64,000 bases of DNA from Allocoleopsis franciscana PCC 7113 (GTDB taxonomy: Bacteria > Cyanobacteriota > Cyanobacteriia > Cyanobacteriales > Coleofasciculaceae), in contig NC_019738.1 in NCBI RefSeq assembly GCF_000317515.1, forward strand, positions 7,094,001 through 7,158,000. The letters are read 5' to 3'. The notes below the pieces were generated by a model that searched no databases, had not been told where the DNA came from, and was given only the letters and a program-made list of their open reading frames with translations. Numbering within the stretch: position 1 is the stretch's first letter; each line of letters begins with the position of its first letter. This document shows positions 1-64,000 of this stretch, piece by piece. A program made the translations under genes and the position numbers.

Positions 1-162
1 AGTATTGGAAAGCAAAGATCGATGATTGATGAACAGGAAGCGGAGAGGAATGATCAAGTCCGCATTAATGAGGAGCCTAATCGCTCGTTTTTCCGCTCCT
101 GTGTGATGCTCAACTCCGTACTTACTTTAATCCGCGATCGCAAAAAGGATAGCTCGTTTTAA
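1..162 (+). CDS. C-terminal end of an unidentified protein (cut by window edge)
   Basis: Frame 1 is open from the first base to a TAA at 160-162 and gives 53 residues. The stretch is hydrophilic, rich in Glu, Arg and Asp, and ends LTLIRDRKKDSSF. The only sign that it is coding is the uninterrupted frame that runs off the window edge. No family can be named from such a short tail. Some of this could be non-coding, since 160 bases of open frame is not strong evidence. Confidence 0.45.
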   Translation, partial: SIGKQRSMIDEQEAERNDQVRINEEPNRSFFRSCVMLNSVLTLIRDRKKDSSF

Positions 163-252
163 GGTGTGTCTATGAACCAAGAATCTCCGCCTTAAATGTG
201 CGGAGAGTGCCAAGAATCACCTCAACTGCCACCTGCGATAGGTATGCCAGGG

Positions 253-1317
253 TTAGGTTTTAGGGGCGGCTTGCGCTTGCGCTTGTTCCCTCTTGCGTTT
301 AGTTTTGGCCTTGAGGGCTTCTGCCTTTTGAGTCTTGCCAGCTTTCAAGGATCTAGGGGAAGTTTGAGAGGGGCGGGACTTGAGTTGGCGGAACTCAAAA
401 ACATCCCTATCGGGTAAAAATGCCGCTTTGATTTCCACAAAAGATGCTTGCCCCTGCTGTTCTTTGTCCAGTTTGGGATTGAAGCGAAAAGGACGAATCG
501 GCGAATCTTTCCAAATCACAGGAATGTGAGACGCCTTCATAAAGTTAACTTTCTGTTCGATTGGGGCTTCTTTGATATAGGTTAGGCGTTCCTCACTAAA
601 GTTTTTCTGGATGGTGATACAAGGAGTCTGGCAAACAGGAATAAATTGCCACAGCCCAGACAGTTTAAATTCAAAATCCTGCAATTCCTGGTCTATGCTT
701 AAGTTGCGGTTGTTTTCGGTTTCGGATTCAGGTTTTTCAGGAACTCTGTGGAAACCGACGACCTGAAAGCCGACTAAATAGGGCTGTTCGCGCTTAGGAA
801 AGTGAATGATTTTAGGGTACACAATCAAGCGCTGTTGGGACTGCTCTGTGTTTTTTAGGTGTATTTTGAGAGCTTCAAAGGCTTTTTTGTGAGAGGAAGC
901 ATAGAACAAAGGGTATTCTTTGTCACAGATTGTTATGTGTGCTTTTTTGTCCGAAAAGGTCACATCCCCAACAATAATCCCTACCGCCTGAAAGATGGCA
1001 TTGCTATTCTCTGGTAGTGAGGGATCAATTTCTGGGGAGGAAGTAGAAGCGCTTGAGCGCTTGATGGGTTTAAGTATCTTCCTGGTAGGTTCCTGTACGG
1101 GTGCAGGAGCTTCAACGGGTGCAGGAGCTTCAACAGGTACGGAGGCTTCAACGGTTGCGGGTACCTCAACAGATGGGGGTGGTGAGGAGGGAGAGGGCGG
1201 TGTTTCTGAAGCCTTTGAGCTTGGCTTAATCGCAACTAATTTTAGTTTGCTAGTGGCAGGTGCTGGCTCTGTATTTGGCGGAGTTGATTTTGGAGTTGGC
1301 TTCTTTTTCGGTGTCAT
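253..1317 (-). CDS. Pro/Ala-rich protein, distant paralogue of the 56285-57343 protein
   Basis: 354 residues starting at ATG 1317. Residues 1-105 are low complexity, rich in Pro, Lys, Ser and Ala, with near-repeats of VEAPAPVEAPAPV. Residues about 108-310 form a globular part starting FQAVGIIVGDV, followed by LIVYPKIIHFP and LVGFQVVGFHR. The last 45 residues are strongly basic (KAKTKRKREQAQ). The order 'Pro-rich head, AVGIIxG strand, VYP strand, VGxQVVG strand, FxLxG strand, basic tail' is matched by the gene at 56285, which has YRAIGLIRG, VVYPRS, VQIVGVW and FSIRGEV. I therefore infer two divergent members of one cyanobacterial family. Function is unknown; the basic tail hints at RNA, DNA or membrane-surface binding. 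Confidence 0.8.
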   Translation of the reverse strand: MTPKKKPTPKSTPPNTEPAPATSKLKLVAIKPSSKASETPPSPSSPPPSVEVPATVEASVPVEAPAPVEAPAPVQEPTRKILKPIKRSSASTSSPEIDPSLPENSNAIFQAVGIIVGDVTFSDKKAHITICDKEYPLFYASSHKKAFEALKIHLKNTEQSQQRLIVYPKIIHFPKREQPYLVGFQVVGFHRVPEKPESETENNRNLSIDQELQDFEFKLSGLWQFIPVCQTPCITIQKNFSEERLTYIKEAPIEQKVNFMKASHIPVIWKDSPIRPFRFNPKLDKEQQGQASFVEIKAAFLPDRDVFEFRQLKSRPSQTSPRSLKAGKTQKAEALKAKTKRKREQAQAQAAPKT

Positions 1318-1553
1318 AGGAATGTGTTAGCTTATCTTTTCAATTCTAAAAGTTTGTCTTTAAAAACGAAGGTATTTATGGAACGCCAGCCTCAGGTGTC
1401 AATAACACGCTGCTGTTTCTTAATTCGTAAGGGCTATGACCGGTGGTGACCTCATTGCCGCAGACCTTTTTTCTAAATCTGAGTTGGCGCAGGTTTCGTG
1501 ACGTGCGATCATTACCTCAGAGTGGATGACATACTAAAAAAATACCCTATAGC

Positions 1554-1879
1554 GTTGTCAGTGGTGATATCACAGGTGATAGGGTCATTGTTTGGAGTCG
1601 TACTGACCACCCGCACGTATGATTGTGGAGTATGACACAAGTGAATCATTAATCACATTTATAACTTGCTGGATGCCAAGGTGCGTTGTTTCAATGCTCA
1701 AGTGCCTCTTTGGCTACAGTGGAACGACCATGAAGTCAAGAATAACGGCTATACTCGTCAGGTGATTGCAAATGATCACCGCAATACGAAAAAACATTGA
1801 TGTTTTAGCCCGTCGGGCCAAGCAAGCTTTTCTAGAGTACCAACCGATTCGCTATGATCCTAGAGACACAAAGCGCTAG
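1554..1879 (+). pseudogene. phoD: decayed alkaline phosphatase D (PhoD) remnant
   Basis: Three reading-frame pieces in order match PhoD-type phosphatases. The first begins VVSGDITGDRVIVWSR, the start of the PhoD N-terminal domain. A frame change near 1612 continues with RMIVEYDTSES. The frame then shifts again into NLLDAKVRCFNAQVPLWLQW and NDHEVKNN, the metallophosphatase DDHEV-type motif, though the family's DDHE reads NDHE here. A slip in an A-run near 1795 leads to RAKQAFLEYQPIRYDPRD and a TAG. Well over 100 residues between the N-terminal domain and the NLLD segment are absent, and everything after the last piece is missing. This is a dead fragment, not a functional gene. The rest of 1318-2031 shows no gene. 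Confidence 0.82.
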
Positions 1880-2031
1880 ATTATTCTAAGTGAGTGATTT
1901 ACATCACAGGGTGATAGAGTGTCTGTCACATTTCGTTTCAGGAGTGCATCACAGGAGCCATAACTCCCGATCACTGAAGATGTAGGTAATTGAACGGATA
2001 GTATAATTACAGAGCTTTTAAACAAGGAATT

Positions 2032-2238
2032 ATGAGACAGGCTGAAATTTGCTTCCCAAAATTCCCCGTTGAACACCTAGCGAATCGCATCATGTGCCTT
2101 CGCAAAATTACTCGGATTGACCAACATTTATTTATGTCGGCTCTCTTGTCTAAAAAAGCTCTATCGCCAGAAGAGAAAAACCTCGTAGAAAAGGTTTATC
2201 AGGGATTGAACAAGGGCTGGATTAAAGTAGTGGACTAA
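2032..2238 (+). CDS. small conserved-looking hypothetical protein
   Basis: 68 residues, with ATG at 2032 preceded by AAGGAA at suitable spacing, which supports the start. It is mixed alpha-helical, with no signal peptide or membrane segment. The C-terminal half reads LSPEEKNLVEKVYQGLNKGW, like a short helical regulator or adaptor. I do not recognise a named family. It stands alone between the PhoD relic and a convergent TMEM14-like gene, so context gives no function. Confidence 0.65.
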   Translation: MRQAEICFPKFPVEHLANRIMCLRKITRIDQHLFMSALLSKKALSPEEKNLVEKVYQGLNKGWIKVVD

Positions 2239-2407
2239 ATCTAAATCAGTAAGGTCTTCTTAATTTACCAAAACCACTACATACCATTTATTATTTCTTT
2301 TATCAATTAACTTTACTAGGGTGCATCCCCATTGAGCCGTTTCAGCCTGATGTGGGCACTCTAAAAACTTACAAAAAGAATACCTGCTAGCTTCCAGAGG
2401 CGATGCT

Positions 2408-2752
2408 CTAAGTTAACAAGCCACCTCCGGAGAGCAAGCCCAGTAAAAATATAACGGTAGCAGCCAGAGAAAATAACGTCATTAATCCCGCTGGCATAAA
2501 AGCACGGGTTTTGAAAAAGCGAATGACGAAGACGATAAACAGAACCAAACCCAAAAAGGTTGCCAATCCCAACCCGACTAACGGAATTTGGCGACAGATG
2601 AACCAAGCAACTAGTAATGCAATCCCACTCGCTACACCGCTAAACAGTGACACTTGGCTCTTGGCTTTAACATACCCCATTACACCGCCCAGCAGGACGA
2701 CAATTCCGTAAACCAGGATAGACCAAGTCGCAATTACAAACAAATTGTTCAT
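2408..2752 (-). CDS. TMEM14-family small membrane protein
   Basis: 114 residues with four hydrophobic segments at about 4-27, 33-50, 57-77 and 88-110, which fills nearly the whole chain. The pattern GxxxLxGGVMGYVKAKSQVSLFSG followed by short Gly-rich helices is characteristic of the TMEM14 (Tmemb_14) family, found in cyanobacteria, plastids (FAX fatty-acid exporters) and mitochondria. Membrane location is clear. Fatty-acid or small-molecule transport is only an inference from the plant relatives. Single-gene unit with ATG start. Confidence 0.85.
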   Translation of the reverse strand: MNNLFVIATWSILVYGIVVLLGGVMGYVKAKSQVSLFSGVASGIALLVAWFICRQIPLVGLGLATFLGLVLFIVFVIRFFKTRAFMPAGLMTLFSLAATVIFLLGLLSGGGLLT

Positions 2753-2816
2753 TTTATTAAGAATCGCTGGTGTGGCACGTTAGCGTAGAAAGCGAGAAAT
2801 TTGGAGATTTACGGGT

Positions 2817-2912
2817 ATGAGCCTACATGATGCGTTGATGTTAGGACTACTACTGAGTCCTGGTCTTTTACTGTCAATCGTGATTATGCTTACTTTTGCC
2901 GCTGGTGGCTAA
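2817..2912 (+). CDS. possible 31-residue single-span membrane peptide
   Basis: ATG at 2817 with GGAG about 10 bases upstream opens a 31-codon frame ending TAA at 2910-2912. The product is almost one hydrophobic helix (ALMLGLLLSPGLLLSIVIML followed by TFAAGG). The size and layout resemble the tiny single-helix subunits common in cyanobacterial thylakoid complexes, but I cannot match it to any known Pet, Psa, Psb or Ndh subunit. It could be a chance ORF. Confidence 0.45.
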   Translation: MSLHDALMLGLLLSPGLLLSIVIMLTFAAGG

Positions 2913-3028
2913 TCGAGTTGTTTTACTCATAGGGGCTAGCAAGTTTAAATCAGCACAATCACTTTTCACTTAAGAGTCAAACACAAACACTGAGACTTTA
3001 CAAGCTGACTCAAATTCACAGTTAGCTC

Positions 3029-3058
3029 CCCCCGTAATCGGCTGAGGTGTTACGGGGG
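3029..3058 (-). terminator. hairpin downstream of the DUF760 gene
   Basis: Perfect 9-bp stem (CCCCCGTAA at 3029-3037 pairs with TTACGGGGG at 3050-3058) just past the stop of the gene ending at 3087. There is no good T-run on the minus strand, so this may be a weak terminator or an mRNA 3' end stabiliser. Confidence 0.5.
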
Positions 3059-3086
3059 ACTTCAGGAATTTCCAACAGCACGGTGT

Positions 3087-3467
3087 TTACTGCTCAGGTC
3101 GTTTGGCAGAGTTATCGGATTTCTCACCGTGACGGGGTTCTCGACGCAAAGGAACTGAGTCGATGAGCGCTGTTTCCAGTTCCATTCGTTGTTCCATCTG
3201 ACGCAAGAAGTAGCCAGTCATCATTGCTGAAGCTAGCAAGCCGGCTAAGTTTTCCCGATCAGTGGTAATTTGGACGTTGAAGTTTTCTGAAGGCAGCATC
3301 CCAACCAGTCCCTGAACGTTCTGAGAGATGATTTGTTGAATCTCTGGGGTTGCGGATTTGGCAACCCGGGACAAAACGTCCGGAGATTGGTGCTGAAGAT
3401 AGTTCAGCAGTGGGTTAGCTTGCTCATCTTCCGGTTGGGAACTGAGAAAGTCAGGGTTAAATACCAT
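3087..3467 (-). CDS. DUF760 family protein
   Basis: 126 residues, ATG at 3467. The sequence NPLLNYLQHQSPDVLSRVAK followed by ISQNVQGLVGMLP and LAGLLASAMMTGYFLRQMEQ is the hallmark of DUF760, a soluble helical family restricted to cyanobacteria and plastids. Members are about this length. In plants a DUF760 protein has been linked to turnover of plastid enzymes, but no role is established for cyanobacteria, so function stays open. It may be co-directional with scpB upstream (150-bp gap). Confidence 0.85.
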   Translation of the reverse strand: MVFNPDFLSSQPEDEQANPLLNYLQHQSPDVLSRVAKSATPEIQQIISQNVQGLVGMLPSENFNVQITTDRENLAGLLASAMMTGYFLRQMEQRMELETALIDSVPLRREPRHGEKSDNSAKRPEQ

Positions 3468-3617
3468 TAGGAATCTCAGGTTTTGACTTAACTTAGTTTC
3501 TACTCTAAACGATTGTGCCGTCTGGCGACCTCTGATTTTCGTCCTAAATCGTAGTTCTTTAGAAATAAATTTTGATAAAAAACGCTTTATAAAGCAACAA
3601 TAAAGGGTTATTCAGGA

Positions 3618-4103
3618 TTAGGACGGCTGCTCTACTGGTGGAAGGAGTTGCTCTAATTCAAAGTGTTCATGAAATTTATCCGTGACTTGTAACCAGTAGG
3701 AACGACCATCGGTTTGGCGGCGTCTCTGGACGAATCCGAGGGCAATCAGTTCTTGAATATGTTGGTAGGCACCACTACCTCTCAGTTCAATCAGATCCGT
3801 TTGGGCAATGGTTTTTTTCAGTGCGATCGCGGCTAAAGTTCTTAAAGCACCCACACCTAATTCAGCAGGAACTAAATTTTGCATTAAGTCTTGAAATGAT
3901 GACCTTAACTGTAAGCTGTAACCGGCAGGTGTTTCAATCACTTCCAGGGCGCTATCTCGGTGGGCATAGTCTGCCATGAGTTCAATTAGGGCGTCTTCAA
4001 TCGTGTCCTTGTCGCATCCGGCAAATTCAGCAATTTCTGCGATCGAAAGGGGCTTTCCCTTCAGGTAGAGTATGGCTTCTATCTGGGTAGCTAGGCGAGG
4101 CAT
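3618..4103 (-). CDS. scpB: segregation and condensation protein B (ScpB)
   Basis: 161 residues from ATG 4103; a TTG two codons upstream is less likely. ScpB is the small winged-helix partner of ScpA in the SMC condensin complex that compacts and segregates the chromosome. Visible features are the N-terminal wHTH start LATQIEAILYLKGKPLSIAE, the second wHTH with GALRTLAAIALKKTIAQTDL, and the strand/wing RGSGAYQHIQELIALGFVQ. It is shorter at the C-terminus than many ScpB proteins, as is usual in cyanobacteria. scpA is not adjacent. Confidence 0.92.
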   Translation of the reverse strand: MPRLATQIEAILYLKGKPLSIAEIAEFAGCDKDTIEDALIELMADYAHRDSALEVIETPAGYSLQLRSSFQDLMQNLVPAELGVGALRTLAAIALKKTIAQTDLIELRGSGAYQHIQELIALGFVQRRRQTDGRSYWLQVTDKFHEHFELEQLLPPVEQPS

Positions 4104-4252
4104 GAACAATTTTGGATTCTAGATTTTGGATGTTAGATGTTGAATCGAGAGCTACCAGTAGAGTGGACAGTGTTCACATATTACTAATACTACATAGCGC
4201 TTCATTAGTTTAAACGCCAACGAGATTTTATTACTTCCCATTCCCCATGCCC

Positions 4253-5104
4253 TCAATCCAATTGGCGTCCGGTACGCTCAACAAAGATATCTTCTAGGTT
4301 AGAGGGACGAACCATGATACCGGTTTTATCCGGTAAGCTATCCAAGTAGGCATTCGCTTGTGCTAAGTCAGGAAAGAATTTGTACTCAAAACGTTCCCCA
4401 ACTTGTTTCATCACCAATCCCTCTCCATGTTGTGCTTTGAGTTGTTGGAGAGTTCCGAGTTCAATGAGTTGTCCGGCGTCCATAATCCCAATGCGATTGC
4501 ATAAAAACTCCACCTCATCCATATAGTGGGTGGTGAGTAACATCGTCATCCCCTGTTTATTCAAATCGCGAATAATTTCCCAGAGGCGGCGGCGGGTTTG
4601 GGGATCAAGTCCTACGGTAGGTTCATCCAAAAACAGAACTTTGGGTTCGTGCAATAGCGCCCTAGCAATTTGTAGGCGGCGCTTCATGCCACCCGAAAGG
4701 GTTTTGACTAAACTATCGCGTCGATCTGCCAATTCAACATACTCTAACCATTGATTAATCAGCCGCTGACGCTTGGGATTCGGAATGTGGTGTAAGCGTC
4801 CGTGCAGTTCCATGTTTTCCCAGACGGTGAGGTCGGCATCGACGCTAATTTGTTGCAATACAACGCCGATATTCTCTTTCACTTGTTGTCTGTTGCGTAC
4901 AACATCGTAACCCGCAACCTCAATTTGACCAGAACTGGGTCGAGTCAGGGTGGTTAGCATCCGAATGGTGGTAGATTTGCCAGCACCATTGGGGCCGAGT
5001 AGGCCAAACATCTCTCCCGATTCGATGGTGAAGGAGAGGTCGTTAACAACGGGGACTTTGTCGTAGGTTTTGTGGACGTTCTGAAGGGAAACGGCAGATG
5101 GCAT
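4253..5104 (-). CDS. ABC transporter ATP-binding protein (DrrA/CcmA type)
   Basis: 283 residues. Walker A is GPNGAGKST (about 37-45), the signature is LSGGMKRRLQIARAL, Walker B is VLFLDEPTVGLD, and the switch His lies in LLTTHYMDE. The C-terminal extension with SNLEDIFVERTGR is typical of exporters that pair with ABC-2 permeases. It would power export of an unknown lipid, drug or polysaccharide. No permease lies next to it, so its partner must be elsewhere, unlike the second such ATPase at 13269-14210. Confidence 0.9.
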   Translation of the reverse strand: MPSAVSLQNVHKTYDKVPVVNDLSFTIESGEMFGLLGPNGAGKSTTIRMLTTLTRPSSGQIEVAGYDVVRNRQQVKENIGVVLQQISVDADLTVWENMELHGRLHHIPNPKRQRLINQWLEYVELADRRDSLVKTLSGGMKRRLQIARALLHEPKVLFLDEPTVGLDPQTRRRLWEIIRDLNKQGMTMLLTTHYMDEVEFLCNRIGIMDAGQLIELGTLQQLKAQHGEGLVMKQVGERFEYKFFPDLAQANAYLDSLPDKTGIMVRPSNLEDIFVERTGRQLD

Positions 5105-5255
5105 AGATGCCTGTACAAGATGGGTCAGCTTTACGGATTATCATATCTTGGGTTGCTAGAAGAGTGGTTGAAACCCAAAGCCTTTCCCTGCACAATGAAA
5201 TTCTATATCATGAAAAGTTAATTTATTCAAGGAAAGATTGACTTTTGCACGAGGT

Positions 5256-5963
5256 CTATTGAGAAAACAGCCTCATTGTCACGTTTTGTAACACTCGTAA
5301 TCCCTGCATCGCTCCCCGAATTAGACGGGTAGCGGCAATGGGTTGCCGTATCAGGGCGATCGCTAAGGGTAAAGGTTGAAGCGCACCCTCAGGGGTGAGT
5401 GCGGATGTAAGATTGGGCAGGTTGTGGCGAGAGTCGTCGCTGATCACTCGTAGCATGGCGACTGGCACTCCAGCTTGAGAGAGAACCTCCAAAGCCGCAA
5501 ATCCTTCCATATCGACCACTTGGGTATCGTAGAGTTGACCAAGATGGCGTTTTTCGTCAGCAGAACAAATAATGCGATCGCTCGTGAACCCCTTCACCAG
5601 AGAAACCCCTGCTTTTAGCTTGTCCTGCAATAACCAGGTCAGTTCGCCATCAAAGCAGCGCCATACAGGAGTAGCATCACTTGACTGATAAGCACATTTG
5701 TGATATAGAACAACATCCCCAATAGCCAATTGAGACGATAAACTTCCACCTAAACCCATGATCAAAATGCTTTTAGGCTTCTTTGACAGAAAAGCCTCGG
5801 TCTGTTGCCATTGTTCCAGATAAAGTGTGACAGGCTTAGAGCCAACGGGAATGGGCAGCACTAACGGTTTTGTAGGCTGAACACCGCTTAAACCTCGACA
5901 GACGGCCTGATATTCGGCTCCTTGAGGAACCAGAATAATTTCGGGGAGTGGGGAATCGGTCAT
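5256..5963 (-). CDS. hpnG: nucleoside phosphorylase-like protein, HpnG-type (hopanoid side chain)
   Basis: 235 residues from ATG 5963. It has the phosphorylase/nucleosidase fold: ILIMGLGGSLSSQLAIGDVV near residue 85 (the GxGGxL...GDVV loop), then VVDMEGFAALEVLSQAGVPV with the active-site Met-Glu pair, and LRVISDDS with the acidic residue that contacts the purine base. This combination matches the PNP_UDP_1 proteins annotated HpnG, which release adenine from adenosylhopane during bacteriohopanepolyol synthesis. Divergent neighbours include an HpnA-like epimerase, which supports that reading. An unrelated nucleosidase role (for example MTA/SAH) is possible but less likely, because the sequence lacks the usual Mtn pattern. 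Confidence 0.75.
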   Translation of the reverse strand: MTDSPLPEIILVPQGAEYQAVCRGLSGVQPTKPLVLPIPVGSKPVTLYLEQWQQTEAFLSKKPKSILIMGLGGSLSSQLAIGDVVLYHKCAYQSSDATPVWRCFDGELTWLLQDKLKAGVSLVKGFTSDRIICSADEKRHLGQLYDTQVVDMEGFAALEVLSQAGVPVAMLRVISDDSRHNLPNLTSALTPEGALQPLPLAIALIRQPIAATRLIRGAMQGLRVLQNVTMRLFSQ

Positions 5964-6063
5964 CAAAGAGCAATGACTATGGTGTATAGTTCCACAAAGC
6001 TAAGGTCGGTAACGATAGAATCGCATAGATCTTGGCTGTAATTCGCACAATCTGTCTCCCACA

Positions 6064-8862
6064 ATGGTAGAGCCGACTCGCAAAAAAGCCCTAAGAGAGC
6101 GATTTAATATTTCCCAGTTAGCGATCGAGTTTCCCTGGTTGAGTATCAGCTTTTGGATTGCGGTGACTGTCGCAGGGATATTGGCTTTCAGTTCTCTAAA
6201 GTATGCGTTGTTCCCGGATATTACCTTTCCCGTGGTGGTGGTGAATGCCTCTGCGCCACTCAAAACGGCTCTGGATACCGAAAGTCAACTGACTAATCCC
6301 ATTGAGCAACAACTGAAATCCTTAGAAAAGCTGGATGAGAGCCGTTCTTCCTCCTATCCTGGTCAAAGCGTCGTCAGTTTATCGTTTGCGGTGGGGACGA
6401 ACCTGGAAAATGTCAGTCGTCAGGTGGAAACGTCACTGAAGAATTTAAAGCTGCCTGCGGGAGCAACGTTTAAGGTGATTCCCCTCAACTTGAACGAATC
6501 TGCGGTTGTGAGTTACGCCATCCAAAGTTCATCCCAAAACCTGACGGATTTAGCGAAGCTTGCCAAGGACAAAATTGTGCCTGCTATCTCCCAAATACCG
6601 GGAGTCCTGAAAGTTGAGCTACTGGGTGAACCCCCTTCATCACCTCTGTCTCTCTCATCAGCCAGTCAGGCTCTCGGTCAAGGGGCGACCTTAGTGCGAT
6701 TTAATGGTCAAGATGCCCTAGGGTTTCAAGTCATCAAGCGGGGGGATGCGAACACGCTGGATGTGGTGAGTCAAGTGGAAAAAGAGGTTGAGAAGCTCAA
6801 ATCTAACCTGTCCGGCGTAAAACTCACCCTTGCCTCAACTCAGGCTGACTATATTCGCGAGGCAACTCACGCGACGATTGATGCGTTGATTCTTGCGGTA
6901 GTGCTATCGGTTTTAGTGATTTTTCCCTTCTTGTGGAACCTACGAGCAACACTGATTACAGCATTGGCGATTCCCATCTCCCTGTTGGGGACATTTATCG
7001 TCATGGCGATTTTTGGCTTCAATCTAGAAACCATCACGTTGCTGGCATTGGCGCTAGTGATTGGGATTATCGTCGATGATGCGATCGTCGATGTGGAGAA
7101 CATCACCCGGCATATTGAAAATGGAGAAACGCCTCGTCGTGCAGCGATCATCGCCACAAAAGAAATTGGTGTCACGGTTTCAGCCGCTACCTTTACCATC
7201 GTGGCGGTGTTTCTGCCAGTGGGTTTAATGGGAGGTGTACTGGGACAGTTCTTTAAGCCTTTTGGGATAACGGTTTCAGCCGCAGTACTGACCTCATTGC
7301 TGGTTGCTCGAACGCTATCGCCGTTATTAGCATCCCGATGGCTGAAACCCACAAGTACTAACCGACGAGAGGGTAACGGGTCTCGCTTTGAACAATGGTA
7401 CCGAAACTTACTGGCTTGGTCTTTGCATCACCGATGGATGGTGGTGGGATTGGCAGTTTTGAGTTTGGCGATCGGTTTAGGGTTAATTCCGCTAATTCCC
7501 AAGGGGTTTATTCCCAAACTCGATCGCGGTGAATTCAATATTACTTATACGGCTCCTTTACCCACCATTCCCAAAGAACTTTCCTCCGCTTCATCCTTAG
7601 GGGGGATGCCATCAACGTCGCCTAATGGTGAATCTTCCTCACCTTTAGCGGGAGCCAGTAATTTTCCTGCCCCCGCCGATTTGCAGAAATCTCTTACTGC
7701 TGCCCAGAATGGCTCTCTTTCACCGGATGCTGTACAGGCATTACGGCAAGCTCAAGCGGCTTCCGCGTTTAATCCCCTCAATGATTCGCTTCAGGTGGCT
7801 AAGCAGTTGGATGATTTTGTGCGGAAATCGCCTCAAGTCAAGGATGTCTTTACCATTGTCGGGTCGCGTCAGGGGGAACCGAATAAGGGTAGACTCTATG
7901 TGAAACTCAATAGCGACCGCACCCTGAAAACAGCGGACGTGCAAAACCAATTGCGCGACTCGTTGCCCCAGATTGCCGGTGTCACGACGAGTATTGAAGA
8001 TATTCAATTTGTGGATACGGGTGGGGACAAACCGCTCAAGTTAGCGTTACTGGGGGACAACCTCGAAGAACTCAACCGCACGGCTAACCAACTCAAACAG
8101 CGGCTTGAGAAACGGCCTGAATTTACGGATGTAACCTCTAGTACGACAGCCAATCAACCAGGCACAATCTTGGAAATTCAGCATGATAACACTCGCCGCA
8201 CTGCTTCTGTCGGTGCCAATTTGGGACAAAATGCGACATTAGGAAATGCAACGGATCGTATGGTTGCAGAAGCCAAAGCGGTTCTCCCTGCTGGAATCAC
8301 CCTTGATTTAGGCGGAGATTCTGCCCGGAGTAGCCAAATTTTAGGCAGTTTTGGTACAACGTTGGGGCTGTCAGTTTTATGCATTCTGGTGGTGTTGGCG
8401 TTGCTATTTCAAAGCTGGCTTGACCCCCTGGTGATTATGTTCTCTCTGCCGTTATCCATTGTCGGGGCAATGCTAGGGTTACTAATCACTCGTAGCGATT
8501 TCGGCATGATTTCCCTGATCGGTATCATTTTTTTGATCGGGCTAATCAACAAAAATGCCATCTTGATTGTGGATTACATCAACCAGTTACGAAAATCTGG
8601 GTTGAATCAGACTGAAGCGATTCTTCAAGCCTGCCCCGTAAGACTGCGACCGATTCTCATGACGACAGCGTCCACCATTTTGGGAATGCTGCCACTGGCA
8701 TTAGGTTTGGGGGCGGGGGCTGAGTTACGGGCACCGATGGCGGTGGCAATTATTGGTGGATTAACCACAGCCACACTGTTGAGCCTGATTGTTGTTCCCG
8801 TTGTCTATGCTGTGCTGGACGATTTACGCAGTCGATTCTCCAAAGGTAAGAGGTTTGTCTGA
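6064..8862 (+). CDS. RND-superfamily permease lacking docking subdomains
   Basis: 932 residues, ATG at 6064. TM1 is at about 25-45. TM4 carries LVIGIIVDDAIVDVEN (about 331-346), whose paired Asp match the proton-relay aspartates of AcrB, and GLINKNAILIVDY (about 826-838) supplies the relay Lys. AcrB-type pumps have about 1030-1050 residues. Here the first periplasmic loop (about 50-272) is some 85 residues short at the point where AcrB has its TolC-docking insertion, and is bridged by PPSSPLSLSSASQALGQGA. The second loop goes from ILEIQHDN straight to ANLGQNATL, losing the second docking insertion, but has a Ser/Pro/Ala-rich segment at about 505-575. No membrane-fusion protein is adjacent. 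The stop overlaps the hpnA start (TGATG), so the two are translationally coupled. Confidence 0.88.
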   Translation: MVEPTRKKALRERFNISQLAIEFPWLSISFWIAVTVAGILAFSSLKYALFPDITFPVVVVNASAPLKTALDTESQLTNPIEQQLKSLEKLDESRSSSYPGQSVVSLSFAVGTNLENVSRQVETSLKNLKLPAGATFKVIPLNLNESAVVSYAIQSSSQNLTDLAKLAKDKIVPAISQIPGVLKVELLGEPPSSPLSLSSASQALGQGATLVRFNGQDALGFQVIKRGDANTLDVVSQVEKEVEKLKSNLSGVKLTLASTQADYIREATHATIDALILAVVLSVLVIFPFLWNLRATLITALAIPISLLGTFIVMAIFGFNLETITLLALALVIGIIVDDAIVDVENITRHIENGETPRRAAIIATKEIGVTVSAATFTIVAVFLPVGLMGGVLGQFFKPFGITVSAAVLTSLLVARTLSPLLASRWLKPTSTNRREGNGSRFEQWYRNLLAWSLHHRWMVVGLAVLSLAIGLGLIPLIPKGFIPKLDRGEFNITYTAPLPTIPKELSSASSLGGMPSTSPNGESSSPLAGASNFPAPADLQKSLTAAQNGSLSPDAVQALRQAQAASAFNPLNDSLQVAKQLDDFVRKSPQVKDVFTIVGSRQGEPNKGRLYVKLNSDRTLKTADVQNQLRDSLPQIAGVTTSIEDIQFVDTGGDKPLKLALLGDNLEELNRTANQLKQRLEKRPEFTDVTSSTTANQPGTILEIQHDNTRRTASVGANLGQNATLGNATDRMVAEAKAVLPAGITLDLGGDSARSSQILGSFGTTLGLSVLCILVVLALLFQSWLDPLVIMFSLPLSIVGAMLGLLITRSDFGMISLIGIIFLIGLINKNAILIVDYINQLRKSGLNQTEAILQACPVRLRPILMTTASTILGMLPLALGLGAGAELRAPMAVAIIGGLTTATLLSLIVVPVVYAVLDDLRSRFSKGKRFV

Positions 8863-9869
8863 TGGTAACGCAGGTCTTTGTTACGGGAGGCACGGGGTTT
8901 ATCGGTGCAAATTTGGTACGGTTGTTGGTGCAACAAGGGTATGCCGTGAAAGCCCTTGTCCGTCCTTCCAGTTGTTTAGATAACCTGCAAAATCTAGACG
9001 TGGAGATTGTCCAAGGGGATTTAAACGATTCCCAGTTGTGGCAGTTGATGGAGGGGTGTCAGGCACTGTTTCACGTTGCCGCTCACTATTCCCTGTGGCA
9101 AGCTGACCAAGAGGTACTTTATCGCCATAATGTCTTAGGCACCCGAAACGTTTTAGCGGCTGCTCGTCAAGCTGGGATTGAACGAATTGTTTACACCAGT
9201 TCGGTTGCAGCGATTGGGGTGGGTGCTGCGGGTGAGATTGTGGATGAAACTCATCAAAGCCCTGTGGATAGCTTGGTGGGTCATTATAAAAAGTCTAAAT
9301 TCCTGGCGGAGCAGGAAGCAAGGATTGCGGTTGAGGCGTGTCAAGATATTGTGATTGTCAATCCAAGCAGTCCCATTGGCCCATTTGATATTAAACCGAC
9401 GCCAACGGGTGATATAGTATTGCGTTTTCTGCGGCGGGAAATGCCCTTTTATTTAGATACGGGGCTAAATTTTATCGATGTGCGGGATGTGGCGTGGGGA
9501 CACTTGTTAGCACTCGAACGGGGGAAAACAGGCGATCGCTACATTTTAGGCAATCAAAACCTGACCTTAAAACAACTCCTCGATCAACTCGCGCAACTTA
9601 CAGGGATGAGTGCTCCAAAACATACGGTACCCGCTTGGTTACCTTTGAGTGTGGCTTGGATTGATGAACGAATTCTCGCGCCGTTGGGTAAAACGCCTGA
9701 TGTTCCCTTGGATGGCGTGAGGATGGCGCGTCAACGCATGTATTATGATGCCTCAAAAGCCGTTCGAGAATTGGGATTACCTCAGTCTCCTCTCTCAACG
9801 GCACTCAAGGATGCTGTAGATTGGTTCGTGAATCAGGGATATGTCGAGATTGACACTCTCCGGCTTTAA
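8862..9869 (+). CDS. hpnA: hopanoid-associated sugar epimerase HpnA (extended SDR)
   Basis: 335 residues. N-terminal NAD(P) site VTGGTGFIGANL (residues 7-18), catalytic YKKSK motif (Tyr and Lys in the YxxxK pattern), SSVAAIG active-site strand and FIDVRDVAWGHLLAL after it. The overall sequence fits the HpnA subgroup of NAD-dependent epimerase/dehydratases found in hopanoid gene clusters; the exact substrate is uncertain in the field. Start ATG overlaps the stop of the RND gene (8860-8864), so both are made from one transcript. With the HpnG-like gene on the other side this marks a hopanoid side-chain locus. Confidence 0.85.
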   Translation: MVTQVFVTGGTGFIGANLVRLLVQQGYAVKALVRPSSCLDNLQNLDVEIVQGDLNDSQLWQLMEGCQALFHVAAHYSLWQADQEVLYRHNVLGTRNVLAAARQAGIERIVYTSSVAAIGVGAAGEIVDETHQSPVDSLVGHYKKSKFLAEQEARIAVEACQDIVIVNPSSPIGPFDIKPTPTGDIVLRFLRREMPFYLDTGLNFIDVRDVAWGHLLALERGKTGDRYILGNQNLTLKQLLDQLAQLTGMSAPKHTVPAWLPLSVAWIDERILAPLGKTPDVPLDGVRMARQRMYYDASKAVRELGLPQSPLSTALKDAVDWFVNQGYVEIDTLRL

Positions 9870-9954
9870 ACCCCCATTCCGCACCCTCAACTGTCACATG
9901 CGCGGCAAGAGTTAGTGGCAGCGGCTAAATTCCACAAATGTTAAGTAAAAATAC

Positions 9955-11232
9955 TTAAGATTCAGCTAAATTAGAACGATAATCAAGCTCAGCGATGTCT
10001 AACCAGCTATCATCCTCCCCAGCAAGTAACCGATGTGCCGCCTCCATCATCTCCTTCGAGATATCCTTGAGGTCTTGACGATTTTCTAAATAGGTACACA
10101 GAGCATCCATCGGGTTAATGGTACTCCCAACACCCAGTTCGGGTAAGCGAGGACGAGCTAGCTGACTGACTAACTCCGGACGAATAGTATAGCTGTGGGC
10201 GTCACTCAAGGATTGATGGATAGCAGTATTGTCGATTAAATCCAGTTGTTCAGAACGTAGCTTGTAGATCAGCCGCACGACGGCATCTTGAATCTTCTTT
10301 TTGCCAATTGCTTTAATTAATGCGCTTTGAGGATCGGTGGCTTCCGAAACATCCACCTCTATGGTCTGAAAAGGACGCACTGGCAACGGGCAAAATTCCC
10401 ACTGAGCGCGACCTCGTTCCAACTCAACTAGCACATAACCCTTGTCTTCTTTTTCTTCACTGAAGTCTACCCGCTCAATGCTGCCAGGGTAAATGACAGG
10501 TGGGTCATTAGATGGGTTGAGATTTTGATGCCGGTGGACGTGTCCTAGAGCCACATAATCAAAGCAAGGGCGCGTCAGCATCGAAAGAGGAATTGTGAAA
10601 CCCTTGCCTACGGCGAGGAAGCGCTCAGCTCCTAAATTAGCGCGGTCTGCCATTAAGTGAGCGAGAAGAACGGTTGGCACTTCTGGGTCAAGACGCCGAA
10701 TTTCCGCTTCTAATACTGGGTCGAGGCGCTGGGTTAATAACTCATTGACCTCCGCAAGGGCTAAACCTTCGGTTTCTGGGCGAGTTAGGAGGGTGGAACG
10801 AGTCAGCCAGGGGAGGGTAATCACCTGTACGGAGCCGTTGACGGTTTGGATATGGTGAGTGGCGATCGCATCCCCAACGACAAATCCAGGCACACCTAAA
10901 GTACGATAGATGCATAAACTAGCCCCCCCTTGACCTTGGGAATGCTGGTCATGGTTGCCCACTAGCAGCACGGTGGGAATGTCAGCATCCACCAATCGAC
11001 GAAACTGGCTGGCAAAGGCTTCTTGAACATAGGGGGGCGGTGTCGCGTCGGGAAAGGCATCTCCTCCGAATAGCACCAGATCAACAGGTTCAGAAATGGC
11101 TCGATCAATACAGGTCGAAAGGGTATTGACGAAATCTTCTAACCGTGTATTAAGTCCAGTGCTGGGGTTAATCCGTCCGTGGGAAAATCCACTACCCATG
11201 TGGATATCGGATAGGTGAAGAATTTTAATCAT
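9955..11232 (-). CDS. sbcD: SbcD-type DNA repair exonuclease (metallophosphoesterase)
   Basis: 425 residues. The five phosphoesterase motifs are visible: HLSDIHMG (6-13), LVLFGGDAFPD, VLLVGNHDQH, LLAHLMAD and VALGHVHRHQ. The C-terminal cap is followed by a tail of about 110 residues. Such proteins pair with an SbcC/Rad50 ATPase to cut DNA ends and hairpins. No sbcC follows here. Instead the start overlaps by 8 bases the end of an upstream gene of unknown family, so the two are co-translated. Length fits the family. Confidence 0.88.
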   Translation of the reverse strand: MIKILHLSDIHMGSGFSHGRINPSTGLNTRLEDFVNTLSTCIDRAISEPVDLVLFGGDAFPDATPPPYVQEAFASQFRRLVDADIPTVLLVGNHDQHSQGQGGASLCIYRTLGVPGFVVGDAIATHHIQTVNGSVQVITLPWLTRSTLLTRPETEGLALAEVNELLTQRLDPVLEAEIRRLDPEVPTVLLAHLMADRANLGAERFLAVGKGFTIPLSMLTRPCFDYVALGHVHRHQNLNPSNDPPVIYPGSIERVDFSEEKEDKGYVLVELERGRAQWEFCPLPVRPFQTIEVDVSEATDPQSALIKAIGKKKIQDAVVRLIYKLRSEQLDLIDNTAIHQSLSDAHSYTIRPELVSQLARPRLPELGVGSTINPMDALCTYLENRQDLKDISKEMMEAAHRLLAGEDDSWLDIAELDYRSNLAES

Positions 11233-11782
11233 GCTCTTTGGTTAATTGTTCTAGTGCCTCGCTAATAACCTGCCGTTGTTGGGCATCGTAACCCCAGCGT
11301 TGGAGAAATGTTTGATAGCGGCCTTCTCCAGTTGCGGCACTTTCCTGTAAGGCAAGAGAACGTTCTCGTAGCTCAGGGAGTTTAAGCTGTTCTATGAGGT
11401 GGGTTGTCCGCGATCGCACTCGATCAGACCTTTGAGCCATATCTTCGTTGCCCTTGCGGCGATGAGTTACAGCTTGTGCGGCTGACATTGCCAAATTTTT
11501 CACCGAAAGTTCTGCCACAATATCAGGCGAGGATTGTAATGCCTGAATCACTTCAGGTGAGGGATGATCCGCTAACGTTCCCTCAGAAGTGAGGTAAGTG
11601 ACAAAAAAACCTCTGGCACCGTTCTCAGTTTTCACTAATTGGGCGATCGCATCAGAAACTTCTGATGTTGATAGTTCACCCGCCGCCATTTGGGACATTA
11701 AAGACTGGGTAAATGCGATCGCTTCTTCAAAGGTGACTGTTTCAGGAATATTCACGGGAGTTTTTATATCAGTTTGTGTCAC
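11225..11782 (-). CDS. hypothetical helical protein co-transcribed with sbcD
   Basis: 185 residues from a GTG at 11782, predicted soluble and almost all helical, with no signal peptide. Segments include FEEAIAFTQSLMSQMAAGEL, GARGFFVTYLTSEGTLADHP and SVKNLAMSAAQAVTHRRKGN. I do not recognise a family. Its 3' end overlaps the sbcD start by 8 bases, which implies translational coupling and a possible link to DNA-end processing. It is too short and lacks Walker motifs, so it is not an SbcC. It may be a regulatory or scaffolding partner. Confidence 0.75.
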   Translation of the reverse strand: MTQTDIKTPVNIPETVTFEEAIAFTQSLMSQMAAGELSTSEVSDAIAQLVKTENGARGFFVTYLTSEGTLADHPSPEVIQALQSSPDIVAELSVKNLAMSAAQAVTHRRKGNEDMAQRSDRVRSRTTHLIEQLKLPELRERSLALQESAATGEGRYQTFLQRWGYDAQQRQVISEALEQLTKEHD

Positions 11783-11887
11783 TCAATCTCTAATACTGTT
11801 GATGATACTCAATTGTCGCGACAATCTCTCTTTTTCAACCCATCTCTCACCATGAAGTAGGAAGCAACTGAGATTAGGGTGCAAAAA

Positions 11888-11929
11888 CTCTGCGCCCCTT
11901 TGCGTGACCCTTTGCGACCTCTGCGTTAA
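11888..11929. repeat. interspersed CTTTGCG-type cyanobacterial repeat
   Basis: A run built from near-repeats of CTCTGCG/CCTTTGCG spaced by 10-12 bases (CTCTGCGCCCCTTTGCGTG..., then TTTGCGACCTCTGCG). Similar strings are, from memory, scattered through many cyanobacterial intergenic regions. A related ACAGAGGACACAGAGG string lies at about 41268-41283. Function unknown. Confidence 0.5.
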
Positions 11930-11968
11930 AAAAATTAGTATTCTAATGCCCGATGAAATAACCACGTA

Positions 11969-12274
11969 TCAATAAACCTTCTGTCCTCGTATGAACTCCG
12001 GTCTGCCTTCTGCCTTTTGCCGATATAGGCTCAAAGCAATTTCTCGAAAACGTGCCTCCTTTGAGTTAGCCAATTGCTGTCCAGCTTCAAAGGATAGCTG
12101 GGGTAACAAATCCTGAATAATTACAGGGTTCAGTCGTCCGCTAATCTTGGCTTTATAAAATGTGCGGTCGATTTCCATCCCATAGTCCCGTAAAACTTCC
12201 TGCCAAGTTTGGTAGTGCAAGGGGTCAGTGTTTACGAGAGTACCATCCAGGTCAAAGAGAATTGCTTTGAGCAT
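11969..12274 (-). pseudogene. truncated HAD hydrolase (beta-phosphoglucomutase type)
   Basis: The first 75 residues are a good HAD start: FDLDGTLVNTDPLHYQTWQE with the nucleophile Asp (DxD motif), then a cap helix KISGRLNPVIIQDLLPQLS. After FREIALSLYRQKAEGRPEFI the frame ends at 101 residues, whereas the family has 210-240. The conserved Ser/Thr motif II, Lys motif III and DD motif IV are all missing, and I see no continuation in other frames on this strand down to 11783. The gene is most likely a 3'-deleted remnant; an N-terminal cap-only peptide would have no activity. Confidence 0.78.
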
Positions 12275-12383
12275 GTTCTGAACAATAAAATTGAGCTTTG
12301 TTTTATCAGAAAAGCCGACGATCTAAATAATAATTGTGCATGAGGGTACGGTTCGTTTCATTTTTTCATTTTAATGATGGTTT

Positions 12384-13163
12384 CTAGCGAAGCAACTGAG
12401 GATAAATCTGTCGCCATGCTAATACAGAAAAGACACTAATCCACAACAGCAACCACATTAATTCTAAGAACCAGTATCCCGGTAATCCTAAAGGCCAGCG
12501 CAACAGGTCAATGATGGACGCTAAAGGCAAAACTCCTGCTATATTACCCAGAACGGGTGGTAGTGTGGTACGAGGGAAGTAAGTTCCGCAGAGTGTAAAC
12601 ATGGGAACGATGAACAAGAAAATTGGTACATTAATTTGATCGATGGTTCGCACCGTTCCCGCCGTACACAATCCCATTACCGCAAAGAGTAAGCTTCCTA
12701 AAATCAGTATTGGCAACGATATGAGAAAATGCCAACCAGAGTAGAGTCCCCAAACAACAGCCACTAAACCGGTTAAAAGACCCGCGATTGTCCCTTTGGT
12801 AGCTGCCCATAGCCAATCCCCTAAGAAGACTTCTGTGAAACTTAAAGGTGCTGTTAGTAAAGCTTGCCAAGTTTTTTGATAACTTAGGCGGATAAAACTG
12901 CCAAATGCCCCTTCAAAGAAGGACTGAAATAGCACCCCAATTGCCATCATTCCCGGCGCAATAAATTTTAAATAGGGAATCGTTTGACCGTTGTAGGGTA
13001 CATCTCCCACAAGCGGGGTTAAACCATACCCAAAAGCCACCAGATAAAGCACAGGTTCTGAAATTGGCAGCAAACTATTGATAAGCCAAGTTTTTTGGTA
13101 AACCCTAGCATGTCGATGCCAAACTGAGTAGACTCCCCAAGGAGTTACAGAAATGCCTTTCAT
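12384..13163 (-). CDS. ABC-2 type permease, NodJ-like
   Basis: 259 residues with six predicted membrane spans at about 25-48, 60-85, 105-135, 140-165, 172-195 and 228-250. The pattern ISEPVLYLVAFGYGLTPLVG near the N-terminus and GTYFPRTTLPPVLGNIAGVL before the last helices match NodJ/ABC-2 exporters of lipo-oligosaccharides or drugs. The cognate ATPase lies 105 bp upstream on the same strand (13269-14210), so they form one export unit. The substrate is not indicated. Confidence 0.88.
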   Translation of the reverse strand: MKGISVTPWGVYSVWHRHARVYQKTWLINSLLPISEPVLYLVAFGYGLTPLVGDVPYNGQTIPYLKFIAPGMMAIGVLFQSFFEGAFGSFIRLSYQKTWQALLTAPLSFTEVFLGDWLWAATKGTIAGLLTGLVAVVWGLYSGWHFLISLPILILGSLLFAVMGLCTAGTVRTIDQINVPIFLFIVPMFTLCGTYFPRTTLPPVLGNIAGVLPLASIIDLLRWPLGLPGYWFLELMWLLLWISVFSVLAWRQIYPQLLR

Positions 13164-13268
13164 ATTAGGAAGTGTGAAGTAGGAAGTGTGAAATATGAAA
13201 GATGAAGTGTGAAACTAATTACTGGATTTCCCTTTGTTTAGGCTTAATCCTTGACACTTCATCCTTGA

Positions 13269-14210
13269 TTAAAGTGATGTTCCAGTCAGTCGTAAGAACA
13301 CATCTTCTAAATTAGTCCGCCGACGTGTCAGGCGTTCCGGTGCAGTAGCACTGAGTTGTTCCCAAATTGACTGCGGATTATTGACAGGTAATCCTATCAA
13401 GTAACTGGTACCAAAGGGACGATACCAAGTTCCTGCCTGAGTCGCTAGTTGCTGGAGAGTTTGTTCATCAATGCCCTCAATTTCAACCACTTCTCGACCC
13501 ACCGTGCGCTCAATTAATTCTTCTGGAGTGCCTTGGTCGATCGTTTTACCTTGCTGAAGTAAGATTAGGCGATCGCACAATCGTTGCGCTTCATCCATAT
13601 AGTGGGTAGTCAACAACACTCCGCAGCCACTTTGTTTGAGTTGGCTAACCAACTTCCAAAAGTCTTGCCTCGCATCCGGGTCAAGTCCAGTGGTTGGTTC
13701 ATCCAAAAACACCACTTGAGGATGGTTAATCAAAGCCCGTGCTAAAACTAAGCGCCGCTTCATGCCGCCAGACAACTCATCTATACGATTACTGCCATAA
13801 TCTTGCAGCGCTACCTGAGCGAGTAATTCACCCGCCCGATGGCGTGCGGCTTTGCCAGTGATGCGGTAATGATGGGCAAAGTAAACTAAGTTCTCAAAGA
13901 CCGTAAAATCTGGGTCGAGATTATCTTCTTGAGTGACAATTCCCATCGCAGCACGGGCAATACGACCTTGAACCTGTACCTGATGTTGCCCTAGTTGAAC
14001 AAACCCTCGACTGGGAATCACAGAACCATACAACATTCCCACTGTTGTTGTTTTCCCCGCACCATTAGGGCCAAGAAGACCTAGAATTTCTCCAGGATTG
14101 AGAGTAAAGTTAACGCCTTGAACCACCTGTTTTTGACCATAGGTTTTCCATAGGTCGTAGGCTGTCAGCGCCATGGGTTGGGTGATTGGGCGTGGAGATG
14201 CAAGTCTCAT
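13269..14210 (-). CDS. ABC transporter ATPase, NodI-like
   Basis: 313 residues. Walker A GPNGAGKTTT (about 49-58), signature ELSGGMKRRLVLARAL, Walker B VVFLDEPTTGLD and switch LLTTHYMDEAQRLCDR. The tail ends RRRTNLEDVFLRLTGTSL, the NodI/CcmA-type C-terminus. The N-terminal MRLASPRPITQP could be an artefact; ATG at 14174 (MALTAYDLWK) is an alternative start. It drives the NodJ-like permease encoded just downstream. About 45 % of positions look alike with the 4253-5104 ATPase, as expected for the subfamily. Confidence 0.9.
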   Translation of the reverse strand: MRLASPRPITQPMALTAYDLWKTYGQKQVVQGVNFTLNPGEILGLLGPNGAGKTTTVGMLYGSVIPSRGFVQLGQHQVQVQGRIARAAMGIVTQEDNLDPDFTVFENLVYFAHHYRITGKAARHRAGELLAQVALQDYGSNRIDELSGGMKRRLVLARALINHPQVVFLDEPTTGLDPDARQDFWKLVSQLKQSGCGVLLTTHYMDEAQRLCDRLILLQQGKTIDQGTPEELIERTVGREVVEIEGIDEQTLQQLATQAGTWYRPFGTSYLIGLPVNNPQSIWEQLSATAPERLTRRRTNLEDVFLRLTGTSL

Positions 14211-14626
14211 AGGTTTTTAGCTGTTAGCTCTCGGCTTTAAGCTTCTTTCAAGATCATACTACATAATGTAGTTGATTGTATATTGCCTGAATTAAAATCT
14301 CTGCTGAATGTGAAAATTGCCAGAGTTAAAGATCAAAATTACTGACAGGACATAGAAAGATAGCCCCCTTTCTCAAGGGGGCTTGTTCATGATGCGTAAG
14401 TCTTACCTAACCATACAATGGGTACTAAAGAACACACTTCATCCAATGGGTTCACCCAACTGGTGGATTGACAAAAACTTACTGCATTGACAACAAAGTT
14501 AGCGTCTGGGTTACATAAAAGGTTAGCTGATTGACAAGCACCGCTCACGGGTTAGGCAATCACCAGATAACACCAGACGCCACGTTTAATTAGCTTCGTT
14601 CCAGATTTTTCAGTTAGAGTTTGACC
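14211..14626. other. intergenic region with one hairpin, no gene seen
   Basis: 416 bp between two minus-strand genes. It holds the hairpin at 14362-14383 and otherwise AT-rich sequence with stops in all frames. No RNA gene or family was recognised. Confidence 0.5.
14362..14383 (-). terminator. hairpin terminator candidate for the 14627-15022 gene
   Basis: Perfect 9-bp stem: AGCCCCCTT at 14362-14370, loop TCTC, AAGGGGGCT at 14375-14383. On the minus strand it is followed by ATCTTTCT, a weak T-rich tail. It lies about 240 bases past the stop. Confidence 0.45.
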
Positions 14627-15022
14627 TTATTCCTTACCAGTGACTTTATTAACCAAGTCTTTTGCTCCTTCTAATATGCCGCTATCCTTGGCATTTTCTT
14701 TTTTGTAATCTTTCAAATCTTCTTCATAAATTTCTTCTAGACCTTGTTTGGGGTTGCTACTAACTTCTTCTGTTACTTCATCGTAAGACTCTTGCGGAGG
14801 TGCATCTGGAAGCCCTAGCCCCTCAGTTTGGGTGTAAGCGCGATTGACGCTCTTGCTTCCCGCTTGGCTAATAATGTGTTGTTGTACCTGTAAGGGTTGA
14901 CCCGCTAAAGCAGGTTGATTGGCAAAAATAAATAAACCTGAAACGCTCAATAAGCCCATTAAACCAAACACTAAAATACGTTTGCCTAAGGCTCCCCAAA
15001 CCGTAGAGAAAAGCTGCTGCAT
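14627..15022 (-). CDS. exported acidic small protein, unknown function
   Basis: 131 residues from ATG 15022. The upstream AAGGAG at 7-8 bases decides this start over an in-frame one at 15166. Residues 1-40 are a signal peptide (basic start, hydrophobic core RILVFGLMGLLSVSGLFIF, then NQPALAG with an AxA-like site). The mature part of about 90 residues is acidic and probably disordered (EEVSSNPKQGLEEIYEEDLK) and ends in a helix LEGAKDLVNKVTGKE. I do not know the family. Likely periplasmic or lumenal. Confidence 0.7.
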   Translation of the reverse strand: MQQLFSTVWGALGKRILVFGLMGLLSVSGLFIFANQPALAGQPLQVQQHIISQAGSKSVNRAYTQTEGLGLPDAPPQESYDEVTEEVSSNPKQGLEEIYEEDLKDYKKENAKDSGILEGAKDLVNKVTGKE

Positions 15023-15222
15023 ATAAAACTCCTTTTTTCGTAGGATTCTAAGATTCACAAAGAAAAATGACGAGCGACGCTGTCTTGAGGCTGAAAAACC
15101 CCAAAACCAAGCCCTGGAAAATCCTACGATTGTGGCAGTAACTATCTCTTCTGCCCAAAGATACATTCAAGTCATATCGATAGTTACAAATTTTTACGGC
15201 ATGAGGGAAAGCTAACTACTAA

Positions 15223-15663
15223 CTATAAGAGTGTTGGCTTCAACGCTTCCGGCTGCATCGTTTGTACAAAAGCATCCAGTACTAACTGAGGAATGGCTCG
15301 TGGTCGCATAGCCTTTGTGTCTACCCAAACCCACAAGGCCTCAGCGGTTACAAGTATTTGTTCCTCACCTTCCTGGCGGATTTCGTAACGCCGGATGGCA
15401 CGCGGCCCTCGTACTTGTTGCAGCCAAGTTGCGACTTCCAACGTATCACCCGCGACGGCAGGGCGGAGATACTCTATTTCTATTCGTCGCATGACAAACA
15501 CACCACCCAGTTCTTCGTAGCGCTTAGGACCGAACCCCAGAAACTCCGAATGCTCGATCGCCGCCTGCTCTAGATAGTGCTGATAAACTGCATTATTGAC
15601 ATGTCCTAAGGCATCCATTTCGTGATACCTAACCCGTAGTCTAGAGGTAAATTTCTGTGTCAT
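15223..15663 (-). CDS. acyl-CoA thioesterase, 4HBT hotdog family
   Basis: 146 residues. The active-site region RVRYHEMDALGHVNNAVYQHYLEQA (residues 10-34) with Asp in EMDALGHVNN is the 4-hydroxybenzoyl-CoA thioesterase motif. It is followed by the hotdog strand FVMRRIEIEYLRPAVAGDTL. It would hydrolyse acyl-CoA or aryl-CoA thioesters. In cyanobacteria one such enzyme acts on 1,4-dihydroxy-2-naphthoyl-CoA in phylloquinone synthesis, and a menH gene is also in this window, but no direct link can be shown. Confidence 0.85.
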   Translation of the reverse strand: MTQKFTSRLRVRYHEMDALGHVNNAVYQHYLEQAAIEHSEFLGFGPKRYEELGGVFVMRRIEIEYLRPAVAGDTLEVATWLQQVRGPRAIRRYEIRQEGEEQILVTAEALWVWVDTKAMRPRAIPQLVLDAFVQTMQPEALKPTLL

Positions 15664-15846
15664 TTGGCTAATATTTTAGAGACTCGGTTAGCTAGAAAGA
15701 AGCTCATTAAAGTTGCAGTCAACCACTCTCCTGACAGAGCGAGCCGGCTCAATTTAGGGCACAACAGACTGTGCCCCTATAGTAATTTTATTTTGTACCC
15801 ATCAGTCAGTAACTTCCGGTTGTTTGCAACAATCGTAGGACTATCG

Positions 15847-16287
15847 TTAGGTAGCTTTTACTAAAACTGAATCGCCTTCAATTTTGGCGATGTAAGTGGA
15901 CAACGATTTCTTCGCCGGCCCTTGGAGAACTTTGCCATCCAGACTAAATTCAGCTTTATGACAGGGACAGACAAAAGCTTTCTTATCGGCTTTCCAGTCC
16001 ACTGTACAGCCTCGGTGTGTACAAATAGGCTTAACTGCCGTAATCGTCTTTGGGTTGGCGGGGTTGCTGACGACAAGTACAGAACCTCCAGCAAACTGTT
16101 TATTGAGAAGTTGACCCTTTTGGTTTAACTCTGCAACAGTGCCAACCGACTGAAATCCATCAGCCCTTTTTGGCATCGTCGAGGATTGCGATTTTTCGGT
16201 TTTGGGAGAACAGGCTGCAAGGGCAACGGGTAAAGAACTGGCGAGTCCACCAATCCCCACCCACATTAAAAACTCACGACGGTTCAT
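15847..16287 (-). CDS. Rieske [2Fe-2S] protein with Tat/lipoprotein signal
   Basis: 146 residues. The N-terminus MNRREFLMWVGIGGLAS has a twin-arginine pattern and ends at LAAC, a lipobox, so the mature protein may be anchored at Cys25. The cluster motifs CTHRGC (about 89-94) and CPCHKAEF (about 108-115) supply two Cys and two His ligands. The tail GKVLQGPAKKSLSTY is the usual proline loop. It is shorter than PetC and lacks a real membrane helix, so it resembles the small soluble Rieske proteins of cyanobacteria. The electron partner is not visible; stand-alone gene. Confidence 0.87.
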   Translation of the reverse strand: MNRREFLMWVGIGGLASSLPVALAACSPKTEKSQSSTMPKRADGFQSVGTVAELNQKGQLLNKQFAGGSVLVVSNPANPKTITAVKPICTHRGCTVDWKADKKAFVCPCHKAEFSLDGKVLQGPAKKSLSTYIAKIEGDSVLVKAT

Positions 16288-16506
16288 AGACAGTGGTTCG
16301 TTATTTGCTGAAAAGCTCTCTTAAAATTAAGGAGAAGAAGTTTCCTCTATCCCCTCTCATCTTTCATAACTGTCGCTTTGGCAAAGTGTAAAGAGAATGG
16401 TCAAAGTTTCGCTCAAAAGGAAATTCCAGTCTGTACGATCACCCAAGAGGCATCAGGATTACTGATCGTTCTGATACCCTAAATCTACCAAACATTTAGG
16501 CAAAAA

Positions 16507-17091
16507 ATGAGTAGTGGGCTTTCCGTACACAGTTGTGTCATGATTTGTCCTGGCATCCATGAACCACAACTGACTCAGGATTTTTTAGAGGCATTGCGAC
16601 GTGACGAAACCGCTAATTTATTGAGTGGCGAGATTAAACAGGTTTTGATATTTCCGACTCAGGACTATCCCGCTTACTCCGCTATGCATATTTTAGAATT
16701 TTTGCAGCGTCATACCCGCCAAACAACGCCAGTCATTTTTATCAGTTTTAGTGCGGGTGTAGCGGGTGCCATTGGTGCCGCATGGGCGTGGGAAATGTTG
16801 GGCGGTAAGGTAAAAGCTTTTATGGCATTTGATGGCTGGGGTGTGCCTTTATACGGGAATTTTCCCATTTATCGGGTCAGCCATGATTACTTTACTCACT
16901 GGAGTTCAGCCCTATTAGGTGCTGGGGTCGAGAGTTTCTATGCTGATCCAGCCATTGAGCATCTGGACTTGTGGCGATCGCCTGATCGTTGCCTAGGTTG
17001 GTGGGTTGGGCGCACAGCCGCTAATCATACTGAACATAAAGAAAATACCACTGCCGCGCACTTTGTCAACCAAGTATTGCAGCTTGCTTGA
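16507..17091 (+). CDS. small alpha/beta-hydrolase-like hypothetical protein
   Basis: 194 residues. After a short start it reads VMICPGIHEP, then VLIFPTQDYPAYSAMHI, then FISFSAGVAGAIGAAW, which has a nucleophile-elbow pattern (SFSAG, G-less variant of GxSxG), and ends with DLWRSPDRCLGWWVG and HTEHKENTTAAHF. The His in that tail could complete a triad. Likely soluble. The family is a cyanobacterial hypothetical as far as I can tell; no substrate suggested. Confidence 0.7.
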   Translation: MSSGLSVHSCVMICPGIHEPQLTQDFLEALRRDETANLLSGEIKQVLIFPTQDYPAYSAMHILEFLQRHTRQTTPVIFISFSAGVAGAIGAAWAWEMLGGKVKAFMAFDGWGVPLYGNFPIYRVSHDYFTHWSSALLGAGVESFYADPAIEHLDLWRSPDRCLGWWVGRTAANHTEHKENTTAAHFVNQVLQLA

Positions 17092-17416
17092 GTCTCCACA
17101 TAAAAACCCCGCCGCAGGCAAGGGCGGGGCAACTGTCAATTTTTCGTCAACCAGAACTTATCATTAGCGGCACAAAAGGATTGTCTGCTCACAGATAGAT
17201 CTTTATGAGCTAGCATCGGACTCCGCTACGCTACGTCCGGGGCTTCTGACGTTTCGACGCCTTAACCCTTCCTGGATAAACCCCCATAGTGCAGGATGGC
17301 GGAAGTAACTCACCCGTTGAGCGTGGGGAGGGAAGTTTGGAAAAGCCTGGGAGAAAGCTTTTCGTTGAGGATAAGATAACGGCTAACTTTCTCTCTCATC
17401 TCAACTAGGTCGATTC
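17092..17416. other. intergenic region upstream of the CHASE2 cyclase
   Basis: 325 bp holding a GC hairpin after the hydrolase-like gene and a short palindrome CGGAC...GTCCG near 17218-17240. No further gene or RNA was recognised. The cyclase promoter should lie here. Confidence 0.4.
17107..17129 (+). terminator. GC-rich hairpin after the 16507-17091 gene
   Basis: CCCCGCC at 17107-17113 pairs with GGCGGGG at 17123-17129, 15 bases past the stop. A run of T's follows only after about 10 bases, so termination strength is uncertain. Confidence 0.55.
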
Positions 17417-19663
17417 ATGATTATGTGGGCAAAGCTGAGACAACAACTATGGCAATGGCGCGGTGTCTTAATTGCCGCTCCCAGTGTAGCCGCATTACTA
17501 ATTGGGTTGCGCTCGGCTGGATTGCTGCAAGGGTTAGAATTGGCAGCGTTAGACCAATTTTTTCGGCTACGCTCAAAAGAATCTGTTGACTCCCGTATTG
17601 TTATTGTTGGAATTAATGAAGCAGATATCCAAAAGGCAGGGCATTGGCCTCTATCTGATGCAAAGCTTGCAAAATTACTAGAAACACTCAAACAGCAACA
17701 GCCGAGAGCGATTGGTCTTGACCTTTATCGTGATTTACCAGTAGAACCCGGTCATCAGGAGTTGATTAAGGTTTTTGCCTCAACTCCGAATTTAATTGGT
17801 ATTCAGAAGGTAGTGGGGAATTCGTATGGGTTAGCCGTTAATCCACCTCCAACATTGAGCAAATTCGGTCAGGTTGGGGCTAATGATTTTGTGGTGGATA
17901 CCGATGGGAAAATTCGTCGCAGTCTACTAACTCTGAAGGATAAGTCGGGAAAGACAATCCCAAGTTTAGCAACCCGGTTAGCCTTGACTTATCTGGAGAC
18001 TAAAGGGATTAAACTCGAAATTATTGACGAGACCAAACAGAAGTATAAGCTTGGCAAAGCGACATTTACTCCATTTAATGCCCATGATGGGGGTTATTTC
18101 TTTGCAGATGCAGGCGGATATCAGATACTGTCTAATTTTCGCAATTTGCGGCAGGGTTTCCGTACCCTATCGATGACCGATGTTTTGCAGGGGCGGGTGC
18201 CAGTCAATTCAGTGCGCGATCGCATTGTCTTGATTGGAGTAACTGGAGAGAGTGTTAGGGACAGCTTTTACACGCCCTATAGTAGCAGGCAGGTTAGTCA
18301 AGCGGCGACTAGCTTTGCTGGCGTTGAAATTCATGCCGATGTAGTTAGCCAGATTTTGAGTGCAGCGTTAGAAGGTCGCCCTCTGATTAAAGTTTGGTCT
18401 GAACCGATGGAGTGGTTATGGATTTTTGGTTGGGCAGTGGTGGGTGCGACGTTGAGCTGGATACGGCGATATCGGGATGGTGTAACCCAGCGATCGCCTT
18501 TAACCGTTGTCAGTATTTTCTTCGCAGGAGGTGGCTTGGTCTATGGCAATTACTTGGCTTTTCTTCAGGGATGGTGGATTCCCGTTGTACCGCCTGTTCT
18601 GGCTTTAGCCGGGTCTACGATCGCAATTTCCAGTTATGTCGCCTACACAGCAACCGGGATGCGTCAAACGTTTGGCCGTTATCTCACGGATGAAGTGGTT
18701 GCCAATCTTCTGGAGACACCGGAAGGATTACAACTCGGTGGTGAAAAACGAAAAGTTACGATATTGATGTCGGATTTAAGGGGGTTTTCCGCGTTATCCG
18801 AGCGAGTATCGTCAGAAACCGCCGTGGAGGTGATCAACTTCTATTTGGAAGTGATGACGGAAGTGATTAGCGATTATCACGGCACGATTAATGAGATTAT
18901 GGGCGATGGCATTCTGGTAATGTTCGGTGCACCGATCGCTAGAGAAGACGACTCGCAACGTGCGATCGCTTGTGCTATAGCGATGCAGTTGGCAATGGAT
19001 AAAGTGAACAATAAGGCCCAACAAATGAACCTACCCTCACTGGACATGGGCATTGGCATTAATACAGGTGAAGTCTTAGTGGGGAATATTGGGTCAAAAA
19101 AACGCGCTAAGTATACAGTGATGGGAAGTCCTGTTAACTTGGCGGCTCGAATTGAATCTTATACAGTAGGCGGGCAAATCTTGGTGTCTAAAGACACTCT
19201 CAAAGAAGTTGGTTCCATTGTCAGAGTGGATGAAACATTGCAAATACAGCCTAAAGGATTCCAAGAACCCATCACTGTTTATGAAATTGGCGGCATTGGC
19301 GGTGAGTTCAACTTATTTGTCCCGAAAAAAGAAGAGGTACTAGTCGTTCTCAGTCAAGCAATCCCTGTACAGTATACGGTTTTACAGGGGAAATATATGG
19401 GAGAGAAGGTATTTCAGGGGACGTTAGTTAAGTTATCGACCGGTTCAGCCCAGATATGTTCTGAATATCCGGTGGAATTGTTGAGCAATCTCAAGATGAA
19501 TTTAGTGACTGGGATGGAAAAGGCAAGGGGATTGGGGGATATCTATGCCAAAGTGGTGGAAATATCAGCGGATAGTCCCACTAATTTCTGTGTTCGTTTC
19601 ACGGGTATTCCCGCAGAGGTGGCAGCGTTGCTTTATTATCTGCGTGACTCCTCTTCAAATTGA
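17417..19663 (+). CDS. CHASE2 sensor class III adenylate/guanylate cyclase with C-terminal PilZ-like domain
   Basis: 748 residues. TM1 is at about 16-31, an extracytoplasmic CHASE2 domain at about 45-325 (VIVGINEADIQKAGHWPLSD, RDRIVLIGVTGESVRDSFYT), and three more membrane helices at about 332-415. The class III cyclase domain runs about 445-625, with metal Asp in LMSDLRGFS (453) and IMGDGILVMFG (497), and the transition-state Asn and Arg in GSPVNLAARIE (574, 578). A further module of about 100 residues (645-748: IPVQYTVLQGKYMGEKVFQG, LVKLSTGSAQI, FCVRFTGIPAEV) looks like a PilZ fold without a clear RxxxR motif. It makes cAMP or cGMP in response to an external signal. Next to the exoprotein/CHAT genes. 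Confidence 0.9.
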   Translation: MIMWAKLRQQLWQWRGVLIAAPSVAALLIGLRSAGLLQGLELAALDQFFRLRSKESVDSRIVIVGINEADIQKAGHWPLSDAKLAKLLETLKQQQPRAIGLDLYRDLPVEPGHQELIKVFASTPNLIGIQKVVGNSYGLAVNPPPTLSKFGQVGANDFVVDTDGKIRRSLLTLKDKSGKTIPSLATRLALTYLETKGIKLEIIDETKQKYKLGKATFTPFNAHDGGYFFADAGGYQILSNFRNLRQGFRTLSMTDVLQGRVPVNSVRDRIVLIGVTGESVRDSFYTPYSSRQVSQAATSFAGVEIHADVVSQILSAALEGRPLIKVWSEPMEWLWIFGWAVVGATLSWIRRYRDGVTQRSPLTVVSIFFAGGGLVYGNYLAFLQGWWIPVVPPVLALAGSTIAISSYVAYTATGMRQTFGRYLTDEVVANLLETPEGLQLGGEKRKVTILMSDLRGFSALSERVSSETAVEVINFYLEVMTEVISDYHGTINEIMGDGILVMFGAPIAREDDSQRAIACAIAMQLAMDKVNNKAQQMNLPSLDMGIGINTGEVLVGNIGSKKRAKYTVMGSPVNLAARIESYTVGGQILVSKDTLKEVGSIVRVDETLQIQPKGFQEPITVYEIGGIGGEFNLFVPKKEEVLVVLSQAIPVQYTVLQGKYMGEKVFQGTLVKLSTGSAQICSEYPVELLSNLKMNLVTGMEKARGLGDIYAKVVEISADSPTNFCVRFTGIPAEVAALLYYLRDSSSN

Positions 19664-20170
19664 ATTCTGTAAGGGTAGGATGTAGAAAAGAGCGACAACG
19701 CTCTGTGAAAAGTTTTTTTCCTAGTCAGCAAGATTGGTAAGTTTGATATAATCTCGTAACATCTACCTCTTGGCACTGGGAGAAATCCAATGCGCCGCCC
19801 TATCTTCTTGTGGGCTATTTGGCAACGGCTAGTTCTGCCTAAGCCCCATTATTCCGGATAATACGCTCTCAGTGAATTCTGTCATGATGCCGGAATGCAC
19901 GGTTTGTACGAATACAGGGGAAACAGTACAGGGTAAACCTGTTCCCCAGTTTCAGGAAGTTTTCGATGCCAATGGGAGGTGAGGCGTTTTTTAATAAGAC
20001 AGGGCAGATTGAGACGATTTTCAGTCGAGTGACAGGGAGTTCGGTCTCTAATATTGATGGATTGCTTGGGGCTAATGGGACGGCAAGTTTGTTCGTGCTT
20101 AATCTCATTGGGTTTATTTTTTAGTCCGAATGAGCAGTTAACTATTTATATATTGCCAAGGAGGCAAACG
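19664..20170. other. cyclase downstream region containing a haemagglutinin relic
   Basis: 507 bp. A 23-codon frame at 19790-19861 is not supported. From about 19930 the sequence is a degenerate filamentous-haemagglutinin N-terminal domain (annotated separately). The last 20 bases carry a strong AAGGAGG ribosome site for the small Cys-rich peptide gene. Confidence 0.6.
19930..20124 (+). pseudogene. relic of a filamentous haemagglutinin N-terminal (TPS) domain
   Basis: With one extra base near 19960 ignored, the sequence reads [51 protein letters not shown] and stops with TAG at 20122-20124. That is the core of the haemagglutination-activity domain (compare the intact exoprotein: FHSFKEFNIDPG, ILSRVTG, GSADLFLLNPHGIIFG). 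The family's NPNGI is here NLIGF. No signal peptide precedes it and nothing continues after the stop. It is a broken relative of the next gene, not a near-identical copy. Confidence 0.82.
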
Positions 20171-20320
20171 ATGAAAGGCACAATCATGGTCGGGTTAGCT
20201 TTCGCTCTACTATTAGCGACTGTATCTAGCTCTACTGCTGCATCTAGCTCTACTGCTGCTACGGCTTGTACATGTCTAAATATAGACGGTGTAAAAATAT
20301 GTCTAGGTTGTAATAACTAG
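20171..20320 (+). CDS. secreted Cys-rich micropeptide (49 residues)
   Basis: ATG 20171 is preceded by AAGGAGG at about 8 bases, one of the strongest ribosome sites in the window. Residues 1-20 (MKGTIMVGLAFALLLATVSS) form a clear signal peptide, followed by a Ser/Ala-rich spacer STAASSSTAATA that comes from an 18-bp tandem duplication, and a 19-residue tail TACTCLNIDGVKICLGCNN with four Cys (CxC...CxxC). Cleavage may follow an AxA site, or the first Cys could be lipidated (weak lipobox ATAC). It sits 53 bp upstream of the exoprotein gene on the same strand, so co-transcription is likely. No family recognised. Confidence 0.65.
   Translation: MKGTIMVGLAFALLLATVSSSTAASSSTAATACTCLNIDGVKICLGCNN
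20224..20259. repeat. perfect 18-bp tandem duplication inside the micropeptide gene
   Basis: The unit ATCTAGCTCTACTGCTGC occurs twice in a row (20224-20241, 20242-20259), encoding Ser-Ser-Ser-Thr-Ala-Ala twice. It keeps the frame and lengthens the spacer between signal peptide and Cys-rich tail. Confidence 0.9.
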
Positions 20321-20373
20321 CGTAACCATAAACGAGCAGAAGAAATTGTCTCTCTGCTCTTTGCAGTTTTTTA

Positions 20374-22698
20374 ATGAAACAAGACATTCGTCTACTTGGT
20401 CTTAGTAGCAGTATCTGCTTTTATTGCCTAACGGCGACCGCTCCCACTCAAGCTCAATCTAACCAACCTGTTCAGTTAGATGGAAGTACAAGCACTTCAA
20501 GCATAAGAGGCGATTGCTCTATCAGTTGTACCATTACAGGTCAACATATAGGAGGAAACAATCTCTTCCACAGCTTTAAGGAATTTAACATCGATCCTGG
20601 CGCAACAGTTATATTTGATACTCCTGCTGGAGTCACTAGAATTCTGAGTCGGGTGACAGGAAATGACTACTCCCACATCCAAGGAACGCTGCAAGTATTG
20701 GGCAGTGCTGACCTGTTTTTGCTCAATCCTCACGGCATTATCTTCGGTTCTAATGCCCAATTGAACATTAATGGTTCTTTTGTGGCAAGTACGGCGAGTA
20801 GCTTGATTTTTAATGATGGTTCTCTGTTCAGCGCCACTGACACAACGCCACCATTACTGACTGTAAGCGTACCTGTCGGTCTGCAATTCGGGGCAACTCC
20901 TGGCAGCATTACCCATCAATCCGGAGACTTGCAAGTAAAAACTGGTCAGACTCTAGCACTAGTAGGAGGGGATGTAAATCTGTTGGGGGGAAACCTGAGG
21001 GCACCAGGTGGACGGATTGAGCTAGGAAGTGTTGCTGCTAACAGTCTCGTTAGCTTAACTCCAAACCCAAGCACTAGAGGTTGGGTCTTGGGATATGAGA
21101 GTGTGCAGAAATTCAAAAATATTCAGCTATCCCAAGGAGCTGTTGTTAGTACAACTAATATAGTCAGTGGGGACATCCAGTTGTATGGAAGACAAATCAC
21201 AATTGCTGATGGTTCTCAGGTGGGAGGATTTACAATTCAAGGAACGTCAGCAACTAAAGGCGGAACTTTAGTAATACACGCCGATGACTCTTTGGAAGTA
21301 AAGGGTACAGCTTTGAACGATCCGACGAAAGCTAGCGCACTGTTTACTGGAACATTTGGTGCCGGACAGGCGGGTGACATATCAATTAAAGCAAAGCAAC
21401 TGTTCGTTGATAGTGGAGGAACAGTAATAGCATCTACTTTCAAAAATGGACAAGGAGGGAATATAACCTTAGATATCGAGCAATCTGTAAACGTGATCGG
21501 TTCTGACAGTAAGATAATCACTCAAGCTGAGCCTGGGAGTACTGGAGGTGCTGGTGGACAATTGCAGATTACTACAGAGAAATTAATGATTCGTGATGGA
21601 GGGCAAATAGCAACCTCTACCTTTGGTTCAGGCAATGGAGGAACTTTGCTTGTAGATGCCTCTGAAGTGGAAGTAAGCGGTCGATCACAAGATGGTCATT
21701 TACCTAGTGGCTTATTTGCACAAAGCCTCAACGATCAAACAAGAGGTAATGGAGGAAACTTAATCATTAATACGAATCGCTTAGTCGTTGAAGGTGGTGC
21801 AAACATATCAGTTGCTTCTCGTCGAGGTAGTCAAGGTAATGCGGGGAGGCTAGAAGTAAATGCCTCAAAGGTAGAAGTGATTGGTACTGGACTTGATCAG
21901 GACGGTAATATTGTTCCCAGTTCGTTGTTAGCGTCAACCGCTTCCGGTCAAGGAGGCAACATCACGATCAATTTATCAAACTACTTGTTGCTGAGTAACG
22001 GCAGCCAGATCTCTACCAGTGCCGAGCGTGAGGGCAATGGTGGACAAATTAGAATTAATCAGGGATTTGTTGTTGCAGCGCCCACAAACTCAAACAGTGA
22101 CATCATTGCCAATGCCATTAATGGACGGGCGGGAGGTATTATAATCAATAGTGAGAGTGTACTTGGACTAATAGTTTGGACGCCAGAAAAAATAGCAAAG
22201 GAATTTGCTACCGATTCCAATCAATTCCAACCACGTAACCAACCCAGCAACGATATTACCGCCTTTTCACAGAATCCCGCTCTCAGTGGCACAATCACTA
22301 TCACTACGCCGAAAGTTGACCCCAGCCAGGGATTAACCCAATTACCAGAGGAACCTGTTGACGCTACCCAACAAATTTCCCAAGCCTGTTCAGGAGACCA
22401 GAAAGATGTCGTAGGCGAGAACAAATTCGTCATCACTGGACGGGGCGGTTTGCCCTCTAGTCCCGCTGATTTGTTCAGTACAGACCAAGTCCTGACCGAT
22501 TTAGGCACACCAGTCGCCCCTACCGCCATTCGCACCCGTGGTAGAACAATTACACCCCCCGCTCCTTCCCCAGCTCTCCTTGTAGAAGCGCAAGGCTGGT
22601 TTATCGATGGTAATGGGGTAGTTCACCTAGTTGCTCAAGGCTCTAACGCTACACCCCAAAGCCATTGGCAACCACCTGTGCAGTGTCCGAGTTCCTGA
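20374..22698 (+). CDS. filamentous haemagglutinin-type two-partner secretion exoprotein
   Basis: 774 residues. Signal peptide at about 1-28 ending PTQAQ. The TPS domain at about 30-165 contains GGNNLFHSFKEFNI, ILSRVTGNDYSHIQGTLQ and LFLLNPHGIIFGSNAQLNIN. A long Gly/Asn-rich beta-helix follows, with repeats such as GGQIATSTFGSGNGG, GNGGNLIINTNR and GQGGNITI, then a C-terminal segment with one Cys (ISQACSGD) and GRGGLPSSPADLF, seen in this cyanobacterial exoprotein group. It would be exported through an outer-membrane TpsB pore, which is not encoded in this window. Upstream: the micropeptide; downstream convergent: DUF928 and CHAT. Confidence 0.9.
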   Translation: MKQDIRLLGLSSSICFYCLTATAPTQAQSNQPVQLDGSTSTSSIRGDCSISCTITGQHIGGNNLFHSFKEFNIDPGATVIFDTPAGVTRILSRVTGNDYSHIQGTLQVLGSADLFLLNPHGIIFGSNAQLNINGSFVASTASSLIFNDGSLFSATDTTPPLLTVSVPVGLQFGATPGSITHQSGDLQVKTGQTLALVGGDVNLLGGNLRAPGGRIELGSVAANSLVSLTPNPSTRGWVLGYESVQKFKNIQLSQGAVVSTTNIVSGDIQLYGRQITIADGSQVGGFTIQGTSATKGGTLVIHADDSLEVKGTALNDPTKASALFTGTFGAGQAGDISIKAKQLFVDSGGTVIASTFKNGQGGNITLDIEQSVNVIGSDSKIITQAEPGSTGGAGGQLQITTEKLMIRDGGQIATSTFGSGNGGTLLVDASEVEVSGRSQDGHLPSGLFAQSLNDQTRGNGGNLIINTNRLVVEGGANISVASRRGSQGNAGRLEVNASKVEVIGTGLDQDGNIVPSSLLASTASGQGGNITINLSNYLLLSNGSQISTSAEREGNGGQIRINQGFVVAAPTNSNSDIIANAINGRAGGIIINSESVLGLIVWTPEKIAKEFATDSNQFQPRNQPSNDITAFSQNPALSGTITITTPKVDPSQGLTQLPEEPVDATQQISQACSGDQKDVVGENKFVITGRGGLPSSPADLFSTDQVLTDLGTPVAPTAIRTRGRTITPPAPSPALLVEAQGWFIDGNGVVHLVAQGSNATPQSHWQPPVQCPSS

Positions 22699-22777
22699 TA
22701 TAGCAAAAGGCAGAGGGCAGGGCTGGTTTTAACAGATTTAGGTGTTTATGCCTTATTGTCGTGCCCCGACTCTCTCA

Positions 22778-23578
22778 CTAGTTCTTCAACGGTGCCTTGG
22801 CGATCGCACCTAACCCCGCATCCTTTAACAAATTTTCCCAAGCTGATGCCACTTGTGGGTCATTGGGTTGAGCTTTTCGTAGTGCTGCCAGTGCTGCCAC
22901 TGTATCAAACCAGACACCATTCTTGGCATATAGAGCCACCTTGTCTAGAGGCTTTGCCTGCTCGATTTGACTCAAGGTAGAATTAGGTTGGACGCGTCTG
23001 ACCGAACCCTCTACAAACGAATCTTCAGGTGCTCCCGACCCACACACCATCGAAACCAACCATTTGTAATCCTTCCCCATCTCCAACTCAGGTGCATTAG
23101 CCGGTAGCTGAATGCTGACAATGCCCGGAGTGCCTATCAAGTTTACAGTCGTTTGATATATTCCCTTACCATCTCGTTCCAATGTTAGTTCCATTGCTGT
23201 AGCAGAAGTTTGCGGGACGTAAACCAGAAAAGTCGGACGAGGTGATACGGTTAATTGTGGGTCAGTAACGGGCGATCGCAACAAAGGAGTCAGCAGTTGG
23301 TCTAGAGACTTCACTTCAAGAGTAGATTGTGCTGAAGATATTCGATCCTGCGAACATCTCCCGTCGTTTCGCCTGCCACCACCTACCGTAGTGGTAGGTG
23401 CGGGTTGATCTTTACGAGGTTCAAACGTCACCTGTTTTAGCCTAGCTAGGGGAGATGTTTGAGTTGGGGTTTTAGCCTGTGCCTGTGCTGTTGTTAAAGA
23501 GCCAGACGTTATAACAAGTTCTAATAACAGAGGTGCTGAGAGTAGTAGAAAATATCCGGGAAGTTTGGTCCGAATCAT
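22778..23578 (-). CDS. DUF928 family exported protein
   Basis: 266 residues. Signal peptide at about 1-33 (LLLSAPLLLELVITSGSLTT, then AQAQA). Residues 115-205 hold the DUF928 core: SPRPTFLVYVPQTSATAMEL, then TTVNLIGTPGIVSIQLPA and GKDYKWLVSMVCG, followed by SFVEGSVRRV. Beta-rich, periplasmic. The family is limited to cyanobacteria and is commonly found near CHAT and haemagglutinin genes. It is the downstream gene of the CHAT protein on the same strand (260-bp gap). Function unknown. Confidence 0.87.
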   Translation of the reverse strand: MIRTKLPGYFLLLSAPLLLELVITSGSLTTAQAQAKTPTQTSPLARLKQVTFEPRKDQPAPTTTVGGGRRNDGRCSQDRISSAQSTLEVKSLDQLLTPLLRSPVTDPQLTVSPRPTFLVYVPQTSATAMELTLERDGKGIYQTTVNLIGTPGIVSIQLPANAPELEMGKDYKWLVSMVCGSGAPEDSFVEGSVRRVQPNSTLSQIEQAKPLDKVALYAKNGVWFDTVAALAALRKAQPNDPQVASAWENLLKDAGLGAIAKAPLKN

Positions 23579-23838
23579 AATCTTGGAATCTTAAAGATAA
23601 CTTATGAAACTACTATGGACGCACCCCAGCCACATCTCAGTGATAGCCACAGAGTTGAGTCGTGACGTAAATCTGGATTAAGGATGATTCCAGTATAATT
23701 TAGCTGTGATACATGTACTTCATTCATTAATGAGGCAGCAACACCCTCGTAGGGAATTGATCTCAGCGTAGAGTGAACATTGCGAAGTCAACGCAAAGGC
23801 TAGTTAAATTCGGTAGAGGGTGCTCACTCCTAAATCTG

Positions 23839-26496
23839 TTAAAGCCAATTCCCGATCAGTACAAAGGGTGCCCAGTAAAAGGGATGTCTGAATTTAGGCT
23901 GCTTGAGTAACGCCAGTTGGGCATCGCGTAGGGCTTGGGCTTTGGTTACCTGGAGCTGAGCTAGCGCCTGGTAAAATGCCATCATAAACTCTGAAGTAGA
24001 TTGGTCATCCACAGGCCAAAGCGTTGCCAGAGTACTGCGTGCCCCCGATCGCACCGCTACACCCGCTAGTCCCAAAGCCGCCCGATTGTCGCCAGAGGCA
24101 GTTTGACAAGCACTCAGTACCAGCAATTCAATGGGTTTGCGATCGCTCTGTTCTCTCGCCTGGAGTACTCCCCCCAACTGTTTGACATCGATGCGTTCAT
24201 CCCAGGCCAGAATAAAAGTCTTGTCCGCCTCAGAGCTAAATTGACCGTGAGTTGCTAGATGTACCACAGGGAAAGGAGCTGCCTTAATCTGGGATTGGAG
24301 AGCCGTACTGGTAAATTGCTGATTGAGAAGTACCTCCGTGGGGAGTTTGGATTGGATCTGCACCACCTCAGACTCTACACCCGGTAGTGCCGAAAAACCC
24401 TGCCTTGCCTCGCTTAATCCACCAACCAGTACCTTGATTGGTTGGCGAGTTAAGGCTTGGGGTTCGAGTAACTGTAGACTTGGGGTGAGGGCAACACCGT
24501 ACTTTTCTACCAAGTACTGCTGTCCATCGTAGAGTGCTGCCATTGGTAAATTTTTTAGGGAACCATCCAAGGCAAACACCAAGGTTTTGATACCACTGGC
24601 TGCTAAATCAGATTCAGCCGGTCGAACTAGCCAATCATAAACCTTTTGGAAAAGCGGCAAGCGCTCAGCATCTAGAGCGGTGCGCCTCAAAGAGCGTCGC
24701 GCCTTGTTGAGAATATCGTCCAACTCACTTTGGGGTATAGCAGTGGTATAGTGACGCAGAGGTTGATTGGGTAAGGAGAGAATGACTTCTAAACGGTCAG
24801 GTAAAATAATCGGATAAATCACTGCCGCTTGAGAGTCAACCCGGTCAATTAATTCAGGTTGAGCTGTTAAACATGCCTCTCGAAAGAAGTTATCTAATTC
24901 TGCCAACTGAAGGGATTCAATCACCTCACGCGCTAGTTTAAGATTTTCCTGGCTAATCTCTCCTCCCTCAGTCCGTTGCAGCAGCAGCCCTACAAACTGC
25001 CGATAGACGGGTTCTACACTCTCCCGAAACGAGAATTGCAAATCGAGATTAGTTGCAACTAAGTCTTTGCGTAGGGAATTAAGCGTATTAATTGCTTCTT
25101 TGTAAGCAGTAATGGCGCTATTATAGGTTGAACTATTTGCCTTTCCCTCTCCAGCTTGGGCTTTAAGCAACCGTCCCAACTGCCACTGCCACTGGTAAGC
25201 AATATCTGGTGCATTGCTAGATTGAGCTAAGAGTAATGCTTTTTCTGTTAGTTTCTGAGCCTCCGACCATTGCTGATTTTGCTCGTAAACCTGACTGAGA
25301 TAGCCAAGAGCGTAGGCTTGGGCCCGTTGATCTTGCAATTCCTTTGCTTGCTCAATCGTTGCCGCTAGGATTTGAGCCGCAGCTTGCGGTGTAGGTACTT
25401 CTCCACTCCCAACTCCCGACTCCCGACTCCACAGCTTCATTAAACTTTGGATCAAGTTAATCCGGGCGTAGATGGATGTTCGTGTCGCTGGTAAATTGGC
25501 GAGTTGAGGCAGGATTTGCGAGGATAATTTCTCAGCTTCTGCCCATTTTTCAGTATCGATTAATAAGCGCAGTTGATTTAATTGTGCCTGGAGGGTTGTT
25601 GTAGGAGAGGTAGAGGTAGTAATTGCCTGCTGATAGTACTTAAGGGCTTGCTCAAATTGCTGCAAAGCGTAAGCGGTATTACCTAAACTCATCAAAGCCG
25701 CAGTAATTGCTGGGGGAGATTGCAATCGTTGGGAAATCGCTAAACTTTGCTCTAGCACCTGCTGAGATTGTTTCAAATCCCCTACTAAGCGCAAAGCCTC
25801 ACCAAAGCTCAACAATCCAGCCGCTTTAATATCAGAGTCAGGCTGGTTTTGCAGGATTTGATTGGCTTGTTCTAAGGTATCCTTGACTCGCTGATAGAAG
25901 CCTAGCGCTCTCAAAGCTTGAGCCTGGTTAATTAAACTGCGAACCACCCCAGTTTTATCTCCAACTTGCTGATAAGTTTCGGTGGCTTTTTGCCAAGTGG
26001 CAAGTGCCTGTTGTGCCTGTCCTTGAGCAAGTTGGAGTTTACCTTGAGTATTTAGTGCCTGAGCGAAGATTTTCAGGCGATTGGTGTTACTGTCCTTGGC
26101 TTGGAAGATTTGTAAACTGGTCGTAATCGCTTCATTGGCTTCAGGTAGTCGCCCTAACTGGTGATAGGCTAGAGCGAGATTGCTCAATGCTATCGCTTGA
26201 TTGATGCCGTCTTCACGAGCCGCAAATGCATCTGCGGCCTGCTTCCAGACCATGACCGCCGCTGTATATTGACCGGATTGGTAATGTTGAAGACCCTCTT
26301 GCATCAACTGAGAGGCATTTTGAACTGAGGACTGAACGGCTGACGCATCTGGGACAGCTATATTGACCCTAGCCATTCCCGCTTCCTTGGGGTAGCCTCC
26401 CCATGCCAACGAGAGGCTCAAAAGGGTGGTAATAGTCCCTAAGCCAAGATACTTTAGAACGTTCTTGAACCTCTTGTTGAGATTGATAGGAGTCAT
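23839..26496 (-). CDS. TPR-CHAT caspase-like protein
   Basis: 885 residues from ATG 26496. An N-terminal hydrophobic segment (about 12-33, signal or anchor: GLGTITTLLSLSLAWGG) is followed by TPR repeats at about 60-490. The C-terminal CHAT domain at about 590-885 contains VVHLATHGQF with His750 and LLVLSACQTASGD with Cys797, the catalytic dyad of this caspase/separase-related family, then GVRSGARSTLATLW-like text and the closing HPFYWAPFVLIGNW. It is a predicted cysteine protease acting at the envelope. Clustered with DUF928 and the exoprotein, it may process or control the secreted protein. Confidence 0.92.
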   Translation of the reverse strand: MTPINLNKRFKNVLKYLGLGTITTLLSLSLAWGGYPKEAGMARVNIAVPDASAVQSSVQNASQLMQEGLQHYQSGQYTAAVMVWKQAADAFAAREDGINQAIALSNLALAYHQLGRLPEANEAITTSLQIFQAKDSNTNRLKIFAQALNTQGKLQLAQGQAQQALATWQKATETYQQVGDKTGVVRSLINQAQALRALGFYQRVKDTLEQANQILQNQPDSDIKAAGLLSFGEALRLVGDLKQSQQVLEQSLAISQRLQSPPAITAALMSLGNTAYALQQFEQALKYYQQAITTSTSPTTTLQAQLNQLRLLIDTEKWAEAEKLSSQILPQLANLPATRTSIYARINLIQSLMKLWSRESGVGSGEVPTPQAAAQILAATIEQAKELQDQRAQAYALGYLSQVYEQNQQWSEAQKLTEKALLLAQSSNAPDIAYQWQWQLGRLLKAQAGEGKANSSTYNSAITAYKEAINTLNSLRKDLVATNLDLQFSFRESVEPVYRQFVGLLLQRTEGGEISQENLKLAREVIESLQLAELDNFFREACLTAQPELIDRVDSQAAVIYPIILPDRLEVILSLPNQPLRHYTTAIPQSELDDILNKARRSLRRTALDAERLPLFQKVYDWLVRPAESDLAASGIKTLVFALDGSLKNLPMAALYDGQQYLVEKYGVALTPSLQLLEPQALTRQPIKVLVGGLSEARQGFSALPGVESEVVQIQSKLPTEVLLNQQFTSTALQSQIKAAPFPVVHLATHGQFSSEADKTFILAWDERIDVKQLGGVLQAREQSDRKPIELLVLSACQTASGDNRAALGLAGVAVRSGARSTLATLWPVDDQSTSEFMMAFYQALAQLQVTKAQALRDAQLALLKQPKFRHPFYWAPFVLIGNWL

Positions 26497-26676
26497 GAGC
26501 TTCACGCGCAACGAAAGGATGAAAACGTATCTTCTCTGGCTCCTGACTCCTGACTCCTAATTTCCAGATGAGTCAGGTAGGTTTTTCCTTACTCCCAAGA
26601 ATAAAAGTTTCTTACACAAAAGACTAGGGTGTAGCTCTTTAACCTAAACTCTTAATACGAACTTTACGGGTTGCAG

Positions 26677-27264
26677 ATGATTGTCACATTAGTCAGCTTA
26701 AAGGGAGGCGTAGGGAAAACCACCTCCGCTATCCATATTGCCGCCTATCTCCAAAAGAAAGGTCCCACTCTCTTGATTGATGCCGACAAAAATCGGTCTG
26801 CATTAGTTTGGGATCGGGAAAGCCAGCTTCCCTTTAAGGTGGTGAGTGAGGCGGCTGCGCCCAAGTTTGTGAAACAGCATCAATACATTGTGATTGACAC
26901 CCAAGCCCGTCCCTCTCATGAAGAATTGAAGGATTTGGCGGAAGGGTGTGACTTGATGATTCTGCCCACCACTCCCAAGGCGCTTGATATGGATGCCCTG
27001 ACGAAGACGGTGGAACTCCTAGATGGGTTGAACGCCAAATTCAAAATCCTCTTGGCTCAAATCCCTCCTCGTAGTTCGGTGGCGCGTAATATTAGGAAGT
27101 CTCTAGAAGAGTCGGGTTTAGATGTGTTTAAAGCCGAAATCCCCCGGCTGGTTGCCTTTGAACGCGCACCCATGAAGGGGGTGTTGGTAAAAGATTATCC
27201 CGATGCGAGATCGCAAACGGCCTGGGAAAGTTACGAAGCCTTAGGAAAAGAAATTCTGCCTTGA
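26677..27264 (+). CDS. orphan ParA-type ATPase
   Basis: 195 residues from ATG 26677; a TTG two codons upstream is the other choice. The deviant Walker A LKGGVGKTTSA (about 8-18), the Walker A' LIDADKNRSALVW and the Walker B VIDTQARP are present. There is no ParB gene or N-terminal HTH nearby. Short ParA proteins of this type position chromosomes, plasmids or carboxysome-like cargo by making gradients on the nucleoid. The tail ENPYDARSQTAWESYE-like region is typical of this short class. The cargo cannot be told from context. Confidence 0.88.
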   Translation: MIVTLVSLKGGVGKTTSAIHIAAYLQKKGPTLLIDADKNRSALVWDRESQLPFKVVSEAAAPKFVKQHQYIVIDTQARPSHEELKDLAEGCDLMILPTTPKALDMDALTKTVELLDGLNAKFKILLAQIPPRSSVARNIRKSLEESGLDVFKAEIPRLVAFERAPMKGVLVKDYPDARSQTAWESYEALGKEILP

Positions 27265-27552
27265 GGAAAAGGCTGAGGTGTCTTGAAATTCCATAATCCT
27301 CTGCCCCGGCTTCAAGAGCTTATTCCTGTGCAACTTAAATGCTGATTCGCTGACTGCATTTATACACGGGCATGTACTTTAACAACGCCAATTCAAGCGA
27401 TCCCCAATTTTACTTCGATACCGTACTACAAATTCCTTTGGCGAATTGCCCAAAAGCAACTCGACAGGGATCGCTACCCCTATTAAACTGAAATATTAAC
27501 CAAAGGTCAGTTACGCAGCATACAATACAAAACTTAATATACAACATTCATT

Positions 27553-29436
27553 ATGGTGAGAGGTTATTCCGTGCGTACCCCAAGCATCTCCAAAACACAA
27601 ACCCCAACTCCAATCCAGTGCATCACCCGGCAAACTGGGGCTTATGCCTTAATTGATAGCCTTAGACGTCATGGCGTTGAGCATATTTTCGGCTATCCCG
27701 GTGGAGCCATTCTGCCCATCTATGACGAGCTATATCTTTGGGAAGCCAGGGATGAAATCCAGCATATCCTCGTAAGACACGAGCAGGGAGCGGCCCACGC
27801 CGCTGACGCTTATGCTCGTGCGACGGGTAAAGTTGGCGTTTGTTTTGGCACCTCCGGTCCCGGCGCAACGAACCTAGTGACCGGCATTGCCACGGCTCAC
27901 ATGGACTCGATCCCGATGGTGATTATAACCGGTCAGGTCGGTCGTGCATCGATCGGCACGGATGCCTTCCAGGAAACCGATATCTATGGAATTACGCTGC
28001 CCATTGTCAAGCACTCTTATGTGGTGCGTGACCCCAAAGATATGGGGCGGATTGTCGCCGAAGCTTTCTTAATCGCCAGTACGGGTCGTCCAGGGCCAGT
28101 CTTGATCGATGTGCCCAAGGATGTCGGCTTAGAAGAATTTGACTATGAGCCAGTAGAACCGGGTACGGTTAGGTTACCGGGTTATCGCCCTACGGTGAAG
28201 GGTAATCCTCGTCAAATTAACCAAGCCCTAAATCTAATTCGTCGGGCACGGCAACCCCTGCTTTATGCTGGGGGGGGTGCCATCACCTCAGCGTCACATG
28301 CCGAGTTGCACAAACTGGCGGAAATCTTCCAAATTCCCGTGACCACCACGCTGATGGGTAAGGGCGCATTTGACGAATCCCATCCCTTAGCGTTAGGAAT
28401 GCTGGGAATGCATGGCACCGCCTACGCCAACTTTGCCGTGAGCGAGTGTGACTTGCTGATTGCGGTGGGTGCGCGGTTTGATGACCGAGTCACCGGGAAA
28501 CTCGATCAGTTTGCTTGTCACGCCCAAGTGATTCACATTGATATTGACCCCGCTGAGGTTGGAAAAAACCGAGCACCCCAAGTGCCGATTGTGGGGGATG
28601 TACGGCAGGTATTGATGGACTTGCTGCGCCGACATGAGGAATTAGGAATTTCACCGGAACCGAACCAAACCAGGGAGTGGCTGGCACGGATTAACCGTTG
28701 GCGTGAGGATTACCCGTTGCAGGTACCTCAACATTCCGAGAGTTTGTCACCTCAAGAAGTGATTGTAGAATTGGGGCGTCAGGCACCCCAGGCTTACTTC
28801 ACGACCGATGTGGGTCAGCATCAAATGTGGGCCGCGCAATTTTTGAAAACGGGGCCACGCCGTTGGATTTCCAGTGCGGGCTTGGGTACGATGGGTTTCG
28901 GTGTCCCGGCCGCGATGGGTGTCAAAATCGCACTGCCGAATGAGCAGGTGATTTGTGTCGCTGGGGATGCCAGCGTTCAGATGAATATTCAAGAACTGGG
29001 TACCTTGGCGCAGTACGGTATCAACGTGAAGACGGTGATTATTAACAATGGCTGGCAGGGGATGGTGCGTCAGTGGCAAGAGGCGTTTTATGGGGAACGC
29101 TATTCCTCCTCGAATATGGAGGCAGGAAAGCCGGACTTTGTGAAGCTGGCTGAGGCTTATGGCATCAAGGGTATGGTGATTAAGAGTCGGGATGAATTGA
29201 AGGATGCGATCGCAGAAATCTTAGCTCACGATGGCCCAGTTTTAGTCGATGTCCATGTCAAAAAAGACGAGAACTGTTACCCCATGGTAGCTCCAGGCAA
29301 GAGCAATGCACAGATGATTGGTTTGCCAGAACGCCCCAAACTCGATAAAGCGATCGAGTTAGTCTATTGCACTAGCTGTGGAGCCAAAAATGTGGCAACA
29401 AACAACTTCTGTCCGGAGTGTGGCACAAAACTCTAA
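27553..29436 (+). CDS. ilvB: acetolactate synthase large subunit with C-terminal zinc ribbon
   Basis: 627 residues. It condenses two pyruvates to acetolactate, or pyruvate with 2-ketobutyrate, in Val/Leu/Ile synthesis. TPP-dependent features are [18 protein letters not shown] with the catalytic Glu, [13 protein letters not shown], and the TPP-binding [19 protein letters not shown]. The body ends near residue 600. The last 22 residues add [19 protein letters not shown], a four-Cys zinc ribbon (Cys606, 609, 620, 623), which standard AHAS enzymes lack. The upstream 288 bp carries a 9-bp inverted repeat AGCGATCCC/GGGATCGCT at 27396 and 27467 that could be regulatory. A terminator follows the stop. 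Confidence 0.95.
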
Positions 29437-29473
29437 ATTGACTCTGCTCAAGTCAGCCTAAAAATCATCAATT

Positions 29474-29499
29474 CCCTGCACACAAGCAGGGTTTTTTTT
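29474..29499 (+). terminator. Rho-independent terminator of ilvB
   Basis: CCCTGC at 29474-29479, a 6-base loop, GCAGGG at 29486-29491, then eight T's. Classic structure 38 bases past the stop. Confidence 0.9.
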
Positions 29500-29844
29500 A
29501 TCTTTTTCCTTTTGGAATCAGGCTATACAGCCTGAGGGTGCGTTAAATAACGCACCTTGCTTTCCTAAAATTTATCAACAAACCTTAACTTAATGGTTTC
29601 TAGAATGCTGTATGAAAAATGCTGCATCCTTTAATTAATCGCTATATTTATATTGCAGATGGTTAAGAAATAAACTTTTATATTAGCAATTAATTTGATT
29701 TATTTTATAAAATTCAGATTTTCTTCAGCTTATATAAAAATTCTCAGCGAATTGGCGTAAAGGATTCCAGCCATGTTGCTGAAGTAATAAACTTTAGAAA
29801 CGAAGAAAATCTGAGCAGATTACGGATAATTTTGAGAAGGGATT
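29500..29844. other. AT-rich intergenic region
   Basis: 345 bp, very AT-rich (29590-29720 especially), with no ORF, repeat or RNA that I can identify. It should contain the promoter for the 29845 gene. Confidence 0.4.
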
Positions 29845-30213
29845 ATGAGTCGTCTACTAGATCAAACCAAAGATCTACGTCAAGACAGAGATTTAAATAT
29901 ATCTACTCGTGACGTAGTTTCCCCTTGGAGCAATCCAATCCCGTTTGGGGAGTATGAAAGAACTCCGGTTGTTGTTTTCTTTTATAGCAACAGATGGATT
30001 CCGATGAAATGTTTCTCTTTGGCTGAGGCTATTGCGCTTTACCATAAAGCCTTAGATTTAGGCAAGGAAATCATTGTATATCCTCCTCACTTTGATCCCT
30101 ATACGCAAAGAGGTACCGCTCCCCCTTGTGAAGGGGAAGTCGAGGTAGAGGCGAGGACTTTCGCTTCATTCGTCACGCCTCACAACGGATTTGGAGCTAT
30201 GTCTTTCCAGTGA
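29845..30213 (+). CDS. hypothetical soluble protein
   Basis: 122 residues, ATG preceded by GAAGGG. The central part RTPVVVFFYSNRWIPMKCFS, then LAEAIALYHKALDLGKEIIV, looks like a small alpha/beta domain; the last 25 residues are loop-like. No signal or membrane segment. I do not recognise the family. It stands alone between a terminated ilvB unit and the DUF1206 relic. Confidence 0.6.
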   Translation: MSRLLDQTKDLRQDRDLNISTRDVVSPWSNPIPFGEYERTPVVVFFYSNRWIPMKCFSLAEAIALYHKALDLGKEIIVYPPHFDPYTQRGTAPPCEGEVEVEARTFASFVTPHNGFGAMSFQ

Positions 30214-30331
30214 ACATTCCTTGGGTGTTGCTAGTGGCTTTAGTGGCATCACTTAGAGCACACCCGTCCAGGAATGTTTGCCTGTAATCATGGGCGTTGA
30301 TGTCTCATTCGCCTATCCGAACCCCAACCCC

Positions 30332-30676
30332 TCAGCTCTGAGTGGAAAACCTCTTTTTTCCAGCTCCCGGTTCAACGAAGTAACCGGGAGAAGTTAACCG
30401 AATAAGCCTATACAGTCTGCTCTCCACATTCCACAATGATAACGTCAGGCTCCGTATCAACAGCGCTTGTAGAGGAATTGGTGCGATCGCAAAGCGCCCC
30501 GTGTACCAGTCGTTCTGCCACCTAGCCCAAATGCTGCCGAAGCCGCCAGCCACCCGAACAATTGCGTAGACAGCTCCCTTAGCCACATAGCCGAGTCGAA
30601 AGAGCCGTTCCATCCAAGGGTTAGCAACTATAAGACTCGCTATCCGTTTTATTCGGTTCTTGGCGTTTTCAATCAC
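30332..30676 (-). pseudogene. broken DUF1206 membrane protein gene
   Basis: The first 45 codons after a GTG read MERLFRLGYVAKGAVYAIV, a near-perfect start of the DUF1206 repeat. The next conserved block, FGLGGRTTGTRGALR, appears only in a different frame, and the block AIAPIPLQALLIRSL returns in the first frame. Two frame changes thus break a single repeat. Full-length proteins have three such repeats (about 270 residues) and the other two are missing here. The 114-residue ORF is therefore a relic. Confidence 0.8.
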
Positions 30677-30700
30677 TGCTATAAGCTATGCATTCTCATG

Positions 30701-31804
30701 TTAGCGATCGCCTTTGGCACTACGCGCAAGCGCGATCGCTTCTTCTGATGGGGAACTGTCGTTCTCATTTTTGTTCCAATTGCTAAGTATGTCTTTAATC
30801 AGGAGTTCATTCATCCAAATTTTGGAAACAATTACTAACGGCACAGCCAGAAATACACCTAAAAAACCAAAAAGACTGCCGAAAATGACAACCGCTAACA
30901 AGGTAACTGCTGGTAGCAACTCCACCTGTTGTTTCATCACAAAGGGCACTAGAATATAAGCCTCAACCTGTTGAATCACAATGTACAGGATTAACACTGC
31001 AACGGCTTTGCCAGGAGAAACGAGTAGGGCAGCAACAACCATCGGTGGTATCACGCTCAAAACGGGTCCAATGTTGGGGATAAACTCCAATAAGCCCGCT
31101 ATAATGCCGTTAGCTAACGCCAGTGGTACGCCCAAAATTAACAGACCAATAAAGCTCACCACAGCAATCGCTGCCATATCAATGAGCGTGGCACTCACCC
31201 AGCCAACGAGAGCGCTTTCACACTCCGAGATAATTTCATTAGCACGCCGACGATAGAAGCCAGGAAACAGCAGTATTAAGCCCCGTCGATATGGCGCGGG
31301 ATTTGCTACTAGCATAATAATCAGAATTAAGACTAGCAACAAGTTAAGAATAATTGCCAGTAGATCAGAGAACCAGGTATAGGTATTGTTTAATAACTGA
31401 GTTATGAAAGGTTGAAGTCGGGGAAGAAAATCGCTGATGCTACGGACATTGATTAGTCCCACTGGAAGCCAGTGAGAGAGCGAGTTTACCCAATTTTGTA
31501 GACTTTCTAAACTGATAGGTGCAAGGCTCCCCAATTTTTCCAATTGCTGAGCAAAGGATGGTCCAATTAGTGCCAATAGGATAAATAATATTCCCAGTAA
31601 GCAAATAACTGTCAGTGCGATCGCAATACCTCGCTTGACTCCTCCTCGCTCAAGCAACCGCACGATTCGATTCAAGACGACGGCAAAAATCACTGCTGCA
31701 AACACCAGCAAAAGCACTTGCCGGATTTGCCAGAGAATATAAAGAGAAACAGCAAAGGCAAGGAAGCCGATTAATTTCCCTAAACTCACAACTGTAGCCT
31801 CCAC
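30701..31804 (-). CDS. AI-2E family transporter (PerM type)
   Basis: 367 residues with about eight membrane helices: two near the N-terminus (12-55), LTVICLLGILFILLALIG (about 62-80), a soluble stretch of about 60 residues, then helices from 140 on, including the conserved LLEFIPNIGPVLSVIPP and LVIVSKIWMNELLIKDIL at the end. Family members include TqsA-like exporters and Na+/H+ or unknown antiporters; substrate is not predictable from sequence. It starts 170 bp from a relic and is likely monocistronic. Confidence 0.88.
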   Translation of the reverse strand: MEATVVSLGKLIGFLAFAVSLYILWQIRQVLLLVFAAVIFAVVLNRIVRLLERGGVKRGIAIALTVICLLGILFILLALIGPSFAQQLEKLGSLAPISLESLQNWVNSLSHWLPVGLINVRSISDFLPRLQPFITQLLNNTYTWFSDLLAIILNLLLVLILIIMLVANPAPYRRGLILLFPGFYRRRANEIISECESALVGWVSATLIDMAAIAVVSFIGLLILGVPLALANGIIAGLLEFIPNIGPVLSVIPPMVVAALLVSPGKAVAVLILYIVIQQVEAYILVPFVMKQQVELLPAVTLLAVVIFGSLFGFLGVFLAVPLVIVSKIWMNELLIKDILSNWNKNENDSSPSEEAIALARSAKGDR

Positions 31805-32162
31805 TTTTGGCTATTTCAATTGAGCTGGGCAAAAAGCTTCTCTCATACTTATTGCAAAAATCAACAGTAAGAGCTGAGTTTGGCTCTTGTCAATCTCGGC
31901 TCTCCGCTTTAGCAACCCAACCTTTTTTAGGTTGCTGAGTCGTTCTTCATAAGCTAAAGCGCATTTAACTTGCACATTCTAAACACAGGATAAAACAGTT
32001 CAAATCCTCTCCCCCGCTCCCCTGCTCCCCTGCTCCCCCGCTGCCTCAACAAGCAAATTACATGCGTAACAGCTTACTGTTTAAAATAGTAATATTGAGA
32101 ATCTTCGACCCTACTGTATAGGGTGAGTAGGGGAAGATGCCAATTTTTACCGCTCAGTAAGT
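31805..32162. other. intergenic region with C-rich short repeats
   Basis: 358 bp. A run of near-repeats of CTCCCCTGCTCCC at about 32011-32045 is the only structure. From memory, similar strings are common in cyanobacterial intergenic DNA. No gene seen. Confidence 0.45.
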
Positions 32163-32522
32163 CTAATTTTGGGTTATTCCATCAGGCATGATAGCCCCAG
32201 TTAGATTGGCCTGAATCAATATCGTTCCACTCAAGTCTGCGCCACTCAAGTCTGCGCCACTCAAGTCTGCGCCACTCAAGTCTGCGCCACTCAAGTCTGC
32301 GCCACTCAAGTTTGCGCCACTTAGATCTGACCAAGCTAAGGATGTAAGCGTTAAGTTTGCCCTTTGAAGGATAGTATTACTCAGATCTGTTGCCCAAAGA
32401 ATAGACCGACTTAAATTTATCCCACTGAGGTTTTCTCCAACTAAATGTGCGTTGCTCAGTTTAGTTTCTGGAAAGTCGCGCTCTCCTGCTGCATAAAGCT
32501 TCAAAATTTCACAAGTATTCAT
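32163..32522 (-). CDS. pentapeptide repeat protein
   Basis: 119 residues from ATG 32522, chosen because GGAG lies 9 bases upstream and because MNTCEILKLYAAGERDF is the usual start of these proteins. From about residue 25 the chain is made of A(D/N)LxX pentapeptides that fold into a right-handed quadrilateral beta-helix. A central block has five successive GADLS units encoded by identical 15-bp repeats. Soluble, no signal peptide. Function is not predictable; relatives range from gyrase protection to structural roles. Confidence 0.88.
   Translation of the reverse strand: MNTCEILKLYAAGERDFPETKLSNAHLVGENLSGINLSRSILWATDLSNTILQRANLTLTSLAWSDLSGANLSGADLSGADLSGADLSGADLSGADLSGTILIQANLTGAIMPDGITQN
32228..32317. 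repeat. 15-bp tandem array in the pentapeptide gene
   Basis: Five identical copies of CACTCAAGTCTGCGC (32228-32302) and a sixth with one C-to-T change (32303-32317). Perfect identity at third-codon positions points to recent slippage or gene conversion, so the copy number probably differs between strains. Confidence 0.95.
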
Positions 32523-32561
32523 AAGCATCTGCTCCAATTGATAGTTTGATAGGCATTTTCA

Positions 32562-32700
32562 TGTCAGCTTGGGCACCAAAATGGTCAAGCCACCGGAATG
32601 CACTCAATCTCAACTGGTGTTGCTCCAATGAGTTCACCATCGAGTGCCATCTGCGGTGGAGGTTCTGTAGTGACCTTAACGGAGCGATCTGACGAGCAGC
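32562..32700 (-). pseudogene. C-terminal relic of a diacylglycerol/lipid kinase
   Basis: Read on the minus strand, DRSVKVTTEPPPQM and ALDGELIGATPVEIECIP match the C-terminal beta-sandwich of DagK/YegS-like lipid kinases. After a one-base slip it continues GGLTILVPKL, again as in the family. The N-terminal catalytic half is absent and the frame upstream is closed by a stop in an interspersed repeat. The overlapping 121-residue frame at 32509-32874 is in another frame and is not a gene. Confidence 0.8.
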
Positions 32701-32836
32701 AGCGCTTACGCTATCGCGCATATAACCAATATCTGACCGTTTTACCGCAGTCCCCTTTCGGGTAGTCTCCAGGAGGTGAAAGCCAGCGCCAATTCCGGCT
32801 GTCGCCTTGGCTGGAGACACATCTGAGTCCAACAGT

Positions 32837-33736
32837 TTAATCGTCTGCTGCTGGAAATACAGATTTAGTAACAAGTGCAGGCTTTTGCTTGTATTCCGCC
32901 TCCAGCTTTCTTTGCACAGTCAAATCCCAGTTTAAATCGTAGTCCCTCTCAAAGTCTGCAAGAACAAAGGGTCGGAGTACACCCGTTACGACAACCTCCT
33001 GATCATCTTTGACGGTTTGACCTGGGGTTGTATTCAAGACCAGCAAATCTTGGGTACTAGTTAGTTTATCCTCATCAAGGGTAAACGAATTTGGACTAAT
33101 GATATCTTCGACTTCAGCCCTCACGGCAATGGTCTTGTTGTAAAAGGCGCTGGGGTTTTTGGTCACTTCACCCGGTTCGGGCGCTAGAGCAATTGATTGG
33201 GCAATAATTACTGGTTTGTCTCTGTATTCTGCCTCAAGCTCTGGCTCCAAGTCCAATTTGTAGTCTCTCTCGATATCAGCAACTACAAGCTTGGCAACCG
33301 TGCCCGTTACTTGAAGCTTTATGTCATCAGGGAGGACAGTGGGCGCTCCTGAAGCATTAATAACCAGAATTTTTTCACTACCGAAAAGTTTGTCATCACC
33401 GATTGTAAAAGAATGTGCACCAACTTTTCTTTCAACTTCACTTCTTACTGTTACAGGCTTACCAATCAGTGCATTCGTCCTATCGGCAACTTCCTCTGTA
33501 GTGACGTTAGTCTGAGCCGTAGGACCGCCTACTTGTTCATTGTTAGTCGTGCAAGCTGGAAGAAGCATAGCAAGGAATGCTAAGGCGATAGCGAAGCGCT
33601 GCTGCGTTCGCCCTTGGCGTTGCCGAAGGCTAGCGCAGATCGCTGCTCCCTTGGTGTTCCATAACGCTTGAGCGGAGTCGTTACAGTGAATAGGTGCGTA
33701 ACTGGCAGCCTGAACTTTACTAAATTTATTGTTCAT
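32837..33736 (-). CDS. lipoprotein with two repeats of an OB-like domain
   Basis: 299 residues from ATG 33736, supported by AAGGAG 9 bases upstream. The N-terminus is odd: residues 17-50 (HCNDSAQALWNTKGAAICAS, LRQRQGRTQQRF) come from an interspersed repeat, and the hydrophobic core and lipobox AIALAFLAMLLPAC follow only then. The mature part has two similar domains of about 95 residues: IGKPVTVRSEVERKVGAHSF...ADIERDYKLDLEPELEAEY and YNKTIAVRAEVEDIISPNSF...ADFERDYDLNWDL. Both end in (E/Q)(Y/Y)xxKPxxI. Probably envelope-bound and beta-rich. Operon with the gene at 33767 (30-bp gap). Confidence 0.78.
   Translation of the reverse strand: MNNKFSKVQAASYAPIHCNDSAQALWNTKGAAICASLRQRQGRTQQRFAIALAFLAMLLPACTTNNEQVGGPTAQTNVTTEEVADRTNALIGKPVTVRSEVERKVGAHSFTIGDDKLFGSEKILVINASGAPTVLPDDIKLQVTGTVAKLVVADIERDYKLDLEPELEAEYRDKPVIIAQSIALAPEPGEVTKNPSAFYNKTIAVRAEVEDIISPNSFTLDEDKLTSTQDLLVLNTTPGQTVKDDQEVVVTGVLRPFVLADFERDYDLNWDLTVQRKLEAEYKQKPALVTKSVFPAADD
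33585..33690. repeat. interspersed repeat inserted in a lipoprotein gene
   Basis: About 105 bp starting GCGATAGCGAAGCGCTGCTGC; the near-identical string, with one extra T, occurs in inverted orientation at 32696-32717. The repeat keeps the reading frame of the host gene. It contains several short palindromes (AGCGCT, GCTAGC). Confidence 0.65.
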
Positions 33737-33766
33737 TGAAAAAATCTCCTTAAATTGTTTATTCAT

Positions 33767-34378
33767 TTAGTTCAAAAAGACTTGACCATCTCTTTGAATT
33801 CTCAGTGCGCCCAGGTTATTGTCTAACTGCTTCGATTCATTCAACGAAACCTCTAACATTCCGGGTTGGGCAGAGGATAGCGGAACGACATCCACTAATC
33901 CCTTATCTTGGCGAACTGTCGTGATAGTTACAGGCGTGGGCAGATTTTGCAGTACAATTTCTTCTCCAGCTGCTAGAAATCGGCGTTGAGTATGCCCAAT
34001 TGCCTCATAGGAGACAATCGCATTGGTGTTATTTTTCAGTTTCACATCAACTTTTCCAGCCATAGGCATGACTGTGGCGATTGCATTACTGCGATTCTCT
34101 GGTAAAGGCGGTGTGATACTGTTAGGGGGCAAGATGGGAGTGGTAGTTACTTTTGGCACACCAAGTTGTCTGCTGGCAGCATTAGGTGGACATCCTTGAG
34201 GAACTAGGCGCGTACTGTTGTAAGGTTCTTCGTAATAAATACCAGGGCAATGGTTGACCTTGGACGCAGGTACAGCGGATGCCGCTAACGGAATTACTGG
34301 TAAACCAATAACTAAGCTTCCACAGATAGCGCTGACTAAACCAGCCGATTTTTGTTTTTTTGAATTGTGTCTATTCAT
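33767..34378 (-). CDS. exported hypothetical protein
   Basis: 203 residues, ATG 34378 with GAGGAGG upstream. Signal peptide at about 1-38 (VSAICGSLVIGLPVIPLAAS, AVPA). A Pro/Cys-containing segment with HCPGIYYEEP and VPQGCPP follows. The second half (about 105-203) looks like a beta-sandwich: VDVKLKNNTNAIVSYEAIGH, then FLAAGEEIVLQNLPTPVTI. I do not recognise the family. It lies directly upstream of the two-domain lipoprotein with the same strand, so both may act in the envelope. Confidence 0.72.
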   Translation of the reverse strand: MNRHNSKKQKSAGLVSAICGSLVIGLPVIPLAASAVPASKVNHCPGIYYEEPYNSTRLVPQGCPPNAASRQLGVPKVTTTPILPPNSITPPLPENRSNAIATVMPMAGKVDVKLKNNTNAIVSYEAIGHTQRRFLAAGEEIVLQNLPTPVTITTVRQDKGLVDVVPLSSAQPGMLEVSLNESKQLDNNLGALRIQRDGQVFLN

Positions 34379-34786
34379 AAATACCTCCTCAATTTATTAA
34401 TTTTCAGTTCAACACAATAAGTGTTTTTAATGGGATATGCACAACAGATTATCCTTAAATAACAAGCAATCTCTAAAACTCTAGAGGCATAAAAAGCAAA
34501 TTTTTTTGCATTCTTATCCACTTGAGTTAGCCAAGGACAAAGCTAAAAAAATTAACTGTATTCTTTTTGTTTTAACAATCTTCTATGATAAGAATCAAGG
34601 TATAGCGTTGAGTTTATAGCAGATTTAAATATTGGCTATATCTAGTAACTAGAGAAATGTTTAGCCAGTTTATTTACTCTTTATATTAAAAGATATAAAT
34701 TTTATCTAAACGCCTATTTATTACTTAAGATAGAATCTAATCTCTTTGTATTGTGTATCAACTCATTCAAATTACAACGGCTCGCA
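34379..34786. other. AT-rich divergent promoter region
   Basis: 408 bp between two divergently transcribed units. Strongly AT-rich with many A/T tracts; no ORF or repeat with family resemblance was found. It must contain both promoters. Confidence 0.4.
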
Positions 34787-35929
34787 ATGTTACGCCGATT
34801 AATAGCAATTTTAAAAATGCAGGTTCCTCAGGGGCAAAACATCAATACGGTTTTGCTCATTGTTGGACTATTCGCAATTATTCTCGTCTTAGATTTTTTC
34901 ACTCCACCGCCTTATGCCTTGGGTTTCCTCTACACCGGACCCATTTTGTTGGCTTCTTCACGCCTGAGTCGCTCGGCTACACTTCAGGTTACAGTGATGG
35001 CAACAGGCTTAACCCTTCTAAATCTGTTTATCCCTAAAGCAGAGTGGGTGAACCTCTCAAGCGTGATGAACCGCACGCTCATGGCGCTGGCACTTGTGGT
35101 TACAGGCTGGCTGAGTGAACGCAATTTGTCTCATGAAGAAGCGATCGCACGGCACAAAGCACAGCTACAGGCACAAGAGTACTTAGCTAGTGTGCGAGAG
35201 GATTTTGTTTCAACGTTAACCCATGACCTGAAAACACCCCTTTTGGGAGCAATTGAGACATTGCAATCATTGCAGCAGGAAAAGTACGGCGCAGTAACAA
35301 GCGCACAGGAAAAAGTGTTTGCAGCGATTGTTCGGAGTCACGAGAGATCACTAGCGCTAATCGAGACACTGTTGGATGTCTATCGCAACGATACGGAGGG
35401 AGTGAGATTAAAAAAGAAACCTGTTAAGCTGGTCGATCTAGCCGAAGAGGCGATCGCCACCCTATCAGATTTAGCCTCAAAGCGCCAGGTGGATGTTGAT
35501 CTGAGTTATGCAAAATCTGGCTATCACTCTCTATGGGTAAATGGGGATGCACTACAACTACAGCGAGTCTTTACCAACTTGTTAACGAATGCAATTAACA
35601 GTTGCCCCCGTGGTGGCAAAGTGGAGATTGTTTTGGAGTCTGACTCTAGCTATCAAATGGTGAAAATTGTTGATAATGGACGGGGGATAACACCGGATGA
35701 ACTCCCCCGCTTGTTTGAGCGCTTTTACCAGGGACATAGCGATCGCCAATCTATGGGATCTGGGTTAGGGTTATACTTGACGCGACAAATTATTGAAGCC
35801 CACGGCGGTACCGTATGGGGCAAGAATCGTTCGCCTTCCACAGACAATAACCATAGGGTACGAGGTGCTTCGTTCGGATTCAGATTACCTGTGCAACAAC
35901 GGTCTGAACAGCTCTCATCACAGTCCTAA
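34787..35929 (+). CDS. membrane-bound sensor histidine kinase
   Basis: 380 residues from ATG 34787; upstream in-frame TTG/GTG codons have no better ribosome site. Four hydrophobic segments at about 20-110 are followed by the HisKA motif FVSTLTHDLKTPLLGAIE with His146. The HATPase domain has the N box LLTNAINSCPRGG, G1 VDNGRGIT, F box FERFYQG and G2 GSGLGLYLTRQIIEAHGG. No PAS domain; the sensor may be the membrane part. A NarL-type regulator follows 245 bp downstream on the same strand and is the likely partner, although a hairpin lies between them. Confidence 0.9.
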   Translation: MLRRLIAILKMQVPQGQNINTVLLIVGLFAIILVLDFFTPPPYALGFLYTGPILLASSRLSRSATLQVTVMATGLTLLNLFIPKAEWVNLSSVMNRTLMALALVVTGWLSERNLSHEEAIARHKAQLQAQEYLASVREDFVSTLTHDLKTPLLGAIETLQSLQQEKYGAVTSAQEKVFAAIVRSHERSLALIETLLDVYRNDTEGVRLKKKPVKLVDLAEEAIATLSDLASKRQVDVDLSYAKSGYHSLWVNGDALQLQRVFTNLLTNAINSCPRGGKVEIVLESDSSYQMVKIVDNGRGITPDELPRLFERFYQGHSDRQSMGSGLGLYLTRQIIEAHGGTVWGKNRSPSTDNNHRVRGASFGFRLPVQQRSEQLSSQS

Positions 35930-36027
35930 TTCTATTAGGCAACACAGAAGCTTCATGGAAATGACAATAAGCCGCCATGTCAGTGCTTCATATTGAGAGT
36001 TAGCTAGATCATGCCTAATATATCCCT

Positions 36028-36053
36028 AACAGCCGACTTCGGAGTCGGCTGTT
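36028..36053 (+). terminator. strong hairpin between histidine kinase and regulator
   Basis: Perfect 11-bp stem (36028-36038 with 36043-36053), loop TCGG, then GTTTTCTT. It looks like a real terminator or attenuator, so kinase and regulator may have separate levels. Confidence 0.75.
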
Positions 36054-36173
36054 GTTTTCTTGTGAAGCCAAAGCTTTTTAATGCAAGATTTATAAGGTGA
36101 TTTGCATGATTTTGGGACACCTTTTTTCGTTTTACCCTTGTATGCGGCTCTCTTCCGCTTGTGTCTGGTAAAG

Positions 36174-36863
36174 ATGACCTCAAATGCACTACGGATTTTG
36201 CTGGTTGAAGATGACGAATTGTTTCGCCTCGGTTTGTCTATGCGGTTGCAACAGGAGCCAGGATTTGAAGTCGTCGCTGAGGCTGAAGACGGTGAGACGG
36301 CTATAGAATTAGCTCTTCAATACCCCCTCGATATTGTGTTACTCGATATAGGACTGCCAGGAATTGGTGGCATTGAAACTTGTGAACAACTTAAGCAGCA
36401 ACGCCCAGAGCTACCCATCCTCGCTTTAACCTCTCGTTTCCAAAAACCTCTGATTGCTAAGTTAATTGAAATTGGTGTCAAAGGCTACTGCCTCAAGGGA
36501 ATTAAAGCAGAACTTCTCATTCTAGCCTTGCGTTCTGTAGCAGGGGGTGCTTCCTGGTGGGACGAAGCAGCAACCACGGAAATTCAATCTACTTTCGCGT
36601 ACAGCGCACAAGCGGCTTCTACCTCATCAGAGGCTGAAAAATTACCTGAAAATCCGCTCACGAGACGGGAACAGGAAATCTTGGCAATGATTGCAGGGGG
36701 ACGGAGCAATCAGGAAATTGCAGACCTTCTCTACATTGCACCTGGTACTGTCAGAGTCCATGTCCATTCCATCTTGAAGAAGCTGGAGGTGCGCGATCGC
36801 ACTCAAGCCGCCGTTTTAGCTATCCAAAAACAACTCATCTCTCCCGATTTGTTACAAGATTAA
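36174..36863 (+). CDS. NarL/FixJ-type response regulator
   Basis: 229 residues from ATG 36174 (MTSNALRILL); the longer frame from 36102 adds residues without receiver homology. The receiver domain has the acidic pair VEDDE, the phospho-Asp in VLLDIGLPG and conserved Thr/Lys positions (ALTS, YCLKG). The C-terminal LuxR HTH (about 158-222) contains LTRREQEILAMIAGGRSNQE and GTVRVHVHSILKKL. It acts as a DNA-binding transcription factor controlled by phosphorylation, presumably by the upstream kinase. A piece of its receiver is duplicated downstream. Confidence 0.92.
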   Translation: MTSNALRILLVEDDELFRLGLSMRLQQEPGFEVVAEAEDGETAIELALQYPLDIVLLDIGLPGIGGIETCEQLKQQRPELPILALTSRFQKPLIAKLIEIGVKGYCLKGIKAELLILALRSVAGGASWWDEAATTEIQSTFAYSAQAASTSSEAEKLPENPLTRREQEILAMIAGGRSNQEIADLLYIAPGTVRVHVHSILKKLEVRDRTQAAVLAIQKQLISPDLLQD

Positions 36864-37312
36864 CTAATCAATTAAAGTAGACCTACTCCTAAAAATTACT
36901 GATTACTCAATTGGAGCCTTTGGTATCATCTTGAGGGGGAATGGGAAGGACAAGTGCGTTATCTCCCCTTGTAAGGACTTGCCATAGCTTTCACAATGCT
37001 ATCCGTCGATCAATTAGGGGGTACGTATCCATTATCGTTACGGGTGAAATTGCCCATCAAAACATCCCCGGACGCCTGCGCTTCTTCAACAGCCACTCGA
37101 TATTGTGTTACTCGATGTAGGACTTCCGGGAATGGGTGACATTGAGACTTGTGAACAACGACCTGCGTCCGGCACCCAGAGTCCGCCCGTTTGACTGCCT
37201 TGATTGACCGGGGATATCCGTGTATTATGCACCCTACGCTAAGAAAATGTGGAACTACGGCTTCCCTTCCCCCGAACCATCACTGTTTTGTTAAGACCAA
37301 CTGCAACCGAAT
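36864..37312. other. intergenic region with a receiver-domain relic
   Basis: 449 bp. Apart from the relic at 37096-37159 there is no open frame of note. The AspA promoter should lie in the last 150 bases. Confidence 0.5.
37096..37159 (+). pseudogene. duplicated fragment of the response regulator receiver domain
   Basis: 64 bp encode LDIVLLDVGLPGMGDIETC and differ at only about six positions by hand count from 36327-36390 of the intact regulator. Flanking sequence is unrelated, so the piece is a relic of a tandem duplication. No start or HTH is present. Confidence 0.85.
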
Positions 37313-38734
37313 ATGAGTGAAACAACAGGCGCAGCTTACCGTATAGAAAAAGATTCAATGGGAGAACGGCAAATCCCTGTTGAGGCTTACTACGGGATTC
37401 AAACGCTACGGGCAATGGAAAATTTTCCCATTAGTGGAATTAAGCCGTTGCCCACCTATGTAGATGCTTGCGTGCTGATTAAAAAAGCCACAGCAATTGC
37501 GAATGGTGAACTCGGTTGTATTTCCCAGGAACTTAGCCACGCCATTGTCCAAGCGACGGATGAAGTTCTTCAAGGTAAATTGCGCGATCAATTTGTGGTG
37601 GATGTCTATCAAGCCGGGGCGGGCACTTCCCACCACATGAATATCAATGAAGTGCTAGCCAATCGTGCGCTGGAACTTCTGGGAGAGGAGAAGGGAAACT
37701 ACAAGCGCGTCAGCCCTAACGACCATGTTAACTATGGTCAGTCCACTAATGATGTGATTCCCACAGCTATTCGCATCGGTGGTTTATTAGCCTTGGAACA
37801 TAGCTTGTATCCGGCTTTATCGGATGCGGTTACCGCCTTAGACAACAAGGCAGATGAATTTCAGGATATTGTGAAATCGGGCAGAACCCACATGCAAGAT
37901 GCGGTGCCCGTGCGATTGGGGGAAAGTTTTCGGGCTTGGGCACAAATTCTCTCCGACCATATTAATCGGATTGAAAGAGCCTCTGAAGATTTAATGGTAC
38001 TGGGTTTGGGCGGAAGTGCCGCCGGAACTGGTTTAAACACTCATCCTCAGTATCGGCACCGAGTTGCCCAAATTCTCTCTGAACTAATCGATAAACCCCT
38101 GCGAACCGCCCCGCACCTGATGGCGGCGATGCAGAGTATGGCACCCTTTGTTAGTGTTTCGGGTAGCTTACGCAACTTGGCACAAGATTGTGTGAAAATT
38201 TCTCATGACTTGCGGCTGATGGATTCAGGACCAAAAACGGGTTTGAAAGAAATACAGTTGCCGCCTGTACAACCCGGTTCATCGATTATGCCAGGGAAGT
38301 ATAATCCGGTGATGGCAGAAATGACCTCAATGGTTTGCTTTCAGGTGATGGGCTACGATAGTGCGATCGCACTCGCAGCTCAAGCGGGACAATTAGAACT
38401 GAATGTGATGATGCCGTTGATTGCTTACAACCTGATTCACAGCATCGAAATTTTGGGGAACACCCTCTCAGCTTTGACGAAGCGAGGAATTGAGGGAATC
38501 GAGGCAAATCGCGATCGCTGTTTAGCCTATGCAGAAGGTAGCCTTGCCCTTGTTACGGCCCTAAATCCTCATATCGGTTATCTCAACGCCGCTGCTGTCG
38601 CCAAAGAATCCTTAATCACGGGTAAATCTTTGCGGCAAATCGTATTAGAGCAAGAACTCATGAACCCTGATGAATTGGCAACGGTTCTCAATTTAGAGCA
38701 AATGAGTGCCCTACCGCCATTCGATGCGGGTTGA
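37313..38734 (+). CDS. aspA: aspartate ammonia-lyase (aspartase/fumarase superfamily)
   Basis: 473 residues, ATG at 37313. It catalyses the reversible deamination of aspartate to fumarate and ammonia. The superfamily signature GSSIMPGKYNPVMAE (about 324-338) has the catalytic Ser; SGRTHMQDAVP and NYGQSTNDVIP are the other active-site blocks. The N-terminus GERQIPVEAYYGIQTLRAME is more aspartase- than fumarase-like, and the length fits. A fumarase role cannot be wholly excluded by reading alone. No operon partner. Confidence 0.87.
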   Translation: MSETTGAAYRIEKDSMGERQIPVEAYYGIQTLRAMENFPISGIKPLPTYVDACVLIKKATAIANGELGCISQELSHAIVQATDEVLQGKLRDQFVVDVYQAGAGTSHHMNINEVLANRALELLGEEKGNYKRVSPNDHVNYGQSTNDVIPTAIRIGGLLALEHSLYPALSDAVTALDNKADEFQDIVKSGRTHMQDAVPVRLGESFRAWAQILSDHINRIERASEDLMVLGLGGSAAGTGLNTHPQYRHRVAQILSELIDKPLRTAPHLMAAMQSMAPFVSVSGSLRNLAQDCVKISHDLRLMDSGPKTGLKEIQLPPVQPGSSIMPGKYNPVMAEMTSMVCFQVMGYDSAIALAAQAGQLELNVMMPLIAYNLIHSIEILGNTLSALTKRGIEGIEANRDRCLAYAEGSLALVTALNPHIGYLNAAAVAKESLITGKSLRQIVLEQELMNPDELATVLNLEQMSALPPFDAG

Positions 38735-38769
38735 TTCTCCCGTTTGTTGACCCAAAAAGGCTAACTCAG

Positions 38770-38873
38770 ATCTTGCACCAAGCTTTTTCACCCCTCCCCA
38801 GCCCTCCCCTTACCAAGGGGAGGGAGTTCAATACCCCCCTTGAATTCGGGGGGCTAGGGGGGTGCTGCAAGAT
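38770..38873. repeat. compound inverted repeat element (104 bp)
   Basis: Outer arms ATCTTGCA (38770-38777) and TGCAAGAT (38866-38873) enclose two hairpins: a 10-bp stem at 38802-38824 (CCCTCCCCTT/AAGGGGAGGG) and a 6-bp stem C6/G6 at 38834-38853. This resembles the non-coding, interspersed repeats of filamentous cyanobacteria. Confidence 0.7.
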
Positions 38874-38985
38874 GTGAGCGAAGAAATTATTCGGTGTGTT
38901 TGACTATTTATATCGATTGAGAGAGGTCAACTCCGACTTCAGCAAGAGAGTCTAGTAAGGATGAATTGCATCCTGACTTAAAAAA

Positions 38986-39369
38986 ATGAATTCATTCAAA
39001 CCCATACTGAGATTGGCTGGGGTGCTGGCAGCAGCGGCAATTACGTTTACTCCTTTAGCCGCATTTGCCCAAACTCCACAATCTCAGTCATCTAGAACAC
39101 GTATTGTTTTTAGCGCAGAACAACAAGCGAAATTTGAGCAACTCCAGACAAGAACAGCCGCCGCGATTGATAATGCCCTCACTCCAGAGCAAAGAATTCA
39201 GTTTGCAGCCGCTAGAGAAAATGGTCGGGGGTTCGGGGATATTAAAAATCTCACCGATGCTCAAAAGGCTCAAATCCAAGAGATTCTTCAATCATTTAAT
39301 ACTGAAATTGGTAATTTACTGACTCCGGAACAAAAGGAACAAATTCGGCAAAACCAGATGGAAAATTAG
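38986..39369 (+). CDS. Spy/CpxP-like periplasmic protein
   Basis: 127 residues. Signal peptide at about 1-29 (LAGVLAAAAITFTPLAAFA, then QTPQ). The mature part is all helical, with the LTxxQ motifs ALTPEQRIQF and LLTPEQKEQIRQ, typical of Spy/CpxP-type chaperones, as well as KNLTDAQKAQIQEILQSF. Such proteins bind unfolded periplasmic clients. Stand-alone gene. Confidence 0.75.
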   Translation: MNSFKPILRLAGVLAAAAITFTPLAAFAQTPQSQSSRTRIVFSAEQQAKFEQLQTRTAAAIDNALTPEQRIQFAAARENGRGFGDIKNLTDAQKAQIQEILQSFNTEIGNLLTPEQKEQIRQNQMEN

Positions 39370-39439
39370 CAGAACTAACCAAACTTGTAATCCCGCACCC
39401 GTAGTCTAAAAAGAAAACTCTTCCAGCGATGGATAAAGA

Positions 39440-41251
39440 CTAAATCTCAATCGAACGACGCAATTGTCTAGCTTGAATATCTTGTAGATTGCTATCAGGA
39501 ATGGCTGCAATCAGTTGGCGTGTATAGTCTCGTTGGGGGTTGTTGTAAATCGCATCAGCCGTGCCAATTTCTTCAATCCGCCCTTGATTCATCACCATAA
39601 TGCGATCGCTGACAAACTTGACGACACTCAAATCGTGGGAAATAAAAATGTAAGTCAAGCCAAAATCTTGTTGCAAATCTTTCAGGAGATTGAGTACCTG
39701 TGCTTGAACGGAGACATCCAGTGCTGAAACTGACTCATCACAAACAATAAATCGCGGTTCACAAGCTAAGGTTCGCGCAATACAAATTCGCTGTCTTTGA
39801 CCCCCAGAAAATTCATGAGGCATTCGATTGATTGCACTGCCATCCAGTCCAACCCGTTCTAACAAGTTGATCGCTTTTTGTCGGCGTTCCTGTGGCGAAT
39901 CACCGAGACGATGAATTTCCATCGGTTCCATCAAAGCGTTGCCAATACTCTGCCTTGCATCTAAGGAACCATAGGGATTTTGGAAGACAATTTGCATATA
40001 GCGGCGCAGGCGGCGCAGTGTTTTAGCATCCAGTTCTAGAACCGAATCACCATCAAAAATAATCTCGCCGGAAGTGGGTTCAATCAGGCGTAAAAGGCAG
40101 CGACTCAATGTGGTTTTGCCGCAACCCGATTCTCCCACCAAGCCTAATGTTTCGCCTGGATAGACCTCAAAACTAACATCATCAACGGCTTTGAATCCTG
40201 TTTTCTTACTCAAAAAACCCGTTCGCACTGGGAATTCCTTGGTTAAGTGACGCACAGTGAGCAAAGGTTGCTGTTGTTGCAAATTCTGATAGCGGTTTTT
40301 CACCTCACCATCACTCACTTCAGCTAACAACAAGTTTCTTTGTTCTAAACTATGGGTTTTAGCACGAATTTCGATTTCACCTTCCGCATTAGTCGTAACG
40401 TCCATAAAATCACTCACCGTTGGCAAGCGTTTTAACTGCTTATCCGGACGAGGACGACAGTTGAGTAATCCTTGAGTGTAGGGGTGTTGAGGATTAGCAA
40501 ATAGGTGATAAATGCTAGCTGTTTCTACCGCCTGACCCTGATACATAACCACCACACGGTCAGCAATTTCTGCAATGACTCCCATGTCGTGGGTAATGAA
40601 GAGAATGGACATGCCTCTAGCGTCGCGCAGTTCTCGCAGCAATTGTAAAATTGTCGCCTGAATAGTGACATCTAAGGCGGTTGTGGGTTCATCGGCAATT
40701 AGGATGGCGGGGTTGCCACTTAATGCGATCGCAATCATCACTCGTTGCTGCTGTCCTCCTGAAAGTTGGTGAGGATAGCGGTTCATCATTCCTCTAGCAT
40801 CGGGTAATTTGACTTCATCAAAAAGTGCGATCGCTCTTCGATAAGCATCCTTGCGCGAAACTTGATGATGTAACAAAATTGCTTCTACCACCTGTTCGCC
40901 ACAGGTGTAAACCGGGTTTAGAGAAGTCAGGGGTTCTTGAAACACCATTGAGATTAATCCACCCCAATAAATCCGTCTTTGGTTCGTAGGAAGCGCCAGC
41001 AAATTGACGGGATTGGCATTCAAAGTGTTGGGGTTGTGAAATAAAATTTCTCCAGTCACCTTAGCCGTGGAGGGTAACAGTCCGATCACGGCTAGGGATG
41101 TTACGGATTTACCGGAACCTGACTCACCGACAATTCCTAAGGTTTCTCCGGCAGTTAGGTTAAAGGAGACATCTAGAACGGCTGGTACTACCTTTTTTTT
41201 AGTGGGAAACTCGATGGATAGATGACGGACATCGAGGAGGGGATGAGACAT
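39440..41251 (-). CDS. peptide-type ABC transporter, fused double ATPase
   Basis: 603 residues from ATG 41251 ([11 protein letters not shown]). Two ABC modules in tandem: Walker [10 protein letters not shown], signature [15 protein letters not shown] and Walker [13 protein letters not shown]; then [24 protein letters not shown] and [12 protein letters not shown]. This DppD-DppF-type fusion (as in GsiA and YejF) drives uptake of di/oligopeptides, nickel or glutathione. The binding protein and permeases are not in the window. Upstream 41252-41290 carries an ACAGAGGACACAGAGG repeat. Confidence 0.92.
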
Positions 41252-41352
41252 AATTTTTTTACGAACCACAGAGGACACAGAGGTAAACCCAATCCTATTT
41301 ATCGAGTGTCTCTAAAACGCACTTATCTCAAAATACTTTAATTAACAACTCT

Positions 41353-42558
41353 TCATTGTAATTGCAAGGTACCGAAAATTTTCCGATTTTTCAGCATCGA
41401 AATACGAAGAGAATAGCCCTCTTTCATGGGTCTATCTGGTGTCCACTCATAAACCCCATCGCTGGCAGTACGGGGAGAGATGACTTGGATCAGTTTGTCT
41501 CTTTCGTACAACTCAATCGTCACCTCGCTGTTGAGATTGTCCCTCCACAAGATCAGATAAGGCTTATTCTCCTCCAGGAGTACCTTACCAGCAGGTTGAC
41601 TGATAAAGATGTGTGGCAAAACTTGCTTTTTGCCTCTCTTGCGAAATCCTAGATAATGCGGCAGGTTGCGGAAGGAAGGACTATCTTTGGGATTAGCCGA
41701 TTGAGGTAGCATAATATTTCCCATCCGGGAATTGAACAGGTAAGTAGAGGTGCCACCGTCAACGGTTATGATATCTCCTTTGACGCCTAATTGACGTAAT
41801 AAATCGGCGGCTTCGTCCAGTGTTGCTTGGTTCACAGTCAGGACTAACAGCAGTTCATCGCCTTTAATACCATCAAAATTGAGTGTACCGATGACATGAT
41901 ACCTATTCGCTTGATTATGAGCTAATACTTTAGCCGGATGGTCGCTGTATTTGTAATTAACCATTGCATTTTGAACGCCCCTTTCGTTTAGAGGCGCACC
42001 CGTAGTTGGGTCGTAATCTGTAATGTACGCCTGCTTGTCATCCCAGACTAAAGCCTTCAGGCGGACTTTACTATAAAACGCATCCATGGGTTGGTTAATC
42101 GGTCCATAGGGGCTACTTCCAGCACTGATGACTTTGCCATTAAGTTTAATAGGGAAGGAAAGCTGGGTACTGGATTTATATTGCTCAAAAAAAGAACAGT
42201 TGATGATGGAAAAAACTGTGTTTTGGTACAATTGTTTGTATTCGCTGGTGACGTCCTCAAACAGCTTTCTTTGAAAGAACGGGCTGTAATGCCCACCTTC
42301 TCCTTTATAGTATTTCCCCTGTGCTAGACCCATATTATCTACCTCTCCAATCAGTTGGTCTATTTGCATTTTGTGCAAATTAATAACTTGCAGATAGGCT
42401 TCGTTGCCGTCAGTGAGTTGTTGTTTATACAAGGCTGCACCGTCTACGACTTCAATGGGTTGATAAGAAGATGGAGGGGTGAAGGTTGGGGCAATCAAAA
42501 GACTACTGATAAGAGTAAAAAAGAAAAAAAAGAGTTTTTTTGCAGCGTTCATAACCAT
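41353..42558 (-). CDS. phosphodiester glycosidase (NAGPA/DUF2233) family exported protein
   Basis: 401 residues. N-terminal signal or anchor KKLFFFFFTLISSLLIAPTF. The central domain has INCSFFEQYKSSTQLSFPIK, ERGVQNAMVNY and DIITVDGGTSTYLFNSRMGN, where the DGGTS segment corresponds to the family's DGGGS core. It ends with a Ser/Pro-containing beta domain of about 90 residues (LPHIFISQPAGKVLLEENKP). Relatives remove phosphodiester-linked sugars from glycans. Likely acts in the periplasm or at the cell surface. Confidence 0.82.
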   Translation of the reverse strand: MVMNAAKKLFFFFFTLISSLLIAPTFTPPSSYQPIEVVDGAALYKQQLTDGNEAYLQVINLHKMQIDQLIGEVDNMGLAQGKYYKGEGGHYSPFFQRKLFEDVTSEYKQLYQNTVFSIINCSFFEQYKSSTQLSFPIKLNGKVISAGSSPYGPINQPMDAFYSKVRLKALVWDDKQAYITDYDPTTGAPLNERGVQNAMVNYKYSDHPAKVLAHNQANRYHVIGTLNFDGIKGDELLLVLTVNQATLDEAADLLRQLGVKGDIITVDGGTSTYLFNSRMGNIMLPQSANPKDSPSFRNLPHYLGFRKRGKKQVLPHIFISQPAGKVLLEENKPYLILWRDNLNSEVTIELYERDKLIQVISPRTASDGVYEWTPDRPMKEGYSLRISMLKNRKIFGTLQLQ

Positions 42559-42712
42559 TCATTAATGGCGAAAAAAATCAACAGCCCACAGAGAGAGTGT
42601 CCTAACCCCCAGTTTAGAACCAGCGATCGCCTGATCGCTACCACAACGAAAGAGTGCGATCGCCAAAGCCAAGCCAAAGTACTTTGTGTTAATCTATGCC
42701 AAAAATATTACA

Positions 42713-43510
42713 TTATGTTAAGAAGACTCGAACATTCTCAACAAATGTTTTCGAGTCTTCAAAGTGGATAGTATGACCACAATGACTAACAATTTTTAGC
42801 TGTGCGAATGGGCATAATCTAGCCATTTCCGAGTTAATGGCTATAAATTTAGCGTCATATTCACCCACTAGCAAAAGCAAAGGGTTCTTGTTGTTTGCGA
42901 GTTGATCCCATAAAGAAGGTTGACATCCAGTACTCAGATTACGCAGAGATTTAGCTAATTCCAACGGGTTATTCTGTAATCGACTTTGCTTCAAAGACTC
43001 AAAATTGGGATGGTTTTTTAAAGAAGCAAAAAGCGACTGATTATACCAACTGTCTAGAAATACTGAAAAATTACTTTCTTCCAATTTTTTAGCTAAGTCA
43101 AAATCCCGCTGAATTCGTTCTACTCGATCCCCTTGGCTTTTTAGACCCGGAGATGCAGATTCTAGAACAATTTTAGAGAAACGTTGGGGAAAATGAAGGG
43201 TGAGGTATAAAGCCAATCGTCCCCCCATTGAATAGCCGACCAAGAAGCAATTTTGAACATTTAACTGGTCTAGCAAGTTAATCAAGGCGTGAGCGGTGTT
43301 GGACATCGTGTAGCACTCTGCTCCACCCATTACCCTAGTTTTTCCATGACCGGGGAGGTCAACGGTTAGATAACAAAATTGGTCAGATAACAAGGATATA
43401 ACTTCATTAAATTCCTGCCTGTCTCCCATAAACCCATGTAAAAAAAGAATCAGAGGTTTAGCTTTATTACCTCTGAAAGAATAGTGAAATTTAAAATCAG
43501 CAACTATCAT
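42713..43510 (-). CDS. menH: MenH, phylloquinone/menaquinone biosynthesis hydrolase-lyase
   Basis: 265 residues with alpha/beta-hydrolase fold. Oxyanion loop FLHGFMGDRQEF, nucleophile elbow LVGYSMGGRLALYL (Ser in GYSMGG), acidic residue in LLVGEYDAKF and His in SHCGHTIHFE. MenH forms 2-succinyl-6-hydroxy-2,4-cyclohexadiene-1-carboxylate; in cyanobacteria the route gives phylloquinone for photosystem I. Family size is near 260-270. The rest of the men genes are not here. A general hydrolase remains possible. Confidence 0.87.
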   Translation of the reverse strand: MIVADFKFHYSFRGNKAKPLILFLHGFMGDRQEFNEVISLLSDQFCYLTVDLPGHGKTRVMGGAECYTMSNTAHALINLLDQLNVQNCFLVGYSMGGRLALYLTLHFPQRFSKIVLESASPGLKSQGDRVERIQRDFDLAKKLEESNFSVFLDSWYNQSLFASLKNHPNFESLKQSRLQNNPLELAKSLRNLSTGCQPSLWDQLANNKNPLLLLVGEYDAKFIAINSEMARLCPFAQLKIVSHCGHTIHFEDSKTFVENVRVFLT

Positions 43511-43802
43511 CGTTTACAGCAATTTTAGGTAGCCTAGCTGGAGGTAAGATAACCGCTCTCATTTGAACAATGGAACAGTAGTTATCTACCCTAGGGGAAT
43601 ACTTCGCAATCGCGCTTGTGATAGTCTAAGTGGCTGAGTTGAATACAGGGGGCAGGGGTGCCTCTTGAATTAAAACGATTCAGTGCGCTCTTTCATGGTG
43701 CGTTGTAGACGTTCGCTTTTCTCTCTTGCCCACAAAGTATTCTAATTTAATCAGCGCTGTGGGTTTAAGATGTCGATTTAAACAGTTGCCGAGGTGATAA
43801 TC

Positions 43803-44039
43803 ATGCCCAAATTAGAATTGACGGTTAACCAAGTGATTGATTTGGTGAAGCAACTGCCGAAGAAGGATAAATTCGCAGTCTTGCACGCTCTCAACCAGGA
43901 AACAGGGACACGTTCAGAAGAGGAGCAGTCCAAGCAGGAAGAACAACAACTGCGAGCCTTAAGTGCAAAACGGGGACTGGATTGGGACCGATTGAGTGAA
44001 GATGACAGGGATGTCTTGGCAAACAAGCTGCTGCGCTAG
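43803..44039 (+). CDS. antitoxin-like small protein, no toxin adjacent
   Basis: 78 residues from ATG 43803 with GAGG about 8 bases upstream; a GTG at 43794 lies inside that site. The start LELTVNQVIDLVKQLPKKDK and the tail LRALSAKRGLDWDRLSEDDR resemble antitoxin-like cyanobacterial proteins that often precede PIN-type toxins. No PIN or RelE-like ORF follows (44040-44128 has none), so it may be an orphan. Role inferred only. Confidence 0.7.
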   Translation: MPKLELTVNQVIDLVKQLPKKDKFAVLHALNQETGTRSEEEQSKQEEQQLRALSAKRGLDWDRLSEDDRDVLANKLLR

Positions 44040-44128
44040 TGCATTTTGCTAGAGGTTGGTGATTGCTGGGTTAATTATTTTTGCATTATATAATCAAGCT
44101 GCGTAGGAGCTTTAGAAGGTTGAGTGCA

Positions 44129-45016
44129 ATGATGAGAAGCCTAACGCCAAGTTTTACTAACCCTGGGAGCGTCCGCCGTTGGATGATTTACGGTAGCGCA
44201 CTCGGTTTAATGATGATTGGCTTGGACAATGTACCGGTTGAAGCGGGTAGTGGCTTACCGGATGAGCAAAGGATTGCTCAACGAATTGCTGATACACCCG
44301 TTAACCGACCGATTCTGAGAATGGGTAGTGAGGGAGCCGCTGTCTCTGAACTTCAAGCTGCACTGAAACTTTTGGGGTATTACAGTGATGCTGTGGATGG
44401 GATTTATCGAGAAAGTACGGCAAGTGCCGTCTCTGGTTTCCAGCAAGCCGCCGGGTTAACGCCCGATGGCATCACTGGCCCCGCGACTTGGAATCGTCTG
44501 TTCCCCAGTACACCTACAGTCGTCAGGACATCGCCACTCCCCTCCAATACCCCAGCTCCGGTTAGGACATCACCACTGCCCTCAAATAGCCCAAATCCGG
44601 TCAGAGTTTCACCAAGCTCCTCCAATAACCCAGCCTCATCTTTCCCGGTTCCTACTATCATTCAATCTCCGAATACCGACGAGCGCGTTAATCAACCAGC
44701 TCTAGAAGAGCCATCAAAACCCCGTCAAACTAACCGCCCCAATCGCAACCAACCAGCCTCAACTCCTTCGAGTTCTTCCTCTACAGCCAACCCGCAAACT
44801 AATGCGGTGACTTTGCCCGTTCTCCGGCAAGGAATGAAAGGCCCTGCGGTTGTCCAGTTGCAAGAGCGTCTTAAAACGCTCGGATTTCTCAAAGAACCAG
44901 TCGATGGGGTTTTTGGGAACGCCACACAAGCTGCTGTTCAAGCGGCTCAACAGAAGTTCAACCTTGCGCCAGACGGAGTAGTCGGCCCCACCACTTGGAG
45001 AGCCTTGTTGCGTTAG
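44129..45016 (+). CDS. secreted protein with two peptidoglycan-binding domains
   Basis: 295 residues from ATG 44129. Signal or anchor region WMIYGSALGLMMIGLDN with PVEAG. PG_binding_1 domain 1 at about 62-130 contains LRMGSEGAAVSELQAALKLL and GFQQAAGLTPDGITGPATW. Domain 2 at about 228-295 has LRQGMKGPAVVQLQERLKTL and KFNLAPDGVVGPTTW. Between them is a Ser/Pro/Asn-rich linker of about 95 residues with repeats of VRTSPLPSN. No catalytic domain, so it should tether or target to the cell wall. A terminator follows. Confidence 0.88.
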   Translation: MMRSLTPSFTNPGSVRRWMIYGSALGLMMIGLDNVPVEAGSGLPDEQRIAQRIADTPVNRPILRMGSEGAAVSELQAALKLLGYYSDAVDGIYRESTASAVSGFQQAAGLTPDGITGPATWNRLFPSTPTVVRTSPLPSNTPAPVRTSPLPSNSPNPVRVSPSSSNNPASSFPVPTIIQSPNTDERVNQPALEEPSKPRQTNRPNRNQPASTPSSSSSTANPQTNAVTLPVLRQGMKGPAVVQLQERLKTLGFLKEPVDGVFGNATQAAVQAAQQKFNLAPDGVVGPTTWRALLR

Positions 45017-45337
45017 TTGGTTCCGTCTGGGAGTATCACAGCCAAAATACTTAAATACAGGTAAGAGTACGATGTTATCGTGCTCTTACTTCTTACTATA
45101 GAGTTTCTAAAGGCTGAGATGCCTATCACGAAGTCAATCTTTTGATAGAGGTAACGATCTTGTTTTAGATAGAGCGATTCCTGTTCTTTAAACGGATATC
45201 TTATCTTTAACAGGACAAAAGAATTCCCCTTTTATATTCACTCACGATTTAAAAAATCGGTTGACTAACAAACTGAGCGAAGCTGGTGCGTGTCCCGGTC
45301 TATCAAAAGAGTTTCTTCAAGAACAAAAAATAATCAA
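45017..45337. other. intergenic region with terminator
   Basis: 321 bp. Hairpin at 45061-45089; the rest is AT-rich with no ORF recognised. Confidence 0.5.
45061..45089 (+). terminator. terminator of the peptidoglycan-binding gene
   Basis: 13-bp stem GTAAGAGTACGAT/ATCGTGCTCTTAC with one wobble pair and a 3-base loop, followed by TTCTTACTAT. Confidence 0.7.
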
Positions 45338-45640
45338 ATGAACCCCAATAAAACCCAGATACCAGAAAATAATCATAATGCTGTCGGCAGATTGAATAAA
45401 ACGGCCTACCGTGATGGTTATATCCACGGTCAAGTTGATGAGCATAACATCCAGCAAGGAAACCGTATTATTCGTGAGAACAATAGTGCTGCTGGTGGCT
45501 TACTAACGGGCATTACTCTCACGGCGATCGCCTTTTTTGTGGGTGGAGTACTTTTTTTTATCACTCAAACCAATCAGCCTGCAAAAACCAATATCGAAAC
45601 AGCTCCTGTTCCTCAGACTAATCAGCCTCAAAACCCCTAG
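45338..45640 (+). CDS. single-span membrane protein, paralogue 1
   Basis: 100 residues from ATG 45338 (MNPNKTQIPE). Motif AYRDGYIHGQVDEHNIQQGN, then NNSAAGGLLTGITLTAIAFF and GGVLFFITQ as the one membrane helix (about 55-76), with a short Pro/Gln tail. The next gene has the same motif order. I do not recognise the family; conserved pattern (G)Y(I/V)HG.....E is shared. Likely topology: N-terminal domain on one side, tail on the other side of the membrane. Confidence 0.7.
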   Translation: MNPNKTQIPENNHNAVGRLNKTAYRDGYIHGQVDEHNIQQGNRIIRENNSAAGGLLTGITLTAIAFFVGGVLFFITQTNQPAKTNIETAPVPQTNQPQNP

Positions 45641-45766
45641 GATAGGAAGCCTGTCAACCAAACAAAAACACTACGTTTGCTTCACAACTCCTTCTCTAAG
45701 TAAGAGACAGCGATGCTGAATACTGTAAACTCTGTCTTTTTTTGAATATCTTTTTTAGCAACACCC

Positions 45767-46510
45767 ATGAACAATCAGCACAACCACACCCCAAAAAATT
45801 CTAGCACCCACTTGCAGAATGGGCATAATCTAAATACACCGTTGGAAACTGTTAATCCTGACGCTGTTTCTTATGAAGAGGGTTACGTTCATGGACGCGC
45901 TAGCGAACGCAGCCTGGAACACCAAGAACAGCAAGTTCGTAGTGAACATAGCGCGTCTCGTGGTTTGTTATTAGGTATGGCTCTTACTTCTTTAGTTGGC
46001 TTGGTGGTTGGGGGCATATTCTACCTAAACCAAAGAGAAGAGTCGCCCGCACCTACACCTGTGCTGGTGCCTGCACGTCCCGCTCCTCAACAACCCAACC
46101 GAGAGACAACAATTATCGAAAGAACCACTGAAAGAATTCAACCACCTTCTCCTATCAACCAGGAACCTCCAACAACTCCTCCACAAAGCCAGCCTGATAT
46201 CAGAATTATTGTTCCGAATTCTGGGCAACAATCAGCTCCTTCTCCACAGAACACTACACCTCCAACAGCACCGGCACAATCCCAGAGTCAGCCTGTCTCA
46301 CCGAATCCTTCTTTGAGTCAACCGAACACTTCTAGAGGTACTTCCACAACGACGCAACCCAATACAACCAATCAAGACTCAACTGCTCCATCTCAACAAC
46401 AGATTCCTACAGTTACGACTCCTACAGAACAGCCAGACACGACCAATCAGACATTATCTGAACCAACGCAAAATCAGACACAACCGGATGGTTCTAATTC
46501 AGATCAGTAG
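45767..46510 (+). CDS. single-span membrane protein with long disordered tail, paralogue 2
   Basis: 247 residues. Residues 34-100 align with paralogue 1: SYEEGYVHGRASERSLEHQE, HSASRGLLLGMALTSLVGLV and GGIFYLNQRE (membrane helix about 66-88). The rest (about 95-247) is a Pro/Thr/Gln/Ser-rich tail with no hydrophobic residues to speak of. Paralogue 1 and this gene are 125 bp apart on one strand, so they form a tandem duplication and probably an operon. The tail length differs more than tenfold, like a wall-spanning linker. Confidence 0.75.
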   Translation: MNNQHNHTPKNSSTHLQNGHNLNTPLETVNPDAVSYEEGYVHGRASERSLEHQEQQVRSEHSASRGLLLGMALTSLVGLVVGGIFYLNQREESPAPTPVLVPARPAPQQPNRETTIIERTTERIQPPSPINQEPPTTPPQSQPDIRIIVPNSGQQSAPSPQNTTPPTAPAQSQSQPVSPNPSLSQPNTSRGTSTTTQPNTTNQDSTAPSQQQIPTVTTPTEQPDTTNQTLSEPTQNQTQPDGSNSDQ

Positions 46511-47082
46511 AAACCTAAAGTTTGGAAGCTGGCGAATCTAATCGCTAAAGCAACGCTTAAATAATAGACCTCTTGAAAAATTCCTGAATTCTTCTTTCTA
46601 AACCCTTTCTTTACTAAAGTAAGGGTGTAATAACTCAAGGTTTTTCTCTTAATTATGAGGATTAATCCGGAGATGAGAGTGAGGAGGAGGATTCAACTTT
46701 TTCAAGAGGTCTATTATTTATTGCCTAGAATTCTCCGAAATAGCTTATTGACGATACTCTGGCTAGATGTTGATGAGGCTGAGCTTGCTTGCCTATCTGA
46801 ACATATTGCTTAAAATGGAACTCAAGAATTGAATTTGGCTTTGGCGACGCAGGAGTATTATCAATAGATTTCAATATATTAAGCACTCTTAAAATAATAA
46901 AGAAAATATCCTTAATTTAAAAATATTCATTTTTCGCCTTCCTAGTGATAGAAATCCTAATTATTTCTAGGGATTGATGAATGTTTTATTTAAAAGTGAA
47001 TAAATGGAATAGATCAGCACCGATAAGAAATGCATTATGGTGTTGTGAATTAATAACATTCCCTCTGAGGAGAGAAGACAAA
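46511..47082. other. intergenic region with MITE-like element
   Basis: 572 bp. Contains the inverted-repeat element at 46558-46720. The frame at 46721-46814 (ends LDVDEAELACLSEHIA) is short and unsupported; it could be the end of a gene disrupted by the element. The rest (46820-47050) is AT-rich. Confidence 0.5.
46558..46720. mobile_element. MITE-like non-coding element with 23-bp perfect inverted repeats
   Basis: 163 bp flanked by perfect 23-bp terminal inverted repeats (46558-46580 and 46698-46720) whose core is GACCTCTTGAAAAA. The interior is about 117 bp, AT-rich, without an ORF. The ends TAAATAATAG/CTATTATTTA allow a TA-type target duplication, but this cannot be decided without an empty site. 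No transposase in the window has such ends. Confidence 0.8.
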
Positions 47083-49074
47083 ATGGTTTTAAGACAACAC
47101 AAAAGAGCCGTAGGTGTTTTTTCAACTCGTCACGAAGCAGAAGTAGCACTCAGAGAACTCAAAGACTCTAACTTTCCGATGGATAGAGTTTCTGTAATTA
47201 CGCGAGATGCAGCGAAGCAGAATGACATGGCTGGTGCTGATGTTCGGGATAATGTTCGCGAACGTACCGAAGGTAACAAAGCCGATGAAGGCGCTACAAC
47301 AGGGGCGCTCGCGGGTGGGGCATTAGGCGGACTCACTGGCTTACTCGTCGGTTTAGGTACCTTGGCAATTCCGGGTATTGGACCGATTATGCTGGCTGGA
47401 GCCACGGCAACTGCGATCGCTACGACAGTTGCAGGCGGAGCCATTGGAGCCGTGACGGGCGGACTTCTTGGTGCATTGGTTGGTTTAGGGATTCCTGAAG
47501 AGCGAGCCAGAGTTTATGAAGACCGAATCTCGCGAGGACATTATCTGATTTTGGTCGAAGGCACAGATGATGAGATTCATCGTGCAGAAGCCATCTTACG
47601 CCATGGCGGGATTGAGGAGTGGGGCGTCTACGATCATCCCGATGCCGCTCGCACCCACACCCATACTGCCGCTACCACAACTCCCCGCCGTGCCCTCGTT
47701 CACAACAAACGTGCTGTTGGCATATTTCCGCACCGTCGTGACGCCGAAGCGGCAATTACCGAGTTAAGAAATGCGGGATTCCCCATGCGCCAGGTTTCTC
47801 TGGTGGGCAAAAATGCTAATCCCAACGATGATTTTGGAGGCTTAGATACCAGCGGTCGTGCCAGTGGCAACCAAGCTGATGAAGGAGCCAAAGCGGGTGC
47901 AGCGACAGGCGGTATCATCGGTGGTTTAGGCGGCTTACTGGTTGGTTTGGGTGCCTTAGCCATTCCCGGCGTCGGCCCTGTAATTGCTGGAGGTGCCTTG
48001 GCTACAGCCCTCGCAACGACCGCCGCCGGAGGTGCCATTGGTGCAGCAGCGGGGGGTTTAACGGGTGCACTGGTTGGTTTAGGGATTCCTGATGACCGTG
48101 CCCATGCCTATAACGACCGGGTCAACCGGGGTGATTATCTGGTGATGGTGGATGGCACGGAAGATGAAGTCCGTCGTGCTGAATCGATTCTGCGCCGTCA
48201 CGGAATTCAAGATTGGGATATTTTTAATGTACGGGACGATGACCGTTATAGTCACGCCTATAGTACTCCTGATACCCAGTACCGTGGAGTAGATACAGGG
48301 CATGTAACGCCTGTTCGTAGTCATGATACAACCCCAGATCGCACTTCGACCAATGTTGTTGCCTCTGGTACCCACCGCCCCGATTTAGGTCGCCGTCATC
48401 GTGCTGTAGGCGTATTTCCCCATCGTCGCGATGCCGAAGCCGCACTGAGAGATTTGAAAGATTCCGGCTTCTCGATGAATCAAATTTCTCTGGTAGGCAA
48501 ACATACTTCCGGTGAACCCAAGATTGGCAATGTGGCTGACCGTACCATGACGGACGAAGGCGCGAAAGCGGGTGCTGGCACAGGTGCAGCTCTCGGCGGT
48601 TTAGGTGGCTTGCTTGTAGGCTTGGGTGCCTTGGCAATTCCCGGTATTGGACCTGTGATGGCTGGAGGTGCTTTAGCAACAGCTCTGGCAACCACAGCGG
48701 CTGGCGGTGCAATTGGTGCTGCGGCGGGAGGTATCACTGGTGCCCTGGTTGGTTTAGGGATTCCCGATGACCAGGCTCGTTTCTACAATGACCGGGTGAA
48801 CCACGGTGATTATTTGGTGATGGTGGATGGTACGGAAGATGAAATTCGTCGTGCCGATACGATTCTAAGCCGTCACGGGATTCAGGATTGGAACGTCTTT
48901 GATGCACCATCGGGTGAGCGTCATGACCATCCGAGGACTACCACTTCAACGGCTACTCGTAATGTGATTGAGCCAGACCATACACCAGGAGTTACTCGGA
49001 CTCACGGTGATGTCAACGTCGTGGATGATCATCCTGAGGTGATTATTATTGACCACCGAGATCAGACGTTATAG
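47083..49074 (+). CDS. triple-repeat glycine-zipper stress protein (YflT/general stress 17M-like)
   Basis: 663 residues from ATG 47083 with GAGGAGAG upstream. Three modules of about 200 residues start KRAVGVFSTRHEAEVALREL, KRAVGIFPHRRDAEAAITEL and HRAVGVFPHRRDAEAALRDL, the start of the general stress 17M-like domain. Each then has a Gly-rich hydrophobic zipper (GGLLVGLGALAIPGIGPV, GGAIGAAAGG) and closes with GIPDDxAxxYNDRVNxGDYLVMVDGT and a helix-strand. Links between modules are His/Thr/Asp rich. Probably membrane or stress associated. Modules 2 and 3 are most alike, including at DNA level, so duplication occurred at least twice. Confidence 0.87.
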   Translation: MVLRQHKRAVGVFSTRHEAEVALRELKDSNFPMDRVSVITRDAAKQNDMAGADVRDNVRERTEGNKADEGATTGALAGGALGGLTGLLVGLGTLAIPGIGPIMLAGATATAIATTVAGGAIGAVTGGLLGALVGLGIPEERARVYEDRISRGHYLILVEGTDDEIHRAEAILRHGGIEEWGVYDHPDAARTHTHTAATTTPRRALVHNKRAVGIFPHRRDAEAAITELRNAGFPMRQVSLVGKNANPNDDFGGLDTSGRASGNQADEGAKAGAATGGIIGGLGGLLVGLGALAIPGVGPVIAGGALATALATTAAGGAIGAAAGGLTGALVGLGIPDDRAHAYNDRVNRGDYLVMVDGTEDEVRRAESILRRHGIQDWDIFNVRDDDRYSHAYSTPDTQYRGVDTGHVTPVRSHDTTPDRTSTNVVASGTHRPDLGRRHRAVGVFPHRRDAEAALRDLKDSGFSMNQISLVGKHTSGEPKIGNVADRTMTDEGAKAGAGTGAALGGLGGLLVGLGALAIPGIGPVMAGGALATALATTAAGGAIGAAAGGITGALVGLGIPDDQARFYNDRVNHGDYLVMVDGTEDEIRRADTILSRHGIQDWNVFDAPSGERHDHPRTTTSTATRNVIEPDHTPGVTRTHGDVNVVDDHPEVIIIDHRDQTL

Positions 49075-49300
49075 GTTTGCCAAGGCTGGGCAACCTAAAT
49101 TCTTTGAAAAAGCTTGAGGAGCAGGATTAGTAAAAAGTGGGTTCCTGCTCCCCTCTACACCTCCCATTTAGCCCAATGGTGTGGCAACGGGGAGGGGCTA
49201 ACAGAACACCAATCACAGAAATTCTGTGCAGGGTGTAGGAATTCTAACCTCTCATACATTTCCATCATTCATTAACCCTTTTAATAGAGGAAACATAACA

Positions 49301-49792
49301 ATGAAAAAGCTGACAACTTTTCTACTCTCTGGTGTTCTATTGTTTGGTGCAGCAGCTTGCACCGACGCCTCCAAAACAGCGGCAGATGCTCCTAATACGA
49401 CTGAAGCTAGTCCCACGGCTCCTGACGCGGAGGCAGCTAAGGATGCCAAAGAGGATGCTCAAAGCCAAGTTCGCCGAGATCAGTTGAATTCTGACATCAG
49501 AGCACGGGAAGAACGCAACAATGCCTTGAATCAGGGTGCAGCTCAAGGAAGAGATGAAGACAACGTTGCTAGCGAAGTTCGCAGCAAGCTAGAAGCCAAC
49601 CTGCCAGCGAGTGCACTCGTCGTTGATGCTGAAGATAATGGTGTTGTGGTTGTCTCCGGCACCGTCCCAACGAAGGAGCAATTCGACAAGATTGAACCTT
49701 TGGCAAAACAGATCAAAGGTGTTACAACCGTGCAGGTTAAAGCAACGGTTGCTCAAGCTAAACCTGAAGATAGCAACAAGAAAGCTCAATAA
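49301..49792 (+). CDS. BON-domain lipoprotein
   Basis: 163 residues from ATG 49301 with GAGG upstream. Signal peptide KKLTTFLLSGVLLFGAAAC with lipobox ending at Cys19. A disordered, Asp/Ala/Thr-rich linker (about 20-95) is followed by a BON domain: DEDNVASEVRSKLEANLPAS, LVVDAEDNGVVVVSGTVPTK, FDKIEPLAKQIKGVTTVQVK. BON domains (OsmY, Kbp-like) bind phospholipid or potassium-related ligands. With the stress protein and MscS on either side it suits an osmotic or envelope-stress role. Confidence 0.85.
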   Translation: MKKLTTFLLSGVLLFGAAACTDASKTAADAPNTTEASPTAPDAEAAKDAKEDAQSQVRRDQLNSDIRAREERNNALNQGAAQGRDEDNVASEVRSKLEANLPASALVVDAEDNGVVVVSGTVPTKEQFDKIEPLAKQIKGVTTVQVKATVAQAKPEDSNKKAQ

Positions 49793-49817
49793 CTTTCACC
49801 TATAAAGGTTATATCTC

Positions 49818-50990
49818 TTAAGAATCCCACGACTTTAGCGTTTGCCCAGTCGTGGGATTTTCAACTTTCGGCTGTTGAAAATCTTTGAAATAAGTAATTC
49901 GCGTGGGAAAAGGAATTTCTATCCCTTCTTCTCTATATCTTTTGTGCAACCGTTTAATGAATTCATGTTTCACAAGACGTTGATCAAAAAATTCATTAAT
50001 TCTTAAGAAAACTGTAAAATTAATACTAAATTCTCCGAATTCTTGGTAAAGAATAAACGGTTTAAATTCAGGTACACCACCCGGAACATTTTCCATAACC
50101 TCTTGAGCCACATTAAGGGTGACTTGTTCAATTTGATCGAGGTCGCTTTCATAACTCACACCTACCGGAACTTGAAAAACAATTTCTTTAGCGGGTAGAT
50201 GATAGTTCTTAAAAATTGCAGAGGCCAAATTTTTATTAGGGACAATAATTAAATTGTTAGGAAGTTCCTTAATGGTTGTGTTCCGCCAGGTAATGTCGGT
50301 AACATAGCCTTCTTCTCCAGTCGTCAATTTGATATAGTCATTCGGTTTAACTTGTTTAGAAATAATCAGAAATAGGCCAGCATACAAATTAGCAAGGGTA
50401 TCTTGAAATGCTAATGCAACGGCTAAGCTACCAATCCCTAAAGTAGCGATAATGGGTGTAATGGGAATTCCTAATGCCTGAAGAATCATCAGGATACCAA
50501 ACACAAAAACAAGAGTTTTGACTGAATTATTCAGTAAAGAAGATGCAGGTAATCCGCCTTTGGATTTCTGACCAGCTAAGCAGACAAAATCTCCCGCCAA
50601 CTTTGCCAAAAAGAGGGTGGCGGTATAGAGAAAAACTATCGCGATAATTTTCTGAAGCAGGGTGGAAATAGCAGGAGCGAGGGGAACTGTAAGTAGGGCA
50701 GCATACAAACCCCCCAAGAAAAACCAAATTAAGGTTTTGCGGTGAAGGGCTTCAAAAATTAATTCATAACCAAAAAAGTCCGTTCGTGCTGCTAGTTTTT
50801 TGATTTTTTTAAGGAAAAATCTTTCAAAAATTAATCCAGCCAGGAGGCTGCCTAAGATTAAGGCGAGGGGGAGAATCCATTGCATCATTGGTAGAGGCGA
50901 TAATTGAGGCTTAAAAAGATTAAACAAAGGATTACCAAAAGAATATAGTAAGGTTTGGGCTGTTGAACTCAAAGACAAAAGCCATGCCAC
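49818..50990 (-). CDS. mscS: MscS-family mechanosensitive channel
   Basis: 390 residues from a GTG at 50990. Five hydrophobic segments in the first 180 residues, then the pore helix region GIPITPIIATLGIGSLAVAL, AFQDTLANLYAGLFLIISKQ (TM3) and the beta domain GDYIKLTTGEEGYVTDITWR-like sequence (PNDYIKLTTGEEGYVTDITW) with RNTTIKELPNNLIIVPN. The C-terminal portion is about 120 residues. It opens under membrane tension to release ions and solutes. Convergent with the BON gene; a hairpin lies in its last codons. Confidence 0.92.
   Translation of the reverse strand: MAWLLSLSSTAQTLLYSFGNPLFNLFKPQLSPLPMMQWILPLALILGSLLAGLIFERFFLKKIKKLAARTDFFGYELIFEALHRKTLIWFFLGGLYAALLTVPLAPAISTLLQKIIAIVFLYTATLFLAKLAGDFVCLAGQKSKGGLPASSLLNNSVKTLVFVFGILMILQALGIPITPIIATLGIGSLAVALAFQDTLANLYAGLFLIISKQVKPNDYIKLTTGEEGYVTDITWRNTTIKELPNNLIIVPNKNLASAIFKNYHLPAKEIVFQVPVGVSYESDLDQIEQVTLNVAQEVMENVPGGVPEFKPFILYQEFGEFSINFTVFLRINEFFDQRLVKHEFIKRLHKRYREEGIEIPFPTRITYFKDFQQPKVENPTTGQTLKSWDS
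49823..49859 (+). terminator. terminator for the BON gene inside the end of mscS
   Basis: 12-bp stem AATCCCACGACT/AGTCGTGGGATT with a 13-base loop, then TTTTC. It sits 30 bases past the BON stop and within the last dozen codons of mscS. Confidence 0.75.
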
Positions 50991-51025
50991 AGGCTTTTAG
51001 AAAACAGGCGTCTATGGAATTGCCA

Positions 51026-51544
51026 TTATTCAGGCAACTGAGCTTTAAGCTGGTCGAGATTTGCTGGGCTAAGGGTAATTTTAACTTCTAGTTTTTGCTG
51101 TTCGTCTCGCAATGTCAGAATATAGTTTTCACCCACATTCGTGCCTTGCCACTGTGGATTTTTGAGTTCAAGTTTTTGATAAATCAGTTCTGGGGTACTG
51201 ACACGGATGACGAGTTCTTTCTGAGATTGGGGATAGATATAGAGTTGCCCCTTCGATTTGTCAAGTTCTAACTTACGGGGTGTGGTGCTGCGTTCTTGAT
51301 TGGCATCAGGTTTGCGCCAGTAGAGGGTAATGCCGCGAATTTGGGGCATTTGTATCTTAAATACTTCATCAAATCGTTGAGGTTCCCAGTCGAGTGCGCT
51401 GACATCCTCCGTTTGGGGCAGGAGTCGCTGCCGCCACATGATTTTTTGGTCATGGAGGCTTGCCCACCATTGCTGGATAGTGGCAAAGTTGTTACCGTTT
51501 TCAGGGTTCTTGCTGCCTTGTTGCCAAATAATTTTTTGTTGCAT
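51026..51544 (-). CDS. hypothetical cyanobacterial protein
   Basis: 172 residues, ATG 51544. Soluble, mixed alpha/beta. Segments ITLYWRKPDANQE, KSKGQLYIYPQSQKELVIRV and LTLRDEQQKLEVKITLSPAN read as beta strands alternating with charged loops. No signal, no membrane helix, no recognised family. It lies 36 bp downstream of mscS on the same strand and could be expressed with it in that order (this gene first). Confidence 0.65.
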   Translation of the reverse strand: MQQKIIWQQGSKNPENGNNFATIQQWWASLHDQKIMWRQRLLPQTEDVSALDWEPQRFDEVFKIQMPQIRGITLYWRKPDANQERSTTPRKLELDKSKGQLYIYPQSQKELVIRVSTPELIYQKLELKNPQWQGTNVGENYILTLRDEQQKLEVKITLSPANLDQLKAQLPE

Positions 51545-51743
51545 GAGGAATGTTTGGGTAGATCAAATGAGTTATCAACCGGAAGCTGTGAAATACAATT
51601 GTCATGGAAGTCAGATTTTTTTGCCATCAGAGGCACAGAAAGAACGGTTGTCACCCGGTGAATGATGGCTCAATTGTAAGAAATCGCGCTCTTGCAGACC
51701 ATGGGGTCTAAAATCGGAATGATGGGATGCAAAGGGGCGACAG

Positions 51744-52481
51744 ATGCTCAAGCGGATTTGGCAGTGGTTTAAGGGGTTGTTTCGGCGTTTGTTTGGCGGT
51801 GGAACCTCATCCCAATCCTCGTCTTACCGAAATCGAATTCATTCATCTTCCTCCCGTTCTCATGAGGGACTTAGGGAGCAACCAGTGCTACCCCCACTTG
51901 CAGATTCAGATTACGAGTATCTGTTTCGGCAACTGTTGGAAGGTGTGGGGCATGGTTGGGATCAGCAACGGGTTTCACGTTGGTTTGAGGGACTCAAAGG
52001 GCGCATCACTGAGGCGGATTGGGTTGCGTGGCTGCGGCGTTTTGGAGAACGAGTGTTGGCGTCAGCCGCACCCAATGATGAGTTAGCAATGCGACTCGTG
52101 CATTTGGCGGATCAGGCACAATCTATTCCCTCTTTACATGAACTGGGAAATGTTGCTTATCAGATAGGCAGCCAACTGCTAAATAGGGATTCAAGTGGAG
52201 CGATTTGGGAATATCAGGGGCCAGATGGATTGACGACACAGCCTTTCCCCGATTTAGCCTCCTTGGACTCAGATGATGGACAAACTAATTTGGATGACCC
52301 AGGTACTGAAACAATAACGCTAGATGAGTTGTTAGTTAGGTTGCAACAAGACCCCAACCTTATCCAAATTATTGCTCAGCAATTGGGAATCGAGACTAAT
52401 GAGCCACAAGTGATTATTCAGGAACTCCTCAATCAATTTAGTGCAGCGGGTCAACCCACGAACGATGAGGCAGAAGCTTAA
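51744..52481 (+). CDS. hypothetical protein with amphipathic basic N-terminus
   Basis: 245 residues. Residues 1-20 (MLKRIWQWFKGLFRRLFGGG) make an amphipathic basic helix, as in peripheral membrane anchors, followed by a Ser-rich linker and a helical domain at about 50-155 (DYEYLFRQLLEGVGHGWDQQ, RVSRWFEGLKGRITEADW). The C-terminal segment DELLVRLQQDPNLIQIIAQQ with LNQFSAAG is another short helical piece. I do not recognise a family. Probably attaches to the inner or thylakoid membrane. Confidence 0.7.
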   Translation: MLKRIWQWFKGLFRRLFGGGTSSQSSSYRNRIHSSSSRSHEGLREQPVLPPLADSDYEYLFRQLLEGVGHGWDQQRVSRWFEGLKGRITEADWVAWLRRFGERVLASAAPNDELAMRLVHLADQAQSIPSLHELGNVAYQIGSQLLNRDSSGAIWEYQGPDGLTTQPFPDLASLDSDDGQTNLDDPGTETITLDELLVRLQQDPNLIQIIAQQLGIETNEPQVIIQELLNQFSAAGQPTNDEAEA

Positions 52482-52539
52482 TCAATTGGGAATTGGAAAT
52501 GGGTGATTGAGAGAATCCTCCATTACCCATTACCTAAAA

Positions 52540-52782
52540 TCAATTAGAGTTAAATCGCTTAGAGATCTGGCTAGCCAATCCGCTCAAGAGTGCTCCTGCC
52601 ATCAATAGACCGATCGCAGGAGTAAAGACAGGCTCCCATAGGCTATACCACAGATCAAGCCCTAAGGGAACACCCATCGAGCGACCAACAACAGCGATCG
52701 CTAGCCAAAAAAAGCTCAACAAGACCAGAAAAACATCTAGCATTAAAAATTGGTTGAGCCAACGGACGAGTCGGTCTTTCAT
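52540..52782 (-). CDS. small two-helix membrane protein
   Basis: 80 residues from ATG 52782 (MKDRLVRWLNQFL); the longer reading adds a poor leader. Two hydrophobic segments: LMLDVFLVLLSFFWLAIAVV and FTPAIGLLMAGALLSGLAS. Ends in a short basic tail KRFNSN. Likely a cytoplasmic-membrane protein of unknown role. It follows the DUF1816 gene with a gap of 24 bp on the same strand, so an operon is likely. Confidence 0.7.
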   Translation of the reverse strand: MKDRLVRWLNQFLMLDVFLVLLSFFWLAIAVVGRSMGVPLGLDLWYSLWEPVFTPAIGLLMAGALLSGLASQISKRFNSN

Positions 52783-52805
52783 TAGGTTATCTTCACCGAT
52801 AGAAC

Positions 52806-53156
52806 TCACTCTTGTTCGTCATAAATTGTGAGAGTTTCAGGTCGATCTTGCAAGATGGCAACTTCAATTCCCTGCGCTCCCTCCTGTTCGAGATCTTCTA
52901 GATAGCCGCTTTGATTCTGTTTCGCTTCGCTGGAACTGTCAAATGGGCCAAAAAAGTACGTGCAATGTGGTGTTTCCGTAACAATTTTCACCCACCAAGC
53001 CATGCCGTTATCCGTACTCTCGGAGAATTCCTCCGGAGCCGGTGTTGGTAAAGCCACATTCAAAGAGCTAGTAGCCGTCGTAGTCTGTCGCTTGGGCAGT
53101 TGCAGCAACAGGACAATGAGGGCGAAAAAGACAAAGAAAAAGAAAACTCCGAGCAT
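52806..53156 (-). CDS. DUF1816 protein with N-terminal membrane anchor
   Basis: 116 residues. A TM helix at about 3-20 (GVFFFFVFFALIVLLLQL) precedes a linker and a DUF1816 core: AWWVKIVTETPHCTYFFGPF, then DSSSEAKQNQSGYLEDLEQE and GAQGIEVAI. DUF1816 proteins are cyanobacterial and usually soluble, about 60-100 residues; the membrane anchor here is a variation. Related to CpcD-like small folds only by my impression. Leads the two-gene unit. Confidence 0.8.
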   Translation of the reverse strand: MLGVFFFFVFFALIVLLLQLPKRQTTTATSSLNVALPTPAPEEFSESTDNGMAWWVKIVTETPHCTYFFGPFDSSSEAKQNQSGYLEDLEQEGAQGIEVAILQDRPETLTIYDEQE

Positions 53157-53439
53157 TTTTATAATCTTGCGTTGTGTCCGTGGACTAAGTCACTCGGCGT
53201 CAAGGGTTTTGAATACAAGACAAGGCACTGCTCACAAAATTTTGCACATCGCTTTGCTGTTGTCAAGCCGAATCAGAGTACCAAGACAACCTCAGTTCAA
53301 TGATGACTCAGTGGCAATGATAATGAATTTTAGGACTTTCTCACCACTGACATCCTAATCCTAGAGGCACACTCCAACTTCGGGGAGCCACAGCACAGGG
53401 AGTCGAGTGTTGGTGTATAACTCACTCTTCAATTAAATT

Positions 53440-54933
53440 ATGGCTAATTTCTGCCTGAAACTTCATGGTGCCGCCACCTTAGCCTTGCTGACCTTTACCA
53501 GTGGCTGTTCTTCCCTGTCAGTCCCTGAAACTCTAGCAAAAAAGACCTCATTGTCAGCGCGTGACTCTACCACACGCTCGGTTGTCTCCCAACAATCTCC
53601 CTCAAACTGCCTCCGCATCGATCCCTTCACGAAGGGAGTTGACAAAGCGATCAGGGCGGCTACATTGTCCCAATCCGCTAAATCTAAACAAGATTGGGAG
53701 TTAGTCGGCTCAAGCTGGGTACAAGCCATCGGGGCAATGCAAGCGGTTTCCCCAGACAGTCCCAAACGTGCTTTTGCTCAGAAAAAAGTTATTGAGTATC
53801 TCCAATACCTGGATGTGGCGCTCCAAAAAGCATCAACCGCTACTTCCCTACTGCCCTTTCCGAGTTTTGATAACCCCATCTTTGACGACCAACTGCTGCT
53901 GTATCTTTCCTACATTTCCGCTGTGGGTCAGCCCGATGTGTTGATTGTCGGGAGTTCCCGCGCTTTAGTGGGCATCGATCCTCAGCAGTTGCAGCAAGCT
54001 TTAGCCGCTCAAGGCAAAGGCAATCTCAAGGTCTTTAACTTTGGCGTTAATGGTGGAACGGCCCAAATTGTTGATTTTCAGCTACGGCAACTTTTAAAGA
54101 GCGAACAACTGCCACGCTTAATTCTCTGGGCGGATGGAGTACGAGCGTTTAACAGTGGGCGACCCGACCGAACCTATAACAGCATGGTCGCGTCAGGTGG
54201 ATACCAGCGCTTGATGGCAGGTGAGCGCCCTACACTGCCTCAAAACGCCACTGAAACCACTGAAACCTGTGAAGACTTACCAGGGACTTCCTTGTCAAAC
54301 ATCAGTCCACAGCCGCTCCAGCCTGCCAACCGCTCAGCCCTCGCTATGGCTACTTCTGGGCAGGGGAGGACAGGAGTACGCTTTGAGGCAACAAGCTATT
54401 CCGTCCCCACCCCAGATGAAAAGCTAGTCTTAACTCAGCTCGATGAGAGCACCGCACCTTCTCGGCTAACGATGGCTCGAAACATCACAGGCTACAGTAG
54501 CTGGGCGATTAAAGCCAATGGTTTCCTCCCCCTGGATATCCGTTTCGATCCCAGAAGCTACTATCAGAAAAAGCCACGAGTCTCTGGTCGGTACGATGCC
54601 GATTATCAGCCTTTCAATTTAGCCGGTCAGCAAGCCATTGCGCTCAATTCAGTGAAAGCGATGGCAAAGCAGCAACAGATTCCCTTGGTGTTCGTCAACT
54701 TGCCCCTGAATCAAGATTACTTAGATTCAGTGCGCCGACTGCGAGAACAGCAATTTCAGCAGATGATGCAAAAGCAAGCGGGAGATGGATTGGTGTTTAT
54801 CGACATGGGGAGGCAGTGGCCCAACCGCAACGAGTATTTTTCTGACCCCAGCCATCTAAACCGCTATGGAGCCGCAGCGGTGGCGAACCAATTGGCGAAT
54901 AATCCTCAAATTCCATGGCCTCAACCGCGTTAG
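53440..54933 (+). CDS. SGNH-hydrolase-like exported lipoprotein
   Basis: 497 residues. Signal peptide with lipobox near TFTSGC (about Cys23). The domain of interest runs from about 155 to 490: VLIVGSSRALVGIDPQQLQQ contains the GxSR-like block with candidate Ser, FNFGVNGGTAQIVDFQLRQL gives Gly and Asn blocks, LVFVNLPLNQDYLDSV is a central strand, and SDPSHLNRYGAAAVANQLA supplies the DxxH catalytic pair. It matches the DUF1574/SGNH type, known among polysaccharide O-acetyl transfer proteins. A middle insert of about 120 residues is unusual. Substrate unknown. Confidence 0.8.
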   Translation: MANFCLKLHGAATLALLTFTSGCSSLSVPETLAKKTSLSARDSTTRSVVSQQSPSNCLRIDPFTKGVDKAIRAATLSQSAKSKQDWELVGSSWVQAIGAMQAVSPDSPKRAFAQKKVIEYLQYLDVALQKASTATSLLPFPSFDNPIFDDQLLLYLSYISAVGQPDVLIVGSSRALVGIDPQQLQQALAAQGKGNLKVFNFGVNGGTAQIVDFQLRQLLKSEQLPRLILWADGVRAFNSGRPDRTYNSMVASGGYQRLMAGERPTLPQNATETTETCEDLPGTSLSNISPQPLQPANRSALAMATSGQGRTGVRFEATSYSVPTPDEKLVLTQLDESTAPSRLTMARNITGYSSWAIKANGFLPLDIRFDPRSYYQKKPRVSGRYDADYQPFNLAGQQAIALNSVKAMAKQQQIPLVFVNLPLNQDYLDSVRRLREQQFQQMMQKQAGDGLVFIDMGRQWPNRNEYFSDPSHLNRYGAAAVANQLANNPQIPWPQPR

Positions 54934-54966
54934 AGAAGGGGAATCGGGCTGTTGACGAAAATCAGC

Positions 54967-56001
54967 CTAGGTTCCAGGAGAATCGGCTGTGGCTTTGGGG
55001 GCCGCAGGAGCATTGCCTGGAGAGGCAGGCTGATTGTTAGGCGAGGCAGAAGGCGGACTCGCTGGGGATTGCTTGCCATTGGGTGATTCTTGACCAGGCG
55101 AAGCACTCTTGGGTTCTGTAGCCTCTTTGGCTAGCTGAGCAACTTGATCTTTGTACTTCGGTGGTGCTAGGGAAGCAGCGGTTGTAAACAGGGGTTTGGC
55201 CTCGGCAACCTTACCCTGTTCCTTGAGAATCAAGGCTTTGGCGAGTGGGGGTCGAAAATCTTGTTTATTGGTCTTGATCGCTTCATCATAAATGGCGATC
55301 GCTTCTGTGTAGCGTTTCTCATTAGCGTAAACCAAACCCAACAATAGCTGCACCGAGATCACATCCACTGTGCCCGGTTTCATATCATTAATCGGCGTTG
55401 CTGTTTTGAGGGTATCTTGGAGCAGACCTATCGCGGCTTCAGGGCGCTTTTGTTGGACGTAGAGACCCACAAGTCCTTCCAGAGCATCCAAATTCCCCGG
55501 CTTCGAGGCTAATATCGAGCGATAGGTTTGAGCCGCTCCTTCCTTGTCACCGAGCTGCTGCTTGGCTTGAGCCAGCAATACAGAGTATTCAGTTTGATCG
55601 GGATTGAGCTTTGCCATCTGTTCGAGGGGAGGAATAGCCCCTTGAATATCTCCTAGCTTCAGCCGTGTCTCTAAAAGCCCCCGCAAGGCAGATGGATTCT
55701 GTGGCTCTCGCTGCACCACCAGTTCGTAACCTCTGGCCTGAGCTTCTAGCTCGGCTTGTTTTTGCGCCGGAAGAATCGGCGTTGAAGCGGTGGTGGCTTC
55801 TGAAGACGGTGAATTATCCGAGAGGACGATGTCCAGCAAAGGAATCATCGAAAAACCGACGAAAGCCAGTATCGCCAGCACTAAGACTAGATTGACCCAG
55901 GGACTCCGCTTTTGAGACACAACACTTCCTCGAACTCTAATGACATTATTAAACGACTTGAGGCCACTGAGAGATTTTCCAGTACTCAAAACATGAACCA
56001 T
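54967..56001 (-). CDS. membrane-anchored TPR protein
   Basis: 344 residues. One membrane helix at about 36-55 (VNLVLVLAILAFVGFSMIPL), then TPR repeats at about 90-290 (LRGLLETRLKLGDIQGAIPP, LLAQAKQQLGDKEGAAQTYR, LALGLVYANEKRYTEAIAIY-like). The last 55 residues are Pro/Ser/Ala rich and disordered. It should assemble a complex at the inner or thylakoid membrane, with TPRs outside or in the cytoplasm. Convergent with the SGNH gene. Partner unknown. Confidence 0.82.
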   Translation of the reverse strand: MVHVLSTGKSLSGLKSFNNVIRVRGSVVSQKRSPWVNLVLVLAILAFVGFSMIPLLDIVLSDNSPSSEATTASTPILPAQKQAELEAQARGYELVVQREPQNPSALRGLLETRLKLGDIQGAIPPLEQMAKLNPDQTEYSVLLAQAKQQLGDKEGAAQTYRSILASKPGNLDALEGLVGLYVQQKRPEAAIGLLQDTLKTATPINDMKPGTVDVISVQLLLGLVYANEKRYTEAIAIYDEAIKTNKQDFRPPLAKALILKEQGKVAEAKPLFTTAASLAPPKYKDQVAQLAKEATEPKSASPGQESPNGKQSPASPPSASPNNQPASPGNAPAAPKATADSPGT

Positions 56002-56284
56002 GCCAAAATTATGGACAGCATTAAGCTAGATTTGATCAGGTGCAAGCTTGTCCGATTAAAGATTCCATAAACTTTGCGGATATACCAGTCTTTCCACTGC
56101 ATTTTGTACAATGGGCAGACTGATATTCAGCGCCTTCACCCTCTCCAGCTTCTTGAAAACCAAAAATCTAAGGGCAATGTCCTTGGATAAGGTATCAAGC
56201 CGCTTGATGATGATGAAAAAAACGACGCTTTTGACGTTAGCCCAACTCCCATAAGGGAATGTGTCTCCGCCGCTAGGAGGTTAT

Positions 56285-57343
56285 ATGAGTCCTTCTGTGA
56301 ATCGGTCTCCCGACTCACCCAAGTCTTCTGGTACTCCGTTACCAGAAACATCCAGTGTACCAAGTCAGGCCCCAACAACGCCAACTGGCGAGGCTTCAAA
56401 CGTTACTACCTCAGCTCAAGAAGCTGATTCGACCGGAATCATGTCATCAGACGTCCAGCGACAGCAACCGATTCCCCCGCCCAGTGAACCCATGCAGTAC
56501 CGAGCTATCGGACTGATTCGGGGACAATATATGCCTTCCGCAGAACAATTGACGCGGGGGACATTACTGGCGGCAGATGGAACATTGATCGATGCAGTGT
56601 TACTGGGTCGCGTAATGAGCTTGGTGAAAAATCACTTAAGCTTAGACCAATCTCACCTTTGGGTCGTTTATCCCCGCTCAAGACAAGAGGACGGAAACTT
56701 GCACGTCCAAATTGTTGGTGTCTGGGAACCCGAAAAACTGCAAAAAACACCCTCCCAATCCCCTACTTCAGAGGAAGCGCCAGAAGAACCAGAAGAACCA
56801 CAGAAACCAGAAGAACCCGAAGGAGAGACACCTCCAGATCCGTCTGAATCGGAGGTTTTATCCGTTGTCCAAAATGGGTATTTTTCCATTCGCGGTGAGG
56901 TTATTTACCACTCGCGAGAGGAGGAACAAGTCATTGTTAAAATCAAACAGTCTCCGCGTAAAGAAGCGGACAAGACTAAGTTTTTCAAGTTAAAGCTAAA
57001 AGGTCTCCTGGGAGATCGAGTCGTGGGTCACTTTTGGGATTTACATATCCAGCTAGAGGGTAATACCCTCGGAATTCAAGAGGCCAATGATATTGGTCTG
57101 TTGCCAGCCAAGAAGTATCCCAAAAAGAAACCTTTCAACAAAAGGAGACCGGGGACAGGTGGGAAAAAATATGGTTCCAATCAGCGTCCCATGCGTAAAG
57201 GTGAACGACCAGCTACAGCAACAGGCACGCCCACAGGTACAGCCACAGGCACACCACCCAAACGCCGAGAACCTGTACCTAAACCCGTCAAACGGAACGA
57301 AAAGTCGGGAGGAGGGAACACGTCTGGCAATCCTTCTAGCTAA
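56285..57343 (+). CDS. Pro-rich protein, paralogue of the 253-1317 gene
   Basis: 352 residues from ATG 56285, chosen because AGGAGG lies about 5 bases upstream of it, ahead of the GTG at 56261. Residues 1-80 are Ser/Pro/Thr-rich. The core holds QYRAIGLIRGQYMPS, LWVVYPRSRQEDGNLHVQIV, then after a Pro/Glu linker (EEPEEPQKPEEPEG) FSIRGEVIYHSREEEQVIVK and FFKLKLKGLLGDRVVGHFWD. The C-terminus is basic and Lys/Gly rich (KKYPKKKPFNKRRPG). Architecture matches the first gene of the window. It could bind nucleic acid through the basic tail; no known family named. Confidence 0.78.
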   Translation: MSPSVNRSPDSPKSSGTPLPETSSVPSQAPTTPTGEASNVTTSAQEADSTGIMSSDVQRQQPIPPPSEPMQYRAIGLIRGQYMPSAEQLTRGTLLAADGTLIDAVLLGRVMSLVKNHLSLDQSHLWVVYPRSRQEDGNLHVQIVGVWEPEKLQKTPSQSPTSEEAPEEPEEPQKPEEPEGETPPDPSESEVLSVVQNGYFSIRGEVIYHSREEEQVIVKIKQSPRKEADKTKFFKLKLKGLLGDRVVGHFWDLHIQLEGNTLGIQEANDIGLLPAKKYPKKKPFNKRRPGTGGKKYGSNQRPMRKGERPATATGTPTGTATGTPPKRREPVPKPVKRNEKSGGGNTSGNPSS

Positions 57344-57500
57344 GGATTAGCTAGGGATGATTGGGGATTGGTAACGATTCTTGCCACTCCCCAGTTACCC
57401 ATAATATTGAATCTAAAAATTTGTTAACAAAAAAATCAATCATTTCACTTTCACTCAAAGCTTTCCACAAACACGAGAGGGAAGCTGAGGGAAATTTTAA

Positions 57501-58688
57501 TCACAAAGAAGTATACAAATCTTGAGGTAAAAAAGAACGGTTCATCGGAATCGAGGCTACAGGTTCAGTGAGGGTAAAGTCACCCTGAAGAATCCACTCC
57601 TTTAATTCCACAGCAACTTGTCGCGAACGGAAGATACTCGCCAGAGGCGCAACCTTGACAGATTTACCATCAACGGTGATGCGACCTGTTTTGAGTTGGG
57701 CATAGCTGACTAAACCGAAGGTAGGACGCACACGCCGGGGAATCGAAAAGTCTACCACCGGTGCGACAACGTCCTTATCTTGGACAGCACAGCCATTAAC
57801 CACATCCTCGTTCAATACCGGGAGTGGCACACCGACACCCAGCATCAAAGATGGACCGTAATTTTTGAAGTAACAACCCCGTACCCACTTGGGACTCATT
57901 TGCTTGGCATCCCCGATCAAGGCTAAGGTTGCAGATGGGCCGATGGGCGTTCCATTGGGAAGGCGTTTTTGTAAAGGAAAGTGTTGGGTTCCTTCCCAGG
58001 CGATGTAACCAATGCCACCACCAAGGAAAATTTGGGTGCCGATACCAATGAGTTTGAGTTCGGGGTCATTTAGCAGGGGAGAAATGGCTCCAGGGTTGGA
58101 GTAGACGGCATTGGCGAGTCGGGGTTGTAAGGGACCGAGGTAGGTGAACAGTGGGCGATCGCCTCCATTCACCCCAACGATAAAATTTTGATACAGATTG
58201 CGAGGATTAAATAGATAAAACTGATTAATCGTCTCGCGAGTAATCGTGGTCTCAAAAGACGCCCTAGGATAACAATCTGTTACCTGTCCGATCGCTCGCA
58301 GATGTACAGGTTTATCCGCAATCAAGTCTTCTATCACATGACCGCCGCCTCGTTCTCTCAATTCCTCAGCATCAGGCACCTCACCCGTATCGATATAATC
58401 GACCCCTTGAGTAGCTCCTAAATACAAATCCACTGCTCCAAACCCAGCATAGGCGGGGATACCGTCCAACCAACATTTGCGAATCTTCATGGGTGGGTCT
58501 GTGTGACCTAAATTAATAATGGCACCTGAAGACTCCATCGGCTCAAAGGTACCAGTCGTTACAACATCAACGTCCTTTGCTGTTTGTGTGACACCAGCCT
58601 CTGCCACTCTGGCTTTAAGTTCCTCTATTGTGCATACCACTGCACATCGGCGACGAATTTTATCATTAATTTCAGCAAGGGTTCGCAT
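57501..58688 (-). CDS. homocysteine biosynthesis protein (DUF39/HcyBio)
   Basis: 395 residues. Core features of the family: VVTTGTFEPMESSGAIINLG near the N-terminus, GGGIGYIAWEGTQHFP, CYFKNYGPSLMLGVGVPLPV and NGCAVQDKDVVAPVVDFSIP with the Cys. In methanogens DUF39 with a NIL/ferredoxin protein forms homocysteine from aspartate semialdehyde using sulfide. The gene is present in many cyanobacteria, where its use is less clear. Here no ferredoxin gene is linked. Length and motif order fit the family. Confidence 0.87.
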   Translation of the reverse strand: MRTLAEINDKIRRRCAVVCTIEELKARVAEAGVTQTAKDVDVVTTGTFEPMESSGAIINLGHTDPPMKIRKCWLDGIPAYAGFGAVDLYLGATQGVDYIDTGEVPDAEELRERGGGHVIEDLIADKPVHLRAIGQVTDCYPRASFETTITRETINQFYLFNPRNLYQNFIVGVNGGDRPLFTYLGPLQPRLANAVYSNPGAISPLLNDPELKLIGIGTQIFLGGGIGYIAWEGTQHFPLQKRLPNGTPIGPSATLALIGDAKQMSPKWVRGCYFKNYGPSLMLGVGVPLPVLNEDVVNGCAVQDKDVVAPVVDFSIPRRVRPTFGLVSYAQLKTGRITVDGKSVKVAPLASIFRSRQVAVELKEWILQGDFTLTEPVASIPMNRSFLPQDLYTSL

Positions 58689-58806
58689 TGTTGGTTAATG
58701 GCTCAGACTGGACTCTTCCCTAGTTTCTAGCATTTGACCGAAATCTGGTCAGTAGACTTAGGATCTCATCTATTTCGCCGACTCCAAACACAAGGCAAAT
58801 AAATAG

Positions 58807-58835
58807 AAGCCCCAGGAGCTTGATTCCTGGGGCTT
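58807..58835. terminator. strong hairpin between two minus-strand genes
   Basis: 11-bp stem AAGCCCCAGGA/TCCTGGGGCTT with a 7-base loop, followed on the plus side by TTATTC. It can end transcription of the 59150-59353 gene coming from the right; the plus side is the one with the better T-run. Confidence 0.65.
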
Positions 58836-58888
58836 TTATTCGTTAGGAGCTAAATTAGTCACTGAAGCAATTTGGCATCTAACTGCCT

Positions 58889-59094
58889 CATAGCCATTCA
58901 ACAGTTAAGTAAAAATTCTTATCTACGGACTGCACCAATCATCTAGCCACAGCTATCTTCATCGCAAACATCCCATTGTTTCTCAGATTTATAGGTTGTT
59001 TGTCAAGCTCATAGCCATCAACACCGTTAACTCAAACCTGATCTAAGGACTGCACCAGTAATTTAGCAATGGCTATCTTTGTAGCAAACGGCCT
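58889..59094. repeat. two diverged direct repeat copies, 120-bp period
   Basis: Copy 1 at 58889-58974 and copy 2 at 59010-59094 share CATAGCCAT, then ATCTA(C/A)GGACTGCACCA, a following T(A)GC(C/A)A block, GCTATCTT and GCAAAC. They are offset by about 120 bases with point changes and small gaps. Not coding. Confidence 0.7.
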
Positions 59095-59149
59095 ACTTAT
59101 GAAAGACTCCTAACTCCTCGCCCTCAGCCTCTAGCCTTGTGCGTTAAGA

Positions 59150-59353
59150 CTATATCGGCTGAGCCAACAAATGAGGTTGTGCCGAAGTCACATCAAAAAT
59201 GACTTCGTAAGATGCTGTTGGATTTTTGGAGCGGAGAATTTGCAGATGGGCTTCAGCATCACCCCGACGATGAAAGCGCACAATCAGGCGTGATTGTTGG
59301 TTAGGCAGTTGCCGAACGATACACCACGGATTTACATGATTTTTGTAGGTCAT
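59150..59353 (-). CDS. small conserved-looking protein
   Basis: 67 residues, ATG 59353 with AGGAG about 7 bases upstream. HVNPWCIVRQLPNQQSRLIV followed by RFHRRGDAEAHLQILRSKNP is reminiscent of small cyanobacterial single-domain proteins with a beta-alpha layout. No signal or membrane helix. No known family named. Confidence 0.7.
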   Translation of the reverse strand: MTYKNHVNPWCIVRQLPNQQSRLIVRFHRRGDAEAHLQILRSKNPTASYEVIFDVTSAQPHLLAQPI

Positions 59354-59690
59354 GAGATTCTCCTAATCAGTAGATGCAATTGAGTACGCTCTTGATGAGC
59401 GCGTTGACATTAACTCAGTGGCAAAATGAGGAGGGATCACCTGCCGATCAATCATATTAATAGAGAATCTAGAAAGCCCTGTGGAGGTACAGACCCCTAA
59501 TCACAGTTTAAATTTAGGATTGGGGATGGGCGAATTTTGAAAGTATTGATAGTAGGTAATTTTACCAATTCAAATGTGGCAAACCTCGACCCAACAAATG
59601 ATAAAAAAGTAGCCCATAGAGCGAGTCGGTCACAGAGGCTTATTCTAGCCAGCTTCGACTCTATTTATTAAGGATGGGTCTAGAAATCGA
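59354..59690. other. intergenic region, nothing recognised
   Basis: 337 bp between two minus-strand genes, with no ORF of quality. It should carry the promoter of the 59353 gene and the 3' end of the ABC ATPase unit. Confidence 0.4.
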
Positions 59691-60815
59691 TTAAAGCAAT
59701 ACAGGCGTGTTTTGGGATATTGATGAGGCGGCTGGAAAAATTGGCAAGGGATTTGCAACAGATAGTTGTACCCGCGTTCCCACTGGCAACAGAGTGCTGA
59801 GTGTTGTGCGAGCATGGAGTTGTTTTCCTGAGGGAGTTTCTAAACAGTAACGATACTCACGACCGAGAAAGTGGCGATCGCGAATTACCACCTTAGCCTC
59901 GTCATCAACCTTAAGAATGAGATTTTCTTCGCGCAGCATTAACTCGCCCACGTCGAGAACAGAGGATTGAGTTTCGCCTGTGGGGTTGAATTTGGAGTCC
60001 ACCATCGTTACTTCAAAAGGCCCGACTTCAGTTTCCCATAGGTGTTCTCGGCGTCGTGCGGGGAGAAAATTGGACTGAGTGACAAATTCTGCCACAAAGC
60101 GAGAGGCGGGATGAGTGTAGATTTCCTCTGGTGTTCCCAATTGCTCTAAATGTCCACCGCGCATCACACCAACCTTGTCGGAAATGGAAAGGGCTTCTTC
60201 TTGGTCGTGGGTGACGAAAATCGCAGAGGTTCCCGTTTCCTTGAGAATCGATCGCACTTCTTGGCGCAACCGCAGACGCACTTGGACATCCAGATTGCTC
60301 AAGGGTTCATCCAACAAAATTAAAGCCGGTCTTGGCGCTAAGGCACGGGCGAGAGCCACTCGTTGCTGCTGACCTCCTGAGAGTTCGTGGGGGTAGCGCT
60401 GTTCGAGTCCTGATAATCCCACCAGGGCGATCGCTTCTTTTACTTTTTCTTTGAACCCATGTGCCTTGCTTCGATCTCGATTCTTTTTCAAACCAAAGGC
60501 GACATTCTCCGCCACACTCAGGTGAGGAAACAGAGCATAGTCCTGAAACACCATACCCGTGTCCCTTTGTTCTGGGGGTACCCAATAACCGCCTCCCGCC
60601 ACCGGACGCCCCGCTAATTCCACGATGCCCGATTGGGGTTGCTCAAATCCTGCCACGATTCGCAACAGTGTCGTTTTGCCACAGCCAGAGGGTCCCAGTA
60701 ACCCTAGCAAATCTCCTTGCTGTAGCGTCAATGTGACATTAGCCACGGCTGGGTAAGAGGAATGCTCAAACTGCTTGGTGATGCCCTCTAAATGTAGAAT
60801 CGCTGAGTTCGTCAT
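59691..60815 (-). CDS. iron(III)/sulfate-type ABC import ATPase (FbpC/PotA-like)
   Basis: 374 residues from ATG 60815 (MTNSAILHLEG). Walker [12 protein letters not shown], signature [19 protein letters not shown], Walker B LILLDEPLSNLD and switch FVTHDQEEALSIS. After about residue 240 comes the TOBE-type regulatory domain (FVTQSNFLPARRREHLWETE...LFLGREYRYCLETPSGKQLH-like). Such ATPases serve Fe(III), sulfate or polyamine importers; FbpC-type iron uptake fits the TOBE sequence best. No permease or binding protein nearby, so pairing is unknown. Confidence 0.87.
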   Translation of the reverse strand: MTNSAILHLEGITKQFEHSSYPAVANVTLTLQQGDLLGLLGPSGCGKTTLLRIVAGFEQPQSGIVELAGRPVAGGGYWVPPEQRDTGMVFQDYALFPHLSVAENVAFGLKKNRDRSKAHGFKEKVKEAIALVGLSGLEQRYPHELSGGQQQRVALARALAPRPALILLDEPLSNLDVQVRLRLRQEVRSILKETGTSAIFVTHDQEEALSISDKVGVMRGGHLEQLGTPEEIYTHPASRFVAEFVTQSNFLPARRREHLWETEVGPFEVTMVDSKFNPTGETQSSVLDVGELMLREENLILKVDDEAKVVIRDRHFLGREYRYCLETPSGKQLHARTTLSTLLPVGTRVQLSVANPLPIFPAASSISQNTPVLL

Positions 60816-60905
60816 GAAAGTCTTTGAGTTTCGAGAGTTTTGGAGTCCTGAATCAGTGCGTTGGGTTAGTCTATCCCAGATTTCAGTCACCGAATAGACC
60901 CGAGG

Positions 60906-61154
60906 TTAGTTCCGAATTTGCCAGCAGCGTTCCAGCCAACAGGCGAGTTCCCGGCGTGGAACGGTTAGCTGCCTGACCACACTCCAGAGTTGAATGGCTG
61001 CTGTAACATCGTTGAGTTGATAGCGCAAAGGCTGGTTAGTGCCACATTCACAGGGAATCGCTAACTCTTGTAAGCGCCTGTACACTTGCCAGCGATCGCC
61101 CCAGCTAATCTCAATGTCTTGCTTGGTCTCTATTTTGGAACCCGATCGATTCAT
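60906..61154 (-). CDS. small cyanobacterial protein, Asr1405/Asl0597-like
   Basis: 82 residues. The motif ISWGDRWQVYRRLQELAIPC followed by CGTNQPLRYQLNDVTAAIQL and WSVVRQLTVPRRELACWLER is typical of a small cyanobacterial family I recall as Asr1405/Asl0597. Soluble, two Cys. It lies 91 bp upstream of the iron-type ATPase on the same strand. Function unknown. Confidence 0.7.
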   Translation of the reverse strand: MNRSGSKIETKQDIEISWGDRWQVYRRLQELAIPCECGTNQPLRYQLNDVTAAIQLWSVVRQLTVPRRELACWLERCWQIRN

Positions 61155-61461
61155 TGGTTTTCAGAGATGCAATAATTTATCATTAGTGTTTTCTCGAAAG
61201 CTCCAGCGCTTTCGGGAGACTTGAACAATACAAGACTGTCTCAAATCTTTTACCAGACTAAACTACATATAAAACAAATGCCAAGAATTCTCAACTAACT
61301 CGCTAAAATTAGCGCAACTAACTCCTAAATAGCTCAGAAGACAGCAAGCCAGCATACTGATGTATGACTGGTGAAATATCGATTGGGTGAAATTTCTGAA
61401 TTAGGCGTGTTAGACTTTATCATTGCCAATAAAACCTGCCTAATGATAGGAGAACACGACC
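61155..61461. other. divergent region upstream of dps
   Basis: 307 bp. A short palindrome CGCTAA-AA-TTAGCG at 61301-61314 may be an operator. No ORF. Promoters for both directions are expected. Confidence 0.45.
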
Positions 61462-62016
61462 ATGGCAGAAACTCAGGGTATATTACGCACCTTTGGCGAA
61501 GTCTACGATAATCCAGTCTTGTTAGAGCGGAATGTTACTGCACCCATTTGTGAAGGATTGAACATTGCTTTGGCAAGTTTTCAAGCGCTCTACCTGCAAT
61601 ACCAAAAACATCACTTTGTGGTGGAAGGTGCTGAATTTTACATGCTGCATCAGTTCTTTAATGAGAGCTACGATGACGTGCAGGAACACGTCCATGATAT
61701 TGGAGAGCGCTTAGATGGACTCGGCGGTGTTCCGGCAGCTAGCTTTGCGGCACTGGCGCAATTGTGTTGCTTTTCGCCAGAAGCGGATGGAGTCTTCTCC
61801 TGCCGCGAGATGGTAGAACATGATTTAGCCGCAGAACAAGCCTTGATTCAACTGATTCGGCGTCAGGCAGGACAAGCAGAAAGTTTGGGCGATCGCGGTA
61901 CCCGTTATCTGTACGAACAAATCCTCCTGAAAACCGAGGAAAGAGCTTACCATTTGGCTCACTTCCTTGCTCCTGATAGCTTAACCCTAGGGTTTGTCTC
62001 CGGTTCACAGAACTAG
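61462..62016 (+). CDS. dps: Dps ferritin-like iron storage protein
   Basis: 184 residues, ATG preceded by AGGAG. Four-helix bundle with the inter-subunit ferroxidase residues in [20 protein letters not shown] (His, Asp/Glu positions) and the second helix [20 protein letters not shown] with conserved E/D and GERL. It oxidises and stores Fe(II), and in the family shields DNA from H2O2. The segment [15 protein letters not shown] at helix 3 contains three Cys, unlike standard Dps. Length is near 160-185. Iron-type ABC ATPase upstream and oxidative-stress context fit. Confidence 0.9.
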
Positions 62017-62081
62017 CCGTTCAAATCTGAATGCAAGCCTGCCTAGAGATTGAAGTTGTTAACGTTACTCAGGATTTTTTA

Positions 62082-62116
62082 ACATCATCACCGTCATTCT
62101 AGGGCGGTGATGATGT
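62082..62116 (+). terminator. hairpin after dps
   Basis: 12-bp stem ACATCATCACCG/CGGTGATGATGT at 62082-62093 and 62105-62116. There is no clear T-run on either side, so it may act mainly as an mRNA 3' end or as a shared end of two convergent genes. Confidence 0.55.
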
Positions 62117-62126
62117 CAATGCAAAA

Positions 62127-63419
62127 CTAAACCATGGGTGTTGCCAAGGGATTGATGGCCTCAGCCGGGCCAACCAGGGATATATAAGGTTCCGTAAAGT
62201 AACGAGTCGCCACGGCTTGAGCGATTTCTGGCGTAATATTGATGACATCTTGCTGAAACTGAGTATCGAACTCAATTCCTAACCCTAGAGTCTCATACCA
62301 GCCATAGACTTGAGCTAATTGTGCATTTGTCTGTTTTCCCAGTGCATACTGACCGAGGAGTTTATTTTTGGCAGCTTGGAGTTCCTCATGACTGAGCAGC
62401 GTTGAGCAAAGGCGTTCTATTTCTTTACGGAGTCCGAGGATAGCGGTTTCCGTATTCTCAGGTGCTGTACCCATATAGACGACGAATGTGGACGCTGACT
62501 TGCGAGTGGGATAAAACGCAGATACATCATAAGCTAAACCTCGCTTTTCCCGCAGCTCAACAAATAAGCGACTGGAAAGCCCATTACCGAGGTAAGTATT
62601 GAGCAATTTTAGAGTCGTATAGTCGGTATGGTACAAAGGTGAAGCCAAATAACCCAGCATCACAATCGACTGCTGTGTCTCTTGCGCTGTCATCACTTGT
62701 GACGGCTGGGAGGTAATCGAGGGTAATTGTTGGGTCAATAGGGGCGTTTCGGGCGGCTGCCAATCGCCAAACACTCGCTCAACCTGAGCGACGGCTTCTT
62801 CTGGGGTCACACGACCCACGACACTAATTACCATATTGTCGGGTCGAAAGTGAGTTTGATGAAACAATTCCAAGTCAGCACGATTGAGTTCAGAGACAGT
62901 CGCTTCTGTCCCCAAAATCGAGAGTGAGTAGGGATGCTCTTGATACATTGCCTGCCGCAACTGGTCAAACGCAATGGTGAAGGGCTGCTCTTTTTGAGAG
63001 CGAATATCCTGAATAGCAAGGTACCGCTCTAGTTCGACTTCTTCTTCTGGGAAACTGGGGTGTAGCAACATTTGTCCCGCTAACTGCAATATCTCAGGCC
63101 AGTCGGTGGAAACGGTTTTCAGGGAAAGTAAAAAGTAATCGGTCGCTGTATCTGCACTGAGATTTGCTCCCACGGATTCGATTCGTTCCGCAATCTCTAC
63201 TGATGACAGTTGCTCTGTCCCCTTCGTAATCACGGCTGATAGGAGGTGAGAGAGTCCTGCTTTTTCTCGCGGTTCCCACTGACTCCCCGCTCGCATAAAC
63301 AGGCGTGTGGCAATAATATCTGCGGCAGAATTTTCGATGGCGAGGACAACGATGCCGTTATCGAGAACCGTGCGATGAATAAGCGGTTGTTGGGGTAAAA
63401 AGGTGACAGTTTGAGGCAT
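62127..63419 (-). CDS. M16 peptidase homologue without the HxxEH zinc motif
   Basis: 430 residues with two similar halves of the M16 fold. In the place of the zinc motif, GLSHLLSAVITKGTEQL (about 55-71) reads H-L-L-S-A, so the Glu and second His of HxxEH are gone. The substrate-binding block REKRGLAYDVSAFYPTRKSA near residue 300 is kept. Cyanobacterial M16 proteins work as pairs of one active and one inactive subunit, and this looks like the inactive one. The active partner is not adjacent. Stand-alone gene, convergent with dps. Confidence 0.85.
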   Translation of the reverse strand: MPQTVTFLPQQPLIHRTVLDNGIVVLAIENSAADIIATRLFMRAGSQWEPREKAGLSHLLSAVITKGTEQLSSVEIAERIESVGANLSADTATDYFLLSLKTVSTDWPEILQLAGQMLLHPSFPEEEVELERYLAIQDIRSQKEQPFTIAFDQLRQAMYQEHPYSLSILGTEATVSELNRADLELFHQTHFRPDNMVISVVGRVTPEEAVAQVERVFGDWQPPETPLLTQQLPSITSQPSQVMTAQETQQSIVMLGYLASPLYHTDYTTLKLLNTYLGNGLSSRLFVELREKRGLAYDVSAFYPTRKSASTFVVYMGTAPENTETAILGLRKEIERLCSTLLSHEELQAAKNKLLGQYALGKQTNAQLAQVYGWYETLGLGIEFDTQFQQDVINITPEIAQAVATRYFTEPYISLVGPAEAINPLATPMV

Positions 63420-63684
63420 TATGATGTTTGTCAGGGGTTAAAAGTGAGAAAGTTGAGGATGAAAAACGAGGCTGACTCCTATCTGAAGCTTAGGCTGTAT
63501 CATCAATTAAATAAATCTCCCACCCAGAATGGTAAACATTTAAAACATCTGTGTAGCCTGCGGCAAGCCAAGGAAAGTGCTACATCTGTGCCTCTATTGT
63601 TAAAAAATTCCAAATCTATATTGATGTCAGAAGTCTATTGAACCTCAGCTACTTTTATAACAAAATTCCAAATTCTAGAATCCT

Positions 63685-64000
63685 ATGAATTCTCGAATAA
63701 GCTTGGCTTTGAGCCTGTTAACAATCCTGACTTTCCTGGCTGACAAGACACCTGCCACGGCTCAAAGGGAAACGTTTAGCTCCCCTCCATCGGTGCCAGC
63801 TAAGCCGGGGAATCGGGAGACTGCCAAACCAATCGTTGTTGCCGAGTTAGTGGAACAACTCCGCACGGCGGATGTTGAAGAGCGTCGGAAAATTATTCAA
63901 CAACTGAGCAATACCGAACAAAATATTGTGCCAGCATTGGTTAGAGCGATGGAAGAACCCGATCCTCTGGTCAAAAGTGGCGTGGCAGAAGTGCTGGGAA
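63685..64000 (+). CDS. exported HEAT-repeat protein, N-terminal part (cut by window edge)
   Basis: ATG 63685 opens 105 codons that run to the edge. Signal peptide SLALSLLTILTFLADKTPAT with AQRE after it. Pro/Ser linker, then the first HEAT-like helices: AELVEQLRTADVEERRKIIQ, ALVRAMEEPDPLVKSGVAEV. Likely a periplasmic repeat scaffold. Remaining length unknown. Confidence 0.75.
   Translation, partial: MNSRISLALSLLTILTFLADKTPATAQRETFSSPPSVPAKPGNRETAKPIVVAELVEQLRTADVEERRKIIQQLSNTEQNIVPALVRAMEEPDPLVKSGVAEVLG

Follow-up and report, generated by a model that had tools for sequence, protein, structure and literature searches.

The window analyzed here, a 64,000-nucleotide stretch at positions 7094001 to 7158000 of contig C1 of the Allocoleopsis franciscana PCC 7113 genome, carries four neighboring genes for signaling and envelope proteins. 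The first, on the forward strand, encodes a 748-aa receptor (17417..19663) in which Pfam found both a CHASE2 domain, above the Pfam cutoff (E value of 3e-76, 256.9 bits), and a class III adenylate/guanylate cyclase domain (89.5 bits). Both metal Asp motifs of the cyclase are present (SDLRGF and MGDGI); at the positions that bear on cAMP versus cGMP specificity, its purine-site Lys is replaced by Glu (NEIMGD), relatives varying between Lys and Glu, and a Thr occupies the other purine position. Downstream on the same strand lies the gene for a 774-aa TPS-pathway exoprotein (20374..22698) with a signal-like N terminus, a TPS domain (E value of 1e-60), a further match to adhes_NPXG, and a C-terminal VEAQGW..dgnG.v.LvAq motif; an N-terminal TPS domain together with an export-type signal is what marks a TpsA protein. 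The reverse strand encodes a 266-aa protein with a signal-like N terminus, whose sole Pfam match is DUF928 (22778..23578; E value of 5e-56), and a TPR-CHAT protein, also with a signal-like N terminus (23839..26496; CHAT E value of 1e-63), which starts at an ATG at 26496 or, alternatively, at a TTG at 26511. Pfam thus placed each of these genes where a first-pass annotation had reported it.

That annotation had described the DUF928, CHAT, and TPS proteins as exported or envelope located, and judged by N-terminal hydrophobicity only, an export-type hydrophobic N-terminal segment is indeed common in all three families (94% of DUF928, 82% of CHAT, and 80% of TPS family members, compared with 39% of other ORFs). 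The caspase-type His/Cys dyad that it had seen in the CHAT protein is also kept (HLATHG and SACQT), as it is in 78 of 78 CHAT domains aligned at both positions; CHAT is a putative cysteine protease. Nine TPS-CHAT fusions are encoded in this genome, and they place the putative protease on the exported protein itself. No TpsB gene adjoins the TPS gene within the block, as had been pointed out; the genome search returned four ShlB/TpsB genes for 36 TPS matches, and TpsB is present in related cassettes (L171 and the plasmid locus L243), in line with the suggestion that the pore is shared. Such cassettes have TPS-domain exoproteins in common with two-partner secretion of the FHA/FhaC type, and ShlB/TpsB adjoins some of them. 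They differ from it in that the window copy is without a TpsB alongside and that TPS occurs together with CHAT and a CHASE2 sensor.

Between the receptor and exoprotein genes is a 49-codon forward-strand ORF (20171..20320), which had been proposed as a Cys-rich secreted component. The ORF does exist, with a good SD sequence (AAGGAGG), a signal-like N terminus, and a C-x-C-x9-C-x2-C pattern, but it had no relative at an E value below 0.009 in 389 genomes (best nonself E value of 0.009). Its start lies 29 bp downstream of a degraded second TPS domain (19912..20142, forward strand; profile positions 25 to 105, with one TGA and one TAG inside), which the first-pass annotation had not recorded and which suggests that an exoprotein was lost or recombined. 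Since the micropeptide is an orphan that lies beside a TPS pseudogene, we rejected it as part of the module. Over 56 bp, the remnant matches the TPS gene of L061, a further cassette of this genome, at 80% identity. A hairpin (GAGCAGA..TCTGCTC) followed by a T-run separates the small ORF from the TPS gene (20334..20372, forward strand) and is a possible terminator, with a folding z score of only -1.55; promoter and terminator scans gave matches at chance level only.

The stretch from 17205 to 26596 is missing from the syntenic site of a genome of the same genus (G001, contig C16), a clean site at which the sequences to the left of 17205 and to the right of ~26597 are joined with ~20 to 30 bp between them. 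Given that these flanks are nearly joined, the interval picked out by the first-pass annotation represents almost exactly one indel, and the block was gained or lost as one unit. Terminal repeats and a target duplication were sought at the block ends, and none were found. The flanking genes are not neighbors in the other family members examined, which does not by itself distinguish gain here from loss there. Two close relatives of the cassette, L159 and L161, share its outer arrangement, in which DUF928 and CHAT lie on the strand opposite the CHASE2-cyclase gene, and the window flanks had no clear match in either of them beyond short, weak stretches. Bordering the variable block on its right, a gene for a ParA-like ATPase (26671-27264) is 99% identical in G001; in some other family members, its relatives are only 41 to 65% identical.

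The families in the block also gather elsewhere in the PCC 7113 genome, which contains 16 CHASE2, 36 TPS, and 54 CHAT matches along with 17 DUF928 genes by count, at least 15 of which were located. Against a null in which one gene set was rotated relative to the other along the genome, DUF928 lay within 10 kb of 11 of the 16 CHASE2 genes (0.53 expected, maximum of 4), CHAT lay within 10 kb of 11 (2.05 expected), and TPS lay within 10 kb of 9 (1.3 expected). This co-clustering persisted when fusion proteins were left out, with the DUF928-CHAT association weaker (P = 0.0004). For CHASE2 proteins of this genome with a GGDEF (L068) or protein kinase (L066) output, the surrounding region fetched contained no DUF928 gene, and TPS and CHAT genes also occur commonly in parts of the genome that have no CHASE2.

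Across the phylum, 40 DUF928-anchored regions contained CHASE2 in 27 cases, CHAT in 13, TPS in 12, and all four families in 7, compared with 0, 1, 0, and 0, respectively, in 20 control regions taken at fixed, round-number positions. Since the DUF928 alignment contained no conserved stretch for a genome scan, CHASE2 was used as the anchor instead; the resulting 79 named loci, a sample enriched for CHASE2 close to that of the window, included DUF928 in 63, CHAT in 41, TPS in 31, and all four in 22. DUF928 and CHASE2 are the core of this arrangement, a minimal pair that is usually adjacent on one strand: the next gene to CHASE2 on the same strand was DUF928 in 48 of 59 cases, mostly across a gap of <200 bp, and the two were the only members present at 14 of the 40 DUF928 loci and 27 of the 79 CHASE2 loci. 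CHAT and TPS join in ~30 to 50% of loci and TpsB sometimes does, and 10 of the 40 DUF928 loci are without any partner family. The proposal that CHASE2, DUF928, TPS, and CHAT are functionally linked is therefore strongly supported by recurrence in the genome, in the phylum, and on plasmids as well as by the indel of the block as a unit, and for CHASE2 and DUF928 in particular, the co-occurrence that it called for was pronounced.

Gene order is repeated across cyanobacterial orders and classes. DUF928 is mostly upstream of CHASE2 genes of the cyclase type (55 upstream, 12 downstream), and it is downstream of the DUF1822-linked type whenever the two are adjacent (12 of 13). The latter type usually has a weakly sigma-factor-like gene in front, and CHAT was fused to CHASE2 in both members scanned. 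At L065 (4813-11410), L067 (4608-9663), and several other loci, the row consists of the weakly sigma-factor-like gene, DUF1822, the CHASE2 protein, and DUF928 downstream; the CHAT-CHASE2 fusions of L065 and L067 keep the FAGHS and NSC motifs. The clearest cassette with a TpsB gene is L171, in which TpsB, TPS, CHAT, DUF928, and the CHASE2 cyclase form a five-gene row on one strand. Plasmid copies occur at L242 and L243, with the row TpsB-CHASE2-TPS-CHAT on a Pseudanabaena plasmid. Given that DUF928 and CHASE2 lie on opposite strands with TPS in between, the window copy is a rearranged one. A WD40-CHASE2-DUF928 gene array was previously described in Nostoc punctiforme, with CHASE2 beside DUF928 in one of seven cyanobacteria surveyed (PMC5587647). 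It shares this neighborhood with the cassette but is presented there as lineage specific, and the passages of that paper that describe it do not deal with TPS, CHAT, recurrence, or fold.

When tree distances were compared by a Mantel-type test over 35 units containing all four families, DUF928 diverged in step with CHASE2 (rho = 0.55) and CHAT (rho = 0.54) but not with TPS (rho = 0.02), and 13 paralogous DUF928-CHASE2 pairs within this genome gave a rho value of 0.51 (P = 0.002), although shared ancestry of whole cassettes would give the same signal. This pattern fits a signaling core whose exoprotein can be exchanged.

The AlphaFold model of the window DUF928 protein has a mean pLDDT of 77, with block values mostly of 87 to 96 from residue 111 to the end. 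It contains an FN3/Ig-like sandwich (residues 95 to 198) with a tyrosine corner (L-x-x-G-x-x-Y), followed by four TPR-like helices (residues 202 to 253). The best solved match was the C-terminal domain of MtxA (Foldseek E value of 6.6e-4; VIA-align Z score of 9.3 over 148 residues), a modest lead over the FN3-like folds that crowd behind it at Z scores of 5.8 to 6.8. MtxA is described as an Ig-like and TPR protein of Magnetospirillum with a conserved CHASE2-adenylate cyclase gene downstream of its own gene, and its deletion gave no phenotype (PMC4439547). According to that description, MtxA and DUF928 share a signal peptide, an Ig-like (FN3-type) domain, TPR helices, and an adjoining CHASE2-cyclase gene; for DUF928, this adjacency holds at the family level, the window copy lying in the same block on the opposite strand. 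MtxA differs in having a histidine corner instead of the usual tyrosine corner of DUF928 and an extra N-terminal beta region, and the passages of PMC4439547 on the MtxA system do not include TPS or CHAT.

A second parallel is the Burkholderia BiofilmReg operon, in which the gene for a LysM/FecR protein lies upstream of a CHASE2 histidine kinase gene and which has been tied to biofilm (PMC5192318). We confirmed a FecR gene directly in front of a CHASE2 gene on Paraburkholderia, Cupriavidus, and Microvirga plasmids; the two reading frames overlap in Paraburkholderia and Microvirga, and FecR directly precedes CHASE2 in Cupriavidus. The operon resembles the cassette in that the gene for an exported partner lies directly upstream of the receptor gene and in that Ig-like stretches are repeated in the longer FecR proteins, and it differs in having FecR and LysM domains where the cassette protein has its DUF928 region and, in Burkholderia, a kinase output. 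DUF928 had no sequence similarity to the proteobacterial FecR proteins (hhalign probability of 0.1), and a profile search of PDB sequences with DUF928 linked it to no PDB chain, MtxA not being listed. The parallel with FecR, for which sequence thus offers no link, rests on export, Ig-like fold, and gene position, shared features which argue that these proteins may work alike without proving a common origin.

We read this stretch of genes, with moderate confidence, as one copy of a recurrent envelope-signaling cassette in which CHASE2 and DUF928 would form a two-protein sensor that works from the outside in, with CHAT and TPS as extras. More tentatively, DUF928 may serve CHASE2 receptors throughout the Cyanobacteria as their periplasmic ligand-binding subunit, the counterpart of MtxA and FecR-Ig proteins, coupling TPS and CHAT to cyclic-nucleotide, TIR, or CHAT outputs in a form of surface sensing that has spread as a cassette. 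In the periplasm, DUF928 would bind the ectodomain of CHASE2, a role likewise expected of MtxA or FecR-Ig proteins for the CHASE2 proteins of Proteobacteria, and the exported, putative TPR-CHAT cysteine protease and the TPS surface exoprotein, with or without a TpsB pore, would be frequent additional parts. Surface contact or damage would alter the exoprotein or the way CHAT has processed it; whether the exoprotein is present, bound, or CHAT-cleaved would be relayed to CHASE2 by DUF928, and the cyclase would then raise cyclic nucleotide levels inside the cell. What CHASE2 domains sense is unknown (PMC10581220), and a model of the CHASE2 ectodomain had no significant match in the PDB, which does not by itself show a new fold. 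A Leptolyngbya CHASE2-GGDEF protein is reported to suppress motility and biofilm (PMC10581220); this finding and the one on the BiofilmReg operon (PMC5192318) were made on receptors related to the one here and not on this cassette.

The output domains of CHASE2 proteins across the loci include cyclase, TIR, CHAT, and others. The L063 receptor (16377-19577) carries three TIR domains and adjoins DUF928, CHAT, and two TPS genes. Two ORFs, of 265 and 493 aa, come after the cyclase gene in L197 and L224; those of L197 encode an Apyc1-like phosphodiesterase for cyclic nucleotides and an MscS channel that includes a cNMP-binding domain, and the L197 row (6774-17808) runs on one strand from the CHASE2 cyclase through these two genes to TPS and CHAT. 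With such neighbors, a channel rather than Crp may be the target of the cyclic nucleotide. In L159, the cassette most closely related to the one in the window, a gene for a caspase (EACC1-associated type) with a GUN4 domain (12267-14000) lies between the CHASE2 cyclase and TPS genes.

These outputs raise the alternative of a conflict or cell death module, in which CHASE2 receptors would detect an attack or a damaged envelope and set off dormancy or a lethal response, with TPS and CHAT as an exported weapon or alarm. The three TIR domains of L063, the CHAT outputs of L065 and L067, the caspase-GUN4 gene of L159, the phosphodiesterase and channel genes of L197, and a CHASE2 match annotated as a TIR protein in a Kovacikia plasmid record all favor it. 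Since the window copy is without these extra effectors, many loci consist of DUF928 and a CHASE2 cyclase only, and no toxin or immunity gene was identified, we consider this alternative unlikely as a general account, although the TIR and CHAT outputs and the L159 caspase-GUN4 gene leave room for a role in stress or cell death.

The first-pass annotation had instead proposed that the signal runs from the inside out, with the cyclase inducing secretion of the exoprotein and CHAT and DUF928 maturing or gating it. The TPS, CHAT, and DUF928 proteins are of the exported type and often occur together, and TpsB joins some cassettes, as this proposal would have it. However, the expected Crp-type sites were not found near the cassette genes, the sole near match in the window lying at 1893, where chance alone predicts two in the window; DUF928 occurred with CHASE2 alone at 14 of 40 loci but with TPS in the absence of CHASE2 at only 3 of 40; and its divergence tracks CHASE2 and CHAT, not TPS. 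Given that DUF928 mostly adjoins the sensor gene, often on the same strand and in the same row as TPS and CHAT, an input role fits better, and we regard the inside-out direction as quite improbable. The earlier interpretation thus stands in its functional link among the four families and not in its micropeptide component, its Crp-regulated output, or its output-first direction. Least probable of all is a loose neighborhood, in which envelope genes would collect in shared variable islands and not be functionally coupled; while the block varies between genomes of one genus, TPS tree distances do not follow DUF928, and transposase genes lie near the plasmid copy L242, this would sit poorly with the strong adjacency, short gaps, shared strand, and order repeated across orders and classes and with the co-divergence among paralogues of one genome.

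We judge the cassette to be a new and widespread variant of CHASE2 signaling with a specific candidate partner, rather than a categorically new system. CHASE2 proteins are widespread receptors, and a conserved, exported Ig-TPR neighbor that occurs in Cyanobacteria (DUF928) and Magnetospirillum (MtxA) is a concrete, testable candidate for their partner on the outside. The cassette also ties caspase-like CHAT proteases and two-partner secretion to signaling in multicellular cyanobacteria, a combination for which we found no earlier description in the literature beyond one local note; among the papers searched, none joined CHAT with hemagglutinin in cyanobacteria, and DUF928 turned up in a single one. 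The stand-alone TPS exoproteins, for their part, share a C-terminal tail, VEAQGW..d.nG.v.LvAq, which is present in 44 of 73 of them compared with 7 of 790 other ORFs and which lies at 22570-22698 in the window; it is possibly an anchoring or recognition tail.

Follow-up and report, generated by a model that had tools for sequence, protein, structure and literature searches.

In the cyanobacterium Allocoleopsis franciscana PCC 7113, an open reading frame (ORF) of only 49 codons immediately precedes the gene for a two-partner-secretion (TPS) exoprotein. Is so short a frame a gene of the exoprotein locus and, if it is, what would its product do there? The ORF, here called P0001, is part of the window, the 64,000-nucleotide stretch of DNA that was analysed (C1:7094001-7158000 of the whole source genome, G000); coordinates given below without a prefix are those of the window. 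A preliminary description had taken P0001 for a secreted, cysteine-rich gene of unknown family linked to the exoprotein. We consider it likely that P0001 is a real gene of the exoprotein locus, and probably the most abbreviated form of a helper or ligand, so far undescribed, that belongs to the known TPS system.

Results

Anatomy and coding signals of P0001

P0001 occupies positions 20171-20320 of the forward strand and encodes 49 amino acids plus a stop (MKGTIMVGLAFALLLATVSSSTAASSSTAATACTCLNIDGVKICLGCNN*). A Shine-Dalgarno (SD) sequence, AAGGAGG (20158-20164, forward strand), is located 6 nt 5' of the ATG at 20171, and 53 bp separate the stop codon, which ends at 20320, from the exoprotein ATG at 20374. 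The translation comprises a predicted signal peptide (residues ~1-24) with the hydrophobic core IMVGLAFALLLATV and an end of small residues, a spacer (residues 25-30), and a 19-residue tail with the arrangement C33-x-C35-x8-C44-x2-C47 (TACTCLNIDGVKICLGCNN; 20261-20317, forward strand). The residues around this core do not form a typical lipobox. The end of the signal peptide and the spacer contain a perfect 18-bp tandem duplication (20224-20259, forward strand) that is read in frame as SSSTAA-SSSTAA; in an alternative register the copies are 17/18 identical. In all of these points, from the ribosome site, signal peptide and CxC...CxxC tail to the distance from the exoprotein and the frame-preserving duplication, the preliminary description proved accurate. 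No date can be assigned to the duplication because no homologue of the ORF was found.

Dinucleotide shuffling of the 710-bp intergenic region (19664-20373) yielded a comparable ORF, defined as a signal-like ORF with an SD score of at least 5 and a terminal C-x(1-3)-C...C-x-x-C tail, in 1 of 3000 shuffles. Synonymous codon preference did not support coding of P0001, whose score was lower than that of any 49-codon window in two neighbouring genes. Its GC3 of 0.25 versus 0.37 for the exoprotein gene is at the edge of the range among comparable small genes, and the other small genes of the group described below tend to have a GC3 at or below that of their neighbour. Scans around the ORF identified no Rfam family and no promoter or terminator on the forward strand. 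An ORF that arose by chance and has no role would fit the atypical codon usage and the lack of a homologue, but it is very unlikely in light of the shuffle control and of its position in a slot that is filled by such a gene in most relatives of the exoprotein.

The exoprotein gene and its neighbours

The gene at 20374-22698 (forward strand) encodes a 774-aa TPS (TpsA) exoprotein of the beta-helix type with a PF05860 domain (E 1e-60) and two C-terminal cysteines, C672 and C771. An AlphaFold2 model of the protein is a beta-helix in which the C-terminus holding C672 and C771 is poorly modelled. We considered this cysteine pair as a companion of the small gene and rejected the idea, as two C-terminal cysteines ~100 residues apart occur in nearly all cyanobacterial TPS exoproteins, whether the small gene is present or absent. 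Because the pair is universal in this sense, a cysteine link to the P0001 tail is not specific evidence.

Upstream of the intergenic region is a CHASE2-adenylate/guanylate cyclase gene (17417-19663, forward strand), a recurrent neighbour of TPS exoproteins. Downstream of the exoprotein gene, a DUF928 gene (22778-23578, reverse strand) and a TPR-CHAT protein gene (23839-26511, reverse strand) are likewise recurrent, the former as a neighbour of the TPS group to which the exoprotein belongs. Within the intergenic region are the decayed remains of the N-terminal part of a further TPS gene (19800-20146, forward strand), ending just 5' of the P0001 ribosome site. This piece covers PF05860 positions 25-105, is interrupted by TGA and TAG, and has 76% DNA identity to an intact TPS gene elsewhere in the source genome (G000:C1:2815624-2815948). 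In that genome 34 PF05860 matches exceed the cut-off, against four TpsB (ShlB) matches, all four outside the window, and there is no tpsB beside the P0001 locus. Many exoproteins may share few transporters.

Searches for homologues of P0001

P0001 had no match above cut-off in Pfam, NCBIfam or PDB sequences, and no homologue in plasmids, in the genome_contigs collection, in the single other genome of the genus, or in 291 genomes of the order. Those weak matches that were translated proved to be chance stretches, many of them interrupted by stops. One library entry, NCBIfam NF040942 (ExtJ), matched weakly over 43 positions (13.7 bits versus a cut-off of 52.5, E 0.064) and its genomic context differs; P0001 is not a member. 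Pairwise alignments of P0001 with five counterparts from exoprotein relatives (P0002-P0006) were not significant, and a search of the order with one of these, P0004, returned P0004 alone, the remaining matches being weak and mostly containing stops. The nearest protein in form is that of locus L218, whose tail (ACNCWCEDIKRFCCRC) has a 16-residue cysteine spacing identical to that of P0001 and also begins with CxC, a first pair that is rare in the group. Kinship between the two was not accepted, as their non-cysteine residues are not clearly above chance (permutation p 0.05).

The same slot in relatives of the exoprotein

The three best relatives of the exoprotein in the family (G005, 51%; G002, 44%; G013, 45%) each have a small cysteine-containing gene directly upstream whose product is predicted to be exported (3/3). 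These slot proteins comprise 128 aa with 9 Cys in G005, 173 aa with 6 Cys in G002 and 163 aa with 6 Cys in G013, and in the latter two genomes the small gene abuts or overlaps the exoprotein reading frame. The P0001 gene and its G005 counterpart have CAAGGAGGCAAA..ATGAAA in common at the ribosome site and start, and the DNA of the two start regions aligns with a local score of 38, which was reached by 5 of 500 shuffles. The check for a homologous small ORF in close relatives, whose absence the preliminary description had named as a refuting outcome, therefore gave a mixed answer: read literally, half of that refuting outcome holds, as there is no sequence homologue, but positional counterparts exist.

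The survey was widened to the order and then to 80 named loci (L numbers). Further slot proteins are predicted to be exported and have tails such as CNKPCPPDGRLGYYIGQVCVPCGG, CGECTTPTRKPGERSGGLCVQCGP and CGECKTDTGELGQYTGSGVLKRCIKC; counterpart lengths range from 54 to 173 aa, and P0001 is shorter than all of them. The main tail class is CxxC...G...CxxC, whose aligned core has the four Cys and a single Gly as its invariant positions, and the middle parts vary, being of low complexity or helical with weak TPR matches. Among counterparts, dN/dS was below 1 in 6/6 pairs (0.39-0.74). The gene order is TpsB-small gene-TpsA in L222 and L193, and TpsB-S8 subtilase-small gene-TpsA in L198. In L198 the interposed subtilase gene (complement strand 4143-5564) might encode a protease for maturation.

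The variety of the counterparts bears on the idea of a diffusible exported peptide, a signal or an antibacterial, that acts on neighbouring cells and is tied to the exoprotein by nothing but a common promoter. The mature size of P0001 and its four cysteines are typical of such peptides, and sequences in the group turn over fast. However, counterparts of up to 173 aa, some with helical or TPR-like middles, do not resemble peptide hormones or bacteriocins, genes for processing or immunity were not seen, and the linkage is to an exoprotein rather than to a peptide transporter; we regard this explanation as improbable.

Several variants were also observed. Locus L192 (474-1470) contains a tandem pair of diverged small exported genes (57% identical) before one TPS gene. 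A second tail class, ..PFxPWCI, precedes TPS genes in L199, L201, L202 and L187, with a lipobox-like AAGC in L199 and L201. A third class, ..AC[IV]xVxGxxxCC, precedes TPS-CHASE2 gene pairs (L091:3536-3736 and L040:1055-1285), and 3' of both of these small genes there is similar DNA, GGGAAGG(T/C)GTCTAC..ACGGGTGCTTCAA, that is possibly regulatory. A class with two-Cys tails is found before TPS genes in L204 and L209.

Linkage of the slot to one exoprotein clade

A terminal tail with two cysteine pairs was present in 9/29 small exported ORFs upstream of TPS genes versus 0/189 elsewhere, counts for which the sequence patterns were partly refined as the analysis went on. Among the ORFs counted as elsewhere, the cysteine-containing ones of L204, L206 and L209 actually lie in front of TPS genes that escaped the detector. 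A tree of 191 TPS proteins required 10 changes of the label, versus 17.5 in shuffles (0/500 as low). The exoprotein of the window falls within a clade of 21 members (SH-aLRT 95), and its nearest row in the tree, L017, has a small gene. A strict filter detected a small exported Cys-containing gene in the slot for 11/21 members of this clade versus 12/170 outside it (Fisher 1e-6), and in 12/573 shuffled regions. Relaxing the demand for a ribosome site and reading by eye raised the count to 19/21 (exceptions L191 and L195), a figure obtained within the clade alone, the 170 others having been counted by the strict filter only. Among these 19, the cysteine motif of L215 precedes a C-terminal extension and the protein of L186 has just 54 aa. 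Most TPS loci lack such a small gene, which is therefore not universally needed.

The strongest independent test of the linkage was a tail profile (A2) built without P0001 and run over 389 genomes irrespective of gene neighbourhood. It recovered its eight training members and, as one new member, L298 (E 0.001), a 74-aa predicted exported protein whose gene immediately precedes a TPS gene. Three weaker matches were opened (L299, L302 and L306); they lie outside TPS loci and appear chance-like. The profile did not recognise P0001 (-2.1 bits, rank 743/1141), probably owing to its short loop and CxC first pair.

Failure of the profile, together with the lack of measurable conservation of P0001, its being the shortest form beside counterparts of 54-173 aa, the adjoining decayed TPS gene and the 18-bp slippage, would suit a remnant, in which a longer counterpart gene underwent internal deletion and repeat slippage and kept an open frame after its function was lost. 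Against this, nothing has been lost from the ribosome site and start codon through the signal peptide to the four well-spaced cysteines before the stop, a joint occurrence seen in 1/3000 shuffles. We judge a remnant unlikely, yet worth serious consideration.

P0001 is placed in the group by slot and architecture and not by sequence, because neither the tail profile nor codon usage is supportive. It is co-directional with and directly upstream of a PF05860 gene, it has a predicted signal peptide and a ribosome site, its two cysteine pairs end in CxxC, and its exoprotein belongs to the mostly filled clade. The proposed link of a secreted, cysteine-rich gene to the exoprotein is thus borne out by slot and architecture in the closest exoprotein relatives, and not by P0001 sequence homology or codon usage. 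Likewise, the family is unknown in that no library recognises P0001, which nevertheless is not isolated, as it fits this TPS-linked group.

Discussion

Our preferred reading, which we hold tentatively and at slightly less than even confidence, is that P0001 is a genuine, minimal member of a fast-evolving group of Sec-exported, Cys-tailed proteins encoded before tpsA that act on their own exoprotein. Provided that P0001 is a real gene of the locus, we lean modestly towards a product that partners the exoprotein in the periplasm or at the surface. What suggests that role is the Sec-type signal, the compact cysteine tail and the linkage of the small genes both to one exoprotein clade and to TpsB, and among the ligand or accessory, signal, toxin and metal readings it is an exoprotein ligand or accessory that fits the linkage best. 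If translated, P0001 would be exported via its Sec-type signal and cleaved to a mature peptide of ~17-25 aa. The tail may then be oxidised to a compact hairpin held by disulfides (or by a metal), and the exoprotein encoded next to it would be the target of the peptide, the most likely site being the periplasm at the point where the exoprotein passes TpsB. The C-terminal, cysteine-bearing segment of the exoprotein is a possible point of contact, and the peptide might help export, anchoring or maturation of the exoprotein as a third partner.

An AlphaFold2 model of the L298 protein shows the cysteine tail as a hairpin (pLDDT ~91), and a Foldseek search with the tail hairpin of this counterpart model gave no match to any solved fold. 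This hairpin and the CxxC...CxxC(G) pattern, both from counterparts, might also describe a metal-binding tail in which the two cysteine pairs serve as knuckles for zinc or another metal. However, the first pair of P0001 is CxC, the hairpin lacks a match among solved folds, and exported cysteine pairs are usually oxidised; a metal-binding tail is quite improbable.

Other TPS systems offer partial precedents for the preferred reading of an exported partner. BcpO of the Burkholderia bcpAIOB locus (TPS/CDI) is described, in the portion of PMC3415462 drawn on here, as a small accessory encoded in the TPS locus and needed for exoprotein function; it is an exported lipoprotein in part of the alleles, that of B. 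thailandensis being a lipoprotein encoded 5' of bcpB. Like P0001 it is small and comes from a TPS locus, and so provides a precedent for an exported accessory. By description, BcpO belongs to another phylum and the same portion of PMC3415462 reports no cysteine tail for it, whereas P0001 lacks a lipobox and its gene is 5' of tpsA rather than tpsB. In PMC5422565, the TpsA proteins HMW1 and HxuA are described as having a C-terminus with a disulfide that stays in the periplasm. This anchor resembles the cyanobacterial case in placing cysteine chemistry at the periplasmic TpsA end, cyanobacterial TpsA proteins having two C-terminal cysteines, but it belongs to TpsA itself, whereas a small gene of the P0001 type encodes a separate exported protein. 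HMW1C-type proteins have been called a 'third partner' of TPS (PMC3983070); HMW1C, too, is the product of a third gene at a TPS locus but is a glycosyltransferase, and not a small exported cysteine protein.

The open-access literature (subscription papers and preprints aside) contained no description of a small exported cysteine protein for cyanobacterial TPS loci. The TPS system is known, and the third partner appears to be new to the literature. It is a more doubtful proposal that cyanobacterial TPS has a third exported partner, a small protein in rapid diversification whose cysteine-rich C-terminus, of several tail classes, docks on the exoprotein, with the 49-aa ORF as its irreducible form in which the tail alone would be sufficient.

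TPS is taken to require two proteins, and cyanobacteria have dozens of TPS exoproteins to which no role has been assigned. A small exported gene that recurs with one exoprotein clade would offer a handle on the export, anchoring or deployment of these exoproteins, and it would stand for a class of small genes identifiable by slot rather than by sequence.
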